Origin: Vibrio ishigakensis | GTDB lineage: Bacteria > Pseudomonadota > Gammaproteobacteria > Enterobacterales > Vibrionaceae | Assembly (NCBI RefSeq): GCF_024347675.1 | Contig: NZ_AP024881.1 | Span: 868,001 to 932,000 of the forward strand | DNA: 64,000 nucleotides | Direction: 5' to 3' | Part shown: positions 1 to 64,000 of the stretch, one piece after another | How positions within the stretch are numbered: the stretch's first letter is position 1 | Layout: every line of letters begins with the position of its first letter | Program-made: the position numbers and the translations under genes | The notes under the pieces: generated by a model | Told to the model about the DNA's origin: nothing | The model's input: the letters and a program-made list of their open reading frames with translations, nothing else | Database searches by the model: none

Positions 1-532
1 TTAATGAGGTCACGGCCTCAGAAATAGCCGGTACTTCAGGGTCGAGATCCAATTTTAGAAGCTCTTCTTCCATTTCATCGACACTGGTTTCACCCTTAAC
101 CCATTTCCCGTTAGTGGAGAGAGCGCGAAGATCTGAAGGATACTCGGACATGGGCAAGATCTTGGTTTTAACCCCAAGCATCTCACGCACTAGGTTGATA
201 GCCTCTAACGGCCTAATGGCTAGATTGTCCATGGCCGTAAGAATAAGGTTACCTAGGTTATGACCATCGAGCTCACCGGCTCCTTTGAAGCGATACTCGA
301 ACAGCATAGAGCTTATGGTGGGCTCGGTGATGAGCTGGTTGATACAGTTTCGGGTATCACCCCAAGCGATACCGCCCTGACAATAACGGATTCGGCCCGT
401 TGAGCCGCCGTTATCTGTGGTGGTGACGATACCGGTAGCATTGGAGCCAAAATCTCGAAGTGCAGCCAGGATTCGTCCTAAGCCGTGACCGCCGCCAACT
501 GCGACTACTTTGTTATTTTTATATATATCCAT
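1..532 (-). CDS. ybhK: YvcK/CofD-family protein YbhK, partial (3' end outside window)
   Basis: Reading leftward from the ATG at 530-532 gives an open frame to the window edge. It begins [20 protein letters not shown] and continues with a [13 protein letters not shown] segment. The glycine-rich start and the DNGGSTGR motif are typical of the YvcK/CofD family (UDP-sugar or F420-lactyl binding fold; YvcK acts in cell-shape and carbon metabolism, and the function of enterobacterial YbhK is poorly defined). It is transcribed divergently from moaA, the same arrangement as in Escherichia coli, which supports the name. The family usually has about 300 residues, so roughly 177 codons are visible here and the C-terminus lies to the left of the window. 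Confidence 0.85.
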
Positions 533-712
533 GAGTTATGAAGAGTCGTACTCAGATAGCTAAACCCTACTGTAATATTGTGATCCCGCCAAGTTTTTGA
601 AGTTAAACTATTGAGCCAAGTAGGATATTTGACTTGGCAAAATCGGCCGTATTCCCTTACAATTTAGGGTAATTATGTTGCTTATAAATGTTTTATAAGC
701 GTCGAACTCCGA

Positions 713-826
713 GCCCTTTAGGCTACGTCGACTCCTTTCAAAGGTGAGATACGCGTAATGGGCCGTGGCATTTGGCCACTGGGTTGCTTTAGAAATGAAG
801 TAGCCTCCCGGTATTTGGAAAGGTGT
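713..826 (+). promoter_or_regulatory. Moco-riboswitch-like leader of moaA
   Basis: The untranslated leader ahead of moaA is highly structured. It contains a CTCCTTTCAAAGGTGAGAT segment, a GTGGC/GCCAC hairpin (near 764-779), a GGTTGCTT/AAGTAGCC stem with G-U pairs (near 782-806), then CCTCCCGG and a GGAAAGG that serves as the ribosome binding site. This layout matches the Moco RNA motif known upstream of moaA in many gammaproteobacteria, which represses translation when molybdenum cofactor is plentiful. The boundaries are approximate. I recognised it by layout and did not run a covariance model. Confidence 0.7.
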
Positions 827-829
827 TTT

Positions 830-1819
830 GTGACGCAACAATTTGAAGACAGTTACCACCGCAAGTTTTATTACTTGCGCCTGTCGGTGACGGATGTCTG
901 TAATTTCAAGTGTACCTACTGTCTACCAGACGGTTACCATCCTGAGGGCAATAAGCGCCCTTCGTTTATCACGCTTCCTGAAATCAAGCGCGTTGTAACT
1001 GCGTTCGCCCATTGCGGTACCGATAAGGTGCGCATTACGGGTGGTGAACCGACTCTGCGCCGTGACTTTCTACAGATCGTAGAAACGGTCGCTCAAACCC
1101 CAGGTATCAAGAAAGTCGCCATGACCACCAACGGCTATCGAATGGCCAAGAACGTGGAAGATTGGAAAAAGGCAGGGCTGACTCATATCAACGTCAGTCT
1201 AGATAGCCTAGACCCTAAGCATTTCTATCAGATTACGGGTGAGAATCGCTTTCATGATGTGATGGCAGGTATCGAGCGTGCCTTCGAAGTGGGTTACGAG
1301 CAGGTTAAGGTGAACGTGGTTCTTCTCAAAGACCTCAATAGCCAACAATTCCCTCAATTCCTTAACTGGATCAAGGATAAGCCAATTCAGCTAAGATTCA
1401 TCGAATTGATGAAGACTGGCGAGATGGATGAGCTATTTGAAAATCACCATGTTTCTGGGGTGAGCCTGCGTAATCATTTGATTGCTAATGGCTGGATTCT
1501 AAAACTGCGTGAATCGAACGATGGTCCGGCTCAAGTCTTTGTCCACCCAGAATACAAGGGTGAGATTGGCCTTATCATGCCTTACGAAAAGGGCTTCTGT
1601 TCTACCTGTAATAGACTGCGCGTCTCTTCAAAGGGCAGGTTGCACCTGTGCTTGTTTGGAGAAGAGGGGCTAGATCTAAGAGACCTACTTGAAAGCGACG
1701 ATCAAGAGAAAGAGCTGATCGCGCGTATCAATCAGGGACTGGAACAGAAAGACGTCAGCCATCACCTTCTTGAAGGTAACTCAGGCGCGACACCTCACCT
1801 TGCCTCTATTGGCGGTTAA
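830..1819 (+). CDS. moaA: GTP 3',8-cyclase MoaA (radical SAM)
   Basis: MoaA opens the molybdopterin pathway: with MoaC it converts GTP to cyclic pyranopterin monophosphate in the cytoplasm. The N-terminal radical-SAM cluster is visible as [10 protein letters not shown], followed by [10 protein letters not shown]. The C-terminal second Fe-S cluster is [10 protein letters not shown] plus a later Cys in LHLCLFG, and the protein ends in the functional Gly-Gly. I chose the GTG at 830: it gives 329 residues, the usual length, and sits about seven bases after GGAAAGG. A longer frame from the ATG at 758 would run through the structured leader and adds a non-homologous N-terminus. First gene of moaABCDE. 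Confidence 0.96.
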
Positions 1820-1829
1820 TCAAACTTTT

Positions 1830-1854
1830 GCGACTAGGGTTCGGTTCTGGTCGC
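1830..1854 (+). promoter_or_regulatory. Intercistronic hairpin between moaA and moaB
   Basis: GCGACTAG pairs with CTGGTCGC (one G-U pair) around a short loop in the 77-base moaA-moaB gap. It is followed only by CTTTCATATTT, so it is a weak terminator at best. It may attenuate read-through or protect the moaA mRNA 3' end. Confidence 0.45.
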
Positions 1855-1896
1855 CTTTCATATTTATATAAAACACAAACATAGGAACATCTTGCT

Positions 1897-2409
1897 ATGG
1901 GACATGCTCAATCTGATTTTCGACCTGCAAATATTGCGGTTTTGACGGTTTCTGACACTCGTAACGAAGAGACAGACACCAGTGGTGGTTATCTGGCAGA
2001 GCAGGTAAAAGAGAATGGTCATACCCTAGTGGACAAGCAGATCGTTATCGATGACGTTTATAAAATCCGTGCTGTCGTTTCTCAATGGATCGCAGCTGAA
2101 AACGTTGATGCTGTTCTGATCACTGGCGGTACAGGCTTCTCTTCTCGCGACTTTACGCCAGAGGCAGTATCTGCACTTTTCGACAAACAAATCGAAGGCT
2201 TCGGTGAGCTTTTCCGCGCTATCTCTTACCAGCAAATCGGCACTTCAACGGTTCAATCTCGCGCCGTAGCCGGTATTGCAAACCGTACTGTTATCTTTGT
2301 TATGCCGGGCTCAACTGGCGCGTGCCGCACGGCGTGGGAAGGCATCTTAAAAGATCAGCTTGATTCGCGTCATAAGCCATGTAACTTCATGCCGCATATC
2401 GGAGCTTAA
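1897..2409 (+). CDS. moaB: Molybdenum cofactor biosynthesis protein MoaB
   Basis: This is a 170-residue MoaB, the family's usual length in enteric bacteria. The MogA/MoaB fold signature is clear: an AVLTVSDTR strand near the N-terminus, [16 protein letters not shown] in the middle and a VMPGSTGAC loop near the C-terminus, where the molybdopterin-binding loops lie. In E. coli MoaB is dispensable and MogA does the adenylylation; its role here is probably accessory to molybdopterin adenylylation. AGGAAC precedes the ATG. It lies 77 bases after moaA and 5 bases before moaC. Confidence 0.95.
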
Positions 2410-2414
2410 GTTTC

Positions 2415-2894
2415 ATGAGCGAATTAACCCATATTAATCAAAGCGGTGAAGCCAACATGGTGGATGTGTCTGCAAAAGCGGACACAGTGCGTGAAGCGCG
2501 TGCCGAGGCCTATATCGATATGGCGCCAGAGACGCTGCAACTTATCGTAAGTGGTGACCATCACAAAGGTGATGTGTTTGCTTCAGCACGTATCGCGGGT
2601 ATTCAAGCGGCGAAAAAGACCTGGGACCTTATTCCTCTGTGTCATCCTCTGCTTTTGTCCAAGGTTGAGGTTCAACTAGAAGCCCTGCCTGAAACTAGTC
2701 AGGTGCGCATCGAGTCTATCTGTAAGCTTGCCGGTAAAACCGGTGTTGAGATGGAAGCTCTGACTGCTGCTTCTGTTGCTGCCCTGACTATCTACGATAT
2801 GTGTAAAGCGGTGCAGAAAGATATGGTTATCGGTCAAGTACGTCTTCTAGAGAAGAAGGGCGGTAAGTCTGGACACTTTGAGGTGAAGTCATGA
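2415..2894 (+). CDS. moaC: Cyclic pyranopterin monophosphate synthase MoaC
   Basis: MoaC works with MoaA, cyclising the MoaA product to cPMP. The 159 residues match the family length. The N-terminal [14 protein letters not shown] segment, the central [14 protein letters not shown] loop and the [20 protein letters not shown] helix are hallmark MoaC sequences that build the hexamer active site. The ATG lies five bases after the moaB stop, and the last codons overlap the moaD start, indicating translational coupling. No unusual features. Confidence 0.97.
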
Positions 2895-3136
2895 TTAAGG
2901 TGGTGTTTTTCGCTCAGGTACGTGAGCTGGTTGGTGTAGATGAGGTAACCGTTGAGGCTGAAACCGCGACTGTAGATGAGATTCGTCAGCAGCTGCTACA
3001 GCAAGGTGGTAAATGGGAGTTGGCATTGGAGTCAGGAAAGCTTCTGGCTGCTATCAACCATACTATGGTGCCGTTGACCGCTGAAGCGAAAGCGGGTGAT
3101 GAGGTTGCCTTCTTCCCGCCGGTGACCGGAGGCTAA
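2891..3136 (+). CDS. moaD: Molybdopterin synthase small subunit MoaD
   Basis: MoaD is an 81-residue ubiquitin-like sulfur carrier. Its C-terminal Gly-Gly (sequence ends FFPPVTGG) is thiocarboxylated by MoeB and donates sulfur to precursor Z in complex with MoaE. The ATG overlaps the moaC stop as ATGA, and moaE starts one base after its stop, so the last three genes of the operon are probably translationally coupled. Confidence 0.96.
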
Positions 3137-3137
3137 T

Positions 3138-3596
3138 GTGGACAAGATCTTAGTTCAGACTGAAGATTTCACTCTCGCTGATGAGTATGAGCTCTTAGGG
3201 CAAGACCCAGGCGTTGGCGCTGTGGTGACCTTTGTCGGTAAGGTTCGTGACTTTAACCTTGGTGATAATGTCATTGGTCTGCATTTGCAACATTACCCAG
3301 GGATGACGGAGAAATCTCTGCAAGAGATTGCGCTTCAGGCTCGTGAACGTTGGCCACTGGATAAGGTAACCATCATCCACAGGGTAGGTGACCTTAATAT
3401 TAGTGACCAGATCGTATTTGTGGGTGTATCTAGTGCACACAGAGATGCGGCATTTGCCAGTTGTGAATTCATCATGGACTATCTCAAGACCAAAGCACCC
3501 TTCTGGAAGAAAGAGCGCCTCAATGAGGGTAGCCGCTGGTTGGATGCACGTGAATCAGATGAGGAATCCGCAACCCGCTGGGATGAAATAAAATGA
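3138..3596 (+). CDS. moaE: Molybdopterin synthase large subunit MoaE
   Basis: MoaE is the catalytic subunit of molybdopterin synthase and inserts two dithiolene sulfurs taken from MoaD. The 152 residues include GAVVTFVGKVRD near the N-terminus, IIHRVGDL mid-protein and the lysine-rich catalytic segment KTKAPFWKKE. The start is a GTG directly after the moaD stop; GGAGG within the moaD C-terminal codons is the ribosome binding site. Last gene of the operon, followed by a strong terminator. Confidence 0.96.
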   Translation: MDKILVQTEDFTLADEYELLGQDPGVGAVVTFVGKVRDFNLGDNVIGLHLQHYPGMTEKSLQEIALQARERWPLDKVTIIHRVGDLNISDQIVFVGVSSAHRDAAFASCEFIMDYLKTKAPFWKKERLNEGSRWLDARESDEESATRWDEIK

Positions 3597-3637
3597 CATC
3601 CGGTAATTGATCAAGATCACGGAATTGTGAAACAGTT

Positions 3638-3663
3638 AAGCCCCTTTCATAGGGGCTTTTTTG
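3638..3663 (+). terminator. Rho-independent terminator of moaABCDE
   Basis: AAGCCCCT-TTCAT-AGGGGCTT followed by a T run, 42 bases after the moaE stop. Confidence 0.9.
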
Positions 3664-3751
3664 TGAGTTTTTTCAAACTTTATATGTTTTTAGCTTTTCA
3701 ATTAGATAAATGTGTAAGAGATGTATTTTTACCTTGTTAGTGCATAAGTAT

Positions 3752-3781
3752 TTGATTGGTTAACGGAATGTTGCGTATGAT
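3752..3781 (+). promoter_or_regulatory. Candidate sigma70 promoter for the first opp operon
   Basis: TTGATT and TATGAT are separated by 18 bases. This would give a 5' leader of roughly 320 bases before oppA. Long leaders are common for oppA, where small RNAs such as GcvB act in enteric bacteria. The rest of the 3664-4105 interval shows no gene. Confidence 0.4.
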
Positions 3782-4105
3782 CTGAATTTTTGTGCAATTA
3801 ATCACGAAAAGATATTCATCCCTGTAGATAAATTGCCCAAATCGTAAAAATGCAGGGTGGATCACTGACTAAAGCCAAAATCAGCAGAGGAATATCTAAA
3901 AATCTGACCTAGGCGAAAATTTCGCAAAGGAGCAGTGACATTTTTATGGCAAAAAACTTCAAGGATTGGTAACTTTGTTTCCAATTCTTTATGGCCTTTT
4001 AGCTTTTTTAGATGACTATACGGACAAAAAACATCTAAAAACAGAAAGTTAGGAGAGCTGTAAAGGGCTTCATGGATGCAACGTTTAAAATTGGAGTTTA
4101 ATTGC

Positions 4106-5737
4106 ATGTATAAAAATAAAATCACCCAGGCTCTACTTCTTGGAGCTGGCCTAGCAGCGGCAACCACTTCTTTCGCTACTCTTGCAGCAGACGTTCCTGC
4201 TGGCACTAAGCTCGCTGATGTTCAAGAACTGGTTCGTGGTAACGGTACTGAAGTTGCTACGATCGACCCACACAAATCTCAAGGTGTGCCAGAGTCTCAC
4301 GTGATTCGTGACCTTCTTGAAGGCCTAGTAAACCAAGATGCAGACGGCAACACTATCCCAGGTGTAGCTGAAAGCTGGGAAACGACAGACAACAAAACCT
4401 TCACTTTCAAACTTCGTAAAGATGCAAAATGGTCTAACGGCGACCCTGTAACTGCAAACGACTTCGTTTACAGCTTCCAGCGTGCAGTAGATCCAAACAC
4501 AGCTTCTCCTTACTCTTGGTACATGGAATACACCAAGATGGCGAACGCTAAAGACATCATTGCGGGTAAGAAAGACAAATCTACTCTAGGTGTTAAGGCA
4601 TTGGATGACCACACTCTAGAGGTTCAACTAGAGACAGCTGTTCCTTACTTCGTAATGATGACTGGCCACACTACAATGAAGCCAGTTCACCAAGCGACTG
4701 TTGAGAAGCACGGTGACCAGTGGACTCGTCCAGGTAACTTCGTTGGTAACGGTGCATTCGTTGTTGACGGCTGGGTTGTGAACGAGCGTCTAGTACTAGC
4801 ACGTAACGCGCAGTACTGGGACAACGACGCAACTGTACTTGATAAGGTAACTTTCCTACCTATCGAGAACCAAGTAGCTGAAATGAACCGCTTCCTATCT
4901 GGTGAGATTCACTTCACTTCTACACTGCCTACTGAGCACTTTAAGCGTCTTCAGAAGCAGCACCCACAAGAGGTTTCTGTAGAAGGTTCTCTATGTACTT
5001 ACTACTACCAGTTCAACACAAAAGTTAAGCCGTTTGATGATGTACGTGTTCGTAAAGCGATCTCTTACGCTATCGACCGTAGCATCGTAACTGACGCGCT
5101 ACTTGCTCAAGGCCAAAAGCCAGCGTATTTCCTAACTCCGGAAATCACTGCAGGTTTCGATCCTGAGATGACTAAGTACGGTCAAATGACTCAGGCTGAG
5201 CGTAACGCTGAAGCTGAGCGTCTACTTGCTGAAGCAGGTTACGGCAAAGACAACCCACTTAAGTTCAACCTTCTATATAACACCAACGAAAACCACAAGA
5301 AGATTGCGGTTGCTCTAGGTTCTATGTGGAAGCGTACTCTTGGTCTAGACGTTACTCTAGAAAACCAAGAGTGGAAGACTTACCTACAGTCTAAAGACGA
5401 AGGTAACTTCCAAGTTGCACGTGCAGGTTGGTGTGGTGACTACAACGAAGCATCTTCTTTCCTAACTCTAATGACTACGCCAAACACGACGGCTGGTCAG
5501 CACTGGGGTAGCGCGGACTACGATAAAATCATCGATCAAGCTATCGCGTCTACTTCTGAAGAAGAGCGCACTAAGCTTTACCTACAAGCTGAAGACCTAA
5601 TGGCGAAAGAAATGCCTATCGCTCCAATCTATCAGTATGTACGTTCACGTCTACTATCTCAGAACGTTGGCGGCTTCCCAGCTAACAACGCAGAAGAGAA
5701 GATCTACTCGAAAGATCTATACATCAAAGCTCAGTAA
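4106..5737 (+). CDS. oppA: Oligopeptide ABC transporter, periplasmic binding protein OppA (copy 1)
   Basis: OppA binds oligopeptides in the periplasm and delivers them to OppBCDF. The 543-residue product has a signal peptide (MYKNKITQALLLGAG..., cleavage after TLAA) and the SBP_bac_5 fold: GLVNQDADGNTIPGVAESWE near residue 80, then LRKDAKWSNGDPVTANDFVYS, and the PIAPIYQYV stretch near the C-terminus. I start at the ATG at 4106, after TTGGAGTTTAATTG; a start 30 bases upstream would bury the signal peptide. It is clearly paralogous to the copy at 10147 but more divergent than the rest of the operon, which suggests the two copies see different peptides. Confidence 0.95.
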   Translation: MYKNKITQALLLGAGLAAATTSFATLAADVPAGTKLADVQELVRGNGTEVATIDPHKSQGVPESHVIRDLLEGLVNQDADGNTIPGVAESWETTDNKTFTFKLRKDAKWSNGDPVTANDFVYSFQRAVDPNTASPYSWYMEYTKMANAKDIIAGKKDKSTLGVKALDDHTLEVQLETAVPYFVMMTGHTTMKPVHQATVEKHGDQWTRPGNFVGNGAFVVDGWVVNERLVLARNAQYWDNDATVLDKVTFLPIENQVAEMNRFLSGEIHFTSTLPTEHFKRLQKQHPQEVSVEGSLCTYYYQFNTKVKPFDDVRVRKAISYAIDRSIVTDALLAQGQKPAYFLTPEITAGFDPEMTKYGQMTQAERNAEAERLLAEAGYGKDNPLKFNLLYNTNENHKKIAVALGSMWKRTLGLDVTLENQEWKTYLQSKDEGNFQVARAGWCGDYNEASSFLTLMTTPNTTAGQHWGSADYDKIIDQAIASTSEEERTKLYLQAEDLMAKEMPIAPIYQYVRSRLLSQNVGGFPANNAEEKIYSKDLYIKAQ

Positions 5738-5771
5738 TTCCTGAGCAAATAAAACAATAAAAACTCTAGGC

Positions 5772-5794
5772 CTGCATGTAGAAATTACATGCAG
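5772..5794 (+). promoter_or_regulatory. Intercistronic hairpin between oppA and oppB (copy 1)
   Basis: A perfect nine-base stem, CTGCATGTA/TACATGCAG, with a five-base loop and no T run. It probably lowers downstream transcription or stabilises oppA mRNA, giving an excess of binding protein. The second operon has its own unrelated hairpin in the same place. Confidence 0.55.
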
Positions 5795-5834
5795 TGCCTA
5801 CCTTATATTTTTGTCACAGACTGGAAGTGGATTT

Positions 5835-6755
5835 ATGTTTAGATTCATTCTTAAAAGGGTATTTGAAGCGATTCCAACTATGTTGGTATTGATCACGGTA
5901 TCTTTCTTTTTGATGCGATTTGCGCCGGGTAACCCATTCTCGAGCGAGCGCCCTCTGCCGCCACAAGTACAGGCAAACATCGAGGCTAAATACGGCCTAG
6001 ATAAGCCAGTAATGGAGCAGTACACCACATATCTGACCAATGTTATCCAAGGTGACTTTGGTCCATCATTTAAATATCTAGATTACTCAGTAAACGACCT
6101 TATCTCAGTGGCTCTGCCAGTATCAGCTAAGGTAGGTTTCATCGCATTTATCTTCACCGTTATCCTAGGGGTAACCGTGGGCACGCTGGCCGCGCTCAAA
6201 CAGAACACCTGGTTTGACTACGCAGTAATGTCTACCGCAATGCTGGGTGTAGTAATGCCATCGTTCGTGCTAGCGCCAGCACTTATCTATCTATTCTCAT
6301 TGCACCTAGGCTGGTTCCCAGCAGGTGGTTGGCATGACGGCGGTTGGCAGTATCTAGTGCTGCCGGTTATCGGTATGTCACTTCTATACGTGGCAACCTT
6401 TGCTCGTATCACCCGTGGTTCAATGATTGAAACCCTAAACAGTAACTTCATCCGTACCGCTCGTGCGAAGGGATTGAGCTACCGTTACATCATCCTAAAA
6501 CATGCCCTTAAGCCGGCACTGCTTCCTGTTGTTTCTTATATGGGCCCTGCATTCGTGGGCATCATCACAGGTTCAGTAGTTATCGAGACCATCTTCGGTC
6601 TGCCTGGCATTGGTAAGCTGTTCGTTAACGCCGCATTTAACCGTGACTACTCACTGGTTATGGGTATCACCATCTTGATTGGCTTCTTGTTCATCTTGTT
6701 CAACGCCGTGGTAGATATCTTGCTTGCGGTTATCGATCCTAAGATTCGCTACTAA
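5835..6755 (+). CDS. oppB: Oligopeptide ABC transporter permease OppB (copy 1)
   Basis: A 306-residue inner-membrane permease of the BPD_transp_1 family with six predicted membrane segments. The first is IPTMLVLITVSFFLMRFAPG. The EAA loop is visible as IRTARAKGLSYRYIILKHAL, where the ATPases dock. The ATG at 5835 follows GGAAGTGG and gives the same length as E. coli OppB; a start eight codons upstream lacks a good binding site. The first half differs from the second copy at many synonymous sites, but the last ~380 bases are almost identical, a sign of gene conversion. Confidence 0.95.
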   Translation: MFRFILKRVFEAIPTMLVLITVSFFLMRFAPGNPFSSERPLPPQVQANIEAKYGLDKPVMEQYTTYLTNVIQGDFGPSFKYLDYSVNDLISVALPVSAKVGFIAFIFTVILGVTVGTLAALKQNTWFDYAVMSTAMLGVVMPSFVLAPALIYLFSLHLGWFPAGGWHDGGWQYLVLPVIGMSLLYVATFARITRGSMIETLNSNFIRTARAKGLSYRYIILKHALKPALLPVVSYMGPAFVGIITGSVVIETIFGLPGIGKLFVNAAFNRDYSLVMGITILIGFLFILFNAVVDILLAVIDPKIRY

Positions 6756-6770
6756 CAAGGAAAGGGACAC

Positions 6771-7673
6771 ATGTTGACTAAAAAAGAAAACCTTGAAGCG
6801 ATTGAGAAATTCTCTGAGAACCTAGAGATCGAAGGTCGCTCACTTTGGCAAGACGCCCGTATCCGCTTTATGCGTAACAAAGCGGCAATGGTAAGTCTGT
6901 TTATCCTATTTTTGATTACACTGGCGGTGATCTTCCTGCCAATGTTTGCTCAGTACGCGTATGACGACACGGACTGGTATGCACTGCACGCAGCACCATC
7001 GGCTGAGCACCTGTTTGGTACCGATAGCCTAGGTCGTGACTTGTATGTTCGTACCCTAGTGGGCGGTCGTATCTCCCTTATGGTAGGTGTGATGGGCGCA
7101 CTGGTAGCTGTTCTGATTGGTACTCTTTACGGCGCAGCTTCCGGCTTCATCGGTGGTCGTACTGACCGCGTGATGATGCGTATCCTAGAGATCCTTTACG
7201 CTGTACCTTTCATGTTCCTAGTAATCGTTCTAGTAACCTTCTTCGGTCGTAACATCGTACTTATCTTCGTGGCTATCGGTGCTATCGCATGGCTAGACAT
7301 GGCGCGTATCGTACGTGGTCAGACGCTGAGCTTGCGTAGTAAAGAGTTCATCGAAGCGGCGCACGTGTGTGGTGTAAGCAAATGGCGCATCATCACGCGT
7401 CATATCGTACCGAATGTACTGGGTATCGTAGCGGTTTACTCAACGCTGCTCGTACCGAGCATGATCCTAACTGAATCCTTCCTATCATTCCTTGGTCTGG
7501 GTGTTCAAGAGCCTATGACGTCTTGGGGTGCATTGCTGCAAGAGGGCTCACAAACCATGGAAGTTGCCATCTGGCAATTGGTTTTCCCAGCTCTGTTCAT
7601 GGTAGTAACCCTGTTCTGCTTCAACTATGTGGGCGATGGTCTGCGTGACGCACTTGATCCAAAAGACAGATAA
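6771..7673 (+). CDS. oppC: Oligopeptide ABC transporter permease OppC (copy 1)
   Basis: A 300-residue second permease. It has the N-terminal OppC_N segment (RIRFMRNKAAMVSLFILFLI), a periplasmic loop with HLFGTDSLGRDLYVR, and the EAA loop FIEAAHVCGVSKWRIITRHI. It ends in LRDALDPKDR, typical of OppC/DppC. It lies 15 bases after oppB with AAGGAAAGGG as ribosome binding site. The protein differs from copy 2 at only four positions (A/L and L/F around EH, M/L and L/V near residue 110), all inside one more divergent DNA patch. Confidence 0.95.
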   Translation: MLTKKENLEAIEKFSENLEIEGRSLWQDARIRFMRNKAAMVSLFILFLITLAVIFLPMFAQYAYDDTDWYALHAAPSAEHLFGTDSLGRDLYVRTLVGGRISLMVGVMGALVAVLIGTLYGAASGFIGGRTDRVMMRILEILYAVPFMFLVIVLVTFFGRNIVLIFVAIGAIAWLDMARIVRGQTLSLRSKEFIEAAHVCGVSKWRIITRHIVPNVLGIVAVYSTLLVPSMILTESFLSFLGLGVQEPMTSWGALLQEGSQTMEVAIWQLVFPALFMVVTLFCFNYVGDGLRDALDPKDR

Positions 7674-7693
7674 GAATTACAAGGAATTCAGTG

Positions 7694-8668
7694 ATGACTA
7701 AATTACTCGACGTAAAAGACCTGAGAGTAGAATTCACTACTCAAGACGGCATAGTAACTGCGGTTAACGACCTTAACTTCTCCCTTAAGCCAGGTGAAAC
7801 CCTAGGTATTGTAGGTGAGTCAGGTTCAGGTAAATCTCAGACCGTATTCGCTATCATGGGCCTATTGGCTAAGAACGGCATTATCAAGGGCAGTGCTAAG
7901 TTTGAGGGTCGCGAGATCCTAAACCTGCCTGAGAAAGAACTGAACAAGGTTCGCGCTGAGCAGATCGCGATGATCTTCCAAGACCCAATGACTTCGCTTA
8001 ACCCTTATATGAAGGTAAGCGACCAGCTGATGGAAGTATTGATGCTTCACAAAGGCATGGGTAAAGCGGAAGCATTCGAAGAATCCGTGCGTATGCTTGA
8101 AGCGGTGAAAATCCCAGAAGCACGTAAGCGTATCACCATGTACCCACACGAATTCTCTGGCGGTATGCGTCAGCGTGTGATGATTGCGATGGCGCTTCTT
8201 TGTCGTCCTAAGCTGCTGATTGCCGATGAGCCAACCACAGCATTGGACGTAACCGTTCAGGCGCAGATCATGGATCTTTTGAACGAGCTGAAAGATGAAT
8301 TTAACACCTCTATCATCATGATTACCCACGACCTAGGTGTGGTAGCGGGCTCATGTGACAAGGTGCTAGTGATGTATGCGGGTCGTACCATGGAGTACGG
8401 CACAGTAGATGAGATCTTCTACTCCCCAAGCCACCCTTACGCAGAAGGTCTGCTAAAAGCGATCCCTCGCTTAGACACAGAAGGTGAGATCTTGCCGACT
8501 ATCCCAGGCAACCCACCAAACCTGCTTCGCTTGCCACAAGGCTGTCCTTATCAGGACCGTTGTCACCGTGTGAGCGAACGCTGTAAGAGTGAATCGCCAA
8601 TCCTGACTCCATTTGGTAATGGCCGTCAGCGTGCATGTTTTTCTGACCATGAGGCTTGGGCACTATGA
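7694..8668 (+). CDS. oppD: Oligopeptide ABC transporter ATPase OppD (copy 1)
   Basis: A 324-residue cytoplasmic ATPase. Walker A is GESGSGKS near residue 42, the Q-loop sits in MIFQDPMTSLNP, the ABC signature is FSGGMRQRVMIAMAL, and Walker B is LLIADEPTTALD. The C-terminal oligo_HPY region (PGNPPNLLRLPQGCPYQDRC) carries the cysteine cluster typical of OppD/DppD, which may hold an Fe-S cluster. GTG at 7691 and ATG at 7694 are both possible starts; I prefer the ATG, eight bases after AAGGA. The stop overlaps the oppF start. Confidence 0.95.
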   Translation: MTKLLDVKDLRVEFTTQDGIVTAVNDLNFSLKPGETLGIVGESGSGKSQTVFAIMGLLAKNGIIKGSAKFEGREILNLPEKELNKVRAEQIAMIFQDPMTSLNPYMKVSDQLMEVLMLHKGMGKAEAFEESVRMLEAVKIPEARKRITMYPHEFSGGMRQRVMIAMALLCRPKLLIADEPTTALDVTVQAQIMDLLNELKDEFNTSIIMITHDLGVVAGSCDKVLVMYAGRTMEYGTVDEIFYSPSHPYAEGLLKAIPRLDTEGEILPTIPGNPPNLLRLPQGCPYQDRCHRVSERCKSESPILTPFGNGRQRACFSDHEAWAL

Positions 8669-9666
8669 ACGCACCACTAATTAACGATAAAAAATTAATG
8701 CTGGACGTGAAAGACCTTAAGGTTCACTTCCAGATTGCACAAAAATCCGCTTGGCCTTGGACTAAGCCAATCCCACTAAAAGCTGTCGACGGCGTTAACG
8801 TTCGTCTATATGAGGGCGAAACCCTAGGTGTGGTAGGTGAGTCAGGTTGCGGTAAGTCTACCTTTGCTCGCGCTGTGATCGGCTTGGTTGAAGCGACTGA
8901 AGGTCAGGTAGTCTGGCTAGGCCAAGATCTGACTAAGATGCAAGAAGCGCAGCGTCGTGAGACTCGTAAAGATATCCAGATGATCTTCCAAGACCCGCTA
9001 GCATCGCTTAACCCGCGTATGACTGTGGGTGACATCATTGCTGAGCCGCTAGAGACCTTCTATCCGAAGCTTTCCAAGGAAGAGGTGAAAGAGCAGGTTA
9101 AGGCTATGATGGCGAAGGTTGGTCTACTACCAAACGTGATCAACCGCTATCCTCATGAGTTTTCAGGTGGTCAGTGTCAGCGTATCGGTATCGCTCGCGC
9201 ACTTATCCTTAAACCTAAGATGATCATCTGTGATGAGCCGGTTTCGGCGCTAGATGTATCTATCCAGGCTCAGGTAGTAAACCTTCTGAAAGAGCTGCAA
9301 AAAGAGCTGGGCCTATCTCTGGTATTCATCGCGCACGACCTGTCGGTGGTAAAACACATCTCAGATCGTGTACTGGTAATGTACCTAGGTAATGCGGTTG
9401 AGCTTGGTGAGTCGGAGGCTCTTTTCGAAGACCCGAAACACCCGTACACACGCGCTTTGATGTCAGCGGTTCCTATTCCAGATCCAAAGATTGAGCGCAG
9501 TAAAACCATTGAGATGCTTGAGGGTGACCTACCGTCTCCAATGAACCCACCATCAGGCTGTGTATTCCGTACACGCTGCCCAATGGCAACCGAGGCATGT
9601 GCTAAACACAAGCCGGTTCTAGAAGGTAATGATGTGCACGCGGTGTCGTGCCTACATGCTGACTAA
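8665..9666 (+). CDS. oppF: Oligopeptide ABC transporter ATPase OppF (copy 1)
   Basis: A 333-residue partner ATPase of OppD. Walker A is GESGCGKST, the Q-loop is in [14 protein letters not shown], the signature is [15 protein letters not shown], Walker B is [12 protein letters not shown], and the H-loop is in FIAHDLSVV. The C-terminal oligo_HPY part contains [16 protein letters not shown]. The ATG at 8665 overlaps the oppD stop as ATGA, so OppD and OppF synthesis is coupled. The N-terminus ([10 protein letters not shown]) is longer than that of copy 2. A terminator follows. Confidence 0.95.
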
Positions 9667-9698
9667 AACAAAAAGATAATTCCGCCTGTGACAGGCTT

Positions 9699-9730
9699 GA
9701 GCGTGTTGTTTCGCAGCACGCTCTTTTTTG
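9699..9730 (+). terminator. Terminator of the first opp operon
   Basis: GAGCGTG and CACGCTC form a stem around an 11-base loop, followed by six T residues. Confidence 0.85.
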
Positions 9731-9758
9731 TTTGTGGTTTTTTAAGTATGTGCCGCTG

Positions 9759-9868
9759 AAGATACCGGATAGTTTCTCCGAAACTTCCGGTATGACGGGA
9801 TTTTTTGAAACACGGGATTGTTTTAGGAGCCGTCATCCCGGAATCTGCAGTGCAGATATCCGGGATCT
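9759..9868. repeat. Palindromic intergenic repeat, copy downstream of oppF1
   Basis: The element starts AGATACCGGATA, with its own hairpin (ATACCGGA/TTCCGGTAT). It ends with a second palindrome in which TCCCGGAATCTGC pairs with GCAGATATCCGGGA. The same element lies at 15720, after the other oppF. Similar GTCATCCC...GGGATCT hairpins occur widely between Vibrio genes. The rest of 9731-10146 holds the leader of the second oppA and no gene. Confidence 0.75.
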
Positions 9869-10146
9869 CCCCACCTATTAGATCTGCACAACCTCACAAA
9901 TTCAACAAAAACTCCAAATCAGCTATCTCACCGATTAGCTCAAAATCTTATTCCTATCACCGCAGTTTCTACCTAGCATCATAGCTAAATCGCAAGCCGT
10001 AACTCCGCAAAAACCATATAAAACCAACAACATAGTAAACCCGAAAACTAACTTTCCCTTTATTGAGCTCTGAGCGTGCATCACGTAATTAAAACTCGCC
10101 CATGAATGGGCCACGGATGTAAAAATATTAAATTGGAGTTTAATAC

Positions 10147-11775
10147 ATGCACAACAACAAAATTACTAAAGCTCTATTTCTAGGAGCTAGCCTCTTGGCT
10201 GCAACGACTTCATTCTCTACTCTCGCCGCTACCGTTCCAGCGGGTACCAAGCTTGCTAAGGTGCAAGAACTGGTAAAGGGTAATGGTACTGAAGTTGCGT
10301 CTATCGACCCTCAAAAAACAGAGGGTGTGCCAGAATCAAACATTATTAGAGACATTCTAGAAGGTCTGGTAAACCAAGATGCCGATGGCAATACCGTTCC
10401 TGGCGTAGCCGAAAGCTGGGAAACCAAAGACAACAAAAACTATACCTTCCACCTCCGTAAGGACGCGAAATGGTCCAACGGCGACCCAGTAACTGCACAA
10501 GACTTTGTCTACAGCTGGCAACGCGCGGTAGACCCAGCAACAGCGTCCCCATACTCATGGTTCGTTGAGATGACAACCATGCACAACGCTGCAGACATCA
10601 TCGCAGGTAAGAAAGACAAATCTGAGCTGGGCGTAAAAGCAGTTGATGACCACACCCTAGAGGTTCAACTAGACTCACCACTTCCTTACTTTGTCTCTAT
10701 GACAGGTCATACTACCTTGATGCCAGTGCACCAAGCGACCGTTGAGAAATACGGTGAGAAGTGGACTCGCCCGGAGCACTTTGTAGGTAATGGTGCCTTT
10801 GTACCTGAGCTATGGGTTGTAAACGAGCGCCTAGAGCTTAAGCGCAATGACCAGTATTGGGATAACTCACGCACGGTGCTAAACAAGGTTACCTATCTGC
10901 CTATCGAGAATCAGGTTTCAGAGATGAACCGTTTCTTGGCGGGTGAAGTGGATATCACCTATGAATTGCCGCTAGAGCACTTCCGCCGTCTGAAGAAAGA
11001 ACACCCACGAGAGCTGCAAGTTAAGGGCAACCTGTGTTCTTACTACTACGGCTTCAATAACACCAGAAAACCATTTGACGATGTGCGTGTACGTAAGGCG
11101 CTATCATTCGCTATCGACCGTGACATCATCTCAAACGCTATTCTAGGTCAAGGCCAAAAACCAGCCTACTTCATGACTCCAGAGATCACAGCAGGTTTTA
11201 ATCCTGAGATGCCAGCCTACGGCAAGATGACTCAAAAAGAGCGTGTGGCAGAGGCGAAAAAGCTACTTAAAGAAGCGGGCTATGATAAAGACCATCCACT
11301 TGAGTTCAGCGTGCTTTACAACACCTCAGATAACCACAAAAAGATTGCGACCGCTATCCAGTCTATGTGGAAGAAAGAGCTTGGCGTTAAAGCCACTCTT
11401 GAAAACCAAGAGTGGAAGACCTTCCTAGATACGCGTCGCGCAGGTGACTTTGATGTGACTCGTACCGGCTGGTGTGCTGACTACAACGAAGCATCGAGCT
11501 TCCTGTCTCTGATGCAATCGAACAACAGCTCAAACGATCCTAAGTATCGCAGTGCAGAGTACGATGCTTTGATGGCGAAAGCGATGAACGCCACCAGCGA
11601 TGAAGAACGCTCTGGGTACTACACACAGGCTGAAAAACTGCTAGCGAAAGACATGCCTATCGCGCCTATCTACCAGTATGTGATCTCTCGTCTTGTATCT
11701 CCAAAAGTCGGTGGCTACCCAAGCCACAACGCGGAAGACAAGATGTACTCAAAAGATATGTATATCATCGAGTAA
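10147..11775 (+). CDS. oppA: Oligopeptide ABC transporter, periplasmic binding protein OppA (copy 2)
   Basis: A 542-residue paralog of the first OppA with the same signal peptide pattern (MHNNKITKALFLGAS..., cleavage after TLAA) and SBP_bac_5 motifs (DGNTVPGVAESWE, LRKDAKWSNGDPVTAQDF, PIAPIYQYV). TTGGAGTTTAATAC before the ATG matches the first copy's translation start, so the leader end is conserved although the upstream regions differ. Substitutions are spread along the chain, including the stretch just before the conserved PLEHF/PTEHF region and around NNSSNDPK against TTAGQHWG, as expected if binding specificity has drifted. It heads the second operon and has its own upstream region. Confidence 0.95.
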   Translation: MHNNKITKALFLGASLLAATTSFSTLAATVPAGTKLAKVQELVKGNGTEVASIDPQKTEGVPESNIIRDILEGLVNQDADGNTVPGVAESWETKDNKNYTFHLRKDAKWSNGDPVTAQDFVYSWQRAVDPATASPYSWFVEMTTMHNAADIIAGKKDKSELGVKAVDDHTLEVQLDSPLPYFVSMTGHTTLMPVHQATVEKYGEKWTRPEHFVGNGAFVPELWVVNERLELKRNDQYWDNSRTVLNKVTYLPIENQVSEMNRFLAGEVDITYELPLEHFRRLKKEHPRELQVKGNLCSYYYGFNNTRKPFDDVRVRKALSFAIDRDIISNAILGQGQKPAYFMTPEITAGFNPEMPAYGKMTQKERVAEAKKLLKEAGYDKDHPLEFSVLYNTSDNHKKIATAIQSMWKKELGVKATLENQEWKTFLDTRRAGDFDVTRTGWCADYNEASSFLSLMQSNNSSNDPKYRSAEYDALMAKAMNATSDEERSGYYTQAEKLLAKDMPIAPIYQYVISRLVSPKVGGYPSHNAEDKMYSKDMYIIE

Positions 11776-11806
11776 TCGCCTAATCCCATTATAAAAATAA
11801 TATTCG

Positions 11807-11836
11807 GTCACTGTGTGTTTGAAAGCATGCAGTGAC
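11807..11836 (+). promoter_or_regulatory. Intercistronic hairpin between oppA and oppB (copy 2)
   Basis: GTCACTGTGTG pairs with CATGCAGTGAC (two wobble pairs) around an eight-base loop, with no T run. It takes the position of the hairpin in copy 1 but differs in sequence, so the structure seems to be the conserved element. Confidence 0.5.
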
Positions 11837-11869
11837 TGCTTATATCTATTGTCACAGACTGGAAGTTTC

Positions 11870-12790
11870 ATGTTTAAGTTTATTGCTAAACGAGTGTTCG
11901 AGGCGATCCCAACCATGTTGGTGCTGATAACGCTGTCGTTTTTCTTAATGCGCTTTGCGCCGGGCAACCCGTTTTCATCGGAAAGGGCACTGCCACCTGA
12001 GGTAATGGCTAATATCAACGCCAAATATGGTCTAGATAAGCCGGTGTTGGAGCAATACACCACCTACCTAACAAACACGCTTCAAGGAGACCTTGGGCCT
12101 TCTTTTAAGTACAAAGACTACTCGGTAAACGAGCTGATTGCGGGTTCTCTGCCAGTGTCAGCAAAGGTGGGCATGCTTGCCTTTGTGTTTACCCTGATAC
12201 TTGGGGTTGCAGTCGGGACGCTAGCCGCCCTCAAACAGAATACCTGGTTTGACTATGCGGTCATGTCCACCGCCATGCTCGGCGTGGTCATGCCATCCTT
12301 TGTATTGGCACCCGCTCTTATCTATCTATTTGCTCTTCACTTAGGCTGGCTGCCTGCTGGCGGATGGCATGGCGGTAGTTGGGAATACCTAGTGCTGCCG
12401 GTTATCGGTATGTCACTGCTATATGTAGCGACCTTTGCTCGTATCACCCGTGGTTCAATGATTGAAACCCTAAACAGTAACTTCATCCGTACCGCTCGTG
12501 CGAAGGGATTGAGCTATCGTTACATCATCCTAAAACATGCCCTTAAGCCGGCACTACTACCTGTTGTTTCTTACATGGGCCCTGCATTCGTGGGCATCAT
12601 CACAGGTTCGGTCGTTATCGAGACCATCTTCGGTCTGCCTGGCATTGGTAAGCTGTTCGTTAACGCCGCATTTAACCGTGACTACTCACTGGTTATGGGT
12701 ATCACCATCTTGATTGGCTTCTTGTTCATCTTGTTCAACGCCGTGGTAGATATCTTGCTTGCGGTTATCGATCCTAAGATTCGCTACTAA
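11870..12790 (+). CDS. oppB: Oligopeptide ABC transporter permease OppB (copy 2)
   Basis: A 306-residue permease of the BPD_transp_1 family, paralogous to the gene at 5835. The ATG at 11870 is preceded by the same GTCACAGACTGGAAG block as copy 1, a conserved ribosome-binding region; the longer frame from 11813 would run through the intercistronic hairpin. Residues differ from copy 1 mainly in the first 180 (KFIAKRVF for RFILKRVF; GSLPVSAKVGMLAFVF for VALPVSAKVGFIAFIF). From about 12400 to the stop the DNA is almost identical to copy 1. Confidence 0.95.
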   Translation: MFKFIAKRVFEAIPTMLVLITLSFFLMRFAPGNPFSSERALPPEVMANINAKYGLDKPVLEQYTTYLTNTLQGDLGPSFKYKDYSVNELIAGSLPVSAKVGMLAFVFTLILGVAVGTLAALKQNTWFDYAVMSTAMLGVVMPSFVLAPALIYLFALHLGWLPAGGWHGGSWEYLVLPVIGMSLLYVATFARITRGSMIETLNSNFIRTARAKGLSYRYIILKHALKPALLPVVSYMGPAFVGIITGSVVIETIFGLPGIGKLFVNAAFNRDYSLVMGITILIGFLFILFNAVVDILLAVIDPKIRY

Positions 12791-12805
12791 CAAGGAAAGG
12801 GACAC

Positions 12806-13708
12806 ATGTTGACTAAAAAAGAAAACCTTGAAGCGATTGAGAAATTCTCTGAGAACCTAGAGATCGAAGGTCGCTCACTTTGGCAAGACGCCCGTATCCG
12901 CTTTATGCGTAACAAAGCGGCAATGGTGAGTCTGTTTATCCTATTTTTGATTACACTGGCGGTGATTTTCCTGCCAATGTTTGCTCAGTACGCGTATGAC
13001 GACACCGACTGGTATGCATTGCATGCCGCACCATCATTAGAGCACTTCTTTGGTACCGATAGCTTGGGGCGCGACCTTTACGTGCGCACTCTAGTAGGCG
13101 GTCGTATTTCCTTAATGGTGGGTGTGCTTGGAGCGCTAGTTGCTGTTGTTATCGGCACACTATACGGCGCAGCATCAGGTTTCATCGGTGGTCGTACCGA
13201 CCGCGTAATGATGCGTATCCTAGAGATCCTTTACGCTGTACCTTTCATGTTCCTAGTAATCGTACTAGTAACCTTCTTCGGTCGTAACATCGTGCTTATC
13301 TTCGTAGCTATCGGTGCTATCGCATGGCTGGACATGGCGCGCATTGTGCGTGGCCAGACGCTGAGCTTACGTAGTAAAGAGTTCATCGAAGCGGCGCACG
13401 TGTGTGGTGTAAGCAAATGGCGCATCATCACTCGTCATATCGTACCGAACGTACTGGGTATCGTAGCGGTTTACTCAACCCTGCTTGTACCTAGCATGAT
13501 CCTAACTGAATCCTTCCTGTCATTCCTTGGTCTGGGCGTTCAAGAGCCTATGACGTCTTGGGGTGCACTGCTGCAAGAGGGCTCGCAAACCATGGAAGTT
13601 GCTATCTGGCAATTGGTTTTCCCAGCTCTATTCATGGTAGTAACCCTGTTCTGCTTCAACTATGTGGGCGATGGTCTGCGTGACGCACTTGATCCAAAAG
13701 ACAGATAA
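12806..13708 (+). CDS. oppC: Oligopeptide ABC transporter permease OppC (copy 2)
   Basis: A 300-residue permease nearly identical to the gene at 6771. The 15-base gap to oppB and the AAGGAAAGGG binding site are also identical. DNA identity is very high over the first ~200 bases, drops over about 13010-13190 (many third-position changes and the only four amino-acid changes), then rises again. EAA loop FIEAAHVCGVSKWRIITRHI. The alternation points to patchwise conversion between the operons. Confidence 0.95.
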   Translation: MLTKKENLEAIEKFSENLEIEGRSLWQDARIRFMRNKAAMVSLFILFLITLAVIFLPMFAQYAYDDTDWYALHAAPSLEHFFGTDSLGRDLYVRTLVGGRISLMVGVLGALVAVVIGTLYGAASGFIGGRTDRVMMRILEILYAVPFMFLVIVLVTFFGRNIVLIFVAIGAIAWLDMARIVRGQTLSLRSKEFIEAAHVCGVSKWRIITRHIVPNVLGIVAVYSTLLVPSMILTESFLSFLGLGVQEPMTSWGALLQEGSQTMEVAIWQLVFPALFMVVTLFCFNYVGDGLRDALDPKDR

Positions 13709-13728
13709 GAATTACAAGGAATTCAGTG

Positions 13729-14703
13729 ATGACTAAATTACTCGACGTAAAAGACCTGAGAGTAGAATTCACTACTCAAGACGGCATAGTAACTGCGGTT
13801 AACGACCTTAACTTCTCCCTTGAGCCAGGTGAAACCCTAGGTATTGTAGGTGAGTCAGGCTCAGGCAAATCGCAAACCGTATTCGCCATCATGGGCCTAT
13901 TGGCTAAGAACGGCATCATCAAGGGCAGTGCTAAGTTTGAGGGCCGTGAGATCCTTAACCTACCTGAGAAAGAGCTGAACAAGGTGCGCGCAGAGCAGAT
14001 CGCGATGATCTTCCAAGACCCAATGACCTCGCTGAACCCTTATATGAAAGTGAGCGACCAGCTGATGGAAGTGTTGATGCTTCATAAAGGCATGGGTAAG
14101 TCGGAAGCATTCGAAGAGTCTGTGCGCATGCTAGAAGCGGTGAAAATCCCAGAAGCGCGCAAGCGTATTACCATGTACCCACACGAATTCTCTGGCGGTA
14201 TGCGTCAGCGCGTGATGATAGCAATGGCGCTTCTATGTCGTCCTAAGCTGCTGATTGCCGATGAGCCAACCACAGCCCTAGACGTAACCGTTCAGGCGCA
14301 GATTATGGATCTGCTGAACGAGCTGAAAGACGAATTTAACACCTCTATCATCATGATCACCCACGACTTAGGTGTGGTTGCGGGCTCATGTGACAAGGTG
14401 CTAGTGATGTATGCGGGTCGTACCATGGAGTACGGCACAGTAGATGAGATCTTCTACTCCCCAAGCCACCCTTATGCAGAAGGTCTGCTAAAAGCGATCC
14501 CTCGCTTAGACACAGAAGGTGAGATCTTGCCTACAATACCGGGTAATCCGCCAAACCTACTTCGTCTGCCACAAGGCTGTCCTTATCAGGACCGTTGTCA
14601 CCGTGTGAGCGAGCGCTGTAAGAGTGAATCGCCAATCCTGACCCCATTTGGTAATGGCCGTCAGCGTGCATGTTTTTCTGACCATGAGGCTTGGGCAAAA
14701 TGA
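13729..14703 (+). CDS. oppD: Oligopeptide ABC transporter ATPase OppD (copy 2)
   Basis: A 324-residue ATPase with intact Walker A (GESGSGKS), signature (FSGGMRQR), Walker B (LLIADEPTTALD) and C-terminal cysteine cluster (GCPYQDRC). It differs from copy 1 at about three residues (E for K before PGET, S for A in GMGKSEAF, and the last residue). As in copy 1, GTG and ATG starts are three bases apart; I use the ATG. It overlaps oppF by ATGA. Confidence 0.95.
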   Translation: MTKLLDVKDLRVEFTTQDGIVTAVNDLNFSLEPGETLGIVGESGSGKSQTVFAIMGLLAKNGIIKGSAKFEGREILNLPEKELNKVRAEQIAMIFQDPMTSLNPYMKVSDQLMEVLMLHKGMGKSEAFEESVRMLEAVKIPEARKRITMYPHEFSGGMRQRVMIAMALLCRPKLLIADEPTTALDVTVQAQIMDLLNELKDEFNTSIIMITHDLGVVAGSCDKVLVMYAGRTMEYGTVDEIFYSPSHPYAEGLLKAIPRLDTEGEILPTIPGNPPNLLRLPQGCPYQDRCHRVSERCKSESPILTPFGNGRQRACFSDHEAWAK

Positions 14704-15683
14704 TAGATAAGAAACTGATGTTAGACGTAAAAGACCTAAAGGTTCATTTTCAGATTGCACCTAAGTCTGCCTGGCCTTGGACTAAACCGATTCCACTAAA
14801 GGCTGTGGATGGAGTTAACGTTCGCTTATTTGAGGGTGAAACCTTAGGCGTGGTAGGTGAATCAGGTTGCGGTAAGTCTACCTTTGCTCGCGCTGTGATC
14901 GGCTTGGTTGAAGCCACCGAAGGCCAGGTGGTATGGCTAGGCCAAGACCTAACCAAGATGAAAGAAGCGCAGCGCCGTGAGACCCGCAAAGATATCCAGA
15001 TGATTTTCCAAGACCCGTTAGCATCTCTGAACCCACGTATGACAGTAGGGGATATCATCGCAGAACCACTAGAGACTTTTTATCCAAAGCTGTCTAAGCA
15101 AGAAGTGAAAGCGCAGGTTAAAGCAATGATGACCAAGGTAGGTCTTTTGCCAAACGTCATTAACCGCTATCCGCATGAGTTCTCGGGTGGTCAGTGCCAG
15201 CGTATTGGTATCGCTCGCGCACTTATCCTTAAGCCTAAGATGATCATCTGTGATGAGCCGGTTTCGGCGCTAGATGTATCTATCCAGGCTCAGGTAGTAA
15301 ACCTTCTGAAAGAACTGCAAAAAGAGCTGGGCCTTTCTCTGGTATTTATTGCCCATGACCTGTCAGTGGTAAAACACATCTCAGATCGTGTACTGGTAAT
15401 GTACCTAGGTAATGCGGTTGAACTTGGTGAGTCTGAGGCTCTTTTCGAAGACCCGAAACACCCATATACGCGCGCATTGATGTCTGCGGTTCCTATTCCG
15501 GATCCAAAGATTGAGCGCAGTAAAACCATTGAGATGCTTGAGGGTGACTTACCGTCTCCAATGAACCCACCATCAGGCTGTGTATTCCGTACACGCTGTC
15601 CTATTGCTACTGAGGAGTGTGCGAAGCACAAGCCAGTGCTGGAAGGGGATGATGTTCATGCGGTGGCTTGTTTGAAGGCATAA
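14700..15683 (+). CDS. oppF: Oligopeptide ABC transporter ATPase OppF (copy 2)
   Basis: A 327-residue ATPase, six residues shorter at the N-terminus than copy 1 ([10 protein letters not shown]...). All catalytic motifs are intact: [31 protein letters not shown]. Changes from copy 1 are few (APKSAW for AQKSAW, MKEAQ for MQEAQ, KQEVKAQ for KEEVKEQ, CPIATEEC for CPMATEAC). Its ATG overlaps the oppD stop. No classic terminator is obvious immediately downstream; the palindromic repeat at 15720 may end transcripts or protect the 3' end. Confidence 0.95.
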   Translation: MIDKKLMLDVKDLKVHFQIAPKSAWPWTKPIPLKAVDGVNVRLFEGETLGVVGESGCGKSTFARAVIGLVEATEGQVVWLGQDLTKMKEAQRRETRKDIQMIFQDPLASLNPRMTVGDIIAEPLETFYPKLSKQEVKAQVKAMMTKVGLLPNVINRYPHEFSGGQCQRIGIARALILKPKMIICDEPVSALDVSIQAQVVNLLKELQKELGLSLVFIAHDLSVVKHISDRVLVMYLGNAVELGESEALFEDPKHPYTRALMSAVPIPDPKIERSKTIEMLEGDLPSPMNPPSGCVFRTRCPIATEECAKHKPVLEGDDVHAVACLKA

Positions 15684-15719
15684 CTGCTTTAATTTTCAAT
15701 TGCTGGCAGTGTGCCTATT

Positions 15720-15843
15720 AAGATACCGGATAACTTCTACCGAAGTTTCCGCTGGGCCGGCATTCCGGTATGACGGCTCTTAGATCGTAATGTTTATGAT
15801 TAAATCGTCATCCCGGAATCTGCATCGCAGATATCCGGGATCT
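15720..15843. repeat. Palindromic intergenic repeat, copy downstream of oppF2
   Basis: Same element as at 9759. It begins AGATACCGGATA and ends GCAGATATCCGGGATCT, with a different middle. It lies between the convergent oppF2 and surface-antigen genes. Its equivalent position behind both opp operons suggests it was part of the duplicated unit or a recombination substrate. Confidence 0.75.
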
Positions 15844-15863
15844 TCCACCCACCGGACTCCGAC

Positions 15864-17018
15864 CTACCAAGCCCCACCAAACTGAATATAGGTAGTTGTC
15901 TCTTCAGGTCCAACAGCCACGTCAAGACCGGCAGTCAACCCTAGTTGACGCGCTATCAGATAGCGAAAGCCTGCCCCTTGAACATTACGCAAGGTTATAT
16001 CAGATAATTTTTGTCCCTCGTTAGCTGCAGCACCTGTGCCAACGAATCCCAACACAGTCCATCTATCATCAATATCGTAGCTGAGTTCAGCCTCGACTAG
16101 CCCCGTACTGTCACCCTGATAGCGCATCATGGCGATACCACGCATGTCTATGGAAGGTGGTGCGTAAAATGGATAAGGCTCATCACCGGTGATAGTTTTG
16201 GCATCCGCACGCAGTCCCAATCCCCACTTTTTCGACAAACGAGCATAGTGCATGGCATAGGCGTGCCATAGCTGGTAATCAAATTGTGCACCAAAGGCTT
16301 TGTTGTGACTGTTGTACTCAATCCCAGCCTTTGTTCCCTTAGTTGGGGCGAACTGGTTGTTTCTGTTATCAAAGGTCAGTTTGACCCCAAGCGCACCGTC
16401 TCTTAGCTCAGCAGGGTTCGTGGGGCCAATCTCAGGGATCAGCTCTGATAAATCAAAAGAGGTGTCAGAGTCGGTGTAAGTGTAATTAGCACCAACAAAG
16501 AAATTGGAATTGCCAATACGAAAATCAATATCTTGAAAGAAGTGAATGGCGTTAGATTTAAACTTGATAGCATCATTTTGGTCATAGAATTTCATGTTGA
16601 TCTCTGCGCCAAACAAACCACCGAGATAACGTATTTTATCCTTATTCCAATTGCCTGAGTGAAAGCCACCTAATACCTTGGTTCCATTGCTGGTTCCGAG
16701 TCCAACCACACCAGAAACGCTGGTTGGAATATCCGCTACCTTCTCACCAGATAATCGCTTTTGTTTGCGGTCGGCAGACTCATGGAAGAAAAGCAATGCT
16801 GCGCCACCGCCAGCTCCGATAGCAGGATCGTTAACGATGACAGGGATTGGAAGAAACCCTGTTGTGTTATCAAGAATATACTGACTCGCATCTAGTCTGC
16901 CATCCTCGGGGTCTTTGAACTGATCCATGGTTCCGGCGTGTGACAGCAGTGGCAGTGCGCACAGGGCGCTCAGTGGCCATTTCCAGATACGGCTTGTTGG
17001 TATTGATAGGTTACGCAT
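15864..17018 (-). CDS. BamA/TamA-like outer-membrane surface protein
   Basis: A 384-residue exported protein. A signal peptide (hydrophobic WPLSALCALPLLSHA) is followed by FLPIPVIVNDPAIGAGGGAA, a stretch typical of the D15/Omp85-like surface-antigen barrel in vibrios. The rest is a series of amphipathic strands ending in an aromatic residue (FGGAW), the C-terminal signal for BAM-dependent insertion. No POTRA domains are present, so it is a stand-alone barrel rather than BamA or TamA. GAGACCGAGAA precedes the ATG. Its specific role is unknown. It converges with oppF2 and diverges from yqjG. Confidence 0.75.
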   Translation of the reverse strand: MRNLSIPTSRIWKWPLSALCALPLLSHAGTMDQFKDPEDGRLDASQYILDNTTGFLPIPVIVNDPAIGAGGGAALLFFHESADRKQKRLSGEKVADIPTSVSGVVGLGTSNGTKVLGGFHSGNWNKDKIRYLGGLFGAEINMKFYDQNDAIKFKSNAIHFFQDIDFRIGNSNFFVGANYTYTDSDTSFDLSELIPEIGPTNPAELRDGALGVKLTFDNRNNQFAPTKGTKAGIEYNSHNKAFGAQFDYQLWHAYAMHYARLSKKWGLGLRADAKTITGDEPYPFYAPPSIDMRGIAMMRYQGDSTGLVEAELSYDIDDRWTVLGFVGTGAAANEGQKLSDITLRNVQGAGFRYLIARQLGLTAGLDVAVGPEETTTYIQFGGAW

Positions 17019-17246
17019 TTCTCGGTCTCAATGGTTTTGGGAGCGCGAAATATAGCCAAGAGAACTGATGGCAACCAATGAGTAACTATCGGCTTGGTTA
17101 ATAGGTGAGACCCCGACTTTCATCAGTCCGAGCAGGCTAGTTGAGTATCATCTTCAAGTTTTTCGACCAAGACCTTCAACTCGGATTTATGTTCATTCTT
17201 CGGTTGCTACTTATACTGAAAACAAATCGAAGATGGGGAACGAACA

Positions 17247-18191
17247 ATGGGTAAATTAGTTGAAGGTGTGTGGCACGATGTTTGGTATGACACTAAGTCC
17301 AGTGGCGGCAAGTTTGTGCGAGAGGATGCGGGCTTTCGTAACTGGGTAGAGAACAAAGCGGACGCAGAGTTTCAGCCTGAATCAGGGCGCTATCACCTTT
17401 ATGTTTCCCTCGCTTGTCCTTGGGCGCACCGTACCCTTATCTTCCGCCGCATTAAGGGGCTCGAAGAACATATCTCTGTAAGTGTGGTTAGCCCAGATAT
17501 GTTGGGGCAGGGGTGGGAGTTCGACTCTCCAGAGCCACTGTTCGGTTTTACCCATATGCATCAGGTATACACTAAGGCAAAATCTGATTACACCGGACGC
17601 GTTACCGTGCCTGTTCTTTGGGACAAGAAAGCCAACACTATTGTTAGCAATGAATCCTCAGAGATCATTCGCATGTTCAATAGCGAGTTTAATGACCTCA
17701 CTGGCAATCATGACGACTACTATCCAGAAGCACTTCGCTCTCAGATAGATGAATGGAACGACTACGTTTATCCAAACATCAATAATGGTGTATATCGTAC
17801 CGGTTTTGCCACCACGCAAGAGGCTTACGAAGAGGCGTTTGAGAATCTGTTTGCAGCCCTTGATAAGGTGAACGATCACCTAGGAGACAACCGTTATCTA
17901 GCAGGAAGCACATTAACCGAAGCGGACTGGCGACTCTTTACCACCTTAGTGCGTTTCGATGCTGTGTATGTAGGTCACTTCAAATGTAACAAGAAGCGCA
18001 TCGCTGACTACCCACACATTCAGGGTTACCTAAAAGAGTTGTATCAGTTTGATGGTGTGGTGGAAACTACAGATATGTACCACATCAAGCGTCACTACTA
18101 TTACAGCCATACTGGGATCAACCCAACTCAGGTTGTGCCGAAGGGACCAGAGCTTGATCTTGATTCAGGCCATGGTCGAGATCTAGTCTAA
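17247..18191 (+). CDS. yqjG: Glutathionyl-hydroquinone reductase (YqjG/ECM4-type glutathione transferase)
   Basis: A 314-residue xi-class glutathione transferase that reduces glutathionyl-hydroquinones to hydroquinones. The N-terminal thioredoxin-fold domain carries the catalytic Cys in [13 protein letters not shown] (near residue 58), then [20 protein letters not shown]. The C-terminal helical domain includes [22 protein letters not shown] and the long tail ([19 protein letters not shown]) specific to this class. GGGGAAC precedes the ATG. The 3' end overlaps the convergent lldD by nine bases. Confidence 0.92.
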
Positions 18192-19319
18192 GACTAGAGC
18201 GCTCTTGTCAAAGTTATTGATGTCGTTAACCCCAGTTAAGGTCATGGTGACCTCAATCTCTTTGCGATAAAGATCTAGAAGTTGTTGTACGCCCTGGTAG
18301 CCATTGGCTGCTAGGGCGTATGCGTATGAGCGGCCGAGTAGGGTACAGTCTGCGCCGAGCGAGAGCATGCGCACCACATCTAGTCCGTTACGTATACCCG
18401 AATCCACCAAGATTTTGATATCCCCTTTGACTGCATCGGCTATCTTGGGCAAAGCTCGAGCGGTTGCCATTACACCATCTAGCTGTCGACCGCCGTGGTT
18501 AGAGACAACTATTCCATCCGCTCCAAAGCTAACCGCTTGCTTGGCATCCTCTACATCCAGAATCCCTTTGATCACCATAGGTCCGTCCCATGCTTCCCGA
18601 ATCCACTCTAAGTCTTTCCAACTGATGGACGGATCGAAGTTGGCCCCAAGCCAGCCGATATAATCTTCTAGATGGGTAGGTGTGCCTCGGTAGGCTGAGA
18701 TATTGCCAAGGTCATGAGGCTTGCCGTTGATGCCAACATCCCATGCCCAGTGTGGATGTCGCACAGATTGAAAGATACGCCTAATAGAAGCGTAATCGCC
18801 ACTCATTCCCGAATGCATATCTCGATAGCGTGCGCCAGGCACTGGCATATCTACAGTAAATACTAGGGTGGAAACGCCTGCCTGTTTTGCTCTGTCTAAG
18901 ACGTTTTGCATAAAACCGCGGTCTTTTAGCACGTAGAGCTGGAACCACATCGGGCGGCTTATTGCTTTGGTGACTTCTTCGATTGGGCAGACTGATACCG
19001 TCGATAAGGTATAGGGGATACCTTTGTCATCGGCCGCTCTTGCGGCTTGCACCTCGCCACGGCGGGCATACATTCCTGAGAGTCCAACTGGACCAAGTGC
19101 GATTGGCATTGCTAGCTTTTCTCCAAATAGTTCTGTTGAGAGAGACAGCTTGGACATATCCTTCAGCACTCGCTGTTTTAGCGCGATGGTCGATAGATGA
19201 TCACAATTGTTTGCCAGAGTATCTTCTTTGTAGGCTCCGCCATCGATGTAGTGAAACAGAAACGGAGGCAGTTTTCGCTTGGCGGCTAGTCGAAAATCAG
19301 TGGGGGAAGATATGATCAT
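18183..19319 (-). CDS. lldD: FMN-dependent L-lactate dehydrogenase
   Basis: A 378-residue enzyme of the FMN-dependent alpha-hydroxy-acid dehydrogenase family. It oxidises L-lactate to pyruvate at the inner membrane and passes electrons to quinone. Visible motifs: [15 protein letters not shown] at the N-terminus, [18 protein letters not shown], the mid-protein [15 protein letters not shown], and the active-site [10 protein letters not shown] with the catalytic His. Slightly shorter than the E. coli enzyme. No lldP or lldR is next to it. An alternative would be a related mandelate or glycolate oxidase, but the sequence looks most like LldD. Confidence 0.9.
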
Positions 19320-19420
19320 CAGAGGCTCTATTCAAACTAGTGATGTAGTTGGAATAGTACACATAGCTTAGTTAAGCCATTGAAGTAGATGAATTTCTAG
19401 AGAGTTGTCACAGAGGCAGA

Positions 19421-19450
19421 TACAAAAACACCCGCTCGATGAGCGGGTGT
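19421..19450 (-). terminator. Terminator of the tRNA-Tyr array
   Basis: On the minus strand a perfect ten-base stem ACACCCGCTC/GAGCGGGTGT with a three-base loop is followed by a T run. Confidence 0.9.
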
Positions 19451-19455
19451 GAATA

Positions 19456-19540
19456 TGGTGGAGGGGGACGGATTCGAACCATCGAAGGCAGTGCCGTCAG
19501 ATTTACAGTCTGATCCCTTTGGCCACTCGGGAACCCCTCC
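19456..19540 (-). tRNA. tRNA-Tyr (GTA), copy nearest the terminator
   Basis: 85 bases including encoded CCA. The anticodon loop reads CTGTAAA (anticodon GTA), the long variable arm expected of tRNA-Tyr is present, and GGTTCGAAT forms the T loop. Last of four tandem copies on the minus strand. Confidence 0.97.
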
Positions 19541-19596
19541 AGGGTGATTTTTATACTTAGCGTTTGTTTTCCCAAGACAAAAACCAAGTTTGAATA

Positions 19597-19681
19597 TGGT
19601 GGAGGGGGACGGATTCGAACCATCGAAGGCAGTGCCGTCAGATTTACAGTCTGATCCCTTTGGCCACTCGGGAACCCCTCC
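19597..19681 (-). tRNA. tRNA-Tyr (GTA)
   Basis: 85 bases, same sequence as its neighbours, with encoded CCA. The spacer to the next copy is about 55 bases and nearly identical from unit to unit. Confidence 0.97.
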
Positions 19682-19736
19682 AGGGTGATTTTTATACTTA
19701 GCGTTTGCTTTCCCAAGACAAAAACCAAGTTGAATA

Positions 19737-19821
19737 TGGTGGAGGGGGACGGATTCGAACCATCGAAGGCAGTGCCGTCAGATTTACAGTCTGATCCCTT
19801 TGGCCACTCGGGAACCCCTCC
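19737..19821 (-). tRNA. tRNA-Tyr (GTA)
   Basis: 85 bases with encoded CCA and anticodon GTA. Same sequence as the other copies; unit spacing is 140 bases. Confidence 0.97.
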
Positions 19822-19876
19822 AGGGTACTTTTATACTTAGTATTTGTTTTCCCAACACAAAAACCAAGTTTGAATA

Positions 19877-19961
19877 TGGTGGAGGGGGACGGATTCGAAC
19901 CATCGAAGGCAGTGCCGTCAGATTTACAGTCTGATCCCTTTGGCCACTCGGGAACCCCTCC
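19877..19961 (-). tRNA. tRNA-Tyr (GTA), promoter-proximal copy
   Basis: 85 bases with encoded CCA. First in the transcript, 58 bases downstream of the -10 element at 20019. Confidence 0.97.
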
Positions 19962-20018
19962 AGAGGATTTTTATACTTAAGAGCAGATTTCCCAACACTG
20001 TTCTCAAGTTCGGAGCGC

Positions 20019-20047
20019 ATAATACTCAGCCCAGAAATTTCTGTAAA
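20019..20047 (-). promoter_or_regulatory. Promoter of the tRNA-Tyr array
   Basis: On the minus strand TTTACA and TATTAT are separated by 17 bases. They are followed by a GCGCTCC discriminator, the GC-rich type found at growth-rate-controlled stable-RNA promoters. Confidence 0.75.
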
Positions 20048-20234
20048 GGCTTTTCTTGAAATTCACCGCTGTATGCGCGCTTTTTGCCCATAACGACCGA
20101 AAAGTAACGTTATCTGGCGCAATACTCGGCGAGGCGCTATGTGCGCGCCTTAAAAGTGTACGAACTACTTAGACTAAAGTTCATCCATTTGTTCGATAAA
20201 TCGGTACAAATGTAAACGAAACAATTTACATTGA

Positions 20235-20264
20235 TTGACGTTATCACTGCTTGAAACTGATAAA
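20235..20264 (+). promoter_or_regulatory. Candidate promoter of the RND efflux operon
   Basis: TTGACG and GATAAA with 18 bases between, about 30 bases upstream of the adaptor gene start. The leader would be very short. Confidence 0.5.
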
Positions 20265-20295
20265 ATGCGCTTAATAATTTATAAGTAGAACCACC

Positions 20296-21372
20296 ATGAC
20301 AAAAACAACCCTAACTCGAAACAAATTTTCAGTAGTGATGGCTGCCACTTTGGCATCTGTACTCTCTTTTTCTTCTCCGAGTTTAGCAAGACCACAGAGC
20401 TCCGCGAATACAGCGGTCACCATTCAAGAGGTAAACACCCATGAGATCTCTCAATCCCTGTCTCTTGTGGGTAAATTAAAGGCTAAGCAAGCGGTAATCA
20501 TCTCACCAGAAGTCAGCGGTACTATCGAGCGCATCGCCGTGAGTGCTAATCAGGACGTGAAAACCGGTCAGCTTTTGATTCAACTTAGCGATGACAAAGC
20601 AAAAGCCGCCGTGGCTGAAGCCCAGGCTTATCTGAATGACGAGAAGCGTAAACTGAACGAGTTTGAACGCCTACGTGCCAGTGCCGCTGTAACACTGACC
20701 GAGATTGAGGGACAGAAAGCCAGTGTTCAAATCGCTCAGGCGCGTCTTAGCGCTGCAAAAGCTGAGCTTAGCGACCGCTACCTGCGTGCGCCATTTGATG
20801 GCCGTATCGGCTTTATCGACTTTAGCTTAGGTAAGTTGGTTAATTCAGGCACAGAGCTTGTCTCTTTAGATAACCTCAATGTGATGGAACTAGACCTGCA
20901 GGTCCCTGAGCGTTATCTGCCTATGATCTCCACCGGTATGAAGGTAACGGTACTGACTAATGCTTGGGGCGATCGCGTATTTGAGGGTGAGGTTGTTGGT
21001 ATCGATTCTCGCGTGAATCCTGACACCTTGAATCTACGTGTGCGTATCGACATCAAGAACACCTCAGGTGAGCTTAAGCCGGGTATGCTGGTGCAAGGCA
21101 CTATGCAGTTCCCACCAATTAAGGCACCAATTATTCCAGTGCAGTCATTGCAATACTTGGGCACTAAGCGTTTTGTCTACGTGTTAGGTGAGGAAAACCG
21201 CGTTGAACAACGTGAAGTGTTCCTAGGCACTCGCGTAGGTAACGAAGTAGTTATCGAGAAAGGTCTAGAGATCGGCGAAACCATAGTGGTTCAGGGTGTG
21301 GTAAACATGCGCGACGGCATCCAGGTTAAGGTTGTTGGCGAGCAAGAGAGCGGCAGTGGAGTTGAGCAGTAA
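20296..21372 (+). CDS. RND efflux periplasmic adaptor (membrane fusion protein)
   Basis: A 358-residue HlyD/AcrA-type adaptor that would bridge the inner-membrane pump to a TolC-like channel. A signal-type hydrophobic N-terminus (residues ~14-32) precedes the lipoyl/barrel-sandwich segment GTIERIAVSANQDVKTGQLL, an alpha-hairpin (residues ~100-150), the second lipoyl half YLRAPFDGRIGFIDFSLGKLV, and the beta-barrel and membrane-proximal domains (VQGVVNMRDGIQVKV near the end). No lipobox Cys is evident. Its stop codon shares a base with the pump start, so the two are coupled. No outer-membrane channel or regulator lies beside it. Confidence 0.92.
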   Translation: MTKTTLTRNKFSVVMAATLASVLSFSSPSLARPQSSANTAVTIQEVNTHEISQSLSLVGKLKAKQAVIISPEVSGTIERIAVSANQDVKTGQLLIQLSDDKAKAAVAEAQAYLNDEKRKLNEFERLRASAAVTLTEIEGQKASVQIAQARLSAAKAELSDRYLRAPFDGRIGFIDFSLGKLVNSGTELVSLDNLNVMELDLQVPERYLPMISTGMKVTVLTNAWGDRVFEGEVVGIDSRVNPDTLNLRVRIDIKNTSGELKPGMLVQGTMQFPPIKAPIIPVQSLQYLGTKRFVYVLGEENRVEQREVFLGTRVGNEVVIEKGLEIGETIVVQGVVNMRDGIQVKVVGEQESGSGVEQ

Positions 21373-24300
21373 TGTTGTTATCTGACGTTTCCGTAAAACG
21401 CCCAGTCGCCGCTGTCGTACTCAGCCTACTGCTATGTGTGTTCGGTATGGTGTCGTTTTCTAAGCTTGCTGTGCGCGAGATGCCGGACATAGAAAGCTCG
21501 GTTGTTTCCATCAATACCAGCTACAGCGGCGCTTCGGCCACCATTATTGAAAACCAGATCACCTCTGTGATTGAGGATCAGCTGTCCGGTATTAGCGGTA
21601 TCGATGAGATCACCTCGGTAACGCGAAACGGTAGCTCCCGTATTACGGTTACCTTTGACCTTGGCTACGACCTTAACACGGGCGTGAGTGACGTTCGTGA
21701 TGCAGTGGCCCGTGCACAAAACCGACTGCCGGATGAAGCCGATTCTCCTATTGTGTATAAGAACAACGGCAGTGGTGAGGCCTCGCTATACATCAACCTG
21801 AGCTCTGATCTGTTAGATAGAACCGAGCTGACTGACTACGTCGATAGGGTACTTCTGGATAGATTCAGCCTTATCTCGGGGGTGAGTTCGGTTCAGGTTT
21901 CCGGTGGTCTTTACAAGGTTATGTATGTGAAGCTGAAGCCTACCTTGATGGCAGGTCGTGGCGTTACCACCTCTGATATTACCTCTGCACTGCGTAATGA
22001 AAACATTGAAGCACCGGGCGGACAGGTTCGAAACGACCAGATCGTTATGTCTGTGCGCACCGACCGCTCTTACAGCACAGAACAAGACTTTGACTACCTA
22101 GTGGTGCGTCGCGCCGCTGACGGTACCCCTATTTATCTAAAAGATGTAGCGGATGTTTATTTAGGCGCGAGAAACGAAGACTCGACCTTTAGAAGCGATG
22201 GCGTGGTAAACGTGAGCTTGGGTATTGTTCCTCAGTCGGACGCCAACCCACTAGAGGTGGCAACCGCAGTGCGTAAGAACGTGGAGGATATTCAGAAGTT
22301 CTTGCCAGAGAGCACGCGCTTGGTGGTGGACTATGACTCCACGGTATTTATAGACCGCTCTATCTCAGAGGTTTACAACACCCTGTTTATCACAGGTGGC
22401 CTAGTTGTCTTGGTGCTTTACATCTTTATCGGTCAGGCAAGGGCGACCTTGATCCCTGCGGTAACTGTACCTGTATCCCTGATTTCATCCTTCATTGCGG
22501 CTTACTACCTTGGCTTTAGTATTAACCTCATCACCCTGATGGCGCTGATACTTTCCATCGGTCTAGTCGTGGATGACGCCATCGTGGTAGTGGAAAACAT
22601 CTTCCACCATATCGAACGCGGCGAGTCACCGCTATTGGCAGCCTATAAAGGCACTCGCGAGGTAGGTTTTGCAGTAGTGGCGACCACCTTGGTTCTGGTG
22701 ATGGTATTCCTGCCGATCTCCTTTATGGATGGTATGGTCGGTCTGCTGTTTACTGAGTTCTCTGTGCTCTTGTCCATGTCGGTGTTGTTCTCATCCTTGA
22801 TAGCCCTGACTCTGACGCCGGTGCTTGGTAGTAAGATCCTATCGGCAAATGTGAAGCCAAACCGATTTAACCGTGCGGTAGAGTTCCTGTTCTCTAAGCT
22901 AGAGAGTGGCTACCGCAAAGCGCTGAAAGGTGCGCTTAAGGTCCGTGTGCTGGCACCGATTATTATCCTTGCCTGTGTGGGTGGTGCCTATCAGTTGATG
23001 AACGTGATTCCAGCGCAATTGACTCCGCAAGAAGACCGCGGCGTACTCTTTGCCTTTGCTCGCGGTGCGGATGCGACCAGTTACAACCGTATGGCGCAGA
23101 ATATGGATGTTATCGAGTCGCGATTGATGCCACTTCTAGGGCAAGGCTTGCTGAAATCCTTCTCTATCCAGTCGCCAGCCTTTGGTGGTAACGCGGGTGA
23201 TCAGACCGGCTTTGTCATCATGATCCTAGAAGACTGGGAAGACCGTGATATGTCTGCTCAGCAGGGCTTGGGCGTGATACGTAAAGCATTGGCGGATATC
23301 CCGGATGTGCGCGTCTTCCCTATGATGCCAGGCTTTAGAGGTGGTTCGAGCGAGCCGGTTCAGTTTGTACTGGGTGGTCCTGACTACAAGGAGCTAGAGC
23401 AATGGGCCGAGCTTCTTAAGCAAGCGGCCGATGATAGTCCTTATATGGATGGCGCCAGCACAGACTACTCAGAGAAAACCCCAGAGCTAGTCGTGTCCAT
23501 AGATAAAGAGCGCGCTGCTGACCTTGGCATCACTCAGAGTGAGATATCAGATACCCTAGAGATCATGCTTGGCGGTAAATCTGAAACTACCTATGTGGAT
23601 CGCGGTCAGGAATACGATGTCTATCTTCGTGGTGATGAGAACAGCTTTAACAATATTGCTGATCTCAGCCAGATCTACCTGAGAACCATCAATGGTGACT
23701 TGATCACCCTAGATTCGGTAGCGCACATCGACGAGGTCGCTTCGGCTATCCGTCTGTCGCACTACAACAAGCAAAAGTCCATTACGGTTAAGGCGAACCT
23801 TGTTGAGGGTGCAACACTAGGGGATGCGCTCGACTTCCTTGATCAGAAGGCTATCGAGCTTCTGCCAAGCGATATCAGCGTAAACTACTCAGGCGAGTCG
23901 AAAGACTTTAAAGAGAACCAGTCCTCTATCGCTATAGTTTTCGCTTTGGCGTTGCTGGTGGCTTATCTTGTATTGGCTGCTCAGTTCGAGAGCTTTATCA
24001 ACCCGCTGGTGGTGATGTTCACCGTGCCTATGGGTGTGTTTGGTGGCTTCCTTGGCTTGCTGATCATGTCGCAAGGTCTGAACGTGTATAGCCAGATTGG
24101 TATGATCATGCTTATCGGTATGGTAACCAAGAACGGTATCTTGATTGTGGAGTTTGCCAACCAGCTTCGTGACCGCGGGGTTGAGTTTGAAAAGGCGATC
24201 ATAGATGCATCGGCAAGGCGTTTGCGTCCTATCATGATGACGGCATTTACTACTCTGGCGGGTTCAATACCTTTGATTCTATCCACCGGCGCTGGTTATG

Positions 24301-24485
24301 AAAGCCGAGTGGCAGTAGGTACGGTTATCTTCTTCGGTATGGCATTTGCCAGCTTAGTAACCCTGTTCGTTATCCCAGCTATGTATCGCTTACTATCGGC
24401 GAGTACCCAAGCGCCAGGGCACGTGGAAGCAGAGCTTAACCGCGACCTACAACACGACACCAAAGGGCGTGTGGGACACGGCTAA
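21372..24485 (+). CDS. RND multidrug efflux permease (HAE1 family)
   Basis: A 1037-residue inner-membrane pump with 12 predicted segments and two large periplasmic loops. Motifs of drug-type RND pumps are intact: GLVVDDAIVVVENIFHHIE in TM4 with the paired Asp of the proton relay, and GMVTKNGILIVEFANQ in TM10 with the relay Lys. The N-terminus MLLSDVSVKRPVAAVVLS is typical. It would export drugs or bile-like compounds with the adaptor encoded just upstream. Vibrio genomes carry several such systems and I cannot assign this one to a named Vex/Vme pump from sequence reading. Confidence 0.93.
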   Translation: MLLSDVSVKRPVAAVVLSLLLCVFGMVSFSKLAVREMPDIESSVVSINTSYSGASATIIENQITSVIEDQLSGISGIDEITSVTRNGSSRITVTFDLGYDLNTGVSDVRDAVARAQNRLPDEADSPIVYKNNGSGEASLYINLSSDLLDRTELTDYVDRVLLDRFSLISGVSSVQVSGGLYKVMYVKLKPTLMAGRGVTTSDITSALRNENIEAPGGQVRNDQIVMSVRTDRSYSTEQDFDYLVVRRAADGTPIYLKDVADVYLGARNEDSTFRSDGVVNVSLGIVPQSDANPLEVATAVRKNVEDIQKFLPESTRLVVDYDSTVFIDRSISEVYNTLFITGGLVVLVLYIFIGQARATLIPAVTVPVSLISSFIAAYYLGFSINLITLMALILSIGLVVDDAIVVVENIFHHIERGESPLLAAYKGTREVGFAVVATTLVLVMVFLPISFMDGMVGLLFTEFSVLLSMSVLFSSLIALTLTPVLGSKILSANVKPNRFNRAVEFLFSKLESGYRKALKGALKVRVLAPIIILACVGGAYQLMNVIPAQLTPQEDRGVLFAFARGADATSYNRMAQNMDVIESRLMPLLGQGLLKSFSIQSPAFGGNAGDQTGFVIMILEDWEDRDMSAQQGLGVIRKALADIPDVRVFPMMPGFRGGSSEPVQFVLGGPDYKELEQWAELLKQAADDSPYMDGASTDYSEKTPELVVSIDKERAADLGITQSEISDTLEIMLGGKSETTYVDRGQEYDVYLRGDENSFNNIADLSQIYLRTINGDLITLDSVAHIDEVASAIRLSHYNKQKSITVKANLVEGATLGDALDFLDQKAIELLPSDISVNYSGESKDFKENQSSIAIVFALALLVAYLVLAAQFESFINPLVVMFTVPMGVFGGFLGLLIMSQGLNVYSQIGMIMLIGMVTKNGILIVEFANQLRDRGVEFEKAIIDASARRLRPIMMTAFTTLAGSIPLILSTGAGYESRVAVGTVIFFGMAFASLVTLFVIPAMYRLLSASTQAPGHVEAELNRDLQHDTKGRVGHG

Positions 24486-24494
24486 AAAACGACA

Positions 24495-24522
24495 AAGCCA
24501 GAGCATTTGCTCTGGCTTTTTT
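24495..24522 (+). terminator. Terminator of the RND operon
   Basis: AGCCAGAGC-ATTT-GCTCTGGCT followed by a T run. Confidence 0.9.
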
Positions 24523-24593
24523 GGGTTCAGCGCAGGTTAGCGGGAAAAACTACTAATTCAGATTCGTGTGCTCACTCTGCCAGTGATGCATGG

Positions 24594-24830
24594 CAAGTCG
24601 CCGTAAATACCTCCCTGTAGGCTTGGTTTCGGCATCCTTGCCTCAAACACTTGCCCTGCACCACAGCCTGTCGCTCCCAACTTCGGCATATCAACAATGA
24701 CTTAGAGCCTAGAGCCTTGATGAACTGGGGACCCCAGTGATGTTGCTGCTGGAGAGTGATTGATGGAGCAAGGTATCGCTCGCAAGGAGGCGAGCGCCAA
24801 GCGCCCATGGATGGGTTCACCGCGGCCTTG
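24594..24830. repeat. Large imperfect inverted repeat (~240 bp)
   Basis: The left arm (near 24594-24631) aligns with the reverse complement of the right arm (near 24794-24830): the block around GCCGTAAATACCTCCCTGTAGGC matches the complement of the block around GCGCCCATGGATGGGTTCACCGC with several mismatches. Inside lies a perfect seven-base hairpin CGCTCGC/GCGAGCG. It occupies most of the 400-base gap between two convergent genes. The frames open across it have no family signal. It looks like a non-coding intergenic repeat or the shell of a small mobile element. Confidence 0.55.
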
Positions 24831-24921
24831 TGAATCAATCGCTCGGAGGCGGTGGCTGGCTCAGAAGGAGTTTTTACGTTCTCCTCTAATCCGCAAAAAG
24901 ACTTTTTATCCTCTATGGGAG

Positions 24922-25398
24922 TTACAGCTCTATATTCTCAAGCTCGAGAAGCTTCTTCTTTCTCTCTATTCCGCCAGCATAACCGGTCAAGGCACGATTG
25001 CTACCAACCACTCTATGACAAGGCACCACCACAGAAACTGGATTCTTACCGTTAGCTGCACCGACTGCGCGCACCGCTTTTGGCTTGTTGATCGCCTCGG
25101 CTATCTGTTTATAGCTGCGCGTCTCACCAAATGGGATCTTGGCAAGTTCGCTCCATACCTGTTTTTGAAACTCGGTACCGTCTGCATCTAGAGGTAGGTC
25201 GAACTCAGCACGCTCACCATTTAGATACTCGCTGAGTTGTTTCTTAGCAGACACTAGGATTGGGTGATTACTGGCATGCTCGCCTAGCTCATCGGGCTTG
25301 GTGGTATAGGTCTCAAACCAGATCCCCTTAATGCCCTTATCCGAGGTTTGCACCGTGATTATCCCAAGAGCTGAGTCAAATTCGTTGTAGTAAAGCAT
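24922..25398 (-). CDS. ogt: Methylated-DNA--protein-cysteine methyltransferase
   Basis: A 158-residue suicide repair enzyme that takes methyl groups from O6-methylguanine and O4-methylthymine. The active-site signature VVVPCHRVVGSNRALTGYAGG is complete, with the acceptor Cys in PCHRV; the helix-turn-helix segment with the Arg finger (KPKAVRAVGAANGKNP) precedes it. It starts one base after the alkA stop, so the two repair genes are translated as a unit. No Ada regulatory domain is attached. Confidence 0.95.
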   Translation of the reverse strand: MLYYNEFDSALGIITVQTSDKGIKGIWFETYTTKPDELGEHASNHPILVSAKKQLSEYLNGERAEFDLPLDADGTEFQKQVWSELAKIPFGETRSYKQIAEAINKPKAVRAVGAANGKNPVSVVVPCHRVVGSNRALTGYAGGIERKKKLLELENIEL

Positions 25399-25399
25399 G

Positions 25400-26170
25400 T
25401 TATTGATTCCACAGATGCAAGGTAGCGTAACTGCCCCAAGGCGATACGCTTTGTTTGTTGAGGTTAGGATAATCGATGCGTCTCTTTTTCACTATCAGAT
25501 CGCCCTCAACAAAGCAGTCTTTGATTCTTTCCCCTCTAAGCTCAGCATATTGCACCGTCCATGGGCCGATGCCTTTGAGGGCTAGCCATTCATTGGGCAT
25601 GGAATCAGGGTACTGAAGCATATATTCGGCATAGCGTGCCAGTGTCTGCTTTCGACTCTCGGGCATACGAAGAAAGCTAAGGTCGGTTTGAGCAACCTCG
25701 GTCGGTGTGGGGAAGTCTTGGCTGGAGATCGTATCCACCAGATTGTTGAGATGATTGATGGCTGCTTTGACTGAAACCTGCTGTCCTAAGATAGCGCGAA
25801 CCCCTGCCTCCCAGACACTCCAAACACCAGGAATACGCAGGCCTTTAACCTTGATAAGCTCAGGTTCGAGTTTAGATAGATGAGCCTCAACGTTATGGGT
25901 ATCACAATCAAGGTCAAACATCTCACGGATGTTCTGAATCAGGGCTGGTAGAGAGTTTGTATCTGAGATCTGATACTCAAGAATCAGACTGTTACCATCA
26001 TGTTGCGTGAGACGAATCTGATATCGAACTTCATCAAAAAGCCCTGAACGCTGGTAATGAGTATCGGTAATGGTCTCTAGAGAATGAATTGCACGCAGGC
26101 GATAAAAGGCGAGCATGTGTTGCCAGTCTAGATGACCAGCAACCTCGAGTATGGTTTGTCCTTTATGCAT
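25400..26170 (-). CDS. alkA: DNA-3-methyladenine glycosylase II (AlkA type)
   Basis: A 256-residue base-excision glycosylase removing alkylated purines. The HhH-GPD domain is visible: VWEAGVRAILGQQVSVKAA, then ALKGIGPWTVQYAELRG (helix-hairpin-helix), and DCFVEGDLIVKKRR, whose Asp aligns with the catalytic Asp of E. coli AlkA. The end SPWGSYATLHLWNQ also matches the family. It is slightly shorter than E. coli AlkA and has no fused AraC/Ada part. It begins three bases after the stop of the outer-membrane protein gene at 26174, so it is probably translated by coupling. Confidence 0.9.
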   Translation of the reverse strand: MHKGQTILEVAGHLDWQHMLAFYRLRAIHSLETITDTHYQRSGLFDEVRYQIRLTQHDGNSLILEYQISDTNSLPALIQNIREMFDLDCDTHNVEAHLSKLEPELIKVKGLRIPGVWSVWEAGVRAILGQQVSVKAAINHLNNLVDTISSQDFPTPTEVAQTDLSFLRMPESRKQTLARYAEYMLQYPDSMPNEWLALKGIGPWTVQYAELRGERIKDCFVEGDLIVKKRRIDYPNLNKQSVSPWGSYATLHLWNQ

Positions 26171-26173
26171 GTT

Positions 26174-26731
26174 CTAGAAGTCGAGGCCGAGCGAGATCTG
26201 CACACCGTCATAATCATCGTCATAGTTGCCAAGTCCAGTTGTGGCATAGCCATAGATATACTCAGCACGCACCCAATAATCAGCATTGATGTTCCATTGC
26301 AGGCCACCGCCCACAGTAAAGACACCACCGCTGGTATCACCTATGTCTCTGCGATCGCCATTTGATGTGTCGTGACCTTTAACAAAGGCAGCAATGGCGC
26401 TGGTGCGACCGAATAGCTCAAGCGGGGTATCACCCAGTTCACCTGTGCTGAGTACCAAAGACAAGCCAACTTGGTAGTAGTTGAACTCAAAGGTCTTGGC
26501 TTCATCTTTGGCTTCAGAGTAGCGAAAGAATCCCTCCATGCTGACGTGCTCGTTGAAAGACTGTCCGCCACCTATGATAAAGCTAGGGTCAGAGAAAGAG
26601 TCGTTGTCGCTGTTTTCGGGAGAGAATCCGACATCACCGATCCCCATATAAAAAGAGTTATTTCCGGCCGCCATTACTGAGGTGGAGAGGAGGGCTAGAG
26701 GCAGCAGACCGCCGAGGTAGCGCTTTTTCAT
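26174..26731 (-). CDS. Outer-membrane beta-barrel protein, small
   Basis: A 185-residue exported protein: signal peptide MKKRYLGGLLPLALLSTSVMAA, then alternating strands (FYMGIGDVGF, FIIGGGQSF, VSMEGFFRYS, GGGLQWNINADYWVRAEYIYG) and a C-terminal Phe (ISLGLDF). This is the pattern of OmpW/OmpA-like eight-strand barrels. I start at 26731, which follows AGGAAAC and places the signal peptide correctly; a start 61 codons upstream adds unrelated sequence. It is the first gene of a tight cluster with alkA and ogt. Confidence 0.8.
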   Translation of the reverse strand: MKKRYLGGLLPLALLSTSVMAAGNNSFYMGIGDVGFSPENSDNDSFSDPSFIIGGGQSFNEHVSMEGFFRYSEAKDEAKTFEFNYYQVGLSLVLSTGELGDTPLELFGRTSAIAAFVKGHDTSNGDRRDIGDTSGGVFTVGGGLQWNINADYWVRAEYIYGYATTGLGNYDDDYDGVQISLGLDF

Positions 26732-26901
26732 ACGTTTCCTATTTAGAGGGTGAGTCATTAACAATTTGACAATATAATCGTCAAGATTCGGAAAATTATG
26801 ATATGCAAAAAAGTGCAAATCAATCATAATCTTAGCACTTATATTTGGCGACACATGGCATTGCTGAGCCAAATGTTTGATAAAAAACAAGGAGTAAGGT
26901 T

Positions 26902-27219
26902 TTGACTCAATCAAAGCATGAACAGCTCTCTCAGGCAGAGCAAGATCAACTGGATGCAGCGGTATTTCGTCGCCTTTTGAAACACCTAGATAACAATAAA
27001 GACGTGCAGAACATCGACCTGATGATCTTGGCGGGCTTTTGTCGTAACTGTTTCAGCAAATGGTACACAGCTGAGGCGAAAGAGAAGGGACTAGACCTGG
27101 ATATCGATGATGGGCGCATGCGTGTGTATGGCATGACCTATGATGAGTGGAAACAGAACCATCAGTTGCCAGCAACACCAGAGCAGCTAGCGGCCTTTGA
27201 GGCCAAGCAGAAGAAATAA
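26902..27219 (+). CDS. DUF1244 family protein
   Basis: A 105-residue small protein matching DUF1244, a proteobacterial family of unknown function. Its core GFCRNCFSKWYTAEAKEKG with two cysteines and the following DGRMRVYGMTYDEWK are recognisable. The start is a TTG at 26902, about eight bases after AAGGAG; no in-frame ATG is nearby. It stands alone, divergent from the barrel gene and convergent with aphA. Confidence 0.88.
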   Translation: MTQSKHEQLSQAEQDQLDAAVFRRLLKHLDNNKDVQNIDLMILAGFCRNCFSKWYTAEAKEKGLDLDIDDGRMRVYGMTYDEWKQNHQLPATPEQLAAFEAKQKK

Positions 27220-27220
27220 A

Positions 27221-27251
27221 AAAATGGCGTCCAAATAGGGCGCCATTTTTA
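27221..27251. terminator. Bidirectional terminator between the DUF1244 gene and aphA
   Basis: AAATGGCG and CGCCATTT form a stem, with A and T runs on either side so it can act in both directions. Confidence 0.8.
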
Positions 27252-27253
27252 TA

Positions 27254-27946
27254 TCAGTAGTTAGAGTTAACCAATACCTTCTCACCATACTTGCCGGCAT
27301 GAGGCAGCGGCGTGTAGGTAGATTGAGCGCCACGCAGGAATCGAATGCCTTCCACTCCCACTTGATGTGCTGAGGTCATATCGCTATCGGCATCGCCATA
27401 GAATACAGAAATATGGTCGTTATGGATCTGCTTCTGTTTTTCTAGACCGTTTGCAAATACCACAGGCTGGATCTGTTGACGGTATTCTTCAGGGAATAGG
27501 TTGCGCAGAGTTTCAGTCAGAGTCTCATGACCGGTCGGCGCGGTGCGACCAGTGATGAAATAGATGGTGTCGCCACGTTTAAGGTGCATGGTAACCAACT
27601 CAATAGCACTTTTCTTGGGCACAGAAAACTTGTCCCAGCCAGTGCTTGCCTCATCCCAGAATGCTTGGTTCTGTAGATAGTCGTTTGAATCTGGTGAGTA
27701 TTTTTGCTTACCACGATAGAACACAGGCGAGGAAAACAGGATGGTATCGTCGATATCAAGGCCAATATTCAGTGGCTGAGCCGGTAATGAGTCCTTGATT
27801 TGGTCAACCGTCACCCATTTGATGTGGTCGTATTTCTTGGATGCCTTTGCGCTGTAACTGTGCATGTCGATGGTTTGTAGCCCGCCAGCAAAAACCGACT
27901 GTGACACAACTGCAGCAAGAATAATAGATAGTGTTTTTAGCTTCAT
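27254..27946 (-). CDS. aphA: Class B acid phosphatase AphA
   Basis: A 230-residue periplasmic phosphatase of the HAD superfamily. A signal peptide (MKLKTLSIILAAVVSQSVFA) precedes the nucleophile motif LDIDDTILFSSPVFYRG. Motif II is in YFITGRTAPTG, and the FYGDADSDMTSA segment holds the metal-binding Asp residues. AphA hydrolyses organic phosphomonoesters and can transfer phosphate to nucleosides. It is unrelated to the Vibrio quorum-sensing regulator that shares the name AphA. Monocistronic, convergent with the DUF1244 gene. Confidence 0.95.
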   Translation of the reverse strand: MKLKTLSIILAAVVSQSVFAGGLQTIDMHSYSAKASKKYDHIKWVTVDQIKDSLPAQPLNIGLDIDDTILFSSPVFYRGKQKYSPDSNDYLQNQAFWDEASTGWDKFSVPKKSAIELVTMHLKRGDTIYFITGRTAPTGHETLTETLRNLFPEEYRQQIQPVVFANGLEKQKQIHNDHISVFYGDADSDMTSAHQVGVEGIRFLRGAQSTYTPLPHAGKYGEKVLVNSNY

Positions 27947-28027
27947 AAAAGTCCCCTTATAGCGCGCGCTATTCTAATGAGGACCTATTCGGCATTGTTA
28001 CCTGCGAAGTTATTTTCCATATATGCG

Positions 28028-29653
28028 TTACTGGTTCACATAGGCGACGCAGAAATTAACCTTAAGCCTTTCAAATTCTGTCATCCAGCGAATTTGGTTA
28101 TCCTGAAGTTTGTCCCCAGGACCTTTTACCTCAACCCACAAATACTGCCCGTCTTTGAAAGCAATCAAATCTGGCATACCGGTGCGAAACAGTCGTAAAT
28201 CGCTGAGCATCACCTTGATTAGTTCAACAAGCGTTTCTATAGGAAAACATTGCTCGGCTTGATCTAAGATGGATTCATCGAAGATTTTCCAATGTACAAA
28301 TGGGTTAGCTAGTCCTTGTTTGTGTTTGAAGGTCTGTTTTAGTCCCGAGTAGCCATTTGTCTTTAGTGAGTTGAACATGTCTTCTATCAAGTGTTCGCGT
28401 TTGGATTGAAAGTCAGAGCTGTACAGATCCTTCGGCGCTAGTTGATAACGGTTTAGGAATGCACCCTCGATAGGGGCAAACAGCACCTCCCAAAAGGCGA
28501 GACCGAACAGTCCGCACAGAAAGCTGTTTTCTAAAAAATAGACCTCAAAGCCTTGTTCATTGAGGTGCTCAGCTACGGCCATTTCAACACGATTATTGGT
28601 TAAATCCAGCGCCAGTCTTTGCTCTTTGATAGTGGGTTTAGGCTTCTTCGGCGCGGTCAATCCTAGCTTGCGCCATAGCTTTTTCTGAATGCGCTGCGCA
28701 ACCTCTAGCTCTTCACGGTTGTGTGGCGATAATAGCATCTCATCGAGCAGGCTCTTAGCGGGCTCTAGCTGGTCAAGCTTGTCTAGAATGCGTACCTGTC
28801 TTTCTCGACTCGGAGGTAGGCTAGAGTCCTTAAAAAGGGCTAACGCTGAGTTATATTCTTCCAAGCGTTCAAGGTCGCGGGCCAGGGTATTGATGAGTCT
28901 TTCGAGCCTGCGCTTAACATAGCTGTGTGTTACCTCATTTGGCAGTCTAGCGATAAGGGCAGTGATCAGCAGGAGCTTTTCTTGTTTCGGCAGGCGTTTC
29001 TCAATGGCGTAGTAGTCATCCCAAATGTTTGATAGGGAAAGAAGTTGGTTTACCTCTTTTCTATCATTAAAGAAGCGCCGTTCTTGGCTAAGCTCATAGC
29101 TCTCAAACACCTGTAATCCCATATCACTCAGTACAAACTGGCTCAGATCTTGGCGCGCATTCGCGAAGAACAGAGCGCTGAGCGTAGGTAGGATATTGGG
29201 ATAGTGCTGGTTAATGACCATAACCCCCAATCTGGCGACAGGCACCTCTTGCTCCATTTCAGCACAGGCACTTATCAAGGCATCCTTTCTTAAGGACTTG
29301 CTTAATTTGGGAAAGAGCGAACAAAGCTCTGGCTTAGTCAGAAGATCTTTGGCGAGCACTACAGCGGATAAGCTTTCAGGAAGAGAGACAAAGCCCTGTT
29401 TACTCAGGGTCACTGCGCAGGCTTCTAATTCGCGGATCTCGGCGTATTTGAGCTTGTCGCAACGAAACCACTCGCCTTTGCGCGTGTATAGGCGGACTAA
29501 GAGGCGTTGGGTTTGGGTATCTAGGCTAAGAAAGGTTTGAATCCAGTGGGTCTCAGATTCGCTAAGCAGGTCTGGGTAGTAAGTCTGGGCGTGTTCGACG
29601 AGCTTGAGGAAGTTGTCGTGATAATAGCCCTCGGGAAGAATGACTGGATTCAT
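28028..29653 (-). CDS. FAN1-like VRR-NUC domain nuclease
   Basis: A 541-residue protein. The C-terminal ~110 residues form a VRR-NUC nuclease with the PD-(D/E)XK core: GMPDLIAFKDGQYLWVEVKGPGDKLQDNQ. The N-terminal part (LYTRKGEWFRCDKLKY...LSKQGFV) resembles the SAP/helical region of FAN1, and the middle is helical. FAN1 homologs resolve interstrand DNA crosslinks and cut branched or flap DNA. Bacterial members (for example in Pseudomonas) have this length. Its neighbours do not point to a particular pathway. CGAGGG precedes the ATG. Confidence 0.88.
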   Translation of the reverse strand: MNPVILPEGYYHDNFLKLVEHAQTYYPDLLSESETHWIQTFLSLDTQTQRLLVRLYTRKGEWFRCDKLKYAEIRELEACAVTLSKQGFVSLPESLSAVVLAKDLLTKPELCSLFPKLSKSLRKDALISACAEMEQEVPVARLGVMVINQHYPNILPTLSALFFANARQDLSQFVLSDMGLQVFESYELSQERRFFNDRKEVNQLLSLSNIWDDYYAIEKRLPKQEKLLLITALIARLPNEVTHSYVKRRLERLINTLARDLERLEEYNSALALFKDSSLPPSRERQVRILDKLDQLEPAKSLLDEMLLSPHNREELEVAQRIQKKLWRKLGLTAPKKPKPTIKEQRLALDLTNNRVEMAVAEHLNEQGFEVYFLENSFLCGLFGLAFWEVLFAPIEGAFLNRYQLAPKDLYSSDFQSKREHLIEDMFNSLKTNGYSGLKQTFKHKQGLANPFVHWKIFDESILDQAEQCFPIETLVELIKVMLSDLRLFRTGMPDLIAFKDGQYLWVEVKGPGDKLQDNQIRWMTEFERLKVNFCVAYVNQ

Positions 29654-29664
29654 AATACCTTGCT

Positions 29665-29694
29665 GGGTAAACGGCTGCCGTTTAATGGCAGCCG
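29665..29694 (-). terminator. Probable terminator after the cysteine-desulfhydrase-like gene
   Basis: CGGCTGCC/GGCAGCCG stem with a short loop, followed on the minus strand by TTTACCC. The T run is short, so termination may be partial. Confidence 0.55.
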
Positions 29695-29712
29695 ATGGAG
29701 AAAATCTTTCTC

Positions 29713-30777
29713 TTACCCTAGCAAGTTTTGTAGATGGTCTCTACTTGCGCTGATATCGCCAATGCTTTCAGCCACCCACTCAGGGTTGTAGTAGGTGTCA
29801 AGGTAGCGCTCACCGCTGTCACACAGCAGGGTAACGATAGAACCCCTCTCACCGCGCTCGGCCATTTCTTTAGCTAGCTTGAACACACCGTAGAGGTTAG
29901 TACCAGTAGATGGACCAACACGGCGACCAAGTTGCTGGTGGAGCCACTGCATAGTCACAATAGTGTGTGCATCTGGCACCTTGATCATGTCGTCTACCAC
30001 GCCAGGGATAAAGCTAGGCTCAACGCGTGGACGACCGATACCCTCGATACGACTGCCACGGTCTAGTGTGATATTAGTGTCGCGAGACTGGTAGTAGTCA
30101 AAGAATACTGAGTGCTCAGGGTCTACTACACACAACTTAGTGTTGTGTTGCTGATAGCGAATGAAGCGGCCGATAGTGGCTGATGTACCGCCAGTGCCTG
30201 GACTCATTACGATCCAGCTTGGAATAGGGTGACACTCACGCTCCATCTGGCTAAAGATAGAGTTAGCGATGTTGTTGTTACCACGCCAGTCGGTTGCACG
30301 CTCAGCATAGGTAAACTGATCCATATAGTGGCCGTTTAGCTCTTTAGCTAGGCGGTGTGATTCTGCATAAATTTGATCTGAGCGGTCAACTAGGTGCGCC
30401 TTACCGCCATAGAATTCAATCTGTTCAATCTTGCTCTTAGCTGTGCTTTTAGGCATTACAGCGATAAACGGCAGGCCAAGCATACGAGCGAAATAAGCCT
30501 CAGAAACCGCGGTGCTGCCTGACGAAGACTCGATGATAGGTGTATCGCGATTGATCCAACCGTTACAAAGGGCATACAGGAAAAGCGATCGAGCCAAGCG
30601 GTGCTTTAGAGAACCGGTTGGATGAGTGCTCTCATCTTTAAGATAGATATCGATACCGTCAAAGCCGTGGTTGTCCAGCTTAATCAGGTGAGTGTCTGCG
30701 CTACGTTGATAATCAGATTCAATGATCTGTACTGCGCGGTTGATCCAAGAGAGATCACAATGCTGATGAGAGGTCAT
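29713..30777 (-). CDS. PLP-dependent cysteine synthase-family enzyme, probably L-cysteine desulfhydrase (Cds1-like)
   Basis: A 354-residue fold-type II PLP enzyme. The PLP Lys lies in [17 protein letters not shown], the substrate loop is [19 protein letters not shown], and the phosphate-binding loop is [13 protein letters not shown]. The N-terminus [20 protein letters not shown] and the SLKHR motif resemble actinobacterial Cds1, which degrades cysteine to pyruvate, ammonia and sulfide, more than CysK or CysM. The divergent DecR-type regulator, which controls cysteine detoxification in E. coli, agrees with a desulfhydrase role. Function is inferred; a synthase activity is not excluded. Confidence 0.75.
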
Positions 30778-30905
30778 AGGGATGGTTTCCTGTTGTTATG
30801 TTTTAAGAATAATTTACCTCTACATCCGGAGAAAAACTTGGCTATATTTCTGCTATTATCGCTATCAAAGATAAAAATATTCTATGTATAGTCAGGTTTA
30901 AAGAA

Positions 30906-31373
30906 ATGATTCTCGATGAAGTGGATAAGCGCTTACTTTCTATGCTCCAGCGTGATGCAACCCTCTCTTTGGCGGAACTTGCTGAAGCGGTCAATTTAAC
31001 TACTACCCCTTGTTGGAAACGCCTAAAACGATTGGAAGAAGCTGGGGTTATCACCAAGCGAGTGGCACTGCTTAATCCCGACTCGTTGGGACTCAGTTTT
31101 ACTGCTTTTGTACTTATTAAAACCACAGACCATTCACATGAGTGGTATCAGCACTTTGCTAAGACAGTTTCTGAGTTTGAGCAGGTGATGGAATTCTACC
31201 GAATGGCAGGGGAGTACGACTATATGCTGAGGGTTTTGGTTTCAGACATGCAAAGCTTTGATAACTTCTATAAGACGCTAGTGAACTCAGTCTCGGGCAT
31301 CTCTAATGTGACCTCCACCTTTGCTATGGAGTCCATCAAGTACACCACTGAGCTTCCGCTTACCTCGTTATAA
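30906..31373 (+). CDS. decR: Lrp/AsnC-family regulator DecR
   Basis: A 155-residue feast/famine regulator. The N-terminal helix-turn-helix reads [23 protein letters not shown] and the C-terminal ligand-binding RAM domain includes [19 protein letters not shown]. It is close in sequence to E. coli DecR (YbaO), including the Thr-Thr-Pro-Cys-Trp helix and the [13 protein letters not shown] ending. DecR senses cysteine and induces a desulfidase. Its divergence from the Cds1-like gene suggests control of that gene through the 128-base intergenic region. Confidence 0.9.
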
Positions 31374-31379
31374 ATAAAA

Positions 31380-31398
31380 ACGGCTCCTTTCGGAGCCG
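31380..31398. terminator. Bidirectional terminator between decR and putP
   Basis: CGGCTCC-TTTC-GGAGCCG with a run of A on the left (T run for the minus strand) and TTGTTTT on the right. Confidence 0.8.
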
Positions 31399-31419
31399 CT
31401 TGTTTTATAGGTTCAGAGT

Positions 31420-32853
31420 TTAGAACTGGAATTTATTTAGCGTTGCCTCAGATGGTTTCTGAGTTAGCTTACTCACCACTACGATAGATATGAAGGCTAG
31501 GATAAACGCTGGCATCAGCTCGTAGAAGTACTCACCCTCAATAGATATGTAGTTCTTAACTACGAAGATGGTTGCCGCACCAACAATCATACCTGTGATA
31601 GCGCCGGCTTTGGTGGTGCCTTTCCAGCATAGGGCTAGAATCATAAGTGGACCAAATGCAGCACCGAAGCCACCCCATGCGTAACCCACCATGGCTAGAA
31701 TAGAGCCATCATCGTTAGCTGCGATGATAAGTGCCAGTACCGCAAAGCCGATTACGCCAAAGCGGCTGATCCATGCTTTCTTCTTCTCGTCGTATTTGTT
31801 GAACAGACTGATGTCTTCAGTAAGAGAAGAGGTTAGTACCAGAAGTTGTGAATCCGCGGTAGACATTACCGCTGCAAGAACCGCCGCTAGGATGAAGCCT
31901 GCAAATACAGGGTGGAATAGCACCTCAGTTAGAGCTAGGAATACACGCTCTGGGTTGCCACCTTCACCAGATACACCCGCAAGTGGATGAACAGCGTCGT
32001 AAGCAATACCGATAAGTGCGATGGAAACTGAGATCACTAGGGTTAGGATCATCCAAGTGATACCGATACGACGTGCCTTTGGAATGTGGCTTACGTCATC
32101 GATACCAATGAAGCGCGCTAGGATGTGTGGCTGACCAAAGTAACCAAAGCCCCATGCCATCAATGATGCACCAGTAATAAAGCTGGTGGAGAACTGGAAT
32201 GCCTGAGGTTTCACTTCGCTGATCACTACATCAGAACCTGCGATAGCGAAGTAGCCTAGCATCATACAAGCGAATAGTGCCGCCAGCATTAGGATGCCTT
32301 GGATAAGGTCAGTCCAACATACCGCCATGTAGCCGCCAAGGAAGGTGTAGGAGATAACAACGAATGCGGTCACATACAACGCCATTTCTTCAGATGCGCC
32401 AAAGCTGTGAGCGAAGAGTAGGGTGCCGCCTTTAAGACCGGATGCAACGTAAAGGGTAAAGAAAAATAGGATTACGAGCGTTGATACGGTTTTAATTACG
32501 CCAGAGTTGTCCTCAAAGCGTGCTGCAAGGAAGCTAGGTAGAGTTACTGTGCTAGTAACTTCAGTGGCAACGCGCAGACGCGGTGCTACGATCAGCCAGT
32601 TTAGGTATGCGCCTAGGGTAAGACCTACGCCGATCCAAACGCCTTCTACTAGGCCACTTGCGAATACTGCGCCAGGAAGGCCAAGTAGCAACCAGCCACT
32701 CATGTCCGATGCGCCGGCACTGATAGCAGAGGTCACAGGACCTAGTGAGCGACCACCGATGATAAAGTCTTGGTTGTCGTGGGTTCTGCGCATTGAGTAG
32801 TAGCCTATACCTAGCATCAGAGCTAGATAGAGACCGAATTGTAGATAAATCAT
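31420..32853 (-). CDS. putP: Sodium/proline symporter PutP
   Basis: A 477-residue member of the sodium:solute symporter family with about 13 membrane segments. The PutP signature is strong: FIIGGRSLGPVTSAISAGASDMSGWLLLGLPGA near residues 30-63, including the Asp (D55 in E. coli numbering) needed for sodium, and the later LAAVLAAVMSTADSQLLVLTSS. The N-terminus is slightly shorter than in E. coli PutP, but the ATG used gives an intact first helix. No putA adjoins it. Proline uptake for nutrition or osmotic balance is likely. Confidence 0.88.
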   Translation of the reverse strand: MIYLQFGLYLALMLGIGYYSMRRTHDNQDFIIGGRSLGPVTSAISAGASDMSGWLLLGLPGAVFASGLVEGVWIGVGLTLGAYLNWLIVAPRLRVATEVTSTVTLPSFLAARFEDNSGVIKTVSTLVILFFFTLYVASGLKGGTLLFAHSFGASEEMALYVTAFVVISYTFLGGYMAVCWTDLIQGILMLAALFACMMLGYFAIAGSDVVISEVKPQAFQFSTSFITGASLMAWGFGYFGQPHILARFIGIDDVSHIPKARRIGITWMILTLVISVSIALIGIAYDAVHPLAGVSGEGGNPERVFLALTEVLFHPVFAGFILAAVLAAVMSTADSQLLVLTSSLTEDISLFNKYDEKKKAWISRFGVIGFAVLALIIAANDDGSILAMVGYAWGGFGAAFGPLMILALCWKGTTKAGAITGMIVGAATIFVVKNYISIEGEYFYELMPAFILAFISIVVVSKLTQKPSEATLNKFQF

Positions 32854-33084
32854 GTACTGCCTTTAGGAATGTGCGTGAGCAAAAATAGAAATACAGCAAT
32901 ATCTATTGCTAACGGAATGTTATCAATATCTCTAGGCATGTTAATCAACTTGGTTGATTATGCTGAATTGGCTCACAAAACAATCATTTTTATAATGATG
33001 AGTTTGCTCAGGAATGAGCTTTACCGGACGGTATTTTACGAATTGAGCATAGAATCACAACCTATGCTCAATAATTATGCAGTT

Positions 33085-33942
33085 TTACTTAAAGCGCATC
33101 ACGCCTTCTTGTACTGCGCTCGCGACTAAGGCGCCTGCTTGGTTGTAGATCTCACCACGTACAAGGCCGCGCGAGTTGCTCGCCGTTGGGCTTTCGATGG
33201 CATAAAGTAGCCATTCGTCCATCTTAAACGGTCTGTGGAACCACATAGAGTGGTCGATGGTCGCTACTTGGAACTTAGGTGTAAACAAGCTTACTTCATG
33301 CGGATGAAGAGCTGTGACCAAGAAGCCCCAGTCTGATGCGTAGGCTAACAGGTATTGGTGAATAAGGTGGTTATCTGGCACCTGACCATTGGCTTTAACC
33401 CAAAGGTACTGCTTTGGTTCTTCTTTACGTGGTTTAAGTGGATTAACCACAGTTACTGGGCGCACTTCAATGGCCTTCTCTCCGCAGAAGGTCTTCTGGA
33501 TTGCCTCAGGTAGAAGGTGCTTAATCTGTTCAGCTAGCTGTGACTCAGAAGCATAATGCTCAGGACCCTTGATCTCCGGCATAGTGTTTTGGTGTTCAAA
33601 TCCAGGCTGTTCGCCGTGATAAGAAGCTGTCAGATAGAAGATAGGGCGACCATTTTGGATTGCTTTAACACGACGTGTACTGAAGCTGCGACCATCGCGA
33701 AGATTCTCAACATCATAGATGATGGCCTTGGTTGGATCCCCTGGGTGTAAGAAATAGCTGTGGAATGAGTGAACGCTACGGTCACTGTCTACTGTATAGC
33801 GAGCTGCAGATAGGGATTGACCGATAACTTGGCCTCCATATACCTGTGGCAGACCAAGGTGCTCGCTCTCTCCTCGAAATAGCCCTTGTTCAAGTTGCTC
33901 AAGCTGCAATAGGGCTAATAGTTCATTTAGTGGTTTACTCAT
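33085..33942 (-). CDS. tesB: Acyl-CoA thioesterase II
   Basis: A 285-residue double-hotdog thioesterase that hydrolyses acyl-CoA. The N-terminal half has [19 protein letters not shown] and [13 protein letters not shown]. The catalytic Asp-Thr-Gln network is visible as [28 protein letters not shown] and SAVQEGVMR. Length equals E. coli TesB. It is divergent from ybaY, with atl and ffs beyond, the same order as in E. coli. Confidence 0.95.
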
Positions 33943-34078
33943 CCGACCTCCAATTCTTAACTAGAAGAAAAATACTCCCTAATTCACATTTACTCAAGGC
34001 TGGAACCTAAGGTTAGTCTAGCGATAGGTTAATTATTAGTTCAAAATAGTTAGTAAACTCAATCAGTTGGAGAAAATG

Positions 34079-34564
34079 ATGAGAAAATGGCTACTCGTTG
34101 CTCTATTCGGTATTACCCTTGCTGGGTGTGCAACTCAACCAAGTAAACAGATGCAGCAGGGCACGGAGCAGACTGCTTCGGAGCAGGTGAAAAATGACGA
34201 TATGAAGGCAACAAGTGAACAGCAAGCTGGCATGCGCGAAGTTTCCGGAACGGTCGCTTATCGTGAGCGAATTGCTTTACCAGATAACGCAGTACTAAAG
34301 GTGACCCTAGAGGATGTATCTTTAGCCGATGCCAAGGCGATTGTTATCGATAGCCAAAGTTACATCACAGAGGGTAAGCAGGTACCGCTACCATTTACCC
34401 TGAGCTATCAAGAGTCAAAGATAGATCCTCGCCACACCTACAACGTGCGCGCTCAGATATTTGTAGACAACAAGCTTATCTTTACCACAGATACGGCAGC
34501 CCACGTGATTACCGATTTTGAGCAAACCCATGAAATCGATCTGCTTCTTCTTGGTGCGAGATAA
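34079..34564 (+). CDS. ybaY: YbaY-family lipoprotein
   Basis: A 161-residue lipoprotein with a type II signal peptide and lipobox LAGC near residue 17. A polar linker (residues ~20-55) leads into a beta-rich YbaY/YscW-like domain beginning SGTVAYRERIALPDNAVLKVTLEDVSLAD. Of the possible starts, the ATG at 34079 has the best spacing from TTGGAG. The family is of unknown function, related to pilotin-like lipoproteins. Conserved synteny with tesB and atl supports the name. Confidence 0.85.
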   Translation: MRKWLLVALFGITLAGCATQPSKQMQQGTEQTASEQVKNDDMKATSEQQAGMREVSGTVAYRERIALPDNAVLKVTLEDVSLADAKAIVIDSQSYITEGKQVPLPFTLSYQESKIDPRHTYNVRAQIFVDNKLIFTTDTAAHVITDFEQTHEIDLLLLGAR

Positions 34565-34609
34565 CATTTCCTTTACAAATGAATGAAAAGTGGAATTATG
34601 AGCTGTTGG

Positions 34610-34912
34610 TTATGGTTGCCAGCGAAACTGCCGTAATTTCACTTTTCCAGTTTCAGTAAACTGAACCCCTTCCTCCATTAGCAACGATTTCTGGCGTTGC
34701 AGGCTTTCACCTTTGAGTGAAATTTCACCTTTACCATTAATAACCCTGTGCCAAGGCAGGGAAGTATCCTTAGGTAAATTACTTAAAACATGTCCTACCT
34801 GTCTCGCATAGCCCGGATAGCCTGAAAATTTTGCAATATCTCCATAGGTACTCACCATTCCAAGTGGAATTTGGTGAACTAAAGCAAAGACTTTGAATTT
34901 AAATTGATGCAT
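34610..34912 (-). CDS. atl: Alkyltransferase-like protein Atl
   Basis: A 100-residue protein of the MGMT DNA-binding fold in which the acceptor Cys is replaced by Trp: the active site reads SLPWHRVINGKGEISL instead of PCHRV. Atl proteins bind O6-alkylguanine without repairing it and flag the lesion for nucleotide excision repair. The helix-turn-helix YGDIAKFSGYPGYARQVGHVL is intact. I start at the ATG at 34912; an upstream extension is not homologous. Together with alkA and ogt at 24922-26170 the window holds three alkylation-damage proteins. Confidence 0.92.
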   Translation of the reverse strand: MHQFKFKVFALVHQIPLGMVSTYGDIAKFSGYPGYARQVGHVLSNLPKDTSLPWHRVINGKGEISLKGESLQRQKSLLMEEGVQFTETGKVKLRQFRWQP

Positions 34913-34974
34913 AATTGTTAAGACTGTTAAGGAAAAGAGGAAGACAGACAAGAACACATCGCAAGGAGGCGAAT

Positions 34975-35712
34975 ATGGTATTTTCTGCAATTCAGTTTTT
35001 TGTAACCACATTATTAGCCATAGTGTGTGCCCAGTCCATCGAAGTTACCCAGGGTAACGTGCCAGTTCTGGCATTGGCGATTCCTGCCCTATGGATCTAC
35101 TCGCGCTCTCGCGCATCTGGCATCTTTTTGCTGGCAGGCCTGTGCCTATATGGTTTTACACTGCCGTATCAAGCAACTGCACTCTCGGTATCAATGTGGA
35201 TTCTATTCCCTCTACTCATGGTCGCCTTCTCAAGGCGCAGTAATGCGAGCGTCCGCCTTTGTGTGTTCGGTTTCTTCCTGTTCATGCAATCGGGCATTAT
35301 CTATAGCCAATATGTGGGCGTGCTTCAGGGAGAAGCCGTTTACACCATGCTACAGATAGTGAGTATCGCCATGATCTGGCTAGCGGCTGTTTCGTGGAAA
35401 ACCTCATCTAAACATGGCTGGTGGGCACTGTTTCTAACCATTCCACTGTTCGCGGCAGACATGGCTCACGCAGCTCTTATTTCACTGACTATCGTTGCGA
35501 TCATGGCCTCTCTAGAGCATATGGTTCAAGCTCGCTCGAAGTGGCTGAAACTGCAATGTTGGACGTTGCCGACAGCAGCATTTGCTTCACTTGTCGCTCT
35601 ACCAAGTGGTGGTAAAGTGCAGAGTATTGTCCTGCTAGTTTGGCTGTTGATCTTGGCTTCAATCTGGATGACAGATTACATCCTGCGTGTGAATGAAGAG
35701 ATAGGCGAGTAA
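34975..35712 (+). CDS. Polytopic inner-membrane protein of unknown function
   Basis: A 245-residue hydrophobic protein with about eight predicted membrane segments, beginning MVFSAIQFFVTTLLAIVCAQ. I recognise no family motif. AAGGAGG lies directly before the ATG at 34975; a longer frame from 34915 would reach back nearly to the atl start. It is divergent from atl and ends about 110 bases before ffs. Nothing in the sequence suggests a substrate. Confidence 0.75.
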   Translation: MVFSAIQFFVTTLLAIVCAQSIEVTQGNVPVLALAIPALWIYSRSRASGIFLLAGLCLYGFTLPYQATALSVSMWILFPLLMVAFSRRSNASVRLCVFGFFLFMQSGIIYSQYVGVLQGEAVYTMLQIVSIAMIWLAAVSWKTSSKHGWWALFLTIPLFAADMAHAALISLTIVAIMASLEHMVQARSKWLKLQCWTLPTAAFASLVALPSGGKVQSIVLLVWLLILASIWMTDYILRVNEEIGE

Positions 35713-35820
35713 AATTTCGACGGTTAGCTCGTCTGCCTTAAAAACTGCTTGTATAACATGAGGGGATGCTTGATAATCCCCTCACTTCTTTAGGGAGAGA
35801 AAACCCTAAACGATGATCTA

Positions 35821-35924
35821 TGGGGGTTGGTCCTCCCGCAACAATAGTTCGTGAACTCGGTCAGGTCCGGAAGGAAGCAGCCGCAGCGGATGACTTGTGT
35901 GCCGGGATGTGGCTGGCCCCCACC
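35821..35924 (+). ncRNA. ffs: 4.5S RNA (small signal recognition particle RNA)
   Basis: The universally conserved core is present: GGTCAGGTCCGGAAGGAAGCAGCC around the GGAA tetraloop, then GTGTGCCGGGATGTGGCTGG, and closing arms GGGGG/CCCCC at the ends. The RNA binds Ffh and targets nascent membrane proteins. The boundaries are set by the terminal helix and may be off by a few bases. The 180 bases after it show no gene. Confidence 0.95.
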
Positions 35925-36104
35925 CATTTCTGCCTTTCTAAAAAAATATAATCCTACTTATCAGATAGTTACGCCGACTTCGGTGTGCTTCAGCTTGCGT
36001 TTTTCGACCTTTCTAAGATCGGTACTGAGACCAGGTACTAAACTATATGCCTTCAACTGAAACCAATGGGTAAAGACATCCGCCTACGAGTATCGATCTA
36101 CAAG

Positions 36105-36983
36105 CTATCTATCTTTTAGTTTAAGCACTTCATCAATAAAAAACTGCATCGCGGAATTGACGGGTGTTTCAGCGCGCCAAATGAGATCGGTATACCAGTG
36201 AGCGGTATCTTTGACCTCCAACTCAAACTGGTCAACCTCGCCATTCTCAAGTGCTTCGGCACATAGATACAAGGGTACAATCGCCCAGCATGAGCAGTGT
36301 TTAACTAGCTCGAGCATTTCATTTATGTTGTTGCAGTATGTGACCCTATTACTGATATTGTGCCCTTCACTAAGCCCCAGATCTTTTAGGAAACTCACCG
36401 ACACCTGCCGTAACCTTCGCACTTGATGCATGTTTAATTGCTTGCCGGCGAGTTCAAGATCCAGAGATGAGATGTTGGCTATTTGGAAGCTATATGCTCG
36501 AGCCGAGGATAGCTCATGGGGCATAGAGAAGGTGCCGGTACTGAAGCCAATATCAGCTTGACCGGTTAAAACCCAGCTTCGAACCAGAAGGGGATCGCCA
36601 CTAAGTATCTTGACTTCCAGAGTTGGGAACCGAAGAAACAGTTGCTTGTAAACTTGAGAGAGCTCGGCACCGCTCAGCGCTGTATCGATCGCAATGGTTA
36701 TCTTGCTTGGTTCGCCCTCTAGTAGACTGTTTGCCTTGGCATCGAAGTGGTCTAGTTCCCGTAATACCGAGCGTGCATGGTCGTAAAGTTCTTTGCCTTC
36801 TTCAGTTAACTCTAACGACCGGGGCTTTCTAATAAAAAGCTCGAAGCCTACTTCACTTTCCAGATTTGCAACCAATCCACTTATGGTGACGGCGTGTTTT
36901 CCTAAACTGCGACTGGCAGGCTTAAAGCCACCTTTATCTATGGTTTCGACAAAAGCAGTCAGTTGTTCAATCGAGGTTGCCAT
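36105..36983 (-). CDS. LysR-family regulator, divergent from exported amidase
   Basis: A 292-residue LTTR with an N-terminal winged helix (SIEQLTAFVETIDKGGFKPASRSLGKH) and a linker with the common LFIRKPRSLELTEEGKELYDHA pattern. The C-terminal effector domain is about 200 residues. The LGKH motif in the recognition helix and the KILSGDPLLVRSWVLTGQADIG block are shared with the LTTRs at 41101 and 45539, so the three are paralogs. It lies 148 bases from the amidase gene, with a dyad between, and probably regulates it and itself. Effector unknown. Confidence 0.9.
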   Translation of the reverse strand: MATSIEQLTAFVETIDKGGFKPASRSLGKHAVTISGLVANLESEVGFELFIRKPRSLELTEEGKELYDHARSVLRELDHFDAKANSLLEGEPSKITIAIDTALSGAELSQVYKQLFLRFPTLEVKILSGDPLLVRSWVLTGQADIGFSTGTFSMPHELSSARAYSFQIANISSLDLELAGKQLNMHQVRRLRQVSVSFLKDLGLSEGHNISNRVTYCNNINEMLELVKHCSCWAIVPLYLCAEALENGEVDQFELEVKDTAHWYTDLIWRAETPVNSAMQFFIDEVLKLKDR

Positions 36984-37008
36984 CGGACACCTTTATCATC
37001 CAAATCTT

Positions 37009-37031
37009 AAGGGTAGTTTAAACCTATCCTT
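37009..37031. promoter_or_regulatory. Candidate LysR operator (LTTR 36105/amidase)
   Basis: AAGGGTAG and CTATCCTT are arms of a dyad with one mismatch and a seven-base AT-rich centre, between the divergent regulator and amidase starts. Confidence 0.45.
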
Positions 37032-37131
37032 GGGGCCATGGTGAGTCAAATAAAACTGCACAATAATCTGTCGCATCTACAGAGTTGCTTCAACAGGTGA
37101 AGTAACAGGTATTACTCAAAAAGGTATCAAG

Positions 37132-38664
37132 ATGGCACTATCACGCACTTTTAAGTTTGCTCCACTTGCTCTGGCTCTAGTAGCTGGTAGCGCTCTAGCA
37201 GCAGAGTTCTCTCAAGAAGAGTTGGCATTCATGCCGGCAAACACTCAGATTGAGCTTTTTAAGTCAGGTATGATCACACCTGTCGATGTTGTAAAGGCTC
37301 AAAAAGCCCAATACGAAGCGACAAATGATGTTGTAAATGCAGTGACTTATGAGCACTGGGACAAGGCACTAAAAACGGCTAAAGAGGCAACAAAACGTTA
37401 TGAAGAGGGTACTTACCGCTCCCTTGAAGGTGTTACCTACGCGGTGAAAGATGAGCACCATGATGTCGGTTACAAAGTGACCTTTGGTTCAAAGCTTCAT
37501 ATGGATGATGCGCCAAAAGATTACGCTGATCCTATGGTTTCTAAACTTAATGCTGAAGGCGCGATTCCAGTAATTCAAACAACCGTACCAGAGATGTATT
37601 TCAATTGGGTAACCAGCACTGATGCATGGGGAACCTCACGTAATCCATGGAATCCAGAATTCGCTGTAGGTGGTTCTTCTGGTGGTTCTGGTGCTGCTGT
37701 TGCAGCGGGTTACGCGACGATGGCAACGGGTTCTGACATGGGTGGTTCTATCCGTATTCCTTCTTCTTTCAACGGGCTGTATGGCCTAAAACCAGCTGCG
37801 TACAACGTACCTAACTTCGACCTTTACTCCTATTTTTCAGGCAGTGGCCCAATAGCTCGTAGTTTTGAAGATATGGTGTTGATGTACAACGTTATGTCTG
37901 GACCAGACTCACAATGGTCTGTACCAACAGTGGGTAAGCAAGAAAAACTAAGCAAAGAAGTTGAGTCGTTGAAAGGTATGAAGATCGCATACATTGGCGA
38001 CATGGGTACTAGCCCAATGGCTGACTACGTTGCTAAAGGTATGGAAAACGGCCTAGAAGTGCTGCGTAAGCAGGGAGCGACTGTCGATGTTGTTGATTTT
38101 GACTTCGAAATGCAAATGGGTTTGCTAGAGGGTGTATCTAACCTTGCATTCTCCGGTGCTATGGGTGCACCAATGATGGATGGCTATGCTGGTGTAACGG
38201 ACAAAATGACTGCCTACACTGGTAAACTACTGCAAAAAGCAATCGATCACCGCGAGGACTACGATGGCCGCGCTCAAGCTAGAACTCAAGCTGAAGTACA
38301 GCGCATGTGGACCAAGCTATCACAAGAGGTTTACTCTCAAGGCTACGACCTGGTAGTTGCACCAACAATGCCTACAGTAACTGTACCAGCAGACTACAAT
38401 TTCATGACTGATCAGCCAATCAAAGAAGATGGTCATACATACGACAACGCAGTTGGCATGATGTACACTCTGCCATTCAACCTGCTAGGTTGGTTGCCAG
38501 CAGCTAGCGTACCGGCTGGTCTAAGCCCAGATGGAGTCCCATTTGGTATGCAAATTATTGGTAAGCCAGACGACACAGCAACTGTCGTGAAAGTTGCAGG
38601 CGCATACAGCAAAGGTGCCCCCAAGTTCTTTACTCAAGATTTAATGCCAAAAGGCATCAAGTAA
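37132..38664 (+). CDS. Exported amidase-signature-family hydrolase
   Basis: A 510-residue amidase with a clear signal peptide (MALSRTFKFAPLALALVAGS, cleavage after ALA), so it works in the periplasm or outside. The Ser-cisSer-Lys triad is visible: Lys in TYAVKDEHH (near residue 107), cis-Ser in the glycine/serine loop GGSSGGSGAAVAAG, and nucleophile Ser in GSDMGGSIRIPSSFNG. Family members hydrolyse amides, including peptide amides and acyl amides, but the substrate cannot be read from sequence. Its own divergent LTTR and a second LTTR downstream flank it. Confidence 0.9.
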   Translation: MALSRTFKFAPLALALVAGSALAAEFSQEELAFMPANTQIELFKSGMITPVDVVKAQKAQYEATNDVVNAVTYEHWDKALKTAKEATKRYEEGTYRSLEGVTYAVKDEHHDVGYKVTFGSKLHMDDAPKDYADPMVSKLNAEGAIPVIQTTVPEMYFNWVTSTDAWGTSRNPWNPEFAVGGSSGGSGAAVAAGYATMATGSDMGGSIRIPSSFNGLYGLKPAAYNVPNFDLYSYFSGSGPIARSFEDMVLMYNVMSGPDSQWSVPTVGKQEKLSKEVESLKGMKIAYIGDMGTSPMADYVAKGMENGLEVLRKQGATVDVVDFDFEMQMGLLEGVSNLAFSGAMGAPMMDGYAGVTDKMTAYTGKLLQKAIDHREDYDGRAQARTQAEVQRMWTKLSQEVYSQGYDLVVAPTMPTVTVPADYNFMTDQPIKEDGHTYDNAVGMMYTLPFNLLGWLPAASVPAGLSPDGVPFGMQIIGKPDDTATVVKVAGAYSKGAPKFFTQDLMPKGIK

Positions 38665-38684
38665 ACTTAAGTAAGTTCACTATC

Positions 38685-38714
38685 GAGCCTCGCTATCATT
38701 AGCGAGGCTTGCTC
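38685..38714 (+). terminator. Probable terminator after the amidase gene
   Basis: GCCTCGCTA-TCAT-TAGCGAGGC stem with a broken T-rich tail. The following 270 bases, up to the next start, show no gene. Confidence 0.6.
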
Positions 38715-38989
38715 TATTGAAACAGTGTGTGAAGATACCCTTGGATGGTTTCGCTCCAGCGACATTGTCGAGTGAGCAAATCTAGTTATCAGGTAACCAA
38801 ATCGAGATTGAAAAGTTCGCAGATTTTTTGGCCATTCATCCAAGTATTACTTCTACCAAGTGAACACTGATTGACCCGGTTAGAGCAATTTATATTTAAA
38901 CTTGCCTACACTCTTTAATTCCAACCTTGAAGCTGAACTTATAAGAATTGATCCTACACTTTAAGTTCAATACAAAGTGTGGAACCCAA

Positions 38990-39871
38990 ATGTTAATTAC
39001 CCCTGAGCGATTGCTATATCTTATTGCGGTGACCGAGCAAGGCTCGTTCTCTGCTGCAGGCCGTAAACTTGGAGTGAGTGCGTCTGCTGTGGCACAAGTG
39101 GTGCAAAATATGGAGATCGATCTCGATGTCAGGCTATTTAATCGAGTCGCTGGGCAATCACCCTCACTGACCGAAGTGGGCCGAGCTATGTATTTGCAAG
39201 CTCTAGAAGTCGCACCGCGACTACAAGCGATGGAGAAGCGTGCTCAAGCTTATAGCAATGGAATTGAGGATAAGCTCAATATTGCCGTGTTTGGTTTTAC
39301 CTTCTTTCCTGAATATATCCAAGCTATCAACGACCTCTCGATGGAATACCCAGAGCTCTCTATCAATCTAATTGATGTTGAAGACACCGAAGACCTATCG
39401 CCTGATGACACAAACTCAGCAGACATCATTATCTCTCCAACTCAGCTAAAGCTGCGCCCTGGCTATGAATCCCACGTGATTGCTCAATTGGAATGGTTGT
39501 ATGTCGCCTCACCGAATCACCCGCTAGCAAAGATAAGAGGCGAGCTTTCACAGCACGATTTACTCTCTCACAAGCAACTTATGCCTGCGGTAAGTGACTA
39601 TGCTGATGAGCATATTATTGAGTCTCTAAGATTTAGCCCGAACCCTTTGTATTGTTCGCGCTTTTATCATCTCCAGGCGCTGCTTTTAAGTGGAACGGGA
39701 TTTGCCATGTTCCCTCGTCCTCTTGCAGAACCCTTTATAGAGGCCGGCTCTTTGAAAGAACTTCGTATGGACTTTGATGATCAACAAACACGTTGGCCAA
39801 TGGAAATATCCTGGACACCTTCGCTTGGACCGGCAGGGCGATGGTTTGTAGAACAATTTGTGGATTTATAA
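38990..39871 (+). CDS. LysR-family regulator
   Basis: A 293-residue LTTR starting MLITPERLLYLIAVTEQGSF; the upstream in-frame extension to 38948 is unlikely. The recognition helix reads LGVSASAVAQVVQNMEIDL. The C-terminal block (FYHLQALLLSGTGFAMFP, PFIEAGSL) matches the LTTR at 42021, so these two form a second paralog group. It is tandem with, not divergent from, the amidase, and convergent with the Ntn hydrolase at 39977. Its target is uncertain; the upstream amidase or a distant gene are both possible. Confidence 0.88.
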   Translation: MLITPERLLYLIAVTEQGSFSAAGRKLGVSASAVAQVVQNMEIDLDVRLFNRVAGQSPSLTEVGRAMYLQALEVAPRLQAMEKRAQAYSNGIEDKLNIAVFGFTFFPEYIQAINDLSMEYPELSINLIDVEDTEDLSPDDTNSADIIISPTQLKLRPGYESHVIAQLEWLYVASPNHPLAKIRGELSQHDLLSHKQLMPAVSDYADEHIIESLRFSPNPLYCSRFYHLQALLLSGTGFAMFPRPLAEPFIEAGSLKELRMDFDDQQTRWPMEISWTPSLGPAGRWFVEQFVDL

Positions 39872-39930
39872 CTGGATATTTCTGGTGCCGTATTTAGCGT
39901 AAAAACATCGAGTTAAAATCTAATAGGCAT

Positions 39931-39961
39931 AAAAAATGGCAGACTCAGTCTGCCATTTTTT
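39931..39961. terminator. Bidirectional terminator
   Basis: A 12-base stem AAATGGCAGACT/AGTCTGCCATTT with A and T runs on both sides, between convergent genes. Confidence 0.88.
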
Positions 39962-39976
39962 GCGTTCTGTTTGACT

Positions 39977-40972
39977 CTAGAAACTCAATTGTTGGTAGCT
40001 AGTTTGAGTTCCAAAGATTGACTCTGAGTGATACTTCACTTTCGAGAAGTTAATGCTATCAACATCCACCATGCGAATATCCATATTGTCATAAGTACGG
40101 AAGTAGTAATCTTTGTTCGCAATATCGGAGACATTTGAGTACGAGGTGAACTGAGGAGTATCCTCAGCAGCGAAACGCCAGTAGAGAGCCCCTTGAGGGA
40201 TATCGACTGCGTTGATCATCGACCATGCTCGATTCACTGCATCAAAATCGTTCTTCACTAAAGAGAGATCCTGAGTGTGGTTAAAAGCAACCATCTTTTG
40301 GAATCTCCCAATCGGTGAGTAGTCAAATGCCTTGAAGGTTTCTTCTGAGAATTTAGCTTTGCCACCGTCAAGCATCATGTTGGCGAGCGCTTGCTGCTGA
40401 TCGTAGCTAGGATCATTGGTTAGTACGCCGAGCTCGTTTTCATAGATGACTGGATAACCGCTACTATCTAAGTATTCAACGACTATCGATTTTTCACCGT
40501 CATTAAAAGCGTAATGCATTCCTAGGTGTAGACCATCAACAACGTCATAGGCCGCGACCTCTACTTTAGTATCTTTCAGTATCGAGATAACTTCATCCAC
40601 TGACTTAGCTTGGCTCAATACATAAGCAACAACATCTCCCGAGCGAATATCACCATTACCTTCTTCGGCGAACTGTGCGCCGGCAAGCGCAAGTGCTTCG
40701 GCACTTAAACCGTGCTCATTCATTCCCGAGCTAAATAGCTCTTCCCCATGTTGAATGCCCACGAAACCAAGCTTAGTGGTAACGAAGCTGAAATTGTGTC
40801 GCTGCGGTACAACAGAAAATTGACCATTTATCTCTCCAGGCCACTCCATGGTGCGTCCAACGAATGTGTTGCCATTTTCTGTTTCAAAGTGAAAGTTAGT
40901 GCATGCATGTGCCGTCGCTAACGAGCCTGCCATTAGTGTTGCGGAGATTGCGGCTAAGATTGTCTTTTTCAT
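39977..40972 (-). CDS. Exported Ntn-type linear amide hydrolase (choloylglycine hydrolase/penicillin V acylase family)
   Basis: A 331-residue precursor. The signal peptide ends ATAHA and the next residue is Cys (CTNFHFETENGNTFVGRTMEW), which would become the N-terminal nucleophile after processing. Arg and Asp/Asn residues of the family follow in VGRTMEW and MNEHGLSAEAL. Such enzymes cleave amide bonds in conjugated bile salts, penicillin V or acyl-homoserine lactones. The substrate here is unknown. TGGAG precedes the ATG. It is divergent from the LTTR at 41101, its likely regulator. Confidence 0.88.
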   Translation of the reverse strand: MKKTILAAISATLMAGSLATAHACTNFHFETENGNTFVGRTMEWPGEINGQFSVVPQRHNFSFVTTKLGFVGIQHGEELFSSGMNEHGLSAEALALAGAQFAEEGNGDIRSGDVVAYVLSQAKSVDEVISILKDTKVEVAAYDVVDGLHLGMHYAFNDGEKSIVVEYLDSSGYPVIYENELGVLTNDPSYDQQQALANMMLDGGKAKFSEETFKAFDYSPIGRFQKMVAFNHTQDLSLVKNDFDAVNRAWSMINAVDIPQGALYWRFAAEDTPQFTSYSNVSDIANKDYYFRTYDNMDIRMVDVDSINFSKVKYHSESIFGTQTSYQQLSF

Positions 40973-41046
40973 AATTGACTCCAGTATTTGGGTTGTCTGT
41001 AAAACTTGAGGTCATTATGAATTCAAATATCCATTTCAATAACTCG

Positions 41047-41073
41047 TATAGAGTGGGATTTATCCTGCTATAG
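41047..41073. promoter_or_regulatory. Candidate LysR operator (LTTR 41101/Ntn hydrolase)
   Basis: TATAG...GGATTTATCC...CTATA forms a nested imperfect dyad 28 bases upstream of the regulator start. Confidence 0.4.
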
Positions 41074-41100
41074 TTTGGCGATGGACTTGGGAGAAATATT

Positions 41101-41988
41101 ATGGACAAGCCAAACTTCACTTTAGATCAGTTAACGGCATTCATTACGACTGTTGAGTCAGGAAGTTTCAAAAGTGCAGCCACCAAATTGGGCAAACACG
41201 CGACAACAGTTAGCCAGCAAGTGGCGATGCTAGAGGTGGATATTGGGTTTGAGCTATTTGATCGTAAGGTGCGAAAAATTGTCTTAACAGAGCAGGGGCA
41301 TGAGCTCTATCGATATGCAAAACCCGTACTGACCGAGGCATCTCATCTAGTTAATAAACTTGATTCACTGGAACAAAACCTACCCAATAGCTTTTGCTTA
41401 GCATTGGATAGCTCGATCAGAGATAGACAAATTATTCGATGTATCAAACAGGTAAGTGAACAACTCCCGACTATTGAGATCAAAATCCTTAGCGGTGACC
41501 CACTTCAAATCTGTGAGTTGGTAAGGAATGGTGAAGCGGATATAGGTATAAGCACAACACTGTTCACCCAATTGCCACAGTTGGAAACTAAGCAGTTATT
41601 CAATTTTGAATTAGCTTATGTATGTTCGCCTCGCTGGTATCCGGAGCGGGATGTCATCCAAGAAGCAGAGCTGCGATCCTTTCCCCAGATTGTTTTCCCA
41701 TTTGTCTACCAAACGTCTCAACTTTCCGGTCATATTTTGTCTAATCATGTGATTAGTGCTCAAGGTTTTGACGACATGCTTGATTTGCTATCGCTCAATA
41801 TGGGTTGGGCGATTTTGCCCAAGTTTCGTGTTGAAGAGCAGTTAGAATCAGGGGAGTTGAAGGAGTTTTTCCCTCATCAATGCGCCAATGTGAATTGGTA
41901 TTGCGACCTTATCTTAAAAGCAGACAGCAAAACTAATCGGGCGATTGAGTTATTTATTCAAGAGGTTTCTATGCTGAGCGATCGTTAG
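41101..41988 (+). CDS. LysR-family regulator, divergent from Ntn amide hydrolase
   Basis: A 295-residue LTTR. The N-terminal winged helix includes KLGKHATTVSQQVAMLEVDIGFELFDRK, and the effector domain has EIKILSGDPLQICELVRNGEADIG, almost the same block as in the LTTR at 36105. The family pattern and divergent arrangement suggest it senses a breakdown product or substrate of the neighbouring hydrolase. GGGAGAAAT precedes the ATG. It ends 33 bases from the convergent LTTR at 42021. Confidence 0.9.
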   Translation: MDKPNFTLDQLTAFITTVESGSFKSAATKLGKHATTVSQQVAMLEVDIGFELFDRKVRKIVLTEQGHELYRYAKPVLTEASHLVNKLDSLEQNLPNSFCLALDSSIRDRQIIRCIKQVSEQLPTIEIKILSGDPLQICELVRNGEADIGISTTLFTQLPQLETKQLFNFELAYVCSPRWYPERDVIQEAELRSFPQIVFPFVYQTSQLSGHILSNHVISAQGFDDMLDLLSLNMGWAILPKFRVEEQLESGELKEFFPHQCANVNWYCDLILKADSKTNRAIELFIQEVSMLSDR

Positions 41989-42020
41989 TAATTCTGCGCC
42001 CAGCATATCAACGCCTATAT

Positions 42021-42893
42021 CTAACTTTCTTCTAGCTTCTCCACAAACCACTCGCCAGCGACACCGAGTTGGTTTCGCCATAAAACCTCTACAGGCCAGA
42101 AGTTGCCGACGCTACCAAAGTCAAATTGCAAATCTACAAGTAATCCGGAGTCGATCAGTGGCTCGCATAGGTGCGCGGGATAGAGCGCAAACCCAACCCC
42201 AGCTAACAGCATCTCTCGCAACTGATAGAACCGGTCAACAGAAATCACCTGCGTGGAGTAACGCATCGCTTCTCGATACTCTGGTTTGGTGCAAAACCCT
42301 TCGGTAAGCAAAAGCTGCGGTTGTTGATCTAAATCTTCTGGTTCAAGGCGGCCAGACTTGGAGGCGAATGGAAAATCAGGAGTGCATACAATGCGCCATT
42401 CAATGTGGGTAATCGTGGATGCGTTCATTCCTCTGGGTACTTCGTGACGACTAGGACCGACATAGATATCAAAGTCATCGTCGTAACCTGTAAGAGATTC
42501 GGCATCAATGAACTTAACTTCCACCGTTGGGTAGGTGTTGATGAGGGCCTTGATGTCCTGATTGAAGTGATCCGCAAGCGTATACGGGTGAATAGCTATC
42601 GTTAGACTCGGTTCAACACCCTTACTCAGTACCTCGGCGTGTTGCTCCATCAGTAAGACTTTAGGCAAGATATCAAGGGCTTGAACATAGAGCTTCTTGC
42701 CTGCATCGGTCAAAGTCGGGCGTTTCCCATGGTGACGTTCAAAGATCTCTAACTCCAGATCAAACTCCAGCGCCTGGATGGTTTTATTCACTGCAGTGTT
42801 GCTTACCCCTAACTCTCTTGCTGCTGCAGAAAAGCTGCCATGCTGTGCAACGGCCACAAGGTATCTCAGTCGTTCTATGGTGATATGCATCAT
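42021..42893 (-). CDS. LysR-family regulator, divergent from exported serine hydrolase
   Basis: A 290-residue LTTR. The N-terminus ITIERLRYLVAVAQHGSFSAA and the recognition helix ELGVSNTAVNKTIQALE resemble the regulator at 38990, as does the C-terminal FYQLREMLLAGVGFALYP. Two ATGs in tandem (42893 and 42890) could start it. It is divergent from the serine hydrolase at 43003 with a 109-base gap holding a dyad. Confidence 0.9.
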   Translation of the reverse strand: MMHITIERLRYLVAVAQHGSFSAAARELGVSNTAVNKTIQALEFDLELEIFERHHGKRPTLTDAGKKLYVQALDILPKVLLMEQHAEVLSKGVEPSLTIAIHPYTLADHFNQDIKALINTYPTVEVKFIDAESLTGYDDDFDIYVGPSRHEVPRGMNASTITHIEWRIVCTPDFPFASKSGRLEPEDLDQQPQLLLTEGFCTKPEYREAMRYSTQVISVDRFYQLREMLLAGVGFALYPAHLCEPLIDSGLLVDLQFDFGSVGNFWPVEVLWRNQLGVAGEWFVEKLEES

Positions 42894-42911
42894 TTCAACT
42901 TCAAACTTTAG

Positions 42912-42932
42912 GTTTAATGTTTTAACACTAAC
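42912..42932. promoter_or_regulatory. Candidate LysR operator (LTTR 42021/serine hydrolase)
   Basis: GTTTAATGTT and AACACTAAC form an imperfect AT-rich dyad 19 bases from the regulator start. Confidence 0.35.
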
Positions 42933-43002
42933 ATATTTTCAAGCTTGGTTAATATCTTCTCAACAGCACAACACTGCAAACACTGAAAGAAGGTAAATAA
43001 CC

Positions 43003-44265
43003 ATGAAAAAATCACTAATCGCACTCGCACTTATCGCATCAAGCACTTTGAGCATGGCACATGCAACTAGCTCAGTGGGTAAAACCCGAGTAGAAATGGG
43101 GGCAACGGAGTCTAATATTTTGCACCCAGATGTTAACCGCTACACCTATAAAAACCTGAGTGAGTTTGTTCACACCAAGCAAATTGATAATGGTGGCTAT
43201 AAGCAAGTGATTGAGCTAGAGCAGTCGAATAAACAACTCGATCTCAATATGAGTTTTGACCACTTAGGCAAACAACTGAATCTTCAAGATATTCTTCGCA
43301 AGCACCGAGCAGACGCCTTTGTTGTTCTCAAAGACGGAAAAATTGTAGCCGAGCAATACTTTGATGGTCAGAGTGAGCGCACACATCACCAAATGATGAG
43401 CGTAACCAAATCCTTCACTGGCATTATCGCAGCAAGCCTAGTTGCTGAAGGTAAGTTGGATCGAAATGAGTTGGTTGGCACTTATATTCCAGAACTAGCG
43501 CAATCTGCGTTTGGCTTGGCTACTGTAGGCGAAGTGCTAGATATGACTAATAATCTCGACTATTCAGAAACCTATGAAGATCCTAATGCAGAGGTATTTA
43601 AGCACGCCAAAACGGTTGGTCTAACGCCAAAAGAGCCAGGTTATACAGGGCCACAAACCATCTATGAATTTTTAGCAGAGTTGGAGAAAGATGGCGACCG
43701 ACCCCATGGACAGGAATTCCATTACCTAACAGCGAATACGGACGTAGTGGGTTGGCTTATTTCTAAGATTGAAGGCAAGCCTTTTAGTGAGGTCTTGGAA
43801 GAGCGTATCTGGACCAAGTTAGGGATGGAGCGAGGTGCTTACATCATGTCTGACCCTGCTTCTGTTGGCCTTGCTTCTGGTGGTCTAAACGGTACCGCCC
43901 GCGATATGGCTAGATTCGGTCAGATGCTGGCAGATGGAGGCAAAAACCTTCGTGGCGAACAAGTTATTCACCCGAACGCTATCCTAGAAACCGAGAGAGG
44001 TGGAGATCCGAAGAAGTTTGTTAAAGGGGGCTATAGCGAAGGTGCTTTAGAAGGTTGGTCATACAAAAACCAGTTCTGGCACACCATGAATGAGAACAAC
44101 GCCTATACGGCTCTGGGCATTTTTGGCCAGTGGATTTACGTTGACCCAACAGAGAATGTCGTAGTTGTTCGCCAGGCTTCTGCTGAGAGATCGATTGTTG
44201 ATTCGTATGACCATGAGATGGTGTCGGCAATCAATGAAATTGTTCGCCGATTGAAGCAAAGCTAA
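43003..44265 (+). CDS. Exported serine hydrolase of the beta-lactamase/NylB-like family
   Basis: A 420-residue protein with a signal peptide (MKKSLIALALIASSTLSMA, then HA). The active-site SxxK motif is in MMSVTKSFTGI (near residue 131), and the Tyr motif is in YLTANTDVVGW. A GGLNGTARDMARFGQML stretch follows, as in class C beta-lactamase-like and 6-aminohexanoate-dimer hydrolase (NylB) enzymes. These cleave esters or linear amides rather than beta-lactams in many cases. Substrate not assignable. A perfect hairpin follows the gene. Confidence 0.85.
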   Translation: MKKSLIALALIASSTLSMAHATSSVGKTRVEMGATESNILHPDVNRYTYKNLSEFVHTKQIDNGGYKQVIELEQSNKQLDLNMSFDHLGKQLNLQDILRKHRADAFVVLKDGKIVAEQYFDGQSERTHHQMMSVTKSFTGIIAASLVAEGKLDRNELVGTYIPELAQSAFGLATVGEVLDMTNNLDYSETYEDPNAEVFKHAKTVGLTPKEPGYTGPQTIYEFLAELEKDGDRPHGQEFHYLTANTDVVGWLISKIEGKPFSEVLEERIWTKLGMERGAYIMSDPASVGLASGGLNGTARDMARFGQMLADGGKNLRGEQVIHPNAILETERGGDPKKFVKGGYSEGALEGWSYKNQFWHTMNENNAYTALGIFGQWIYVDPTENVVVVRQASAERSIVDSYDHEMVSAINEIVRRLKQS

Positions 44266-44282
44266 GTCAACCTATGAAACCA

Positions 44283-44310
44283 TTCAGCCTAGCTCGCAAG
44301 CTAGGCTGAA
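44283..44310. terminator. Hairpin between convergent hydrolase genes
   Basis: A perfect 12-base stem TTCAGCCTAGCT/AGCTAGGCTGAA with loop CGCA and no T run on either strand. Terminator function is likely but unproven. Confidence 0.55.
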
Positions 44311-44344
44311 CTATTGGAGCTGACTGATCTGAACTCAGAACAAA

Positions 44345-45415
44345 TTAGCTCTCACATTTACCCCAAGTCACCTCTCGTTCACCATTGTTGGCTTGCTCAA
44401 CAACGTCGGCACACATTGGAGTGGTGAACTCTTGTGTATCTGAAAAGTTGTAACCGATTTGGGTGCGCGTATCGTAGTTGGTAAACAAGAAATCACCGTT
44501 CTCATGGTTGTAGGTAAACTGAGTCCAGGTTGCGTAAGTCTCATCGTTGGTTGGGTCGATGAGGTCTTGTGGGATTAGGTTACCTGCGTTGTATGTGCTT
44601 AGTAGCTTGCCACGGGTTTGCGCCCAGCTTGCATCTTCTTTGAACGTAACGTGTTTAGTGTTAAATAGGCCTCGTAAGTTACGGTCTAGTGAACTGATTG
44701 AGCTAGGGATGCCTTTGGCAGTTAGGTCGTCTAGGTTAACTTTCTCAACGTAGGCACGATGGTCTTGCTGTAGTGGAGAGTTTGCCATTACTCGCAGGTC
44801 TGAGTTTACGTCGCCACGGTGAACAACCATCTTTCCACCGTGGTTTAGCTGAAGCAGCGCGATGTCACCGGATTTATCTTGGATAGAAATGTGCAGGCCA
44901 TGCTGTTTACAGTGTAGGCCATCCTCCCACGCAATTTGCCATTCGTCATTGTTGAACGCTTTCACAGCTTCTTCAGTTGTCGCGTAAGTCTCCGTGATGT
45001 AACGAATAACATCGAGGAAGCTAACCGCAGGTGCGCCAGTGTCTTTGTAATCTTTAATAAACTTCTCTGAGTCAGCCATATAAAGTAGGGAAGCGGCCAG
45101 ACCTTCAGAGTTGATAGCGTCAGATGCAACGCCGTGGAACACATCCCATTCCATTTGAGCAATTGCGTGGTACTTAGTCGTCCACTGCATCGCTTTGTTG
45201 TAGCTTGGGGTCTCAGTAGTGTTGGTAACACCAACAGGGTTTACTTGTGCAACGTTACCTAACTGGTCTCCCCAATCTAGCGAACGCACTGTTGATACGC
45301 CATATGGCGTATCTAGAGTAAAGCGTGAACACGCGCTTGCTGTGCCAGCAATAGTCGCTAGTGAAGCGGCAGCGATTGCGATAGTAGCGATTTTTTTAAG
45401 CTTGAATGATTTCAT
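44345..45415 (-). CDS. Exported Ntn-type linear amide hydrolase, second paralog
   Basis: A 356-residue precursor. The signal peptide (KKIATIAIAAASLATIAG) ends TASA directly before Cys in CSRFTLDTPYGVSTVRSLDWG, the predicted N-terminal nucleophile. The SLDWG segment is the counterpart of the family's Arg-Thr/Asp-Trp block. It is only distantly similar to the enzyme at 39977, so the pair is probably not a recent duplication. I start at 45415; an in-frame ATG further upstream would place a polar stretch before the signal peptide. Divergent from the LTTR at 45539. Confidence 0.86.
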   Translation of the reverse strand: MKSFKLKKIATIAIAAASLATIAGTASACSRFTLDTPYGVSTVRSLDWGDQLGNVAQVNPVGVTNTTETPSYNKAMQWTTKYHAIAQMEWDVFHGVASDAINSEGLAASLLYMADSEKFIKDYKDTGAPAVSFLDVIRYITETYATTEEAVKAFNNDEWQIAWEDGLHCKQHGLHISIQDKSGDIALLQLNHGGKMVVHRGDVNSDLRVMANSPLQQDHRAYVEKVNLDDLTAKGIPSSISSLDRNLRGLFNTKHVTFKEDASWAQTRGKLLSTYNAGNLIPQDLIDPTNDETYATWTQFTYNHENGDFLFTNYDTRTQIGYNFSDTQEFTTPMCADVVEQANNGEREVTWGKCES

Positions 45416-45499
45416 AATAAATCTCTCTCTAATTGATGGGTTGTTTGTTGAGACGAGTCTATTATTGCTATCAATCTTGATTATCAAAGCGGCTGAGAG

Positions 45500-45514
45500 T
45501 AGGGGATTCCCCTA
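45500..45514. promoter_or_regulatory. Candidate LysR operator (LTTR 45539/Ntn hydrolase 2)
   Basis: A perfect palindrome TAGGGGA-T-TCCCCTA 25 bases ahead of the regulator start, in the 123-base divergent region. Confidence 0.5.
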
Positions 45515-45538
45515 TGAAATGAATATAGCGAGAGAAAT

Positions 45539-46417
45539 ATGTCAGCATCCTTAGACCAACTGCGAGCCTTTGTCGCCACTGTCGAAAATAAAGGGATGGC
45601 ACAAGCGGCCAGACATTTGGGTAAGCACGTCTCTACGGTGAGAGAGCAGCTCAACAACCTAGAGATCGATACGGGTATTGAGTTGTTTATTCGACATCCT
45701 CGCTCTTTAGAAGTGACCCCTCAAGGGGAGCAACTGTATAAATCTGCGATGGCTATGCTAAAAGAGGCTGCACTGTTTGATGCCAATGTAGACAGTATTT
45801 TGCAAGGTGTCCCCGACAAGCTAACCATCGCGATAGACTCCAGCTTGATGGAAGAATCCATCGATAGCATTGTCGCTAGTCTTGCCGATACTTATCCTCA
45901 TATGTCGTTAAAACTCCTGACTAGCGACACAATGCAGATACAGAGTTGGATAATCTCAGGTATTGTTGATATTGGGATTATTTTCAACACCTTACATATT
46001 CATGACGAGCTGACGGCAGAAAAGGCATACTCCTTTGGAGTGCAGCACATAGTACCAGCGTCATGGGACTTATCCGACGAGGTCAAGTTCGATCACCTTA
46101 ACGATAAGCTACAGATCAGCCTTTCATTTTTATCGGATATTGGGATACGCAGTGCCGATGTGACGAGTCATCGCTTCATGTTGTGTAACAACGCCATACA
46201 GACCTTGAATCTCGTAAAAGCAGGGGTTGGTTGGGCGTCACTCCCAGGCTTTGTCTGTCAGCAAGCAATTGAGGAAAAACAGGTGCGTCTTTATCAGGTC
46301 AGTGACGATAGTATTTCAGAGTGGATGACGAACGTGGTGTGGCAGAAGCAAAAAGCTATCAATCCAGCAATGAAGATGTTTATTGAACAAGTGCAAAATC
46401 TACCGAGCAAGCGTTGA
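45539..46417 (+). CDS. LysR-family regulator, divergent from second Ntn amide hydrolase
   Basis: A 292-residue LTTR beginning MSASLDQLRAFVATVENKGM. It has the HLGKHVSTVREQLNNLEID recognition segment and IELFIRHPRSLEVTPQGEQLY linker shared with the LTTRs at 36105 and 41101. The gene start is preceded by GAGAGAAAT. The effector domain includes TLNLVKAGVGWASLPGF, the usual LTTR hinge block. The 270 bases after it hold an imperfect dyad (TACCC...GGGTA near 46527) and no gene. Confidence 0.9.
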   Translation: MSASLDQLRAFVATVENKGMAQAARHLGKHVSTVREQLNNLEIDTGIELFIRHPRSLEVTPQGEQLYKSAMAMLKEAALFDANVDSILQGVPDKLTIAIDSSLMEESIDSIVASLADTYPHMSLKLLTSDTMQIQSWIISGIVDIGIIFNTLHIHDELTAEKAYSFGVQHIVPASWDLSDEVKFDHLNDKLQISLSFLSDIGIRSADVTSHRFMLCNNAIQTLNLVKAGVGWASLPGFVCQQAIEEKQVRLYQVSDDSISEWMTNVVWQKQKAINPAMKMFIEQVQNLPSKR

Positions 46418-46689
46418 AGTTCACAAAGTAATTTAGATTTTTTAGCGAACCTGCAATCACCTGCTGAGACTCGATTTGAACAATACTCACATCATTGAAA
46501 CTGAACACCAAGTTAAGTGGTTATTTTACCCAAAACTAGGGTAGTCCGCTCTCCGTTAACGCTTTTGTCCGAAACCTGCTTTCCGCTATTTCAGCAACAT
46601 TACCCATCGAATTAATTAATAGATTCTAATTACAGTTCTCCTGCTAGAGATGACAAATTGCATCATCGAATTTTTTCTAGGAGGAAGTA

Positions 46690-47118
46690 ATGAGAACTAT
46701 TTTATCAGCTGCTATTTGCTGTCTAAGTCTAATGGGAAGCCAAGCTAGTGCGAACACTCACTATGATGATTATTGTGACCATGTTTTCAGTGACAGCGTA
46801 GAAGGCGCGGTTGTTGGCGGCATTGCCGGCGCAGGCTTAGGTGCTATCGCCGATGGGAAAGAAGGTGCAAAGCGAGGTGCTGCGATTGGAGCAGTAGCTG
46901 GCACTATAGATGGTTTAGTCGATGGCGTAGAAAAGCGAGAGCGTTGCAGGCGTGACATGCGAGACCTTGAAGACGTCTATTGGGATAGTGAAATTGACCA
47001 CGCTGTAGACGATGCGCTGATTGAGCGGGAAGTTGTCGACAGTGTTATTGAAAATGAAATTGAAGAAGAGATTGCCAATGAGATAGCGGATGAAATCTCA
47101 GAAGGTGCGTGGGGGTAA
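46690..47118 (+). CDS. Small exported glycine-zipper protein with acidic tail
   Basis: A 142-residue protein. A signal peptide (AAICCLSLMGSQASA) is followed by a glycine-zipper segment (residues ~37-72: AVVGGIAGAGLGAIADGKEG, then AAIGAVAGTIDGLVDG). The C-terminus is strongly acidic, with a repeating pattern of Glu, Ile and Ala (ENEIEEEIANEIADEISEG) that may form an amphipathic helix. Glycine-zipper proteins often associate with membranes or oligomerise. AGGAGG lies before the ATG. No named family is recognised. Confidence 0.75.
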   Translation: MRTILSAAICCLSLMGSQASANTHYDDYCDHVFSDSVEGAVVGGIAGAGLGAIADGKEGAKRGAAIGAVAGTIDGLVDGVEKRERCRRDMRDLEDVYWDSEIDHAVDDALIEREVVDSVIENEIEEEIANEIADEISEGAWG

Positions 47119-47176
47119 TCGGTTTTTGCTTGGAGGGAAGGGAGGCCTTCCATAGCCCCTAACAAGTGCCCCTAAT

Positions 47177-47935
47177 TTAAAACTTATACACGTAACGCAA
47201 TTTCAGCGTTGATTCTGTCCCTGGAACATACCCCGCAATTGGATCCCCTTCACCCACAAATCGAGTTTTCATGTCTGTGTTTCTATTGTTGACCGCAAAT
47301 CGCTCATGAACGAGCATGAGTTTGTGGTCTCCTGACTTGCTAAGGTTGAAGGTGGCATTAAAGTCGAGCTTTAGTGTCGAGCCGTTATCATCTGATTTCC
47401 ATACCGCAAGTTGAGGATGGAACCCTAGGGAGAATCGGTCGCTTAGCTTGTAATCCATCTTAACGTTGAGTTGTGCACCCTGATCGCTTTGACGAGAGCT
47501 GGTGCTGGGTGACTTGATGGATAGGTACCCCAAAGCGGGATTGACGCGCAAGCAGAAACCGTCCCAGCAGTCTTTATATGCGTAACCCACAGAGCCAATC
47601 GACGGCCCAGCCCCAAGAAAGTCCCCTTTAATTAAGTCCAAGGAGACGCCGTGGTTTTGATTCCAGTAACCATACGCCCAGTTTCTAGCGACGGTCATTT
47701 TACCATCTGCGTTCCACTTGGCCGCAAGGGTATTGTCGATTGATAATCCGCCGAACTCTAATCCGACACCTTGCAAAATAGTCTCTACTTGGGTGGTGTC
47801 CCTTTTAGAATCAGGCTGTACGGTTCTGGCTCCCTCAATGCCAATAATGCCCAGCCAAGTGGCATTTGCACTTGGGATGGCGAGAAGCAGGCTAGCAGCT
47901 AAATAAGCGCCTTTGGCAGCTTTTAGTTTTTTCAT
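47177..47935 (-). CDS. Outer-membrane beta-barrel protein
   Basis: A 252-residue exported protein: signal peptide MKKLKAAKGAYLAASLLLAI with cleavage after NATW or ANA, then alternating strands and a C-terminal aromatic (LKLRYVYKF). The many Asn, Asp and Gly residues in turns and the paired strand pattern suggest a MipA/OmpV-like or similar barrel, but no diagnostic motif is seen. AGGAAAAC precedes the ATG. It is monocistronic, converging on the glycine-zipper gene. Confidence 0.7.
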   Translation of the reverse strand: MKKLKAAKGAYLAASLLLAIPSANATWLGIIGIEGARTVQPDSKRDTTQVETILQGVGLEFGGLSIDNTLAAKWNADGKMTVARNWAYGYWNQNHGVSLDLIKGDFLGAGPSIGSVGYAYKDCWDGFCLRVNPALGYLSIKSPSTSSRQSDQGAQLNVKMDYKLSDRFSLGFHPQLAVWKSDDNGSTLKLDFNATFNLSKSGDHKLMLVHERFAVNNRNTDMKTRFVGEGDPIAGYVPGTESTLKLRYVYKF

Positions 47936-48118
47936 CTTGTTTTCCTAGTATCTAAAGTGATCATGCAGAAGGGATTCTTCCGGATGGTATTTTGCTCTAG
48001 GAAATAAACAGGCCTTAATTAACAACTATCGGCTTTGTACATAGTAGGGAAATGGCTTTCAAAACAAGACTTGATGACATATTGTTAACAGGATGTATGT
48101 AGAAAGGTTTATTGTATC

Positions 48119-49207
48119 TTGGTTCATATTCCGTTTTGGCTGTCGGCCTGTCTTAAACTTGCAGTCTCAGTAAGTGTCTTCTCGATTCTTCCGTCTTACC
48201 TAACCGTTCTTGAACAGCATTTAGCTCTATCATCTGCATCGCTTAATTACTTGGCGACGACTGAGTTGATGGGGTTTGCTCTGGCTTGTGCCTTGAATTA
48301 CTACTTTTTGAAGCATGGTTTTAGGTTTAACGACAATGTCGCACTCGCCTTGCTGTGCTTTTGTCATTTAGCTAGTGCCTTTACTGCCGATATTTCATTG
48401 TTTTTTGTTATTCGAGGATTAGCAGGTGTTTGTGCGGGCTTAGTGATAGTCCGTTGCTATGAGGTGTTAGGCGCTGAGAACAACCCAGATGCGGCGTTTG
48501 GCAAGGCCATCGCCATACAGATGTTGACTACGGCGGTACTGTTTTTGCTACTGCCGGGCCTAGTCAATTATTTCAATACCGATATCTTCTTCATTGCCCT
48601 TGGCGGACTTGTTGCCCTAATTCTATTGTTGAAACCATTGCCTGTGCCCAACTCGTCGGCGAGTCAGTTGTCTGAAGAGATTGATATAAGCATGGTGCTA
48701 ATAAGCTTAAGCGCCATGGTGATGGTGATACTCACTCATTCTGCGATCTGGTCTACGCTGGGCTCATACGCAATTGCTCATCACATACAGCTGGGGGATC
48801 AAGGCTTGTTGTTTGCCTTTGGTACCTTGTTTAGCGTTGCCGGCGCAATATTGGCGACCTTCCCGGTAGCACATCAAAGGAAAACCTTGGTACTAAGCAT
48901 TGCGATCTTTCTACAATGTCTAGTCGTGTCAACCATGCTTACTGGTGATGATATGTATAGCTTTATCATTGCAACATGCATCTTTCAGCTGCTGTGGAAT
49001 CTGATTGTGCCCCTTGTGATGGGTACGATGGCAAGTGGACCCTCGGGCAATGTTGTTATTCGTTTTACCTTGGCTGCGCAAACCCTTGGAGCCGCGTTAG
49101 GTCCCCTGATGCTCGTCCCTGGCTGGGTGTTGCCTGAAGTACTTGGGCTTCTCGTCATTACCTATCTATTGATTTCTTCCACCATCAAGATGCAAGAATC
49201 CCTTTGA
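48119..49207 (+). CDS. MFS-type transporter
   Basis: A 362-residue membrane protein with about 11 hydrophobic segments. The IRGLAGVCAGLVIVRCYEVLG stretch after TM3-TM4 resembles the major-facilitator motif region. The start is a TTG about nine bases after AGAAAGG, giving MVHIPFWLSACLKLAVSV; the usual first-helix charge pattern is weak, so the true start could lie elsewhere. Substrate unknown. It follows a 180-base gap after the divergent barrel gene and may not be in an operon. Confidence 0.7.
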   Translation: MVHIPFWLSACLKLAVSVSVFSILPSYLTVLEQHLALSSASLNYLATTELMGFALACALNYYFLKHGFRFNDNVALALLCFCHLASAFTADISLFFVIRGLAGVCAGLVIVRCYEVLGAENNPDAAFGKAIAIQMLTTAVLFLLLPGLVNYFNTDIFFIALGGLVALILLLKPLPVPNSSASQLSEEIDISMVLISLSAMVMVILTHSAIWSTLGSYAIAHHIQLGDQGLLFAFGTLFSVAGAILATFPVAHQRKTLVLSIAIFLQCLVVSTMLTGDDMYSFIIATCIFQLLWNLIVPLVMGTMASGPSGNVVIRFTLAAQTLGAALGPLMLVPGWVLPEVLGLLVITYLLISSTIKMQESL

Positions 49208-49344
49208 ACATGCTCTAAGGGCTGATTCTTTTTTAAAATCATCATGACCTATCGATATTATGCATTGATTCTATTTTAATCTATCGGAAGAATCTCTTTA
49301 ATATTGCCTCAGAAATAATCAGTTACATTCTTGAGGTCAATCTA

Positions 49345-50610
49345 ATGAAAGCGAAATTACTTACAACCATCATGGGTCTGTCTGCGATTGCCCCTGCATT
49401 TGCCGGGCACAATGCCATTAATACATCGGTAAATGACGAATATGTTGAAGCTGGTGATGCTCTGCAAATCCTGATACCTGCTACCGGTCTATTTGCTACC
49501 TGGCTATATGATGACCCTGAGGGTGCAAAGCAATTAGCGCTTTCAGTAGGTGCAACCCAAGTTATTGTTCACGGTACAAAAAACCTAGTTGGGCGTGCGC
49601 GTCCAAACAGTAGCAGCAGACAATCCTTTCCATCGGGGCACACTGCTGCCGCGTTCTCCGGCGCTGCATTCTTGCAAAGTCGTTATGGTGCGGCTTGGGG
49701 TGTACCCGCTTATGCCGCTGCATCATTTGTTGGCCTCAGCCGAATGCATGGTAAGCGTCACTTTGCGGACGATGTATTAGCCGCGGCAAGTATTTCGTTT
49801 CTGGTTAACCAATACCTTATCTCGCCATATCAATCAAAGGACATGGCTTTCTCTGCGACCCCAACGAAAGATGGCGTTCAACTAGGTGCTAGCTTTACCA
49901 ACGACTTCTTTACCAAGCAGTCGAGAAAGGCCTATGAAACACGCACATCGAAGCCTCAAAAGCATCGCTTTGAGTTGGATATTGGTTTCAATATGACAGA
50001 TAGCTTTAAAAAGGCGGGACTACCTGGTGATAAGTTGGTGGATGAAAACCAACCCTTCGCATCAGTGAACTACAGCTATCAGTTAGATAAAGATTCATTC
50101 CTGCAATTTAACGTGTCTCCTAATGAAACCCGTCGCTACGGTGAACTACAAAGTGACGCAACCTACTTGGGGGAACAGTACGAGAGTGGCGATGACATCT
50201 ATTTGGCATTTCGTCAGTGGTCAGTAGGTGGTTCTTATAACCGAATGTTTGAGCTAACGGATGACCTAACGGCAAGCCTTGGTGTAGGTGCATCAGGTTA
50301 CCTGCTTGAGGTTGAAATGGATAAAGAGAAGGGTGGTCAGCACATTCAATCTTCTTCATTGCGTCTGCTACCTAGCATTAACTCGAAGCTAGACTATGAA
50401 ATCATCGATGACCTTCATACCTTTGCGAATGTTGAATATCAGCATCTAAAACGTGACCACGTATTGTTGGCTGAAGCGGGCTTGAGCTACGACCTAAATA
50501 AAGAGTGGGACATCAGTGTTAAGTACCAACACCAAGATGCAAAATGGGCGGACCAGCAAATCGACTATAAAACAAGATCGGTTGTATTTAGTATCGCCAA
50601 TCGCTTCTAG
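49345..50610 (+). CDS. PAP2 phosphatase domain fused to a predicted outer-membrane barrel
   Basis: A 421-residue exported protein. After a signal peptide (MKAKLLTTIMGLSAIAPAFA) residues ~40-170 form a PAP2 domain with all three motifs: KNLVGRARPN, FPSGHTAAAFSGAAFL, and SRMHGKRHFADDVLA. From ~180 on, the chain is a run of alternating amphipathic strands (FELDIGFNM, ASVNYSYQL, FLQFNVSPN, WDISVKYQHQ) ending in Phe (VVFSIANRF), the pattern of an outer-membrane barrel. This places a lipid- or diphosphate-phosphatase-like domain at the outer membrane. Substrate unknown; lipid A or isoprenoid diphosphates are possibilities by family only. Confidence 0.8.
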   Translation: MKAKLLTTIMGLSAIAPAFAGHNAINTSVNDEYVEAGDALQILIPATGLFATWLYDDPEGAKQLALSVGATQVIVHGTKNLVGRARPNSSSRQSFPSGHTAAAFSGAAFLQSRYGAAWGVPAYAAASFVGLSRMHGKRHFADDVLAAASISFLVNQYLISPYQSKDMAFSATPTKDGVQLGASFTNDFFTKQSRKAYETRTSKPQKHRFELDIGFNMTDSFKKAGLPGDKLVDENQPFASVNYSYQLDKDSFLQFNVSPNETRRYGELQSDATYLGEQYESGDDIYLAFRQWSVGGSYNRMFELTDDLTASLGVGASGYLLEVEMDKEKGGQHIQSSSLRLLPSINSKLDYEIIDDLHTFANVEYQHLKRDHVLLAEAGLSYDLNKEWDISVKYQHQDAKWADQQIDYKTRSVVFSIANRF

Positions 50611-50635
50611 ATAAAAGACTTATTAGTTTTCAGAA

Positions 50636-50672
50636 ACCGCTGTTACTGCCAGCCAGTAGCCGCGGTTTTTCG
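50636..50672 (+). terminator. Terminator after the PAP2-barrel gene
   Basis: AAACCGC and GCGGTTT with an inner TACTG/CAGTA pairing, followed by a T run. Confidence 0.7.
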
Positions 50673-50783
50673 TTTATTTATGGCGCACTTTGATCTATCA
50701 AAAAACTTAATAGTACCTAAATATGTGTATTGGTCAGTCGGGTATATCTTAGCGCCCAAATCATCCGTCGCGAGGAAGCCATT

Positions 50784-53700
50784 GTGTTTAAGTTCTTTAT
50801 CAAAAGACCAAAGCTGGCCATTGTTCTATCCATATTTATTTCAGTCGCAGGGCTTATTTCTGCCTACCTATCTCCAATGGGACGATACCCAGATGTCGCT
50901 CCATTGACTATTGCGGTTGATACCTGGATGGACGGGGCTACCGCAGAGGTTATTACTAAAACCGTTGCCCCAGAGATTGAAAAGCAGGTCAATGGTGTTG
51001 CTGGTATGCAATACATGAAGTCGACCTCTGGCTCTGATGGTACCTATTCCCTTGAGGTGATCTTCGACAACTCAACCGATGCCGACAATGCAGTGACCTT
51101 GGTACAAAACAGGGTCAACCTCGCTTTGCCTGAACTACCGGGCGATGTAATGCGAAATGGCGTTAAGGTGGAGAAGCTGTCCAACGGTATGTTGATTGGT
51201 TTATCCATCCAAGATCCAAGCGGCGAAGCGACTGACACTCAAATCAGTGCCTTCGCCGGTGGTCAATTTAAAGAAGCTCTACAGCGTATTCCTGGTATCT
51301 CCAAGGTTGATGTTCTGGGTGAAAAGAAATACGCGATGCGTATTTGGCTTAACCCTAAAAAGATGCGTCAGTTATCGGTGGATGTGACCGCTATTCAGAA
51401 TGCGATAGCCACGCAAAACAAGATCAGCCCAGCGGGTTCATTGGTGGGAGACTTGCTTGAATATCCACTGACTGTTGATGGCGGCCTAACCAACAAGCAA
51501 CAGTTTGAAAATATCGTGATTCGCGGTAATGCACTGCATAGAAAAGTGTTTCTTAAAGACGTTGCAAGGGTAGAGTTGGGTGCGGAAGTTTACACCGCTA
51601 ATGCCTATGCGGGAGCAAGTGCTGGCTCAGTGGTATTTATCTACAAAACCCCAGATGCAAACGCTGTTGAGGTGGGTAATGCCGTTGCAGAGCTTGTTAC
51701 CAATACCAAGTCTGACTATCAAATTGAGTATGTGTACGATGCCACTAGCTTTGTGCACGGGGCTATCGACAATGTGTTGGAAACCCTATTACTTGCGGTA
51801 GTTATCGTTGGCATGGTCACGCTGATCTTTATGCAATCTTTGCGACTCACCTTTATTACAGTGACAGCCATTCCCGTTTCGTTAGTTGGTACCTTTGCAT
51901 TCATGTATGCCCTTGGTATCGATATCAACATTATCTCAATGCTGGGTCTGGTCATGGCCATCGGCATAGTAGTAGATGCGGCCATCATAGTGATTGAGGC
52001 GACCGAGCACGAACTTCACCACAACCCTGAACTGACGGTACCAGAAGCGGTTGGCATCGCCCTCGATAAGGTGGTTGCCCCTATTATTGCTTCTGCCTTG
52101 GTGCTGTTATCTGTATTTGCCCCGACCATATTCATGAGCGGTATGACTGGCATTATCTACAGTGAGTTTGGCATCGTGTTGAGCGTATCAGTATTGGTGT
52201 CTACCGTCGTTGCTCTTAGTTTGACGCCTGCACTGTGCTCTCTATTTATGAAGCCGCCTAAGAAAGGCTTTATTGCTCGCCAAGTAGAGCGTGTGATTGG
52301 CTTTAAGATCAGTGCCTTTACAGGTGTAACTGCAGGATTTGTTCGCTTTCCTTTGCTTTCGATTGCTTTGCTAGGGGCTGGTATCTGGTTTGCCGTTGAC
52401 CATGGCAAAGACCTCCCACAAGGGATGCTACCAGCAGAAGATACCAGCGCAGTATTTGTTGTTGGTGGCTTTGAGCCAGGAACAGCATTGAGTGTCACCG
52501 ATGACCATACGCTTGAGGTGGTTGAGGCGCTGCAGAAAATACCAGGCGTACGTAACTCTATTGCCGCTTCAGGCTTTAACCTGCTCAATGGCAACGCTGA
52601 TATGAGTAGCTTCCTGATTCTGTTGAACTTGGAAGATATTGATCAGCGTGAATTGTCTGATGAGGAAATTACCGCAGAAGCCAATGCAATATTACAGGAA
52701 ATGGGCATTGATGGGTTTGCGTTCAAGCCACCTGTTATACCTGAGCTTGGTATGGTTGATGGTGTTAACTTTGTCCTAATCGATCACTATGCTCGCTCTC
52801 CTACTGAGTTGGGTAAAGATACTCAAGCCATTATTGAGCAATTAAACGGCGAAGAATCCATTTCGCTGGCCATGACTCAATTTGCGGTTAACAAGCCCTC
52901 GATAAAGCTCAATATTAATCGCCGTAAGATGCTGGAATATGGCATTAGTTACGCTGAGCTGGTTGATGGCATGCAGGCTCATTTTGGTGGGCAATACGTG
53001 AATACATTTAACCTCGATGGTCGTAACTACAAGGTGATGATGCAAAATGCCCCAGAGTATCGCCTAGATAAAAAGGCGTTGCAGAATGTGTATATCAACT
53101 ATGCCAATGGTGCGAGCCAGCCGGCGGCCAAACTGTTCAGCATTGAGCCTATTACGGTCCCTAACTTCTTGAATCGCTTTAATGGTATGCAGTCTGTTTC
53201 TATCGACGTATTACCAACAGGCTCTACCGGTGCTGCGATAGAGACGTTGCAACAATTGGATTTACCAGAGGGTTATTCCATTGAATTTACCGGCACAGCA
53301 AAAGAAGAGATTGAAGCGGGAAGTCAGGCCACACTAATTCTCGCTTTGGCACTGTTGATTACTTACCTAGTGCTGGTGGGTCAGTATGAGAGCTGGCTAA
53401 TTCCTGCAGCGATTATGACCATGGTTCCTACTGCGGTTATTGGCATCATTGCGGGTGTAGATCTACTAGGAAGCGAGGTGACCATCTTTACCCAATTAGC
53501 GGCTGTATTGCTGGTGGGGATGGCTGTGCGAAATGCCATCTTGATAGTGGAGTACGCAAAAGAGCTTCGTGAGGTCCAGGGCTTGCCAGTTAAAAAGGCG
53601 GCTGTAGAGGCGTTAAGACTCAGAGCGCGTGCGGTATTTATGACGGCCTTCTCGTTTGCGGTTGGACTCGTACCCTTGATGCTATCCGATGCAATCGGCA

Positions 53701-53855
53701 GTGGTGCTCAGCAGGCGCTGGGTTGGGCTTCTTTTGGCGGGATTGTGACGGCCACCTTCTTAGGGTGCATCGCGGCTTGCGTTCTATTCGTTATTTTTCA
53801 ATCAATTCGGGAGCGCTTCCGCTCCCCAAAACTTAACGTGCAAATTGCACAGTAA
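50784..53855 (+). CDS. Orphan RND efflux permease with altered proton-relay residues
   Basis: A 1023-residue RND pump starting at the GTG at 50784 (seven bases after GAGGAAG), which gives the usual VFKFFIKRPKLAIVLS N-terminus; a longer frame from 50730 adds unrelated residues. The TM4 motif reads GIVVDAAIIVIEATEHE, so the second Asp of the AcrB relay (D408) is Ala. The TM10 motif is GMAVRNAILIVEYAK, with Arg in place of the essential Lys (K940). Both are intact in the pump at 21372. No adaptor or channel gene adjoins it. The pump may use another partner or have changed coupling. Confidence 0.9.
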   Translation: MFKFFIKRPKLAIVLSIFISVAGLISAYLSPMGRYPDVAPLTIAVDTWMDGATAEVITKTVAPEIEKQVNGVAGMQYMKSTSGSDGTYSLEVIFDNSTDADNAVTLVQNRVNLALPELPGDVMRNGVKVEKLSNGMLIGLSIQDPSGEATDTQISAFAGGQFKEALQRIPGISKVDVLGEKKYAMRIWLNPKKMRQLSVDVTAIQNAIATQNKISPAGSLVGDLLEYPLTVDGGLTNKQQFENIVIRGNALHRKVFLKDVARVELGAEVYTANAYAGASAGSVVFIYKTPDANAVEVGNAVAELVTNTKSDYQIEYVYDATSFVHGAIDNVLETLLLAVVIVGMVTLIFMQSLRLTFITVTAIPVSLVGTFAFMYALGIDINIISMLGLVMAIGIVVDAAIIVIEATEHELHHNPELTVPEAVGIALDKVVAPIIASALVLLSVFAPTIFMSGMTGIIYSEFGIVLSVSVLVSTVVALSLTPALCSLFMKPPKKGFIARQVERVIGFKISAFTGVTAGFVRFPLLSIALLGAGIWFAVDHGKDLPQGMLPAEDTSAVFVVGGFEPGTALSVTDDHTLEVVEALQKIPGVRNSIAASGFNLLNGNADMSSFLILLNLEDIDQRELSDEEITAEANAILQEMGIDGFAFKPPVIPELGMVDGVNFVLIDHYARSPTELGKDTQAIIEQLNGEESISLAMTQFAVNKPSIKLNINRRKMLEYGISYAELVDGMQAHFGGQYVNTFNLDGRNYKVMMQNAPEYRLDKKALQNVYINYANGASQPAAKLFSIEPITVPNFLNRFNGMQSVSIDVLPTGSTGAAIETLQQLDLPEGYSIEFTGTAKEEIEAGSQATLILALALLITYLVLVGQYESWLIPAAIMTMVPTAVIGIIAGVDLLGSEVTIFTQLAAVLLVGMAVRNAILIVEYAKELREVQGLPVKKAAVEALRLRARAVFMTAFSFAVGLVPLMLSDAIGSGAQQALGWASFGGIVTATFLGCIAACVLFVIFQSIRERFRSPKLNVQIAQ

Positions 53856-53883
53856 TCAATCTAACTTAAGAAAAGGGTAAAAA

Positions 53884-53976
53884 ATGAAAGGCCTATCTCG
53901 ATATGTGACATCACTGCTTTATACCAGTGCATTTTCATGGTTCTTGATTATTGCCTCTGTAGCATTGCGCGCATAG
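53884..53976 (+). CDS. Putative 30-residue membrane peptide downstream of the RND pump
   Basis: An ATG after AAGAAAAGGG, 28 bases downstream of the pump stop, opens a 30-codon frame ending TAG. It encodes a short basic N-terminus, then SLLYTSAFSWFLIIASVALR, a single predicted membrane helix, and ends RA. Its position recalls the small AcrZ peptide that modulates AcrB in E. coli, but there is no sequence similarity. It could also be a chance frame or the remnant of a lost adaptor gene. Confidence 0.5.
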   Translation: MKGLSRYVTSLLYTSAFSWFLIIASVALRA

Positions 53977-54037
53977 AGTCAAACGAATATCAGATTAGCG
54001 TCATACAGGGTGAGGACGCTTATTCCTTTAATTATAA

Positions 54038-54074
54038 TTTCTTCATTTCTTCATTTCTTCATTTCTTCATTTCT
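54038..54074. repeat. Octamer tandem repeat (TTTCTTCA), about 4.6 copies
   Basis: Four full copies of TTTCTTCA plus TTTCT in the non-coding 54-kb gap. Such simple repeats slip readily. It is about 390 bases upstream of the cytochrome P460 gene. The rest of 53977-54464 shows no gene that I can support. Confidence 0.85.
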
Positions 54075-54464
54075 AGATTGGTCTCCTAATTTTAGTTGTT
54101 TTGTTGTAAATAGTTGGTGCTGAATCTAAAAACTGTAATCTAATTATAAACATCGATTGGCTGTGTTACGTAACTCTGAATAAGTTATACCAGCGTCGTT
54201 GTGCCTGCATTCGACTTTGATTTTTGTATAAATACACAAAGTTAAATTCCCATTGATTTAAATGATAGGTTATTTCTAATCAGAGCAAGAATGCTATGAG
54301 ACCTATTAGTTCTTTATTCTTGAGAACTCAAGAGAGTATACCTACAACCTGAACTTAAAGGTGTGAGTTTTTTCATTTTTTACATTCCCAATAAACTATT
54401 GGCTATCGCGAGCAAACAACTAATTACGAATAGTCGTAAGTTGTAAAATTATAGGAATGTAAAT

Positions 54465-55013
54465 ATGAAAAATAAATTATTCAGTGTCATTGTGACCTGT
54501 ATTTTTGCCAACCCTGCATTTGCAGCATTAAATGAACCTGCGGATAGTTATATAGAGTTAGTTAATAATCAAGGCGATATTGTCTTTCCACATGAATTTC
54601 AAACTGAGCTTGTTCATTTGGGAACAACGGTTGTTATTGGTGAAGATATGAAACCTGCAAATCTTAATGGTATCTATACACAGAGAGCTGCTATTGACCA
54701 CTACAACAAAACAGGGGAGTGGCTTGATGGGACAGTCTTTGTTAAGGACGTAAAGCTAGTACCCACCGAACGGTTAACAACTGGTTTAGTTGGACATCAA
54801 GAAGGAAATGATGTGTTTTTTGTGATGGTTAAAGATAACGAAAACCGATTCTCTGAAAGTGAGCATTGGGGAGATGGTTGGGGCTGGGCAATGTTTGGGG
54901 CTAAGCCAACTCACAATGAAAGCCCCAATAAAGAGTTCTGCCAAGGCTGTCACAGCCCTAGAAAAGATACTCAATGGTTATATGTTGATCAATATCCAGC
55001 TCTGCTTAAATAG
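54465..55013 (+). CDS. Cytochrome P460-family c-type heme protein
   Basis: A 182-residue exported protein: signal peptide MKNKLFSVIVTCIFANPAFA, then a cytochrome P460-like domain (residues ~30-180). The heme-binding motif near the C-terminus is CQGCH in NKEFCQGCHSPRKDT, with heme attached by the two cysteines. A GWGWAMFGAKP stretch before it is typical. Family members oxidise hydroxylamine or act in nitric-oxide chemistry, or are cytochrome c'-beta proteins. No hydroxylamine pathway genes are nearby, so its role is open. Confidence 0.85.
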   Translation: MKNKLFSVIVTCIFANPAFAALNEPADSYIELVNNQGDIVFPHEFQTELVHLGTTVVIGEDMKPANLNGIYTQRAAIDHYNKTGEWLDGTVFVKDVKLVPTERLTTGLVGHQEGNDVFFVMVKDNENRFSESEHWGDGWGWAMFGAKPTHNESPNKEFCQGCHSPRKDTQWLYVDQYPALLK

Positions 55014-55085
55014 ATATTAAGTTGTTGCGATAAAAACTAGATCATAAAAAGAGCACGCATATTACAAGAAATCGTGCTTTAGTGG

Positions 55086-55476
55086 GGCTTTGTTGCACAA
55101 ACCTGGTTATAAAATGACTAACTGTAGATAGTGCAATGAAGCCTTAATTGATCGTGGTTCTCTAACCTCATATATTTATCAGGAAGTGGCCGATCTGAAA
55201 CAAAATTAACAAGGAAAGCGCAGTAGACCTTGCCGATTTCGGTCATCCCTAGCCCCTGAGAACAAAGACATCCCTGCAATCTAGTGGTAGGTTGCCAGAA
55301 ACTCTGTGGCGCAACCGACAAGTAGAAAAGCTGCATGGCTATCAAAAGTGTCCACTCATAGAAGCAACCATGCATAGAGTGGATTAGTTGATAGAAAGGA
55401 ATTTCAGCCTGAGAAACTACAATGTAGCATTAAAGTCACTCAAACTGATTTCCTTTTCGAATTATGCAGCAACACC
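55086..55476 (+). mobile_element. Decayed IS5-family insertion sequence remnant
   Basis: The left end reads GGCTTTGTTGCACAAA and the right end TTATGCAGCAACACC, close to the complement of such an IS end. In one frame from 55114 the conceptual translation includes NEALIDRGSLT and later KQN-stop-QGKRSRP, matching the start of IS5-family transposases. A later frame (near 55300-55440) gives GYQKCPLIEATMHRV...SLRNYN, matching their C-terminus. Stops, frameshifts and a large internal deletion (about 391 bp of a usual ~1 kb) show it is dead. Confidence 0.7.
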
Positions 55477-55548
55477 TTGCGACTATGCCGAGTTTATCTA
55501 TTAGGTGGCTTCGTCTTATTCTCAAGCAAGCCACCAAGGATAAAGCAG

Positions 55549-55905
55549 TTAGGAACTATATTGATGTAATAGTTTATTAATAGGTAACCAAACCTTCCAA
55601 TCTGTGAAGTCTGGTGCTTTGGTATTTACTGGATAGGGAATGTGAGAGATACCTAAGAGGGGTGAATGAGGTGGTACAAATATAGATAAAGTTCCATCGG
55701 CGAAAAGGCGGACCTCAAATTTTTGCAGAACTAATTTATCCATTCTAGAGTCATTTGTGTTTAGGGCAGGCATAGATTGAATCCCTACATAGCGCTGAAA
55801 GGTTTTTATAAAACCATGTCTGCCATCGTAGATATACCCGGAATCGAAGAGAAGTTTCTCAGCTTTTAGTCTATTAGAATATTTAGTTTTAAATATCTTT
55901 CTCAT
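55549..55905 (-). CDS. Hypothetical protein
   Basis: A 118-residue frame with a very basic N-terminus (MRKIFKTKYSNRLKAEKLLF) and no recognised domain. No signal peptide or membrane segment is seen. Composition is plausibly protein-like, and the ATG follows AACTTATGAG without a strong binding site. It sits between the IS remnant and a barrel gene. It may be a recently acquired or decaying gene. Confidence 0.5.
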   Translation of the reverse strand: MRKIFKTKYSNRLKAEKLLFDSGYIYDGRHGFIKTFQRYVGIQSMPALNTNDSRMDKLVLQKFEVRLFADGTLSIFVPPHSPLLGISHIPYPVNTKAPDFTDWKVWLPINKLLHQYSS

Positions 55906-56055
55906 AAGTTAGTTACCTAAAAATAGGTATTATGCTAGGAGAAAGTAAATAGAATAAATGAGGTTGTATAGAATAATTTAATAGGTGCAGGAGTGAATAC
56001 TTAGTTCTATTGAAAAGCCAATCCCTTCAGAGGTATTGGCTTTAAATCTATAGCT

Positions 56056-56727
56056 TTAGAAGTAGTAGTTTGCTTGTAGCCAGGCAACGGTGTCTTCCTT
56101 ATTCACCAAGTTCTTTTTCGAAGATTCTCCGGTATATTCAATCTTTGCGCCAATTGAAGCGTTGTCGAGAATCATGTAGCCACCACCCACTTCTATTTGT
56201 GGTATCCACTCTTTGCTTTGCTCGTGATAAGTCGCTTTAGGGTTTGCATAGACCCAGTGCCCAGCGTCAAATCCGTACATACCATAGACGCCAAGTTGGC
56301 CAAGTGCAGATTCAGATTTAGGCTGACCATCCTTTGCATCGGACGTGGTGTAACCTACTGAAGCCATTGGAAATAGAGTGATCTTGTCGGTGGCTTGGAA
56401 CTTATAGATAGCACCAGCAAGAGCCGTTGTATTGTCTTTATCTCCAAGTACATCCAGGGAATAACCTAAGCCATCTGTAACATGAAAGTATCTACCGCGA
56501 TAATTCATATCACCCGACTTGTTGTCTATCCCAAGATCCAGTTGAAATATATTGCTGCCTAATCCGATCATACCGTTAAGCTGAGTACTGTTTTCGCTGG
56601 CACTTACACCAAGGGTGCTGAAGCTCGCTGTAGGATCGCCATAGTTGACGCTTTCTGCATCCTGCTCGTTTGCAATAGCGCCACCGCATGCTCCAGCTAT
56701 TGCCAGCCCAATTAATAACTTTTTCAT
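56056..56727 (-). CDS. Outer-membrane beta-barrel protein, divergent from LTTR
   Basis: A 223-residue exported protein: signal peptide MKKLLIGLAIAGACGGAIAN, then strands with frequent Gly and Tyr (SLDVLGDKDNTTALAGAIYKF, FPMASVGYTTSD, IPQIEVGGGYMI) ending in Phe (LQANYYF). GGAG precedes the ATG. It is divergent from the LTTR at 56828 with a 100-base gap, so the regulator probably controls it. The ligand and pore function are unknown. Confidence 0.75.
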   Translation of the reverse strand: MKKLLIGLAIAGACGGAIANEQDAESVNYGDPTASFSTLGVSASENSTQLNGMIGLGSNIFQLDLGIDNKSGDMNYRGRYFHVTDGLGYSLDVLGDKDNTTALAGAIYKFQATDKITLFPMASVGYTTSDAKDGQPKSESALGQLGVYGMYGFDAGHWVYANPKATYHEQSKEWIPQIEVGGGYMILDNASIGAKIEYTGESSKKNLVNKEDTVAWLQANYYF

Positions 56728-56827
56728 CTAAATTTCTCCGAAATATGGGTTGTTTTCGGAGGTATTTTTGCAATTTACACAAAATAGATTAAATTGATAA
56801 GTATCGATTTTTATAATAGGTGGGAAG

Positions 56828-57703
56828 ATGATTAACCTCGATTACTTGCTTGCATTTGTTTCAGCAGCCGATAAAGGCTCTTTCTCTGCGGCAGGAAGGC
56901 ATATAGGAAAAAGCCAAAGTACAATTAGTGTCAGTGTGAGCAACCTAGAGTTAGATCTTGGTGTTTCTTTATTCGATCGTACCGGGAAGTACCCTGTTTT
57001 AACTCCAGAGGGAGAGCATCTGTATCAACAGGCCAAGGTGTTAATGCGTCAAGCCGATAGAATCGAGAACTATACCTCGGGAGTTAGGAATCAAGTTGAA
57101 AACTCATTAGTCATTGGATTAGACCCCTTGGTACCTTTTGCTTTGATTGAAACACCGCTAGAAAAAATCTCACAGAAGTTTCCCTTTACTCAGATCCAAA
57201 TTAAAAAGGAAAAGAGCGAGGAGTTGTTCAGACAACTCAACGAGAATAAGGTCGACTTCGTGCTCCATCTTACTGCAGAAGCCATACCTGACTACTATGA
57301 ATTTGCTTGCATTCATCAGCTCGAGTGGACATGTGTATGCAGTCCAGACAGCGAGTTTGCTGACTTGGAAGTGGTCAAAAACGACTTGTTGACTACAGAA
57401 AGGCAGATTATTTGCACCAGCCTTTATGAGCATGGGGTACTAGGGTCAGTTAGTACACTGTCTCAATCTGTGTGGCTAGCGCATGATCAAGATGACATGA
57501 TTCGCATGGTAGAGCAGGGAATTGGATGGGCAGTATTGCCAACCATCATGCTACAAGAGCGAGTAGGTCTGGGTACTCTAGTTGAGTTTACTCCAGAGTA
57601 TATGAAGTCAAATCAATCCTATGGTGTGGACCTGGTTTGGAAAGCGAATGATAGCCTTGGCCCAGTGGCACACTATCTTCGAGAGTTACTGTTTGCCAGC
57701 TAA
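56828..57703 (+). CDS. LysR-family regulator, divergent from beta-barrel gene
   Basis: A 291-residue LTTR (MINLDYLLAFVSAADKGSFSAA; recognition helix HIGKSQSTISVSVSNLELDLGV; hinge block DMIRMVEQGIGWAVLPTIML). The HIGKS segment is close to the LGKH group of the 36-46 kb island, so it may belong to the same expansion. GTGGGAAG precedes the ATG. It probably regulates the adjacent outer-membrane protein. Confidence 0.9.
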   Translation: MINLDYLLAFVSAADKGSFSAAGRHIGKSQSTISVSVSNLELDLGVSLFDRTGKYPVLTPEGEHLYQQAKVLMRQADRIENYTSGVRNQVENSLVIGLDPLVPFALIETPLEKISQKFPFTQIQIKKEKSEELFRQLNENKVDFVLHLTAEAIPDYYEFACIHQLEWTCVCSPDSEFADLEVVKNDLLTTERQIICTSLYEHGVLGSVSTLSQSVWLAHDQDDMIRMVEQGIGWAVLPTIMLQERVGLGTLVEFTPEYMKSNQSYGVDLVWKANDSLGPVAHYLRELLFAS

Positions 57704-58181
57704 ACTGAACCTTGGTGTACCCAAATATAGCTAACCACATCATCTAGCATTCAGTTAGCCACATATTCCTATCGCATTCCGTCGTCCCTGTGTTCTTCTA
57801 ACGGGGACCTATTAATTTGTGTGATCTATAAATTCCCTATAAAAGTGCCCGAAAAGGCATAAAACGATATGAGTAATAAGCAGCGACCTTATTATCAATG
57901 CCACGCTTAATAAATATAGCGCTTAATTTTAATACCTAATGCGTGTGTACAGTAAGTATTCCTATCATCGTACGTCGTTAAATCCAGCAAATATTGTCAC
58001 CACACCACGTCATCCCCGAGGTCTTTTATCGGGGATCTTTCAAACTCGCAGTAATCAGAGCCTACTTGAAGTATGTTCAATTTAACTATCAAAATCAGTA
58101 CTTTAGAGAACAGCGCAAAGAAATATCGATCCTCTTCAACGAACCCACAAATCACCTATCTATCGATTTTATTAATAATAC
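57704..58181. other. Non-coding interval with hairpin repeats
   Basis: No gene seen. It contains an ATCCCCGA/TCGGGGAT hairpin at 58012-58036 in a GTCATCCCC context, a relative of the repeats behind the opp operons. A weaker GTCCC...GGGGAC pair lies near 57782. Confidence 0.5.
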
Positions 58182-58284
58182 CTATTTTCACCTATTGTAA
58201 ATATTTGCGTAAATTACACCTCAAGCCAAACGGGATTGGCAACAAATCAAATGGAGGTATTTAAATTTAACGAGGTAATCAAAC

Positions 58285-58875
58285 ATGAAAAAATTAATTC
58301 TAGCTTCAACTCTTGCACTAATGTCCGCGTCTTCTTTTGCAGCAGACGATCACTCAGGCTTCCGCGTAGGTGGTGGTTTTGGTACAGATATTGGTAAGTA
58401 TCAACTGCGTAGCGTAGATGATAGTGGCAAAAAAGTGGAAGCCGATCCTTCAGTAGTCTTGGAAGCGGGCTATGACTTTAACGACATCTTTGCGATTAAT
58501 GTTAAGGGCTCTGGTACTGGCTTTAAAGCTTATGAAAATAACAAGTCTACGAAAGGTCAAAACAAAGGTACAGCCTATGACCTAGCAGTTGAAGCTGAAG
58601 TTGGTTATACGTTTGTAACCGCGGGAGATGCAGCAATTAAGCCTTATGTTGCTCTCGGTGCGGTCGGTTTTGACAAAAAAACAAGTGAGAATCAACTTGA
58701 AGATAAAAATGCTGTAAGAGCTCGTGGTGCTGCTGGTGTTCGCATGACGCTAGACAACGGTGTTTACTTTGATGGCCGTATTCAAGCCACTGACTTAACT
58801 CCAAAAGGCGATAAGTTCAACGGTAAAGACCACCTACTAACTCAAGGTCTAGTGACTGTTGGTTACAAGTTCTAA
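58285..58875 (+). CDS. Small outer-membrane beta-barrel protein, family copy 1
   Basis: A 196-residue exported protein: signal peptide MKKLILASTLALMSASSFAA, then glycine-rich strands (FRVGGGFGTDIGKYQLR, VLEAGYDFNDIFAINVKGSG, VEAEVGYTF, IKPYVALGAVGF) and the ending GLVTVGYKF. This resembles OmpA/OmpW-type eight-strand barrels. Its twin at 59870 encodes the same protein. Relatives at 59012 and 63656 make a four-member local family. ACGAGGTAATCAAAC precedes the ATG. Function unknown. Confidence 0.8.
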   Translation: MKKLILASTLALMSASSFAADDHSGFRVGGGFGTDIGKYQLRSVDDSGKKVEADPSVVLEAGYDFNDIFAINVKGSGTGFKAYENNKSTKGQNKGTAYDLAVEAEVGYTFVTAGDAAIKPYVALGAVGFDKKTSENQLEDKNAVRARGAAGVRMTLDNGVYFDGRIQATDLTPKGDKFNGKDHLLTQGLVTVGYKF

Positions 58876-58932
58876 TTCAATTACCCCATGAATATGAACA
58901 CTCTAATTTAGGCGGTTACCTCGCCTAACCCC

Positions 58933-58957
58933 GGCCCCCGAAAGGGGGCTTTTTTGT
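58933..58957 (+). terminator. Terminator of barrel copy 1
   Basis: GCCCCC-GAAA-GGGGGC plus a six-T run, preceded by a second hairpin AGGCG/CGCCT. Confidence 0.9.
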
Positions 58958-59011
58958 TTCATTTGCGAGTTAGCGTTTTATCGTTAATTGGCTTTGCATT
59001 TGGGTAGAAAA

Positions 59012-59590
59012 ATGAAATATAAATTATTGGCACCATTGCTTTTGCTTATTTCCAGTTCTTCAATAGCTGGGATGGATCACTCAGGTTTGCGCGTTGGTGC
59101 AGGCTTGGCTTCAGACATGGGCATGTTCAAAATAGAAGATAAAATTACAGGTTATGATTCCGATCCTTCGGTCATTGTTGATCTTGGTTATGATTTTAAT
59201 GATGTCTTTGCCATAAATATCACCGGCGCTTCGACGGGCTTTAAGTGGGACCGTGGTAAACAGAAACCTAAGTATATAGATACAGCCTATGAGGTAGCGG
59301 TAGCAGGCGAAGTGGGTTATACCAAGGTAACTGAACGCGGGTTTACCATTAAGCCGTACCTTGCGCTCGGTGGTGTTTATTATAATAAGCAGGCGAACCT
59401 TCTTTTTACAGGCAGTGATGGCGGCAGTGATGTTCGTGCCCGTGGCACAATTGGACTGAGAGTTGCTATAGATAATACGCTCTACTTGGATAGCCGTATT
59501 CAGGCAACTAACGTTGCTTATGATGGTAAGTTGTCAGGTAAAGAAGATCTCTTGACCCAAGGGTTAGTTACTGTAGGTTATAAATTCTAA
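59012..59590 (+). CDS. Small outer-membrane beta-barrel protein, diverged family member
   Basis: A 192-residue paralog of the flanking twins, starting at the ATG at 59012 (MKYKLLAPLLLLISSSSIAG); a frame eight codons longer has no signal peptide at its N-terminus. Conserved blocks are HSGLRVGAGLASDMGMF, VDLGYDFNDVFAINITGAST, AVAGEVGYTKV and the ending LLTQGLVTVGYKF. About half the residues differ from the twins. It is enclosed between the two 776-bp repeats and lacks their leader. Confidence 0.78.
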   Translation: MKYKLLAPLLLLISSSSIAGMDHSGLRVGAGLASDMGMFKIEDKITGYDSDPSVIVDLGYDFNDVFAINITGASTGFKWDRGKQKPKYIDTAYEVAVAGEVGYTKVTERGFTIKPYLALGGVYYNKQANLLFTGSDGGSDVRARGTIGLRVAIDNTLYLDSRIQATNVAYDGKLSGKEDLLTQGLVTVGYKF

Positions 59591-59627
59591 TCCTAATAAA
59601 TTAGAACGATTAAAAAATATCTAGAAT

Positions 59628-59666
59628 AGCCCCAATGGTTGAATATCAATCATTGGGGCTTTTTTA
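59628..59666 (+). terminator. Terminator of the diverged barrel gene
   Basis: AGCCCCAATG/CATTGGGGCT stem followed by a T run. Confidence 0.88.
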
Positions 59667-59869
59667 TGATTAAATAAAATTAACACTCCTAATTCTTAAT
59701 AAGAACACTATTAACCACTAGTTTGATTCTGATAAGTAAACCATCTATCTAATAAGTTAATACTAGCTATTTTCACCTATTGTAAATATTTGCGTAAATT
59801 ACACCTCAAGCCAAACGGGATTGGCAACAAATCAAATGGAGGTATTTAAATTTAACGAGGTAATCAAAC

Positions 59870-60460
59870 ATGAAAAAATTAATTCTAGCTTCAACTCTTG
59901 CACTAATGTCCGCGTCTTCTTTTGCAGCAGACGATCACTCAGGCTTCCGCGTAGGTGGTGGTTTTGGTACAGATATTGGTAAGTATCAACTGCGTAGCGT
60001 AGATGATAGTGGCAAAAAAGTGGAAGCCGATCCTTCAGTAGTCTTGGAAGCGGGCTATGACTTTAACGACATCTTTGCGATTAATGTTAAGGGCTCTGGT
60101 ACTGGCTTTAAAGCTTATGAAAATAACAAGTCTACGAAAGGTCAAAACAAAGGTACAGCCTATGACCTAGCAGTTGAAGCTGAAGTTGGTTATACGTTTG
60201 TAACCGCGGGAGATGCAGCAATTAAGCCTTATGTTGCTCTCGGTGCGGTCGGTTTTGACAAAAAAACAAGTGAGAATCAACTTGAAGATAAAAATGCTGT
60301 AAGAGCTCGTGGTGCTGCTGGTGTTCGCATGACGCTAGACAACGGTGTTTACTTTGATGGCCGTATTCAAGCCACTGACTTAACTCCAAAAGGCGATAAG
60401 TTCAACGGTAAAGACCACCTACTAACTCAAGGTCTAGTGACTGTTGGTTACAAGTTCTAA
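59870..60460 (+). CDS. Small outer-membrane beta-barrel protein, family copy 2 (identical twin)
   Basis: Encodes the same 196 residues as the gene at 58285, with the same leader and terminator. Both copies should be expressed alike, so the pair raises dosage and provides substrate for recombination that would delete the diverged member at 59012. Unequal exchange between the twins would change copy number by one unit. Confidence 0.8.
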   Translation: MKKLILASTLALMSASSFAADDHSGFRVGGGFGTDIGKYQLRSVDDSGKKVEADPSVVLEAGYDFNDIFAINVKGSGTGFKAYENNKSTKGQNKGTAYDLAVEAEVGYTFVTAGDAAIKPYVALGAVGFDKKTSENQLEDKNAVRARGAAGVRMTLDNGVYFDGRIQATDLTPKGDKFNGKDHLLTQGLVTVGYKF

Positions 60461-60517
60461 TTCAATTACCCCATGAATATGAACACTCTAATTTAGGCGG
60501 TTACCTCGCCTAACCCC

Positions 60518-60542
60518 GGCCCCCGAAAGGGGGCTTTTTTGT
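60518..60542 (+). terminator. Terminator of barrel copy 2
   Basis: Same GCCCCC-GAAA-GGGGGC hairpin and T run as at 58933. Confidence 0.9.
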
Positions 60543-60700
60543 GTCTGCAAAAACCGACCGAAGTACATATTGAAGCCAGTTGCAGGCAACGTTCTTTACA
60601 GTGGCTATCAGCTCTTATAGCTTTTGGGCTTCAAAGTATCGATATACCTTAACTCTCGGCTGAATCACTCTGACGATTTAACAAATTCTTCTTTTTGTTG

Positions 60701-61066
60701 TTATGCATGGAGAAGCTGGATAGTGATGGGTTGCATACTCAGGCTGTAGGGTTGAAGTTGAGCGCTATGTAGTAACTCTAATAGATAGTCCCAAGATAAA
60801 GCGGATGGGCTGTTGCAGTGCCCTTGGAGGTTAAGAGTGCCCGCTCGAATCGTAAGCTATTTAGCATTAGCCAGGGACTGGAATAAGCGCCAATCAAGTT
60901 CCTCGCACCCACTCAAGTTGTTGATAGCTATTTGATGCTTCTTTGCCAATCTTAAAAGGCTAGATGGCTGGTAAAGGCTTACTGGTACTCGGTTGTATTG
61001 ATCTGGAGGGTTACTTTGTATTGAGGTTAGAGGTGTGGCTAACTGGTTTGATGGACCTAGGTGGAC
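60701..61066 (-). pseudogene. Possible decayed coding remnant
   Basis: On the minus strand one frame stays open for 69 codons (61066-60860), hits a TAG, then reads on for 51 more codons. No start codon or ribosome binding site is visible. Fragments such as LYQPSSLLRLAKKHQIAINN and LSWDYLLELLHSAQLQPYSL look like real protein with an amphipathic pattern. No family could be assigned. The rest of 60543-61333 shows nothing else. Confidence 0.35.
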
Positions 61067-61333
61067 TTAACTAAAATACCTAAGTTAATACCTCGGAATG
61101 AGGTCGAGAGAGGTCTGTATTCAAAACAGATAGCAATTAATAAAGCTTGAGACGGTTAATTCAATAGTTCAGGTTGCTTCACTTCTTAGAGAAAGCTGAA
61201 TAGTCAAAGGTGATCGGGTTGCTCGAACCCAATCTAAAAGTTGGATACTTATAGTGTCTTCTTGATTAAAGCAGTACTGATAATAGAGGGCTGGATAACA
61301 ACTTTATAACCCAGCTTATTTTCAGAAGGGAAC

Positions 61334-62149
61334 TTAAAATTTGTATTGAAGCGCTAGCATTGGGCCACTAAAGTCGACACCCATATTAGCATTTAACAAT
61401 GAATCACCATACTCGACGCCTATCTCATAATGGTTATAGGATGCGTTGAGAATTAGAGAATCTGTTATTTGGTAATATGCTCCGAAATTGAAGTCAATTA
61501 GATGACCATCAAATAGCCGAGTAGACAGCATAAATGCTTCCAAATGAGACGATAGCCCTAGGTTTTGAGTAAGTCGATAACTTCCCCTAACGCCTATGTT
61601 CGGCATAGGAGCAAGGCTATTCTTCTTACCTTTTGTATTGAAACTTAACCAGTCTTGACCGCCTTCATTGATATTGGCGCTGATACCACCTTTCCCCGAT
61701 AGTTGTATCAGGTGCACCCCAAGCATTGCATTCAGGTCAAAGTTATCTGTAGATATGATGCGATGGGCATAACCAATTCGAGCTATATCTATATCCAGGT
61801 TTAGGTCTAGCGTTGCATTTGCTTTAAATTCGCTACCAAGAATCTTTATTGGATCACTGGATACACTTGTGCGAGCGTGACGATGCAATGAACGCCAGTC
61901 CATATAGACACTATTTCCGCTATCGAAGTTGTATTCAATCTTTACATAAGGCGATAGGTTTTTTTCGGCTAAATCCAGATGACTTTCAGCATCGACTTTC
62001 AATTTGGCACCAAGGATGGGAATCCCCAGCGATGCATTGCTGTTCGCAGAGTTATACACGCCACCAAGGGTAACAGAAAGGTCGCCAGCATAAGCGCTGC
62101 TTGTCAGTATGCTTGCTGTGATTAGACATAGTTTTAGCTTTTTCATCAT
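61334..62149 (-). CDS. Outer-membrane beta-barrel protein
   Basis: A 271-residue exported protein: signal peptide MMKKLKLCLITASILTSSAYA, then a long series of strands rich in Asn, Ser and Tyr, ending LALQYKF. IRIGYAHRI-like and GVRGSYRLTQNLGLSSHLEAF segments look like barrel strands. Two tandem ATGs could start it. No diagnostic family motif. It belongs to the cluster of barrel genes in the last 8 kb. Confidence 0.72.
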   Translation of the reverse strand: MMKKLKLCLITASILTSSAYAGDLSVTLGGVYNSANSNASLGIPILGAKLKVDAESHLDLAEKNLSPYVKIEYNFDSGNSVYMDWRSLHRHARTSVSSDPIKILGSEFKANATLDLNLDIDIARIGYAHRIISTDNFDLNAMLGVHLIQLSGKGGISANINEGGQDWLSFNTKGKKNSLAPMPNIGVRGSYRLTQNLGLSSHLEAFMLSTRLFDGHLIDFNFGAYYQITDSLILNASYNHYEIGVEYGDSLLNANMGVDFSGPMLALQYKF

Positions 62150-62408
62150 CGCTTAGTACCGTTCTATTTGTTGAGTGAGCGCTTTAGCCTTTTGGCTACA
62201 TGCGAGCTTGTAAGCAAATATTACAGTGCGATTTTCGATAATTAGAATGAGTAAATATCGAAAATATCGATAGATTATAGAGCGAGTGAAGAGCAGATGA
62301 AGATTGAGTAGCTTTGGTATTTGGGTAGGGGAGTTACTTCTAGGGTTGTTAGTTGAGACCAAATTAGACTGGGATGTTAGCCGGTAAGGTTTGGAGAGTC
62401 AGTGGTGG

Positions 62409-62440
62409 GAAAAATGAGGCGCCAACTCAAGCGCCTCGTT
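62409..62440 (-). terminator. Terminator of the PACE gene pair
   Basis: GAGGCGC/GCGCCTC stem followed on the minus strand by ATTTTTC. Confidence 0.8.
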
Positions 62441-62452
62441 TACAGGTATAAC

Positions 62453-62920
62453 TTAGTTTACGGTGCATATTGGTTGAAATGGAGTCGCGTTGATTGGGAA
62501 TACGCGGTCATAGATTAGGTTGAATACTGCTGAGTAAAATAGAGCGTAAATAACGAAGCCAATATCAGCAATCAGAGCTTCAATGAAGCTCAAATTAAGG
62601 CTTAGTGCAAGTACTGGAACTGTAACCAAGATTAGACCTAGTTCAAATAAGACTGCATGCATAACTCTTTGCTTTGAAGTTTTATTACAATGCCCTTGTG
62701 TTTTATATAGGTGTTTATCAAATAGAAAGTTAAATAACATGTTCCATGCCATAGCCAGTAGAGACATTGCCATAGCTAGAATACCTACATGATGACTAGC
62801 ACCCTGGATAAACATCATACCGATAGGTATTAAAGTTACAATTAATCCAATCTCAAAAAAGATAGTGTGACGAATTCTGTCCATGAAAGAGCGATTGGTT
62901 TTAATATTGTTAGTATTCAT
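62453..62920 (-). CDS. PACE-type efflux transporter (BTP domains), second gene of pair
   Basis: A 155-residue inner-membrane protein with four predicted helices in two tandem bacterial-transmembrane-pair repeats: RIRHTIFFEIGLIVTLIPIG and RVMHAVLFELGLILVTVPVL. Each carries the conserved Glu in helix 1/3, the residue needed for transport in AceI. PACE pumps export biocides such as chlorhexidine and short polyamines. It follows the gene at 62961 after 40 bases, and both probably form one transcript. Confidence 0.85.
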   Translation of the reverse strand: MNTNNIKTNRSFMDRIRHTIFFEIGLIVTLIPIGMMFIQGASHHVGILAMAMSLLAMAWNMLFNFLFDKHLYKTQGHCNKTSKQRVMHAVLFELGLILVTVPVLALSLNLSFIEALIADIGFVIYALFYSAVFNLIYDRVFPINATPFQPICTVN

Positions 62921-62960
62921 AATATATCTCCCATCTAATCGTTAGTAACTTTAAATTGGC

Positions 62961-63386
62961 TTAGAAAAATTTGTCGTAAAGAGCATTAGTAAAATATGTG
63001 TAGGAAAATATAAGAGCGCTAAACCATAAGTCAGCTGACATGACCTGCCAGAATGAGGAGTCGAGCATAGAAAATAATATAGGCGCTGAAATTACGAGTA
63101 GTCCTGCTTGGAATAAAAGTGCATAGACAAAGCGACACTTAGCTGATTTCTTTAAACTACGTCGCCATTTCCATAAATATGTATCGAATCCAAAGCTGTA
63201 AGCTGCATTCCAAACAATCGCTGCAGTAATGAGTAGCAGTATCTTGCCACTGACCAGGTTTATGTCTGCCACATCATCAATAAACACTGGTGCCACCAAA
63301 AGCAAGATCCCACCTTCTAGAGTAAGTGCTCGCACTAGTCTGCTCTTTAGTGGACGTATTGGTTGAGTACAGGTTTGTTGGTTCAT
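62961..63386 (-). CDS. PACE-type efflux transporter (BTP domains), first gene of pair
   Basis: A 141-residue protein with the same four-helix layout: RLVRALTLEGGILLLVAPVF (Glu retained) and RFVYALLFQAGLLVISAPIL (Gln where its partner has Glu). I start at 63386, preceded by GAGGAG; a frame 18 codons longer lacks a binding site. Its second repeat has lost the Glu, so it may work with the other gene's product as a heteromer. Confidence 0.8.
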   Translation of the reverse strand: MNQQTCTQPIRPLKSRLVRALTLEGGILLLVAPVFIDDVADINLVSGKILLLITAAIVWNAAYSFGFDTYLWKWRRSLKKSAKCRFVYALLFQAGLLVISAPILFSMLDSSFWQVMSADLWFSALIFSYTYFTNALYDKFF

Positions 63387-63550
63387 GACTATCTCCTCAT
63401 TGATGGCGCTATTATCTAGCCCATCAGGAAATAGGTACAATGATTAACTATTAATATATCCGATAGATTAAAGTGTCCTCTATATAGGTGGTACCGTCTT
63501 CAATATCTGGTGCCACTTTGATATCTCTATCTATTGAAATTCCCTATAGT

Positions 63551-63655
63551 TTCTATTTTCATCTATTTGACATGTTTGCGTAAATTTCGCCTCGCGCCAG
63601 ACGGATTGGCAGGAAATTGCATGGAGGTATCTGTAATTTTTTGAGGTAATCAAAC
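63551..63655 (+). promoter_or_regulatory. Conserved leader of the barrel family, diverged copy
   Basis: Aligns with 58182-58284 along its length: TATTTTCA, TTTGCGTAAATT, a GCCA...TTGGC hairpin with GGA in the loop, ATGGAGGTAT and GAGGTAATCAAAC. Conservation outside the gene suggests a regulatory role at the promoter or in the mRNA leader. Confidence 0.6.
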
Positions 63656-64000
63656 ATGAAAAAAATACTTCTAGCGTCAACGCTTGTTCTACTATCCGCG
63701 CCTTCTTTTGCAGCGAAAGACAGCTCAGGCTTCCGTGTTGGTGGTGGTTTTGGTACAGACTTTGGTAATTATCAGCTCAGAGAGGAGGGAAGACGTGGTC
63801 TTTCTATTGAAGCTGATCCAACATTTGTCCTCGAAGCAGGTTATGACTTCAATGATATTTTCGCTATCAATGTCAAAGGGTCTGCTACGGGCAATAAAAT
63901 TTATGGGAAGCATAGACGAACCCAACGCGAATTATACAACTTAGGCACTACTTATGACCTAGTTGTAGAGGCTGAAGCGGGCTACACATTCGAGCTTGAC
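63656..64000 (+). CDS. Small outer-membrane beta-barrel protein, fourth family member (partial)
   Basis: The ATG at 63656 opens a frame of 115 codons to the window edge. It begins MKKILLASTLVLLSAPSFAA and continues SGFRVGGGFGTDFGNYQL, VLEAGYDFNDIFAINVKGSA and VEAEAGYTF, matching the twins at 58285 and 59870. The variable stretch (residues ~77-95, GNKIYGKHRRTQREL) is more basic than in the twins. The C-terminus lies outside. Confidence 0.85.
   Translation, partial: MKKILLASTLVLLSAPSFAAKDSSGFRVGGGFGTDFGNYQLREEGRRGLSIEADPTFVLEAGYDFNDIFAINVKGSATGNKIYGKHRRTQRELYNLGTTYDLVVEAEAGYTFELD

Follow-up and report, generated by a model that had tools for sequence, protein, structure and literature searches.

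The nylon-oligomer set NylA, NylB and NylC unites an amidase-signature enzyme, a class C fold and an Ntn hydrolase, all of which act on amides. Sites of LysR regulators typically follow the pattern T-N11-A. Few natural substrates are known for choloylglycine-type acylases, NylB-like hydrolases and many of the amidases that marine bacteria make. A functional precedent is given by Slac1 and Slac2, choloylglycine-type enzymes of Shewanella loihica, which PMC8066178 describes as active on acyl-homoserine lactones (AHLs) and inactive on penicillin V or bile salts.

The stretch of Vibrio ishigakensis DNA analysed here (64,000 nucleotides, termed the window) harbours four predicted exported hydrolases, namely one amidase-signature enzyme (AMD), two choloylglycine-type enzymes with an N-terminal Cys (CB1 and CB2) and one NylB-like SxxK enzyme (BLA), among five LysR genes (R1 to R5). 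We incline to the view that this block represents four portable cassettes that were gained, lost and recombined separately, each comprising a predicted exported amide (or ester) hydrolase and a divergent LysR regulator that would bind an operator.

Layout of the block

Each of the four hydrolases faces a divergently transcribed LysR gene (Table 1). The original prediction placed the partners 100-150 bases apart, and the distance holds for 4/4 enzymes (109-148 nt): the gaps measure 148 nt (R1/AMD), 128 nt (CB1/R3), 109 nt (R4/BLA) and 123 nt (CB2/R5), the last counted from the CB2 ATG at 45415, which was used here, a longer TTG start at 45487 being possible. The five LysR genes it listed all carry the two expected domains, but R2 is divergent from no hydrolase; it lies on the same strand as AMD, 319 nt behind it, and is convergent with CB1.

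Table 1. Genes and predicted operators of the block, with positions in the window
Feature	Position	Strand	Evidence
R1, LysR regulator of AMD	36105..36983	-	HTH_1 + LysR_substrate (Pfam)
AMD, predicted exported amidase-signature hydrolase	37132..38664	+	PF01425; K106, S182, S206
R2, LysR regulator without divergent partner in the window	38984..39871	+	HTH_1 + LysR_substrate
CB1, predicted exported choloylglycine-type Ntn hydrolase	39977..40972	-	PF02275; Cys24
R3, LysR regulator of CB1	41101..41988	+	HTH_1 + LysR_substrate
R4, LysR regulator of BLA	42021..42893	-	HTH_1 + LysR_substrate
BLA, predicted exported NylB-like SxxK serine hydrolase	43003..44265	+	PF00144; S133, K136, Y191, Y241
CB2, predicted exported choloylglycine-type Ntn hydrolase	44345..45415	-	PF02275; Cys29
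R5, LysR regulator of CB2	45539..46417	+	HTH_1 + LysR_substrate
Predicted R1 operator, AAGGGTAGTTTAAACCTATCCTTGG	37009..37033	+	29.4 bits; model from L246-L248 only
Predicted R3 operator	41039..41074	-	22.9 bits; two-sequence model (L042, L046)
Predicted R4 operator	42898..42941	+	39.4 bits; model from L038, L044, L045
Predicted R5 operator, AGGGGAATCCCCTACTCTCAGCCGCTTTGATAAT	45480..45513	-	35.6 bits; model without window and G008; also pattern match

This LysR-facing layout exceeds chance: 4/4 enzymes of the block and 0/155 control genes (interior, non-LysR, at least 150 aa, from 39 control regions of the genus) have a LysR gene diverging from them at a distance of up to 300 nt. The comparison bears on the proposal that chance alone brought together four scavenging enzymes unrelated in kind and in substrate. 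The LysR-divergent layout is common in general, as this proposal presupposes, but the control count speaks against it. Composition gives no sign of a genomic island, the GC content being 0.42-0.47 in the block (1-kb steps) and 0.43-0.49 in the flanks.

Enzyme families and candidate substrates

Sequence matches assign the folds of all four enzymes. AMD scores 268.8 bits against its Pfam family and has the Lys, cis-Ser and nucleophile Ser of the amidase signature; it reached no NCBIfam equivalog cut-off (best 273.6 of 506). CB1 and CB2 match their family with 133.8 and 43.3 bits (cut-off 20.4), and BLA scores 127.6 bits in Pfam. CB2 has the N-terminal Cys after the leader as well as the family's Arg, Asp, Asn, Asn and Arg, and CB1 has the active-site residues except that Asp is replaced by Glu in 4/4 CB1 rows. 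The same Glu occurs in two other rows of the alignment. As judged by eye, all four proteins start with leaders ending in AxA, and those of CB1 and CB2 end exactly before the catalytic Cys, the likely cleavage point, which points to export.

Going by their family names, CB1, CB2 and BLA might detoxify penicillins or bile salts. The scores make this function very improbable for the block: CB1 stays far below the NCBIfam cut-offs of bile-salt hydrolase (109.7, cut-off 350) and YxeI-type penicillin V amidase (73.1, cut-off 600), CB2 matches neither model, and BLA, at 30.9 against a cut-off of 415, falls short of class C beta-lactamase and has its best alignments with hydrolases of the NylB type. 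V. cholerae possesses an AphA-repressed penicillin amidase gene.

AHLs are a leading candidate substrate for one of the enzymes. The best solved relative of CB2 is 5x8z, a “Penicillin V acylase-like protein” that aligns over the full length (E 6e-67) and that we take to be a Shewanella loihica enzyme. Could the set as a whole mainly destroy AHLs, in dedicated quorum quenching or recycling? Slac1 and Slac2 (PMC8066178) set the precedent for AHL activity in choloylglycine-type enzymes. We nevertheless regard such a dedicated role as unlikely, since nothing connects AMD or BLA with AHLs, a substrate is not settled by a single characterised relative at moderate identity, and the presence of several regulators whose operators differ points to several ligands.

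Regulators, operators and occurrence in relatives

The regulator tree sorts by partner enzyme: R5 rows go with CB2 (9/9), R3 rows with CB1 (4/4) and R4 rows with BLA (5/5), and the relatives of R2 adjoin another choloylglycine-type gene (5/5). On the R1 branch the partner is AMD in the window and an Ntn hydrolase in G052. In nine genomes, chosen because they hold these enzymes, R1 has 21 relatives at E 1e-30; 17 of them have a choloylglycine-type gene opposite and the other four AMD. According to the tree, R1, R3 and R5 diverged before the species compared, and each is found elsewhere with its own enzyme; the block therefore appears to have been assembled from old pairs. The idea that it grew by duplication of the regulator, put forward in the original prediction, is not supported, and a recent duplication in place goes against the tree.

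Conserved predicted sites with inverted repeats occupy all four gaps, each regulator having its own. They favour the dependence of enzyme expression on the adjacent regulators that the original prediction requires. When the operator models were trained without the window, the matching gap held the top site of the 64 kb in 4/4 cases. The next site in the window (non-overlapping for R1) and the control maximum were 17.4 and 15.9 bits for R1, 17.7 and 15.1 for R3, 13.3 and 15.5 for R4, and 8.0 and 11.7 for R5; the R3 site, only 5.2 bits above the next, is weak. Within the window, neither the R1 gap nor the R3 gap is matched by the R5 model. For R2, the upstream region aligned too loosely with that of a gene in its own genome (C2:329302) to claim a site.

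The R5 operator pattern occurs at 8 sites in 227 genomes of the genus, 7 at R5-CB2 and 1 before the AMD of G008; the reversed pattern yields 0 sites in the same genomes. The divergent AMD-R1 pair recurs in L246, L247 and L248. The AMD of G008 is without R1, and R5 is the sole member of the regulator clade in that genome at E 1e-30. A model search found no R1 operator before the G008 AMD or in the CB2b cassette that G052 carries. Judged from gene layout and operators, AMD is predicted to be under R1 in four genomes and under R5 in G008. The G008 AMD, which has no R1, carries the R5 operator, so that a single regulator clade is paired with unrelated folds, both Ntn Cys-hydrolases and an amidase-signature enzyme. 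The amidase seems to have switched regulator between related species, a natural case of operator capture. Since one clade serves both folds, and since the AMD of one species carries the R5 operator, a single chemical class is the most likely target of the enzymes.

The block is not conserved as a unit, which by its own standard counts against the original prediction: AMD is present in 6/227 genomes of the genus (E 1e-80), and all four enzymes occur together in no relative neighbourhood examined. Instead, relatives carry isolated pairs or groups of two or three of the enzymes, and enzyme-regulator pairs recur across species and in two further families. A second enzyme of the set accompanies 5/12 CB2 or AMD loci outside the window; 0/39 control regions, which are shorter, hold any. 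These recurring pairs, and one clade serving unrelated folds, support the original view of predicted exported amide hydrolases as a modular set in which every enzyme has its own regulator.

Pairing is not strict: 37/60 surveyed PF02275 genes are without a recognised LysR neighbour. CB2 relatives at 55-57% in G035, G039, G056 and G059 stand without a LysR neighbour, and the gene behind them encodes an outer-membrane barrel instead. In G052, the LysR gene that faces a BLA relative (64%) belongs to a different clade (L051). The BLA relatives in L072 and L074 (38-40% by protein match) and in L073 (36%) have no window-like LysR neighbour. A conserved gene of ~105 aa lies near relatives of CB1 and R4, with no Pfam match over the cut-off.

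The absence of the complete block from all relatives examined, together with the lone occurrence of several of its enzymes, suits the chance gathering of unrelated scavengers. We judge this improbable, as the block regulators are close paralogues, the same enzyme types stand together again in other genomes, and the R5 operator precedes AMD in G008. The pairs scattered and recombined in relatives suggest a mix-and-match system that uses or destroys acylated small molecules.

A cassette model and its described counterparts

In the portable-cassette model, an external N-acyl amide would enter the periplasm and be split there by the exported enzyme into acid and amine. The substrate or a product would then reach the cytoplasm and bind the LysR protein, which, seated on its operator in the gap between regulator and enzyme, would raise transcription of the enzyme gene; the cassettes would be acquired, lost and recombined independently of each other. 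More tentatively, these regulators may form a distinct LysR clade dedicated to exported linear-amide hydrolases, in which the ligand class is kept, the enzyme fold is swapped and targets are captured by operator change. In that case the chemistry would be set by the regulator and not by the fold of the enzyme, and assays of LysR ligands could show what whole sets of orphan exported amidases act on. A LysR clade that has defined operators and is common to several folds offers a direct handle: once an inducer is found, the substrate class follows.

A literature search, which reached few subscription papers, found no description of the block or of a cassette. CB1 and CB2 share the fold family, the N-terminal Cys exposed after the leader and catalytic residues with the Gram-negative choloylglycine hydrolases (penicillin V acylases, and Slac1/Slac2 of PMC8066178); they differ in having partners from a dedicated LysR clade and neighbours of other folds, and CB1 in its Glu for the usual Asp. 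AMD has the triad and the Pfam match of amidase-signature enzymes (GatA, aryl acylamidase, NylA, FAAH), but is distinguished by a predicted export leader and its partner R1. Compared with the NylB 6-aminohexanoate-dimer hydrolase family, BLA matches 4gb7 along most of its length (E 8e-63) and NylB along its catalytic domain, and keeps the SxxK motif and both Tyr. Asp181 and Asn266 confer nylon-oligomer activity on NylB; in the BLA alignment they correspond to Ala202 and Ser292. The block repeats the fold trio of NylA, NylB and NylC, as an analogy only and with no sign of nylon use, and its Ntn members are of the Cys choloylglycine type, not of the NylC type. The regulators of the four pairs share domain make-up, divergent layout and an inverted repeat in the gap with LysR regulators of divergent targets, and the predicted R1 site fits T-N11-A. 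In contrast to LysR regulators generally, their clade is found, in the genomes examined, only beside predicted exported linear-amide hydrolases, and it exchanges both enzyme fold and operator.

Anatomy and distribution of the enzyme–regulator pairs

The genome of the window comprises two contigs and 4.79 Mb. The block within it contains nine genes in the order <R1 AMD>, R2>, <CB1 R3>, <R4 BLA>, <CB2 R5>, i.e., an amidase-signature enzyme (AMD), two choloylglycine-type N-terminal-Cys (Ntn) hydrolases (CB1, CB2), a NylB-like serine hydrolase (BLA) and five LysR regulators, among which solely R2 lacks a divergent partner. By eye, each of the four enzymes begins with a leader that terminates in AxA, which predicts export. 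Alignments revealed the catalytic residues of AMD (K106-S182-S206), S133-x-x-K136, Y191 and Y241 of BLA (aligned to NylB) and the complete choloylglycine residue set of CB2; CB1 also harbours this set, but Glu replaces Asp at one position, as in all four aligned CB1 rows.

Coordinates of features (positions in the window unless a locus is named)
Feature	Position	Remark
Block	36105-46417	nine genes
Small SRP RNA gene	35825-35921	upstream of the block
Molybdenum cofactor riboswitch	695-841	
Two tandem oligopeptide-type ABC transporter operons	4076-9666; 10147-15683	five genes each; permease and ATPase translations very alike
Four tandem tRNA genes	19459-19961	equal scores
Barrel-type protein OMPx (223 aa) and its divergent LysR gene Rx	56056-57703	
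Outer-membrane-type protein (196 aa), two copies	58285-58875; 59870-60460	same translation; relatives repeated in G008 and V. superstes
Diverged relative of the 196-aa protein	58988-59590	between the copies
Window genes with relatives near AMD-R5-CB2 in G008 (L043, L241)	46690; 48119; 49345; 50730; 56056; 56828; 58285-60460; 62453-63440	order differs; 1.26 Mb contig in G008, 2.97 Mb contig for the window
Conserved family of ~105 aa	L042:9969-10286; L046:6082-6396; L075:6366-6680; L070:5079-5438	adjoins CB1 relatives, and R4 in L070; no Pfam match above cut-off

Among 61 genomes (60 of the genus and the genome of the window), CB2 was found in seven and CB1 in eight (E 1e-20), BLA in five and AMD in two (E 1e-60). 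AMD occurred only in the genome of the window among 295 genomes of the order (E 1e-100), and in 6 of 227 genus genomes at E 1e-80, five of which, including that of the window, matched at at least 82%. CB2 relatives with names are mostly Vibrio. The original prediction regarded the four hydrolases as one modular set; no neighbourhood of relatives examined contained all four, and the recurring unit is an enzyme with its divergent regulator.

Divergent pairs, best operator-model matches in the 64 kb, and loci (L) of relatives harbouring each pair
Pair	Gap (nt)	Best match (bits)	Next non-overlapping site (bits)	Control maximum (bits)	Loci
R1/AMD	148	29.4	17.4	15.9	window, V. superstes L246, G498 L247, V. 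comitans L248
CB1/R3	128	22.9 (only two training sequences)	17.7	15.1	window, L042, L050, L075, L046, V. superstes copies in L255-L257
R4/BLA	109	39.4	13.3	15.5	window, L038, L044, L045; 34% relative in L070
CB2/R5	123	35.6	8.0	11.7	window, V. comitans L036, V. superstes L037, V. methylphosphonaticus L039, V. breoganii L041, Paraferrimonas L038, Shewanella waksmanii L040, G052 L042, G008 L043, G498 L254

The CB1 frame in L075 (gap 405 nt) and the R3 frame in L046 are interrupted. Exceptions to the pairing are four CB2 relatives of 55-57% (L047-L049, L071), which have an outer-membrane-barrel gene after them and no LysR neighbour, and a 64% BLA relative in G052 (L051) opposite a LysR gene from another clade. 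The barrel genes directly after these four CB2 relatives are relatives (54-56%) of OMPx. In V. superstes, L255 contains two tandem CB1-LysR cassettes, with a similar exported-looking protein of 153 aa after each CB1, and apparently the same cassette lies on both large contigs (L256, L257; equal match scores, different neighbours).

A regulator clade that clusters by partner

The comparison of LysR proteins within the genome covered the 24 among 94 candidates that matched at E 1e-15, together with two that adjoin another choloylglycine gene. Within this set R1, R3 and R5 are mutual best matches (142-214 bits; next at most 116), as are R2 and R4 (214 bits; next 99). In a tree of 51 rows the regulators cluster by partner: R5 with CB2 (9/9 rows), R3 with CB1 (4/4) and R4 with BLA (5/5), and R2 relatives adjoin another choloylglycine-type gene (5/5). 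Within the R1 branch the partner switches: it is AMD in the window and, in G052 (support 100/98), an Ntn hydrolase resembling CB2. R1 relatives of 45-47% in V. superstes and G498 lie opposite CB2-like genes (47% and 50%). A search with R1 (E 1e-30) in nine genomes yielded 21 matches, and the divergent gene belongs to the choloylglycine family in 17 cases and is AMD in the other 4; since these genomes were chosen for possession of the enzymes, the count describes regulators inside them and not the genus.

Genus-wide, 60 choloylglycine-family genes were surveyed (59 from 60 search rows in 27 of the 61 genomes, plus CB2 of G052). A divergent LysR gene lies within 300 nt of 13, versus 0 of 155 control genes (Fisher p 2e-8); when every LysR neighbour up to this distance is counted, the figures are 23 and 2 (p 9e-13). 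Minus the five genes of the window's genome, the values are 8e-7 and 2e-11; all are too small, because the genes share kinship. For the remaining 37 genes no LysR neighbour was recognised within 300 nt, and some may be missed, given mechanical gene calls, genes at contig ends and a LysR profile built from the 51 tree rows; the R2 relatives in L173 and L174 went uncounted.

Conserved sites, an apparent operator exchange and recombined cassettes

Each of the four gaps contains sequence conserved across species. Operator models were trained without the window, and for all four the best match of the 64 kb falls in the correct gap; in other loci, outside the controls, the R5 model reached up to 12.8 bits (L054) and the R3 model up to 17.7 (L052). 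In two of the four species the predicted R1 site forms an almost perfect inverted repeat, AAGGATAGG-TTTAA-CCTATCCTT. We infer that the regulators bind these sites and induce the enzymes.

In G008 one operator has apparently been exchanged. No R1 adjoins AMD there, insertion-sequence-like genes (by eye) lie upstream, and a search of this genome at E 1e-30 revealed no regulator of the clade other than R5. Upstream of AMD, a model built without G008 and the window identified an R5-type site of 24.5 bits (control maximum 11.7), and the R1 model found no R1-type site. A degenerate R5 pattern, derived from ten sites including this one, matches eight times across 227 genomes: once upstream of G008 AMD and seven times between R5 and CB2; reversed, it has none. 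The match positions were compared with the gene neighbourhoods, in the case of L039 by coordinates. The simplest reading is that control of AMD moved from R1 to R5; in this species AMD and CB2, two unrelated folds, would then answer to one signal.

The cassettes also occur in other combinations. Paraferrimonas (L038), outside Vibrio, harbours R5-CB2-BLA-R4 in the order of the window; its CB2 is placed among Vibrio CB2 with moderate support (85/92), whereas no R5 branches deeper than its own. This pattern suggests that the cassette was transferred and that its regulator changed unevenly. Three Ntn hydrolases and three divergent regulators lie within ~7 kb in G052 (L042), and in G008 (L043) AMD adjoins R5-CB2. 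AMD-R1 of V. comitans (L248) is followed by a 33% NylB-like gene, and a 32% NylB-like gene lies ~1 kb off CB2 in V. breoganii (L041). In G456 (L249) a choloylglycine-type gene, adjoined by an R2 relative, is divergent from a 39% amidase, and in S. waksmanii (L040) a second Ntn-type gene (AAT), predicted to be exported, with a divergent LysR gene lies 4 kb from CB2. At a tblastn cut-off of 1e-10, another of these enzymes accompanies CB2 or AMD at 5 of 12 outside loci (15-21 kb each); 39 control regions of the genus (5.9-7.0 kb long, 267,295 nt in total) contain none of them at all.

A putative common substrate class and known relatives

Literature searches, outside of which most subscription papers fall, yielded no description of the block or the regulator clade. 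Since related regulators stand beside unrelated folds, and an enzyme can change its regulator within the clade, a common ligand class across the cassettes is likely, and hence a common substrate class, for which we propose N-acyl amides. GatA, aryl acylamidase, NylA and FAAH are among the closest solved relatives of AMD, and those of BLA are NylB-type hydrolases. The best solved relative of CB2 is 5x8z (E 6e-67), which we take to be an S. loihica enzyme. According to a review, two choloylglycine-type enzymes of S. loihica are active on AHLs and inactive on penicillin V and bile salts (PMC8066178).
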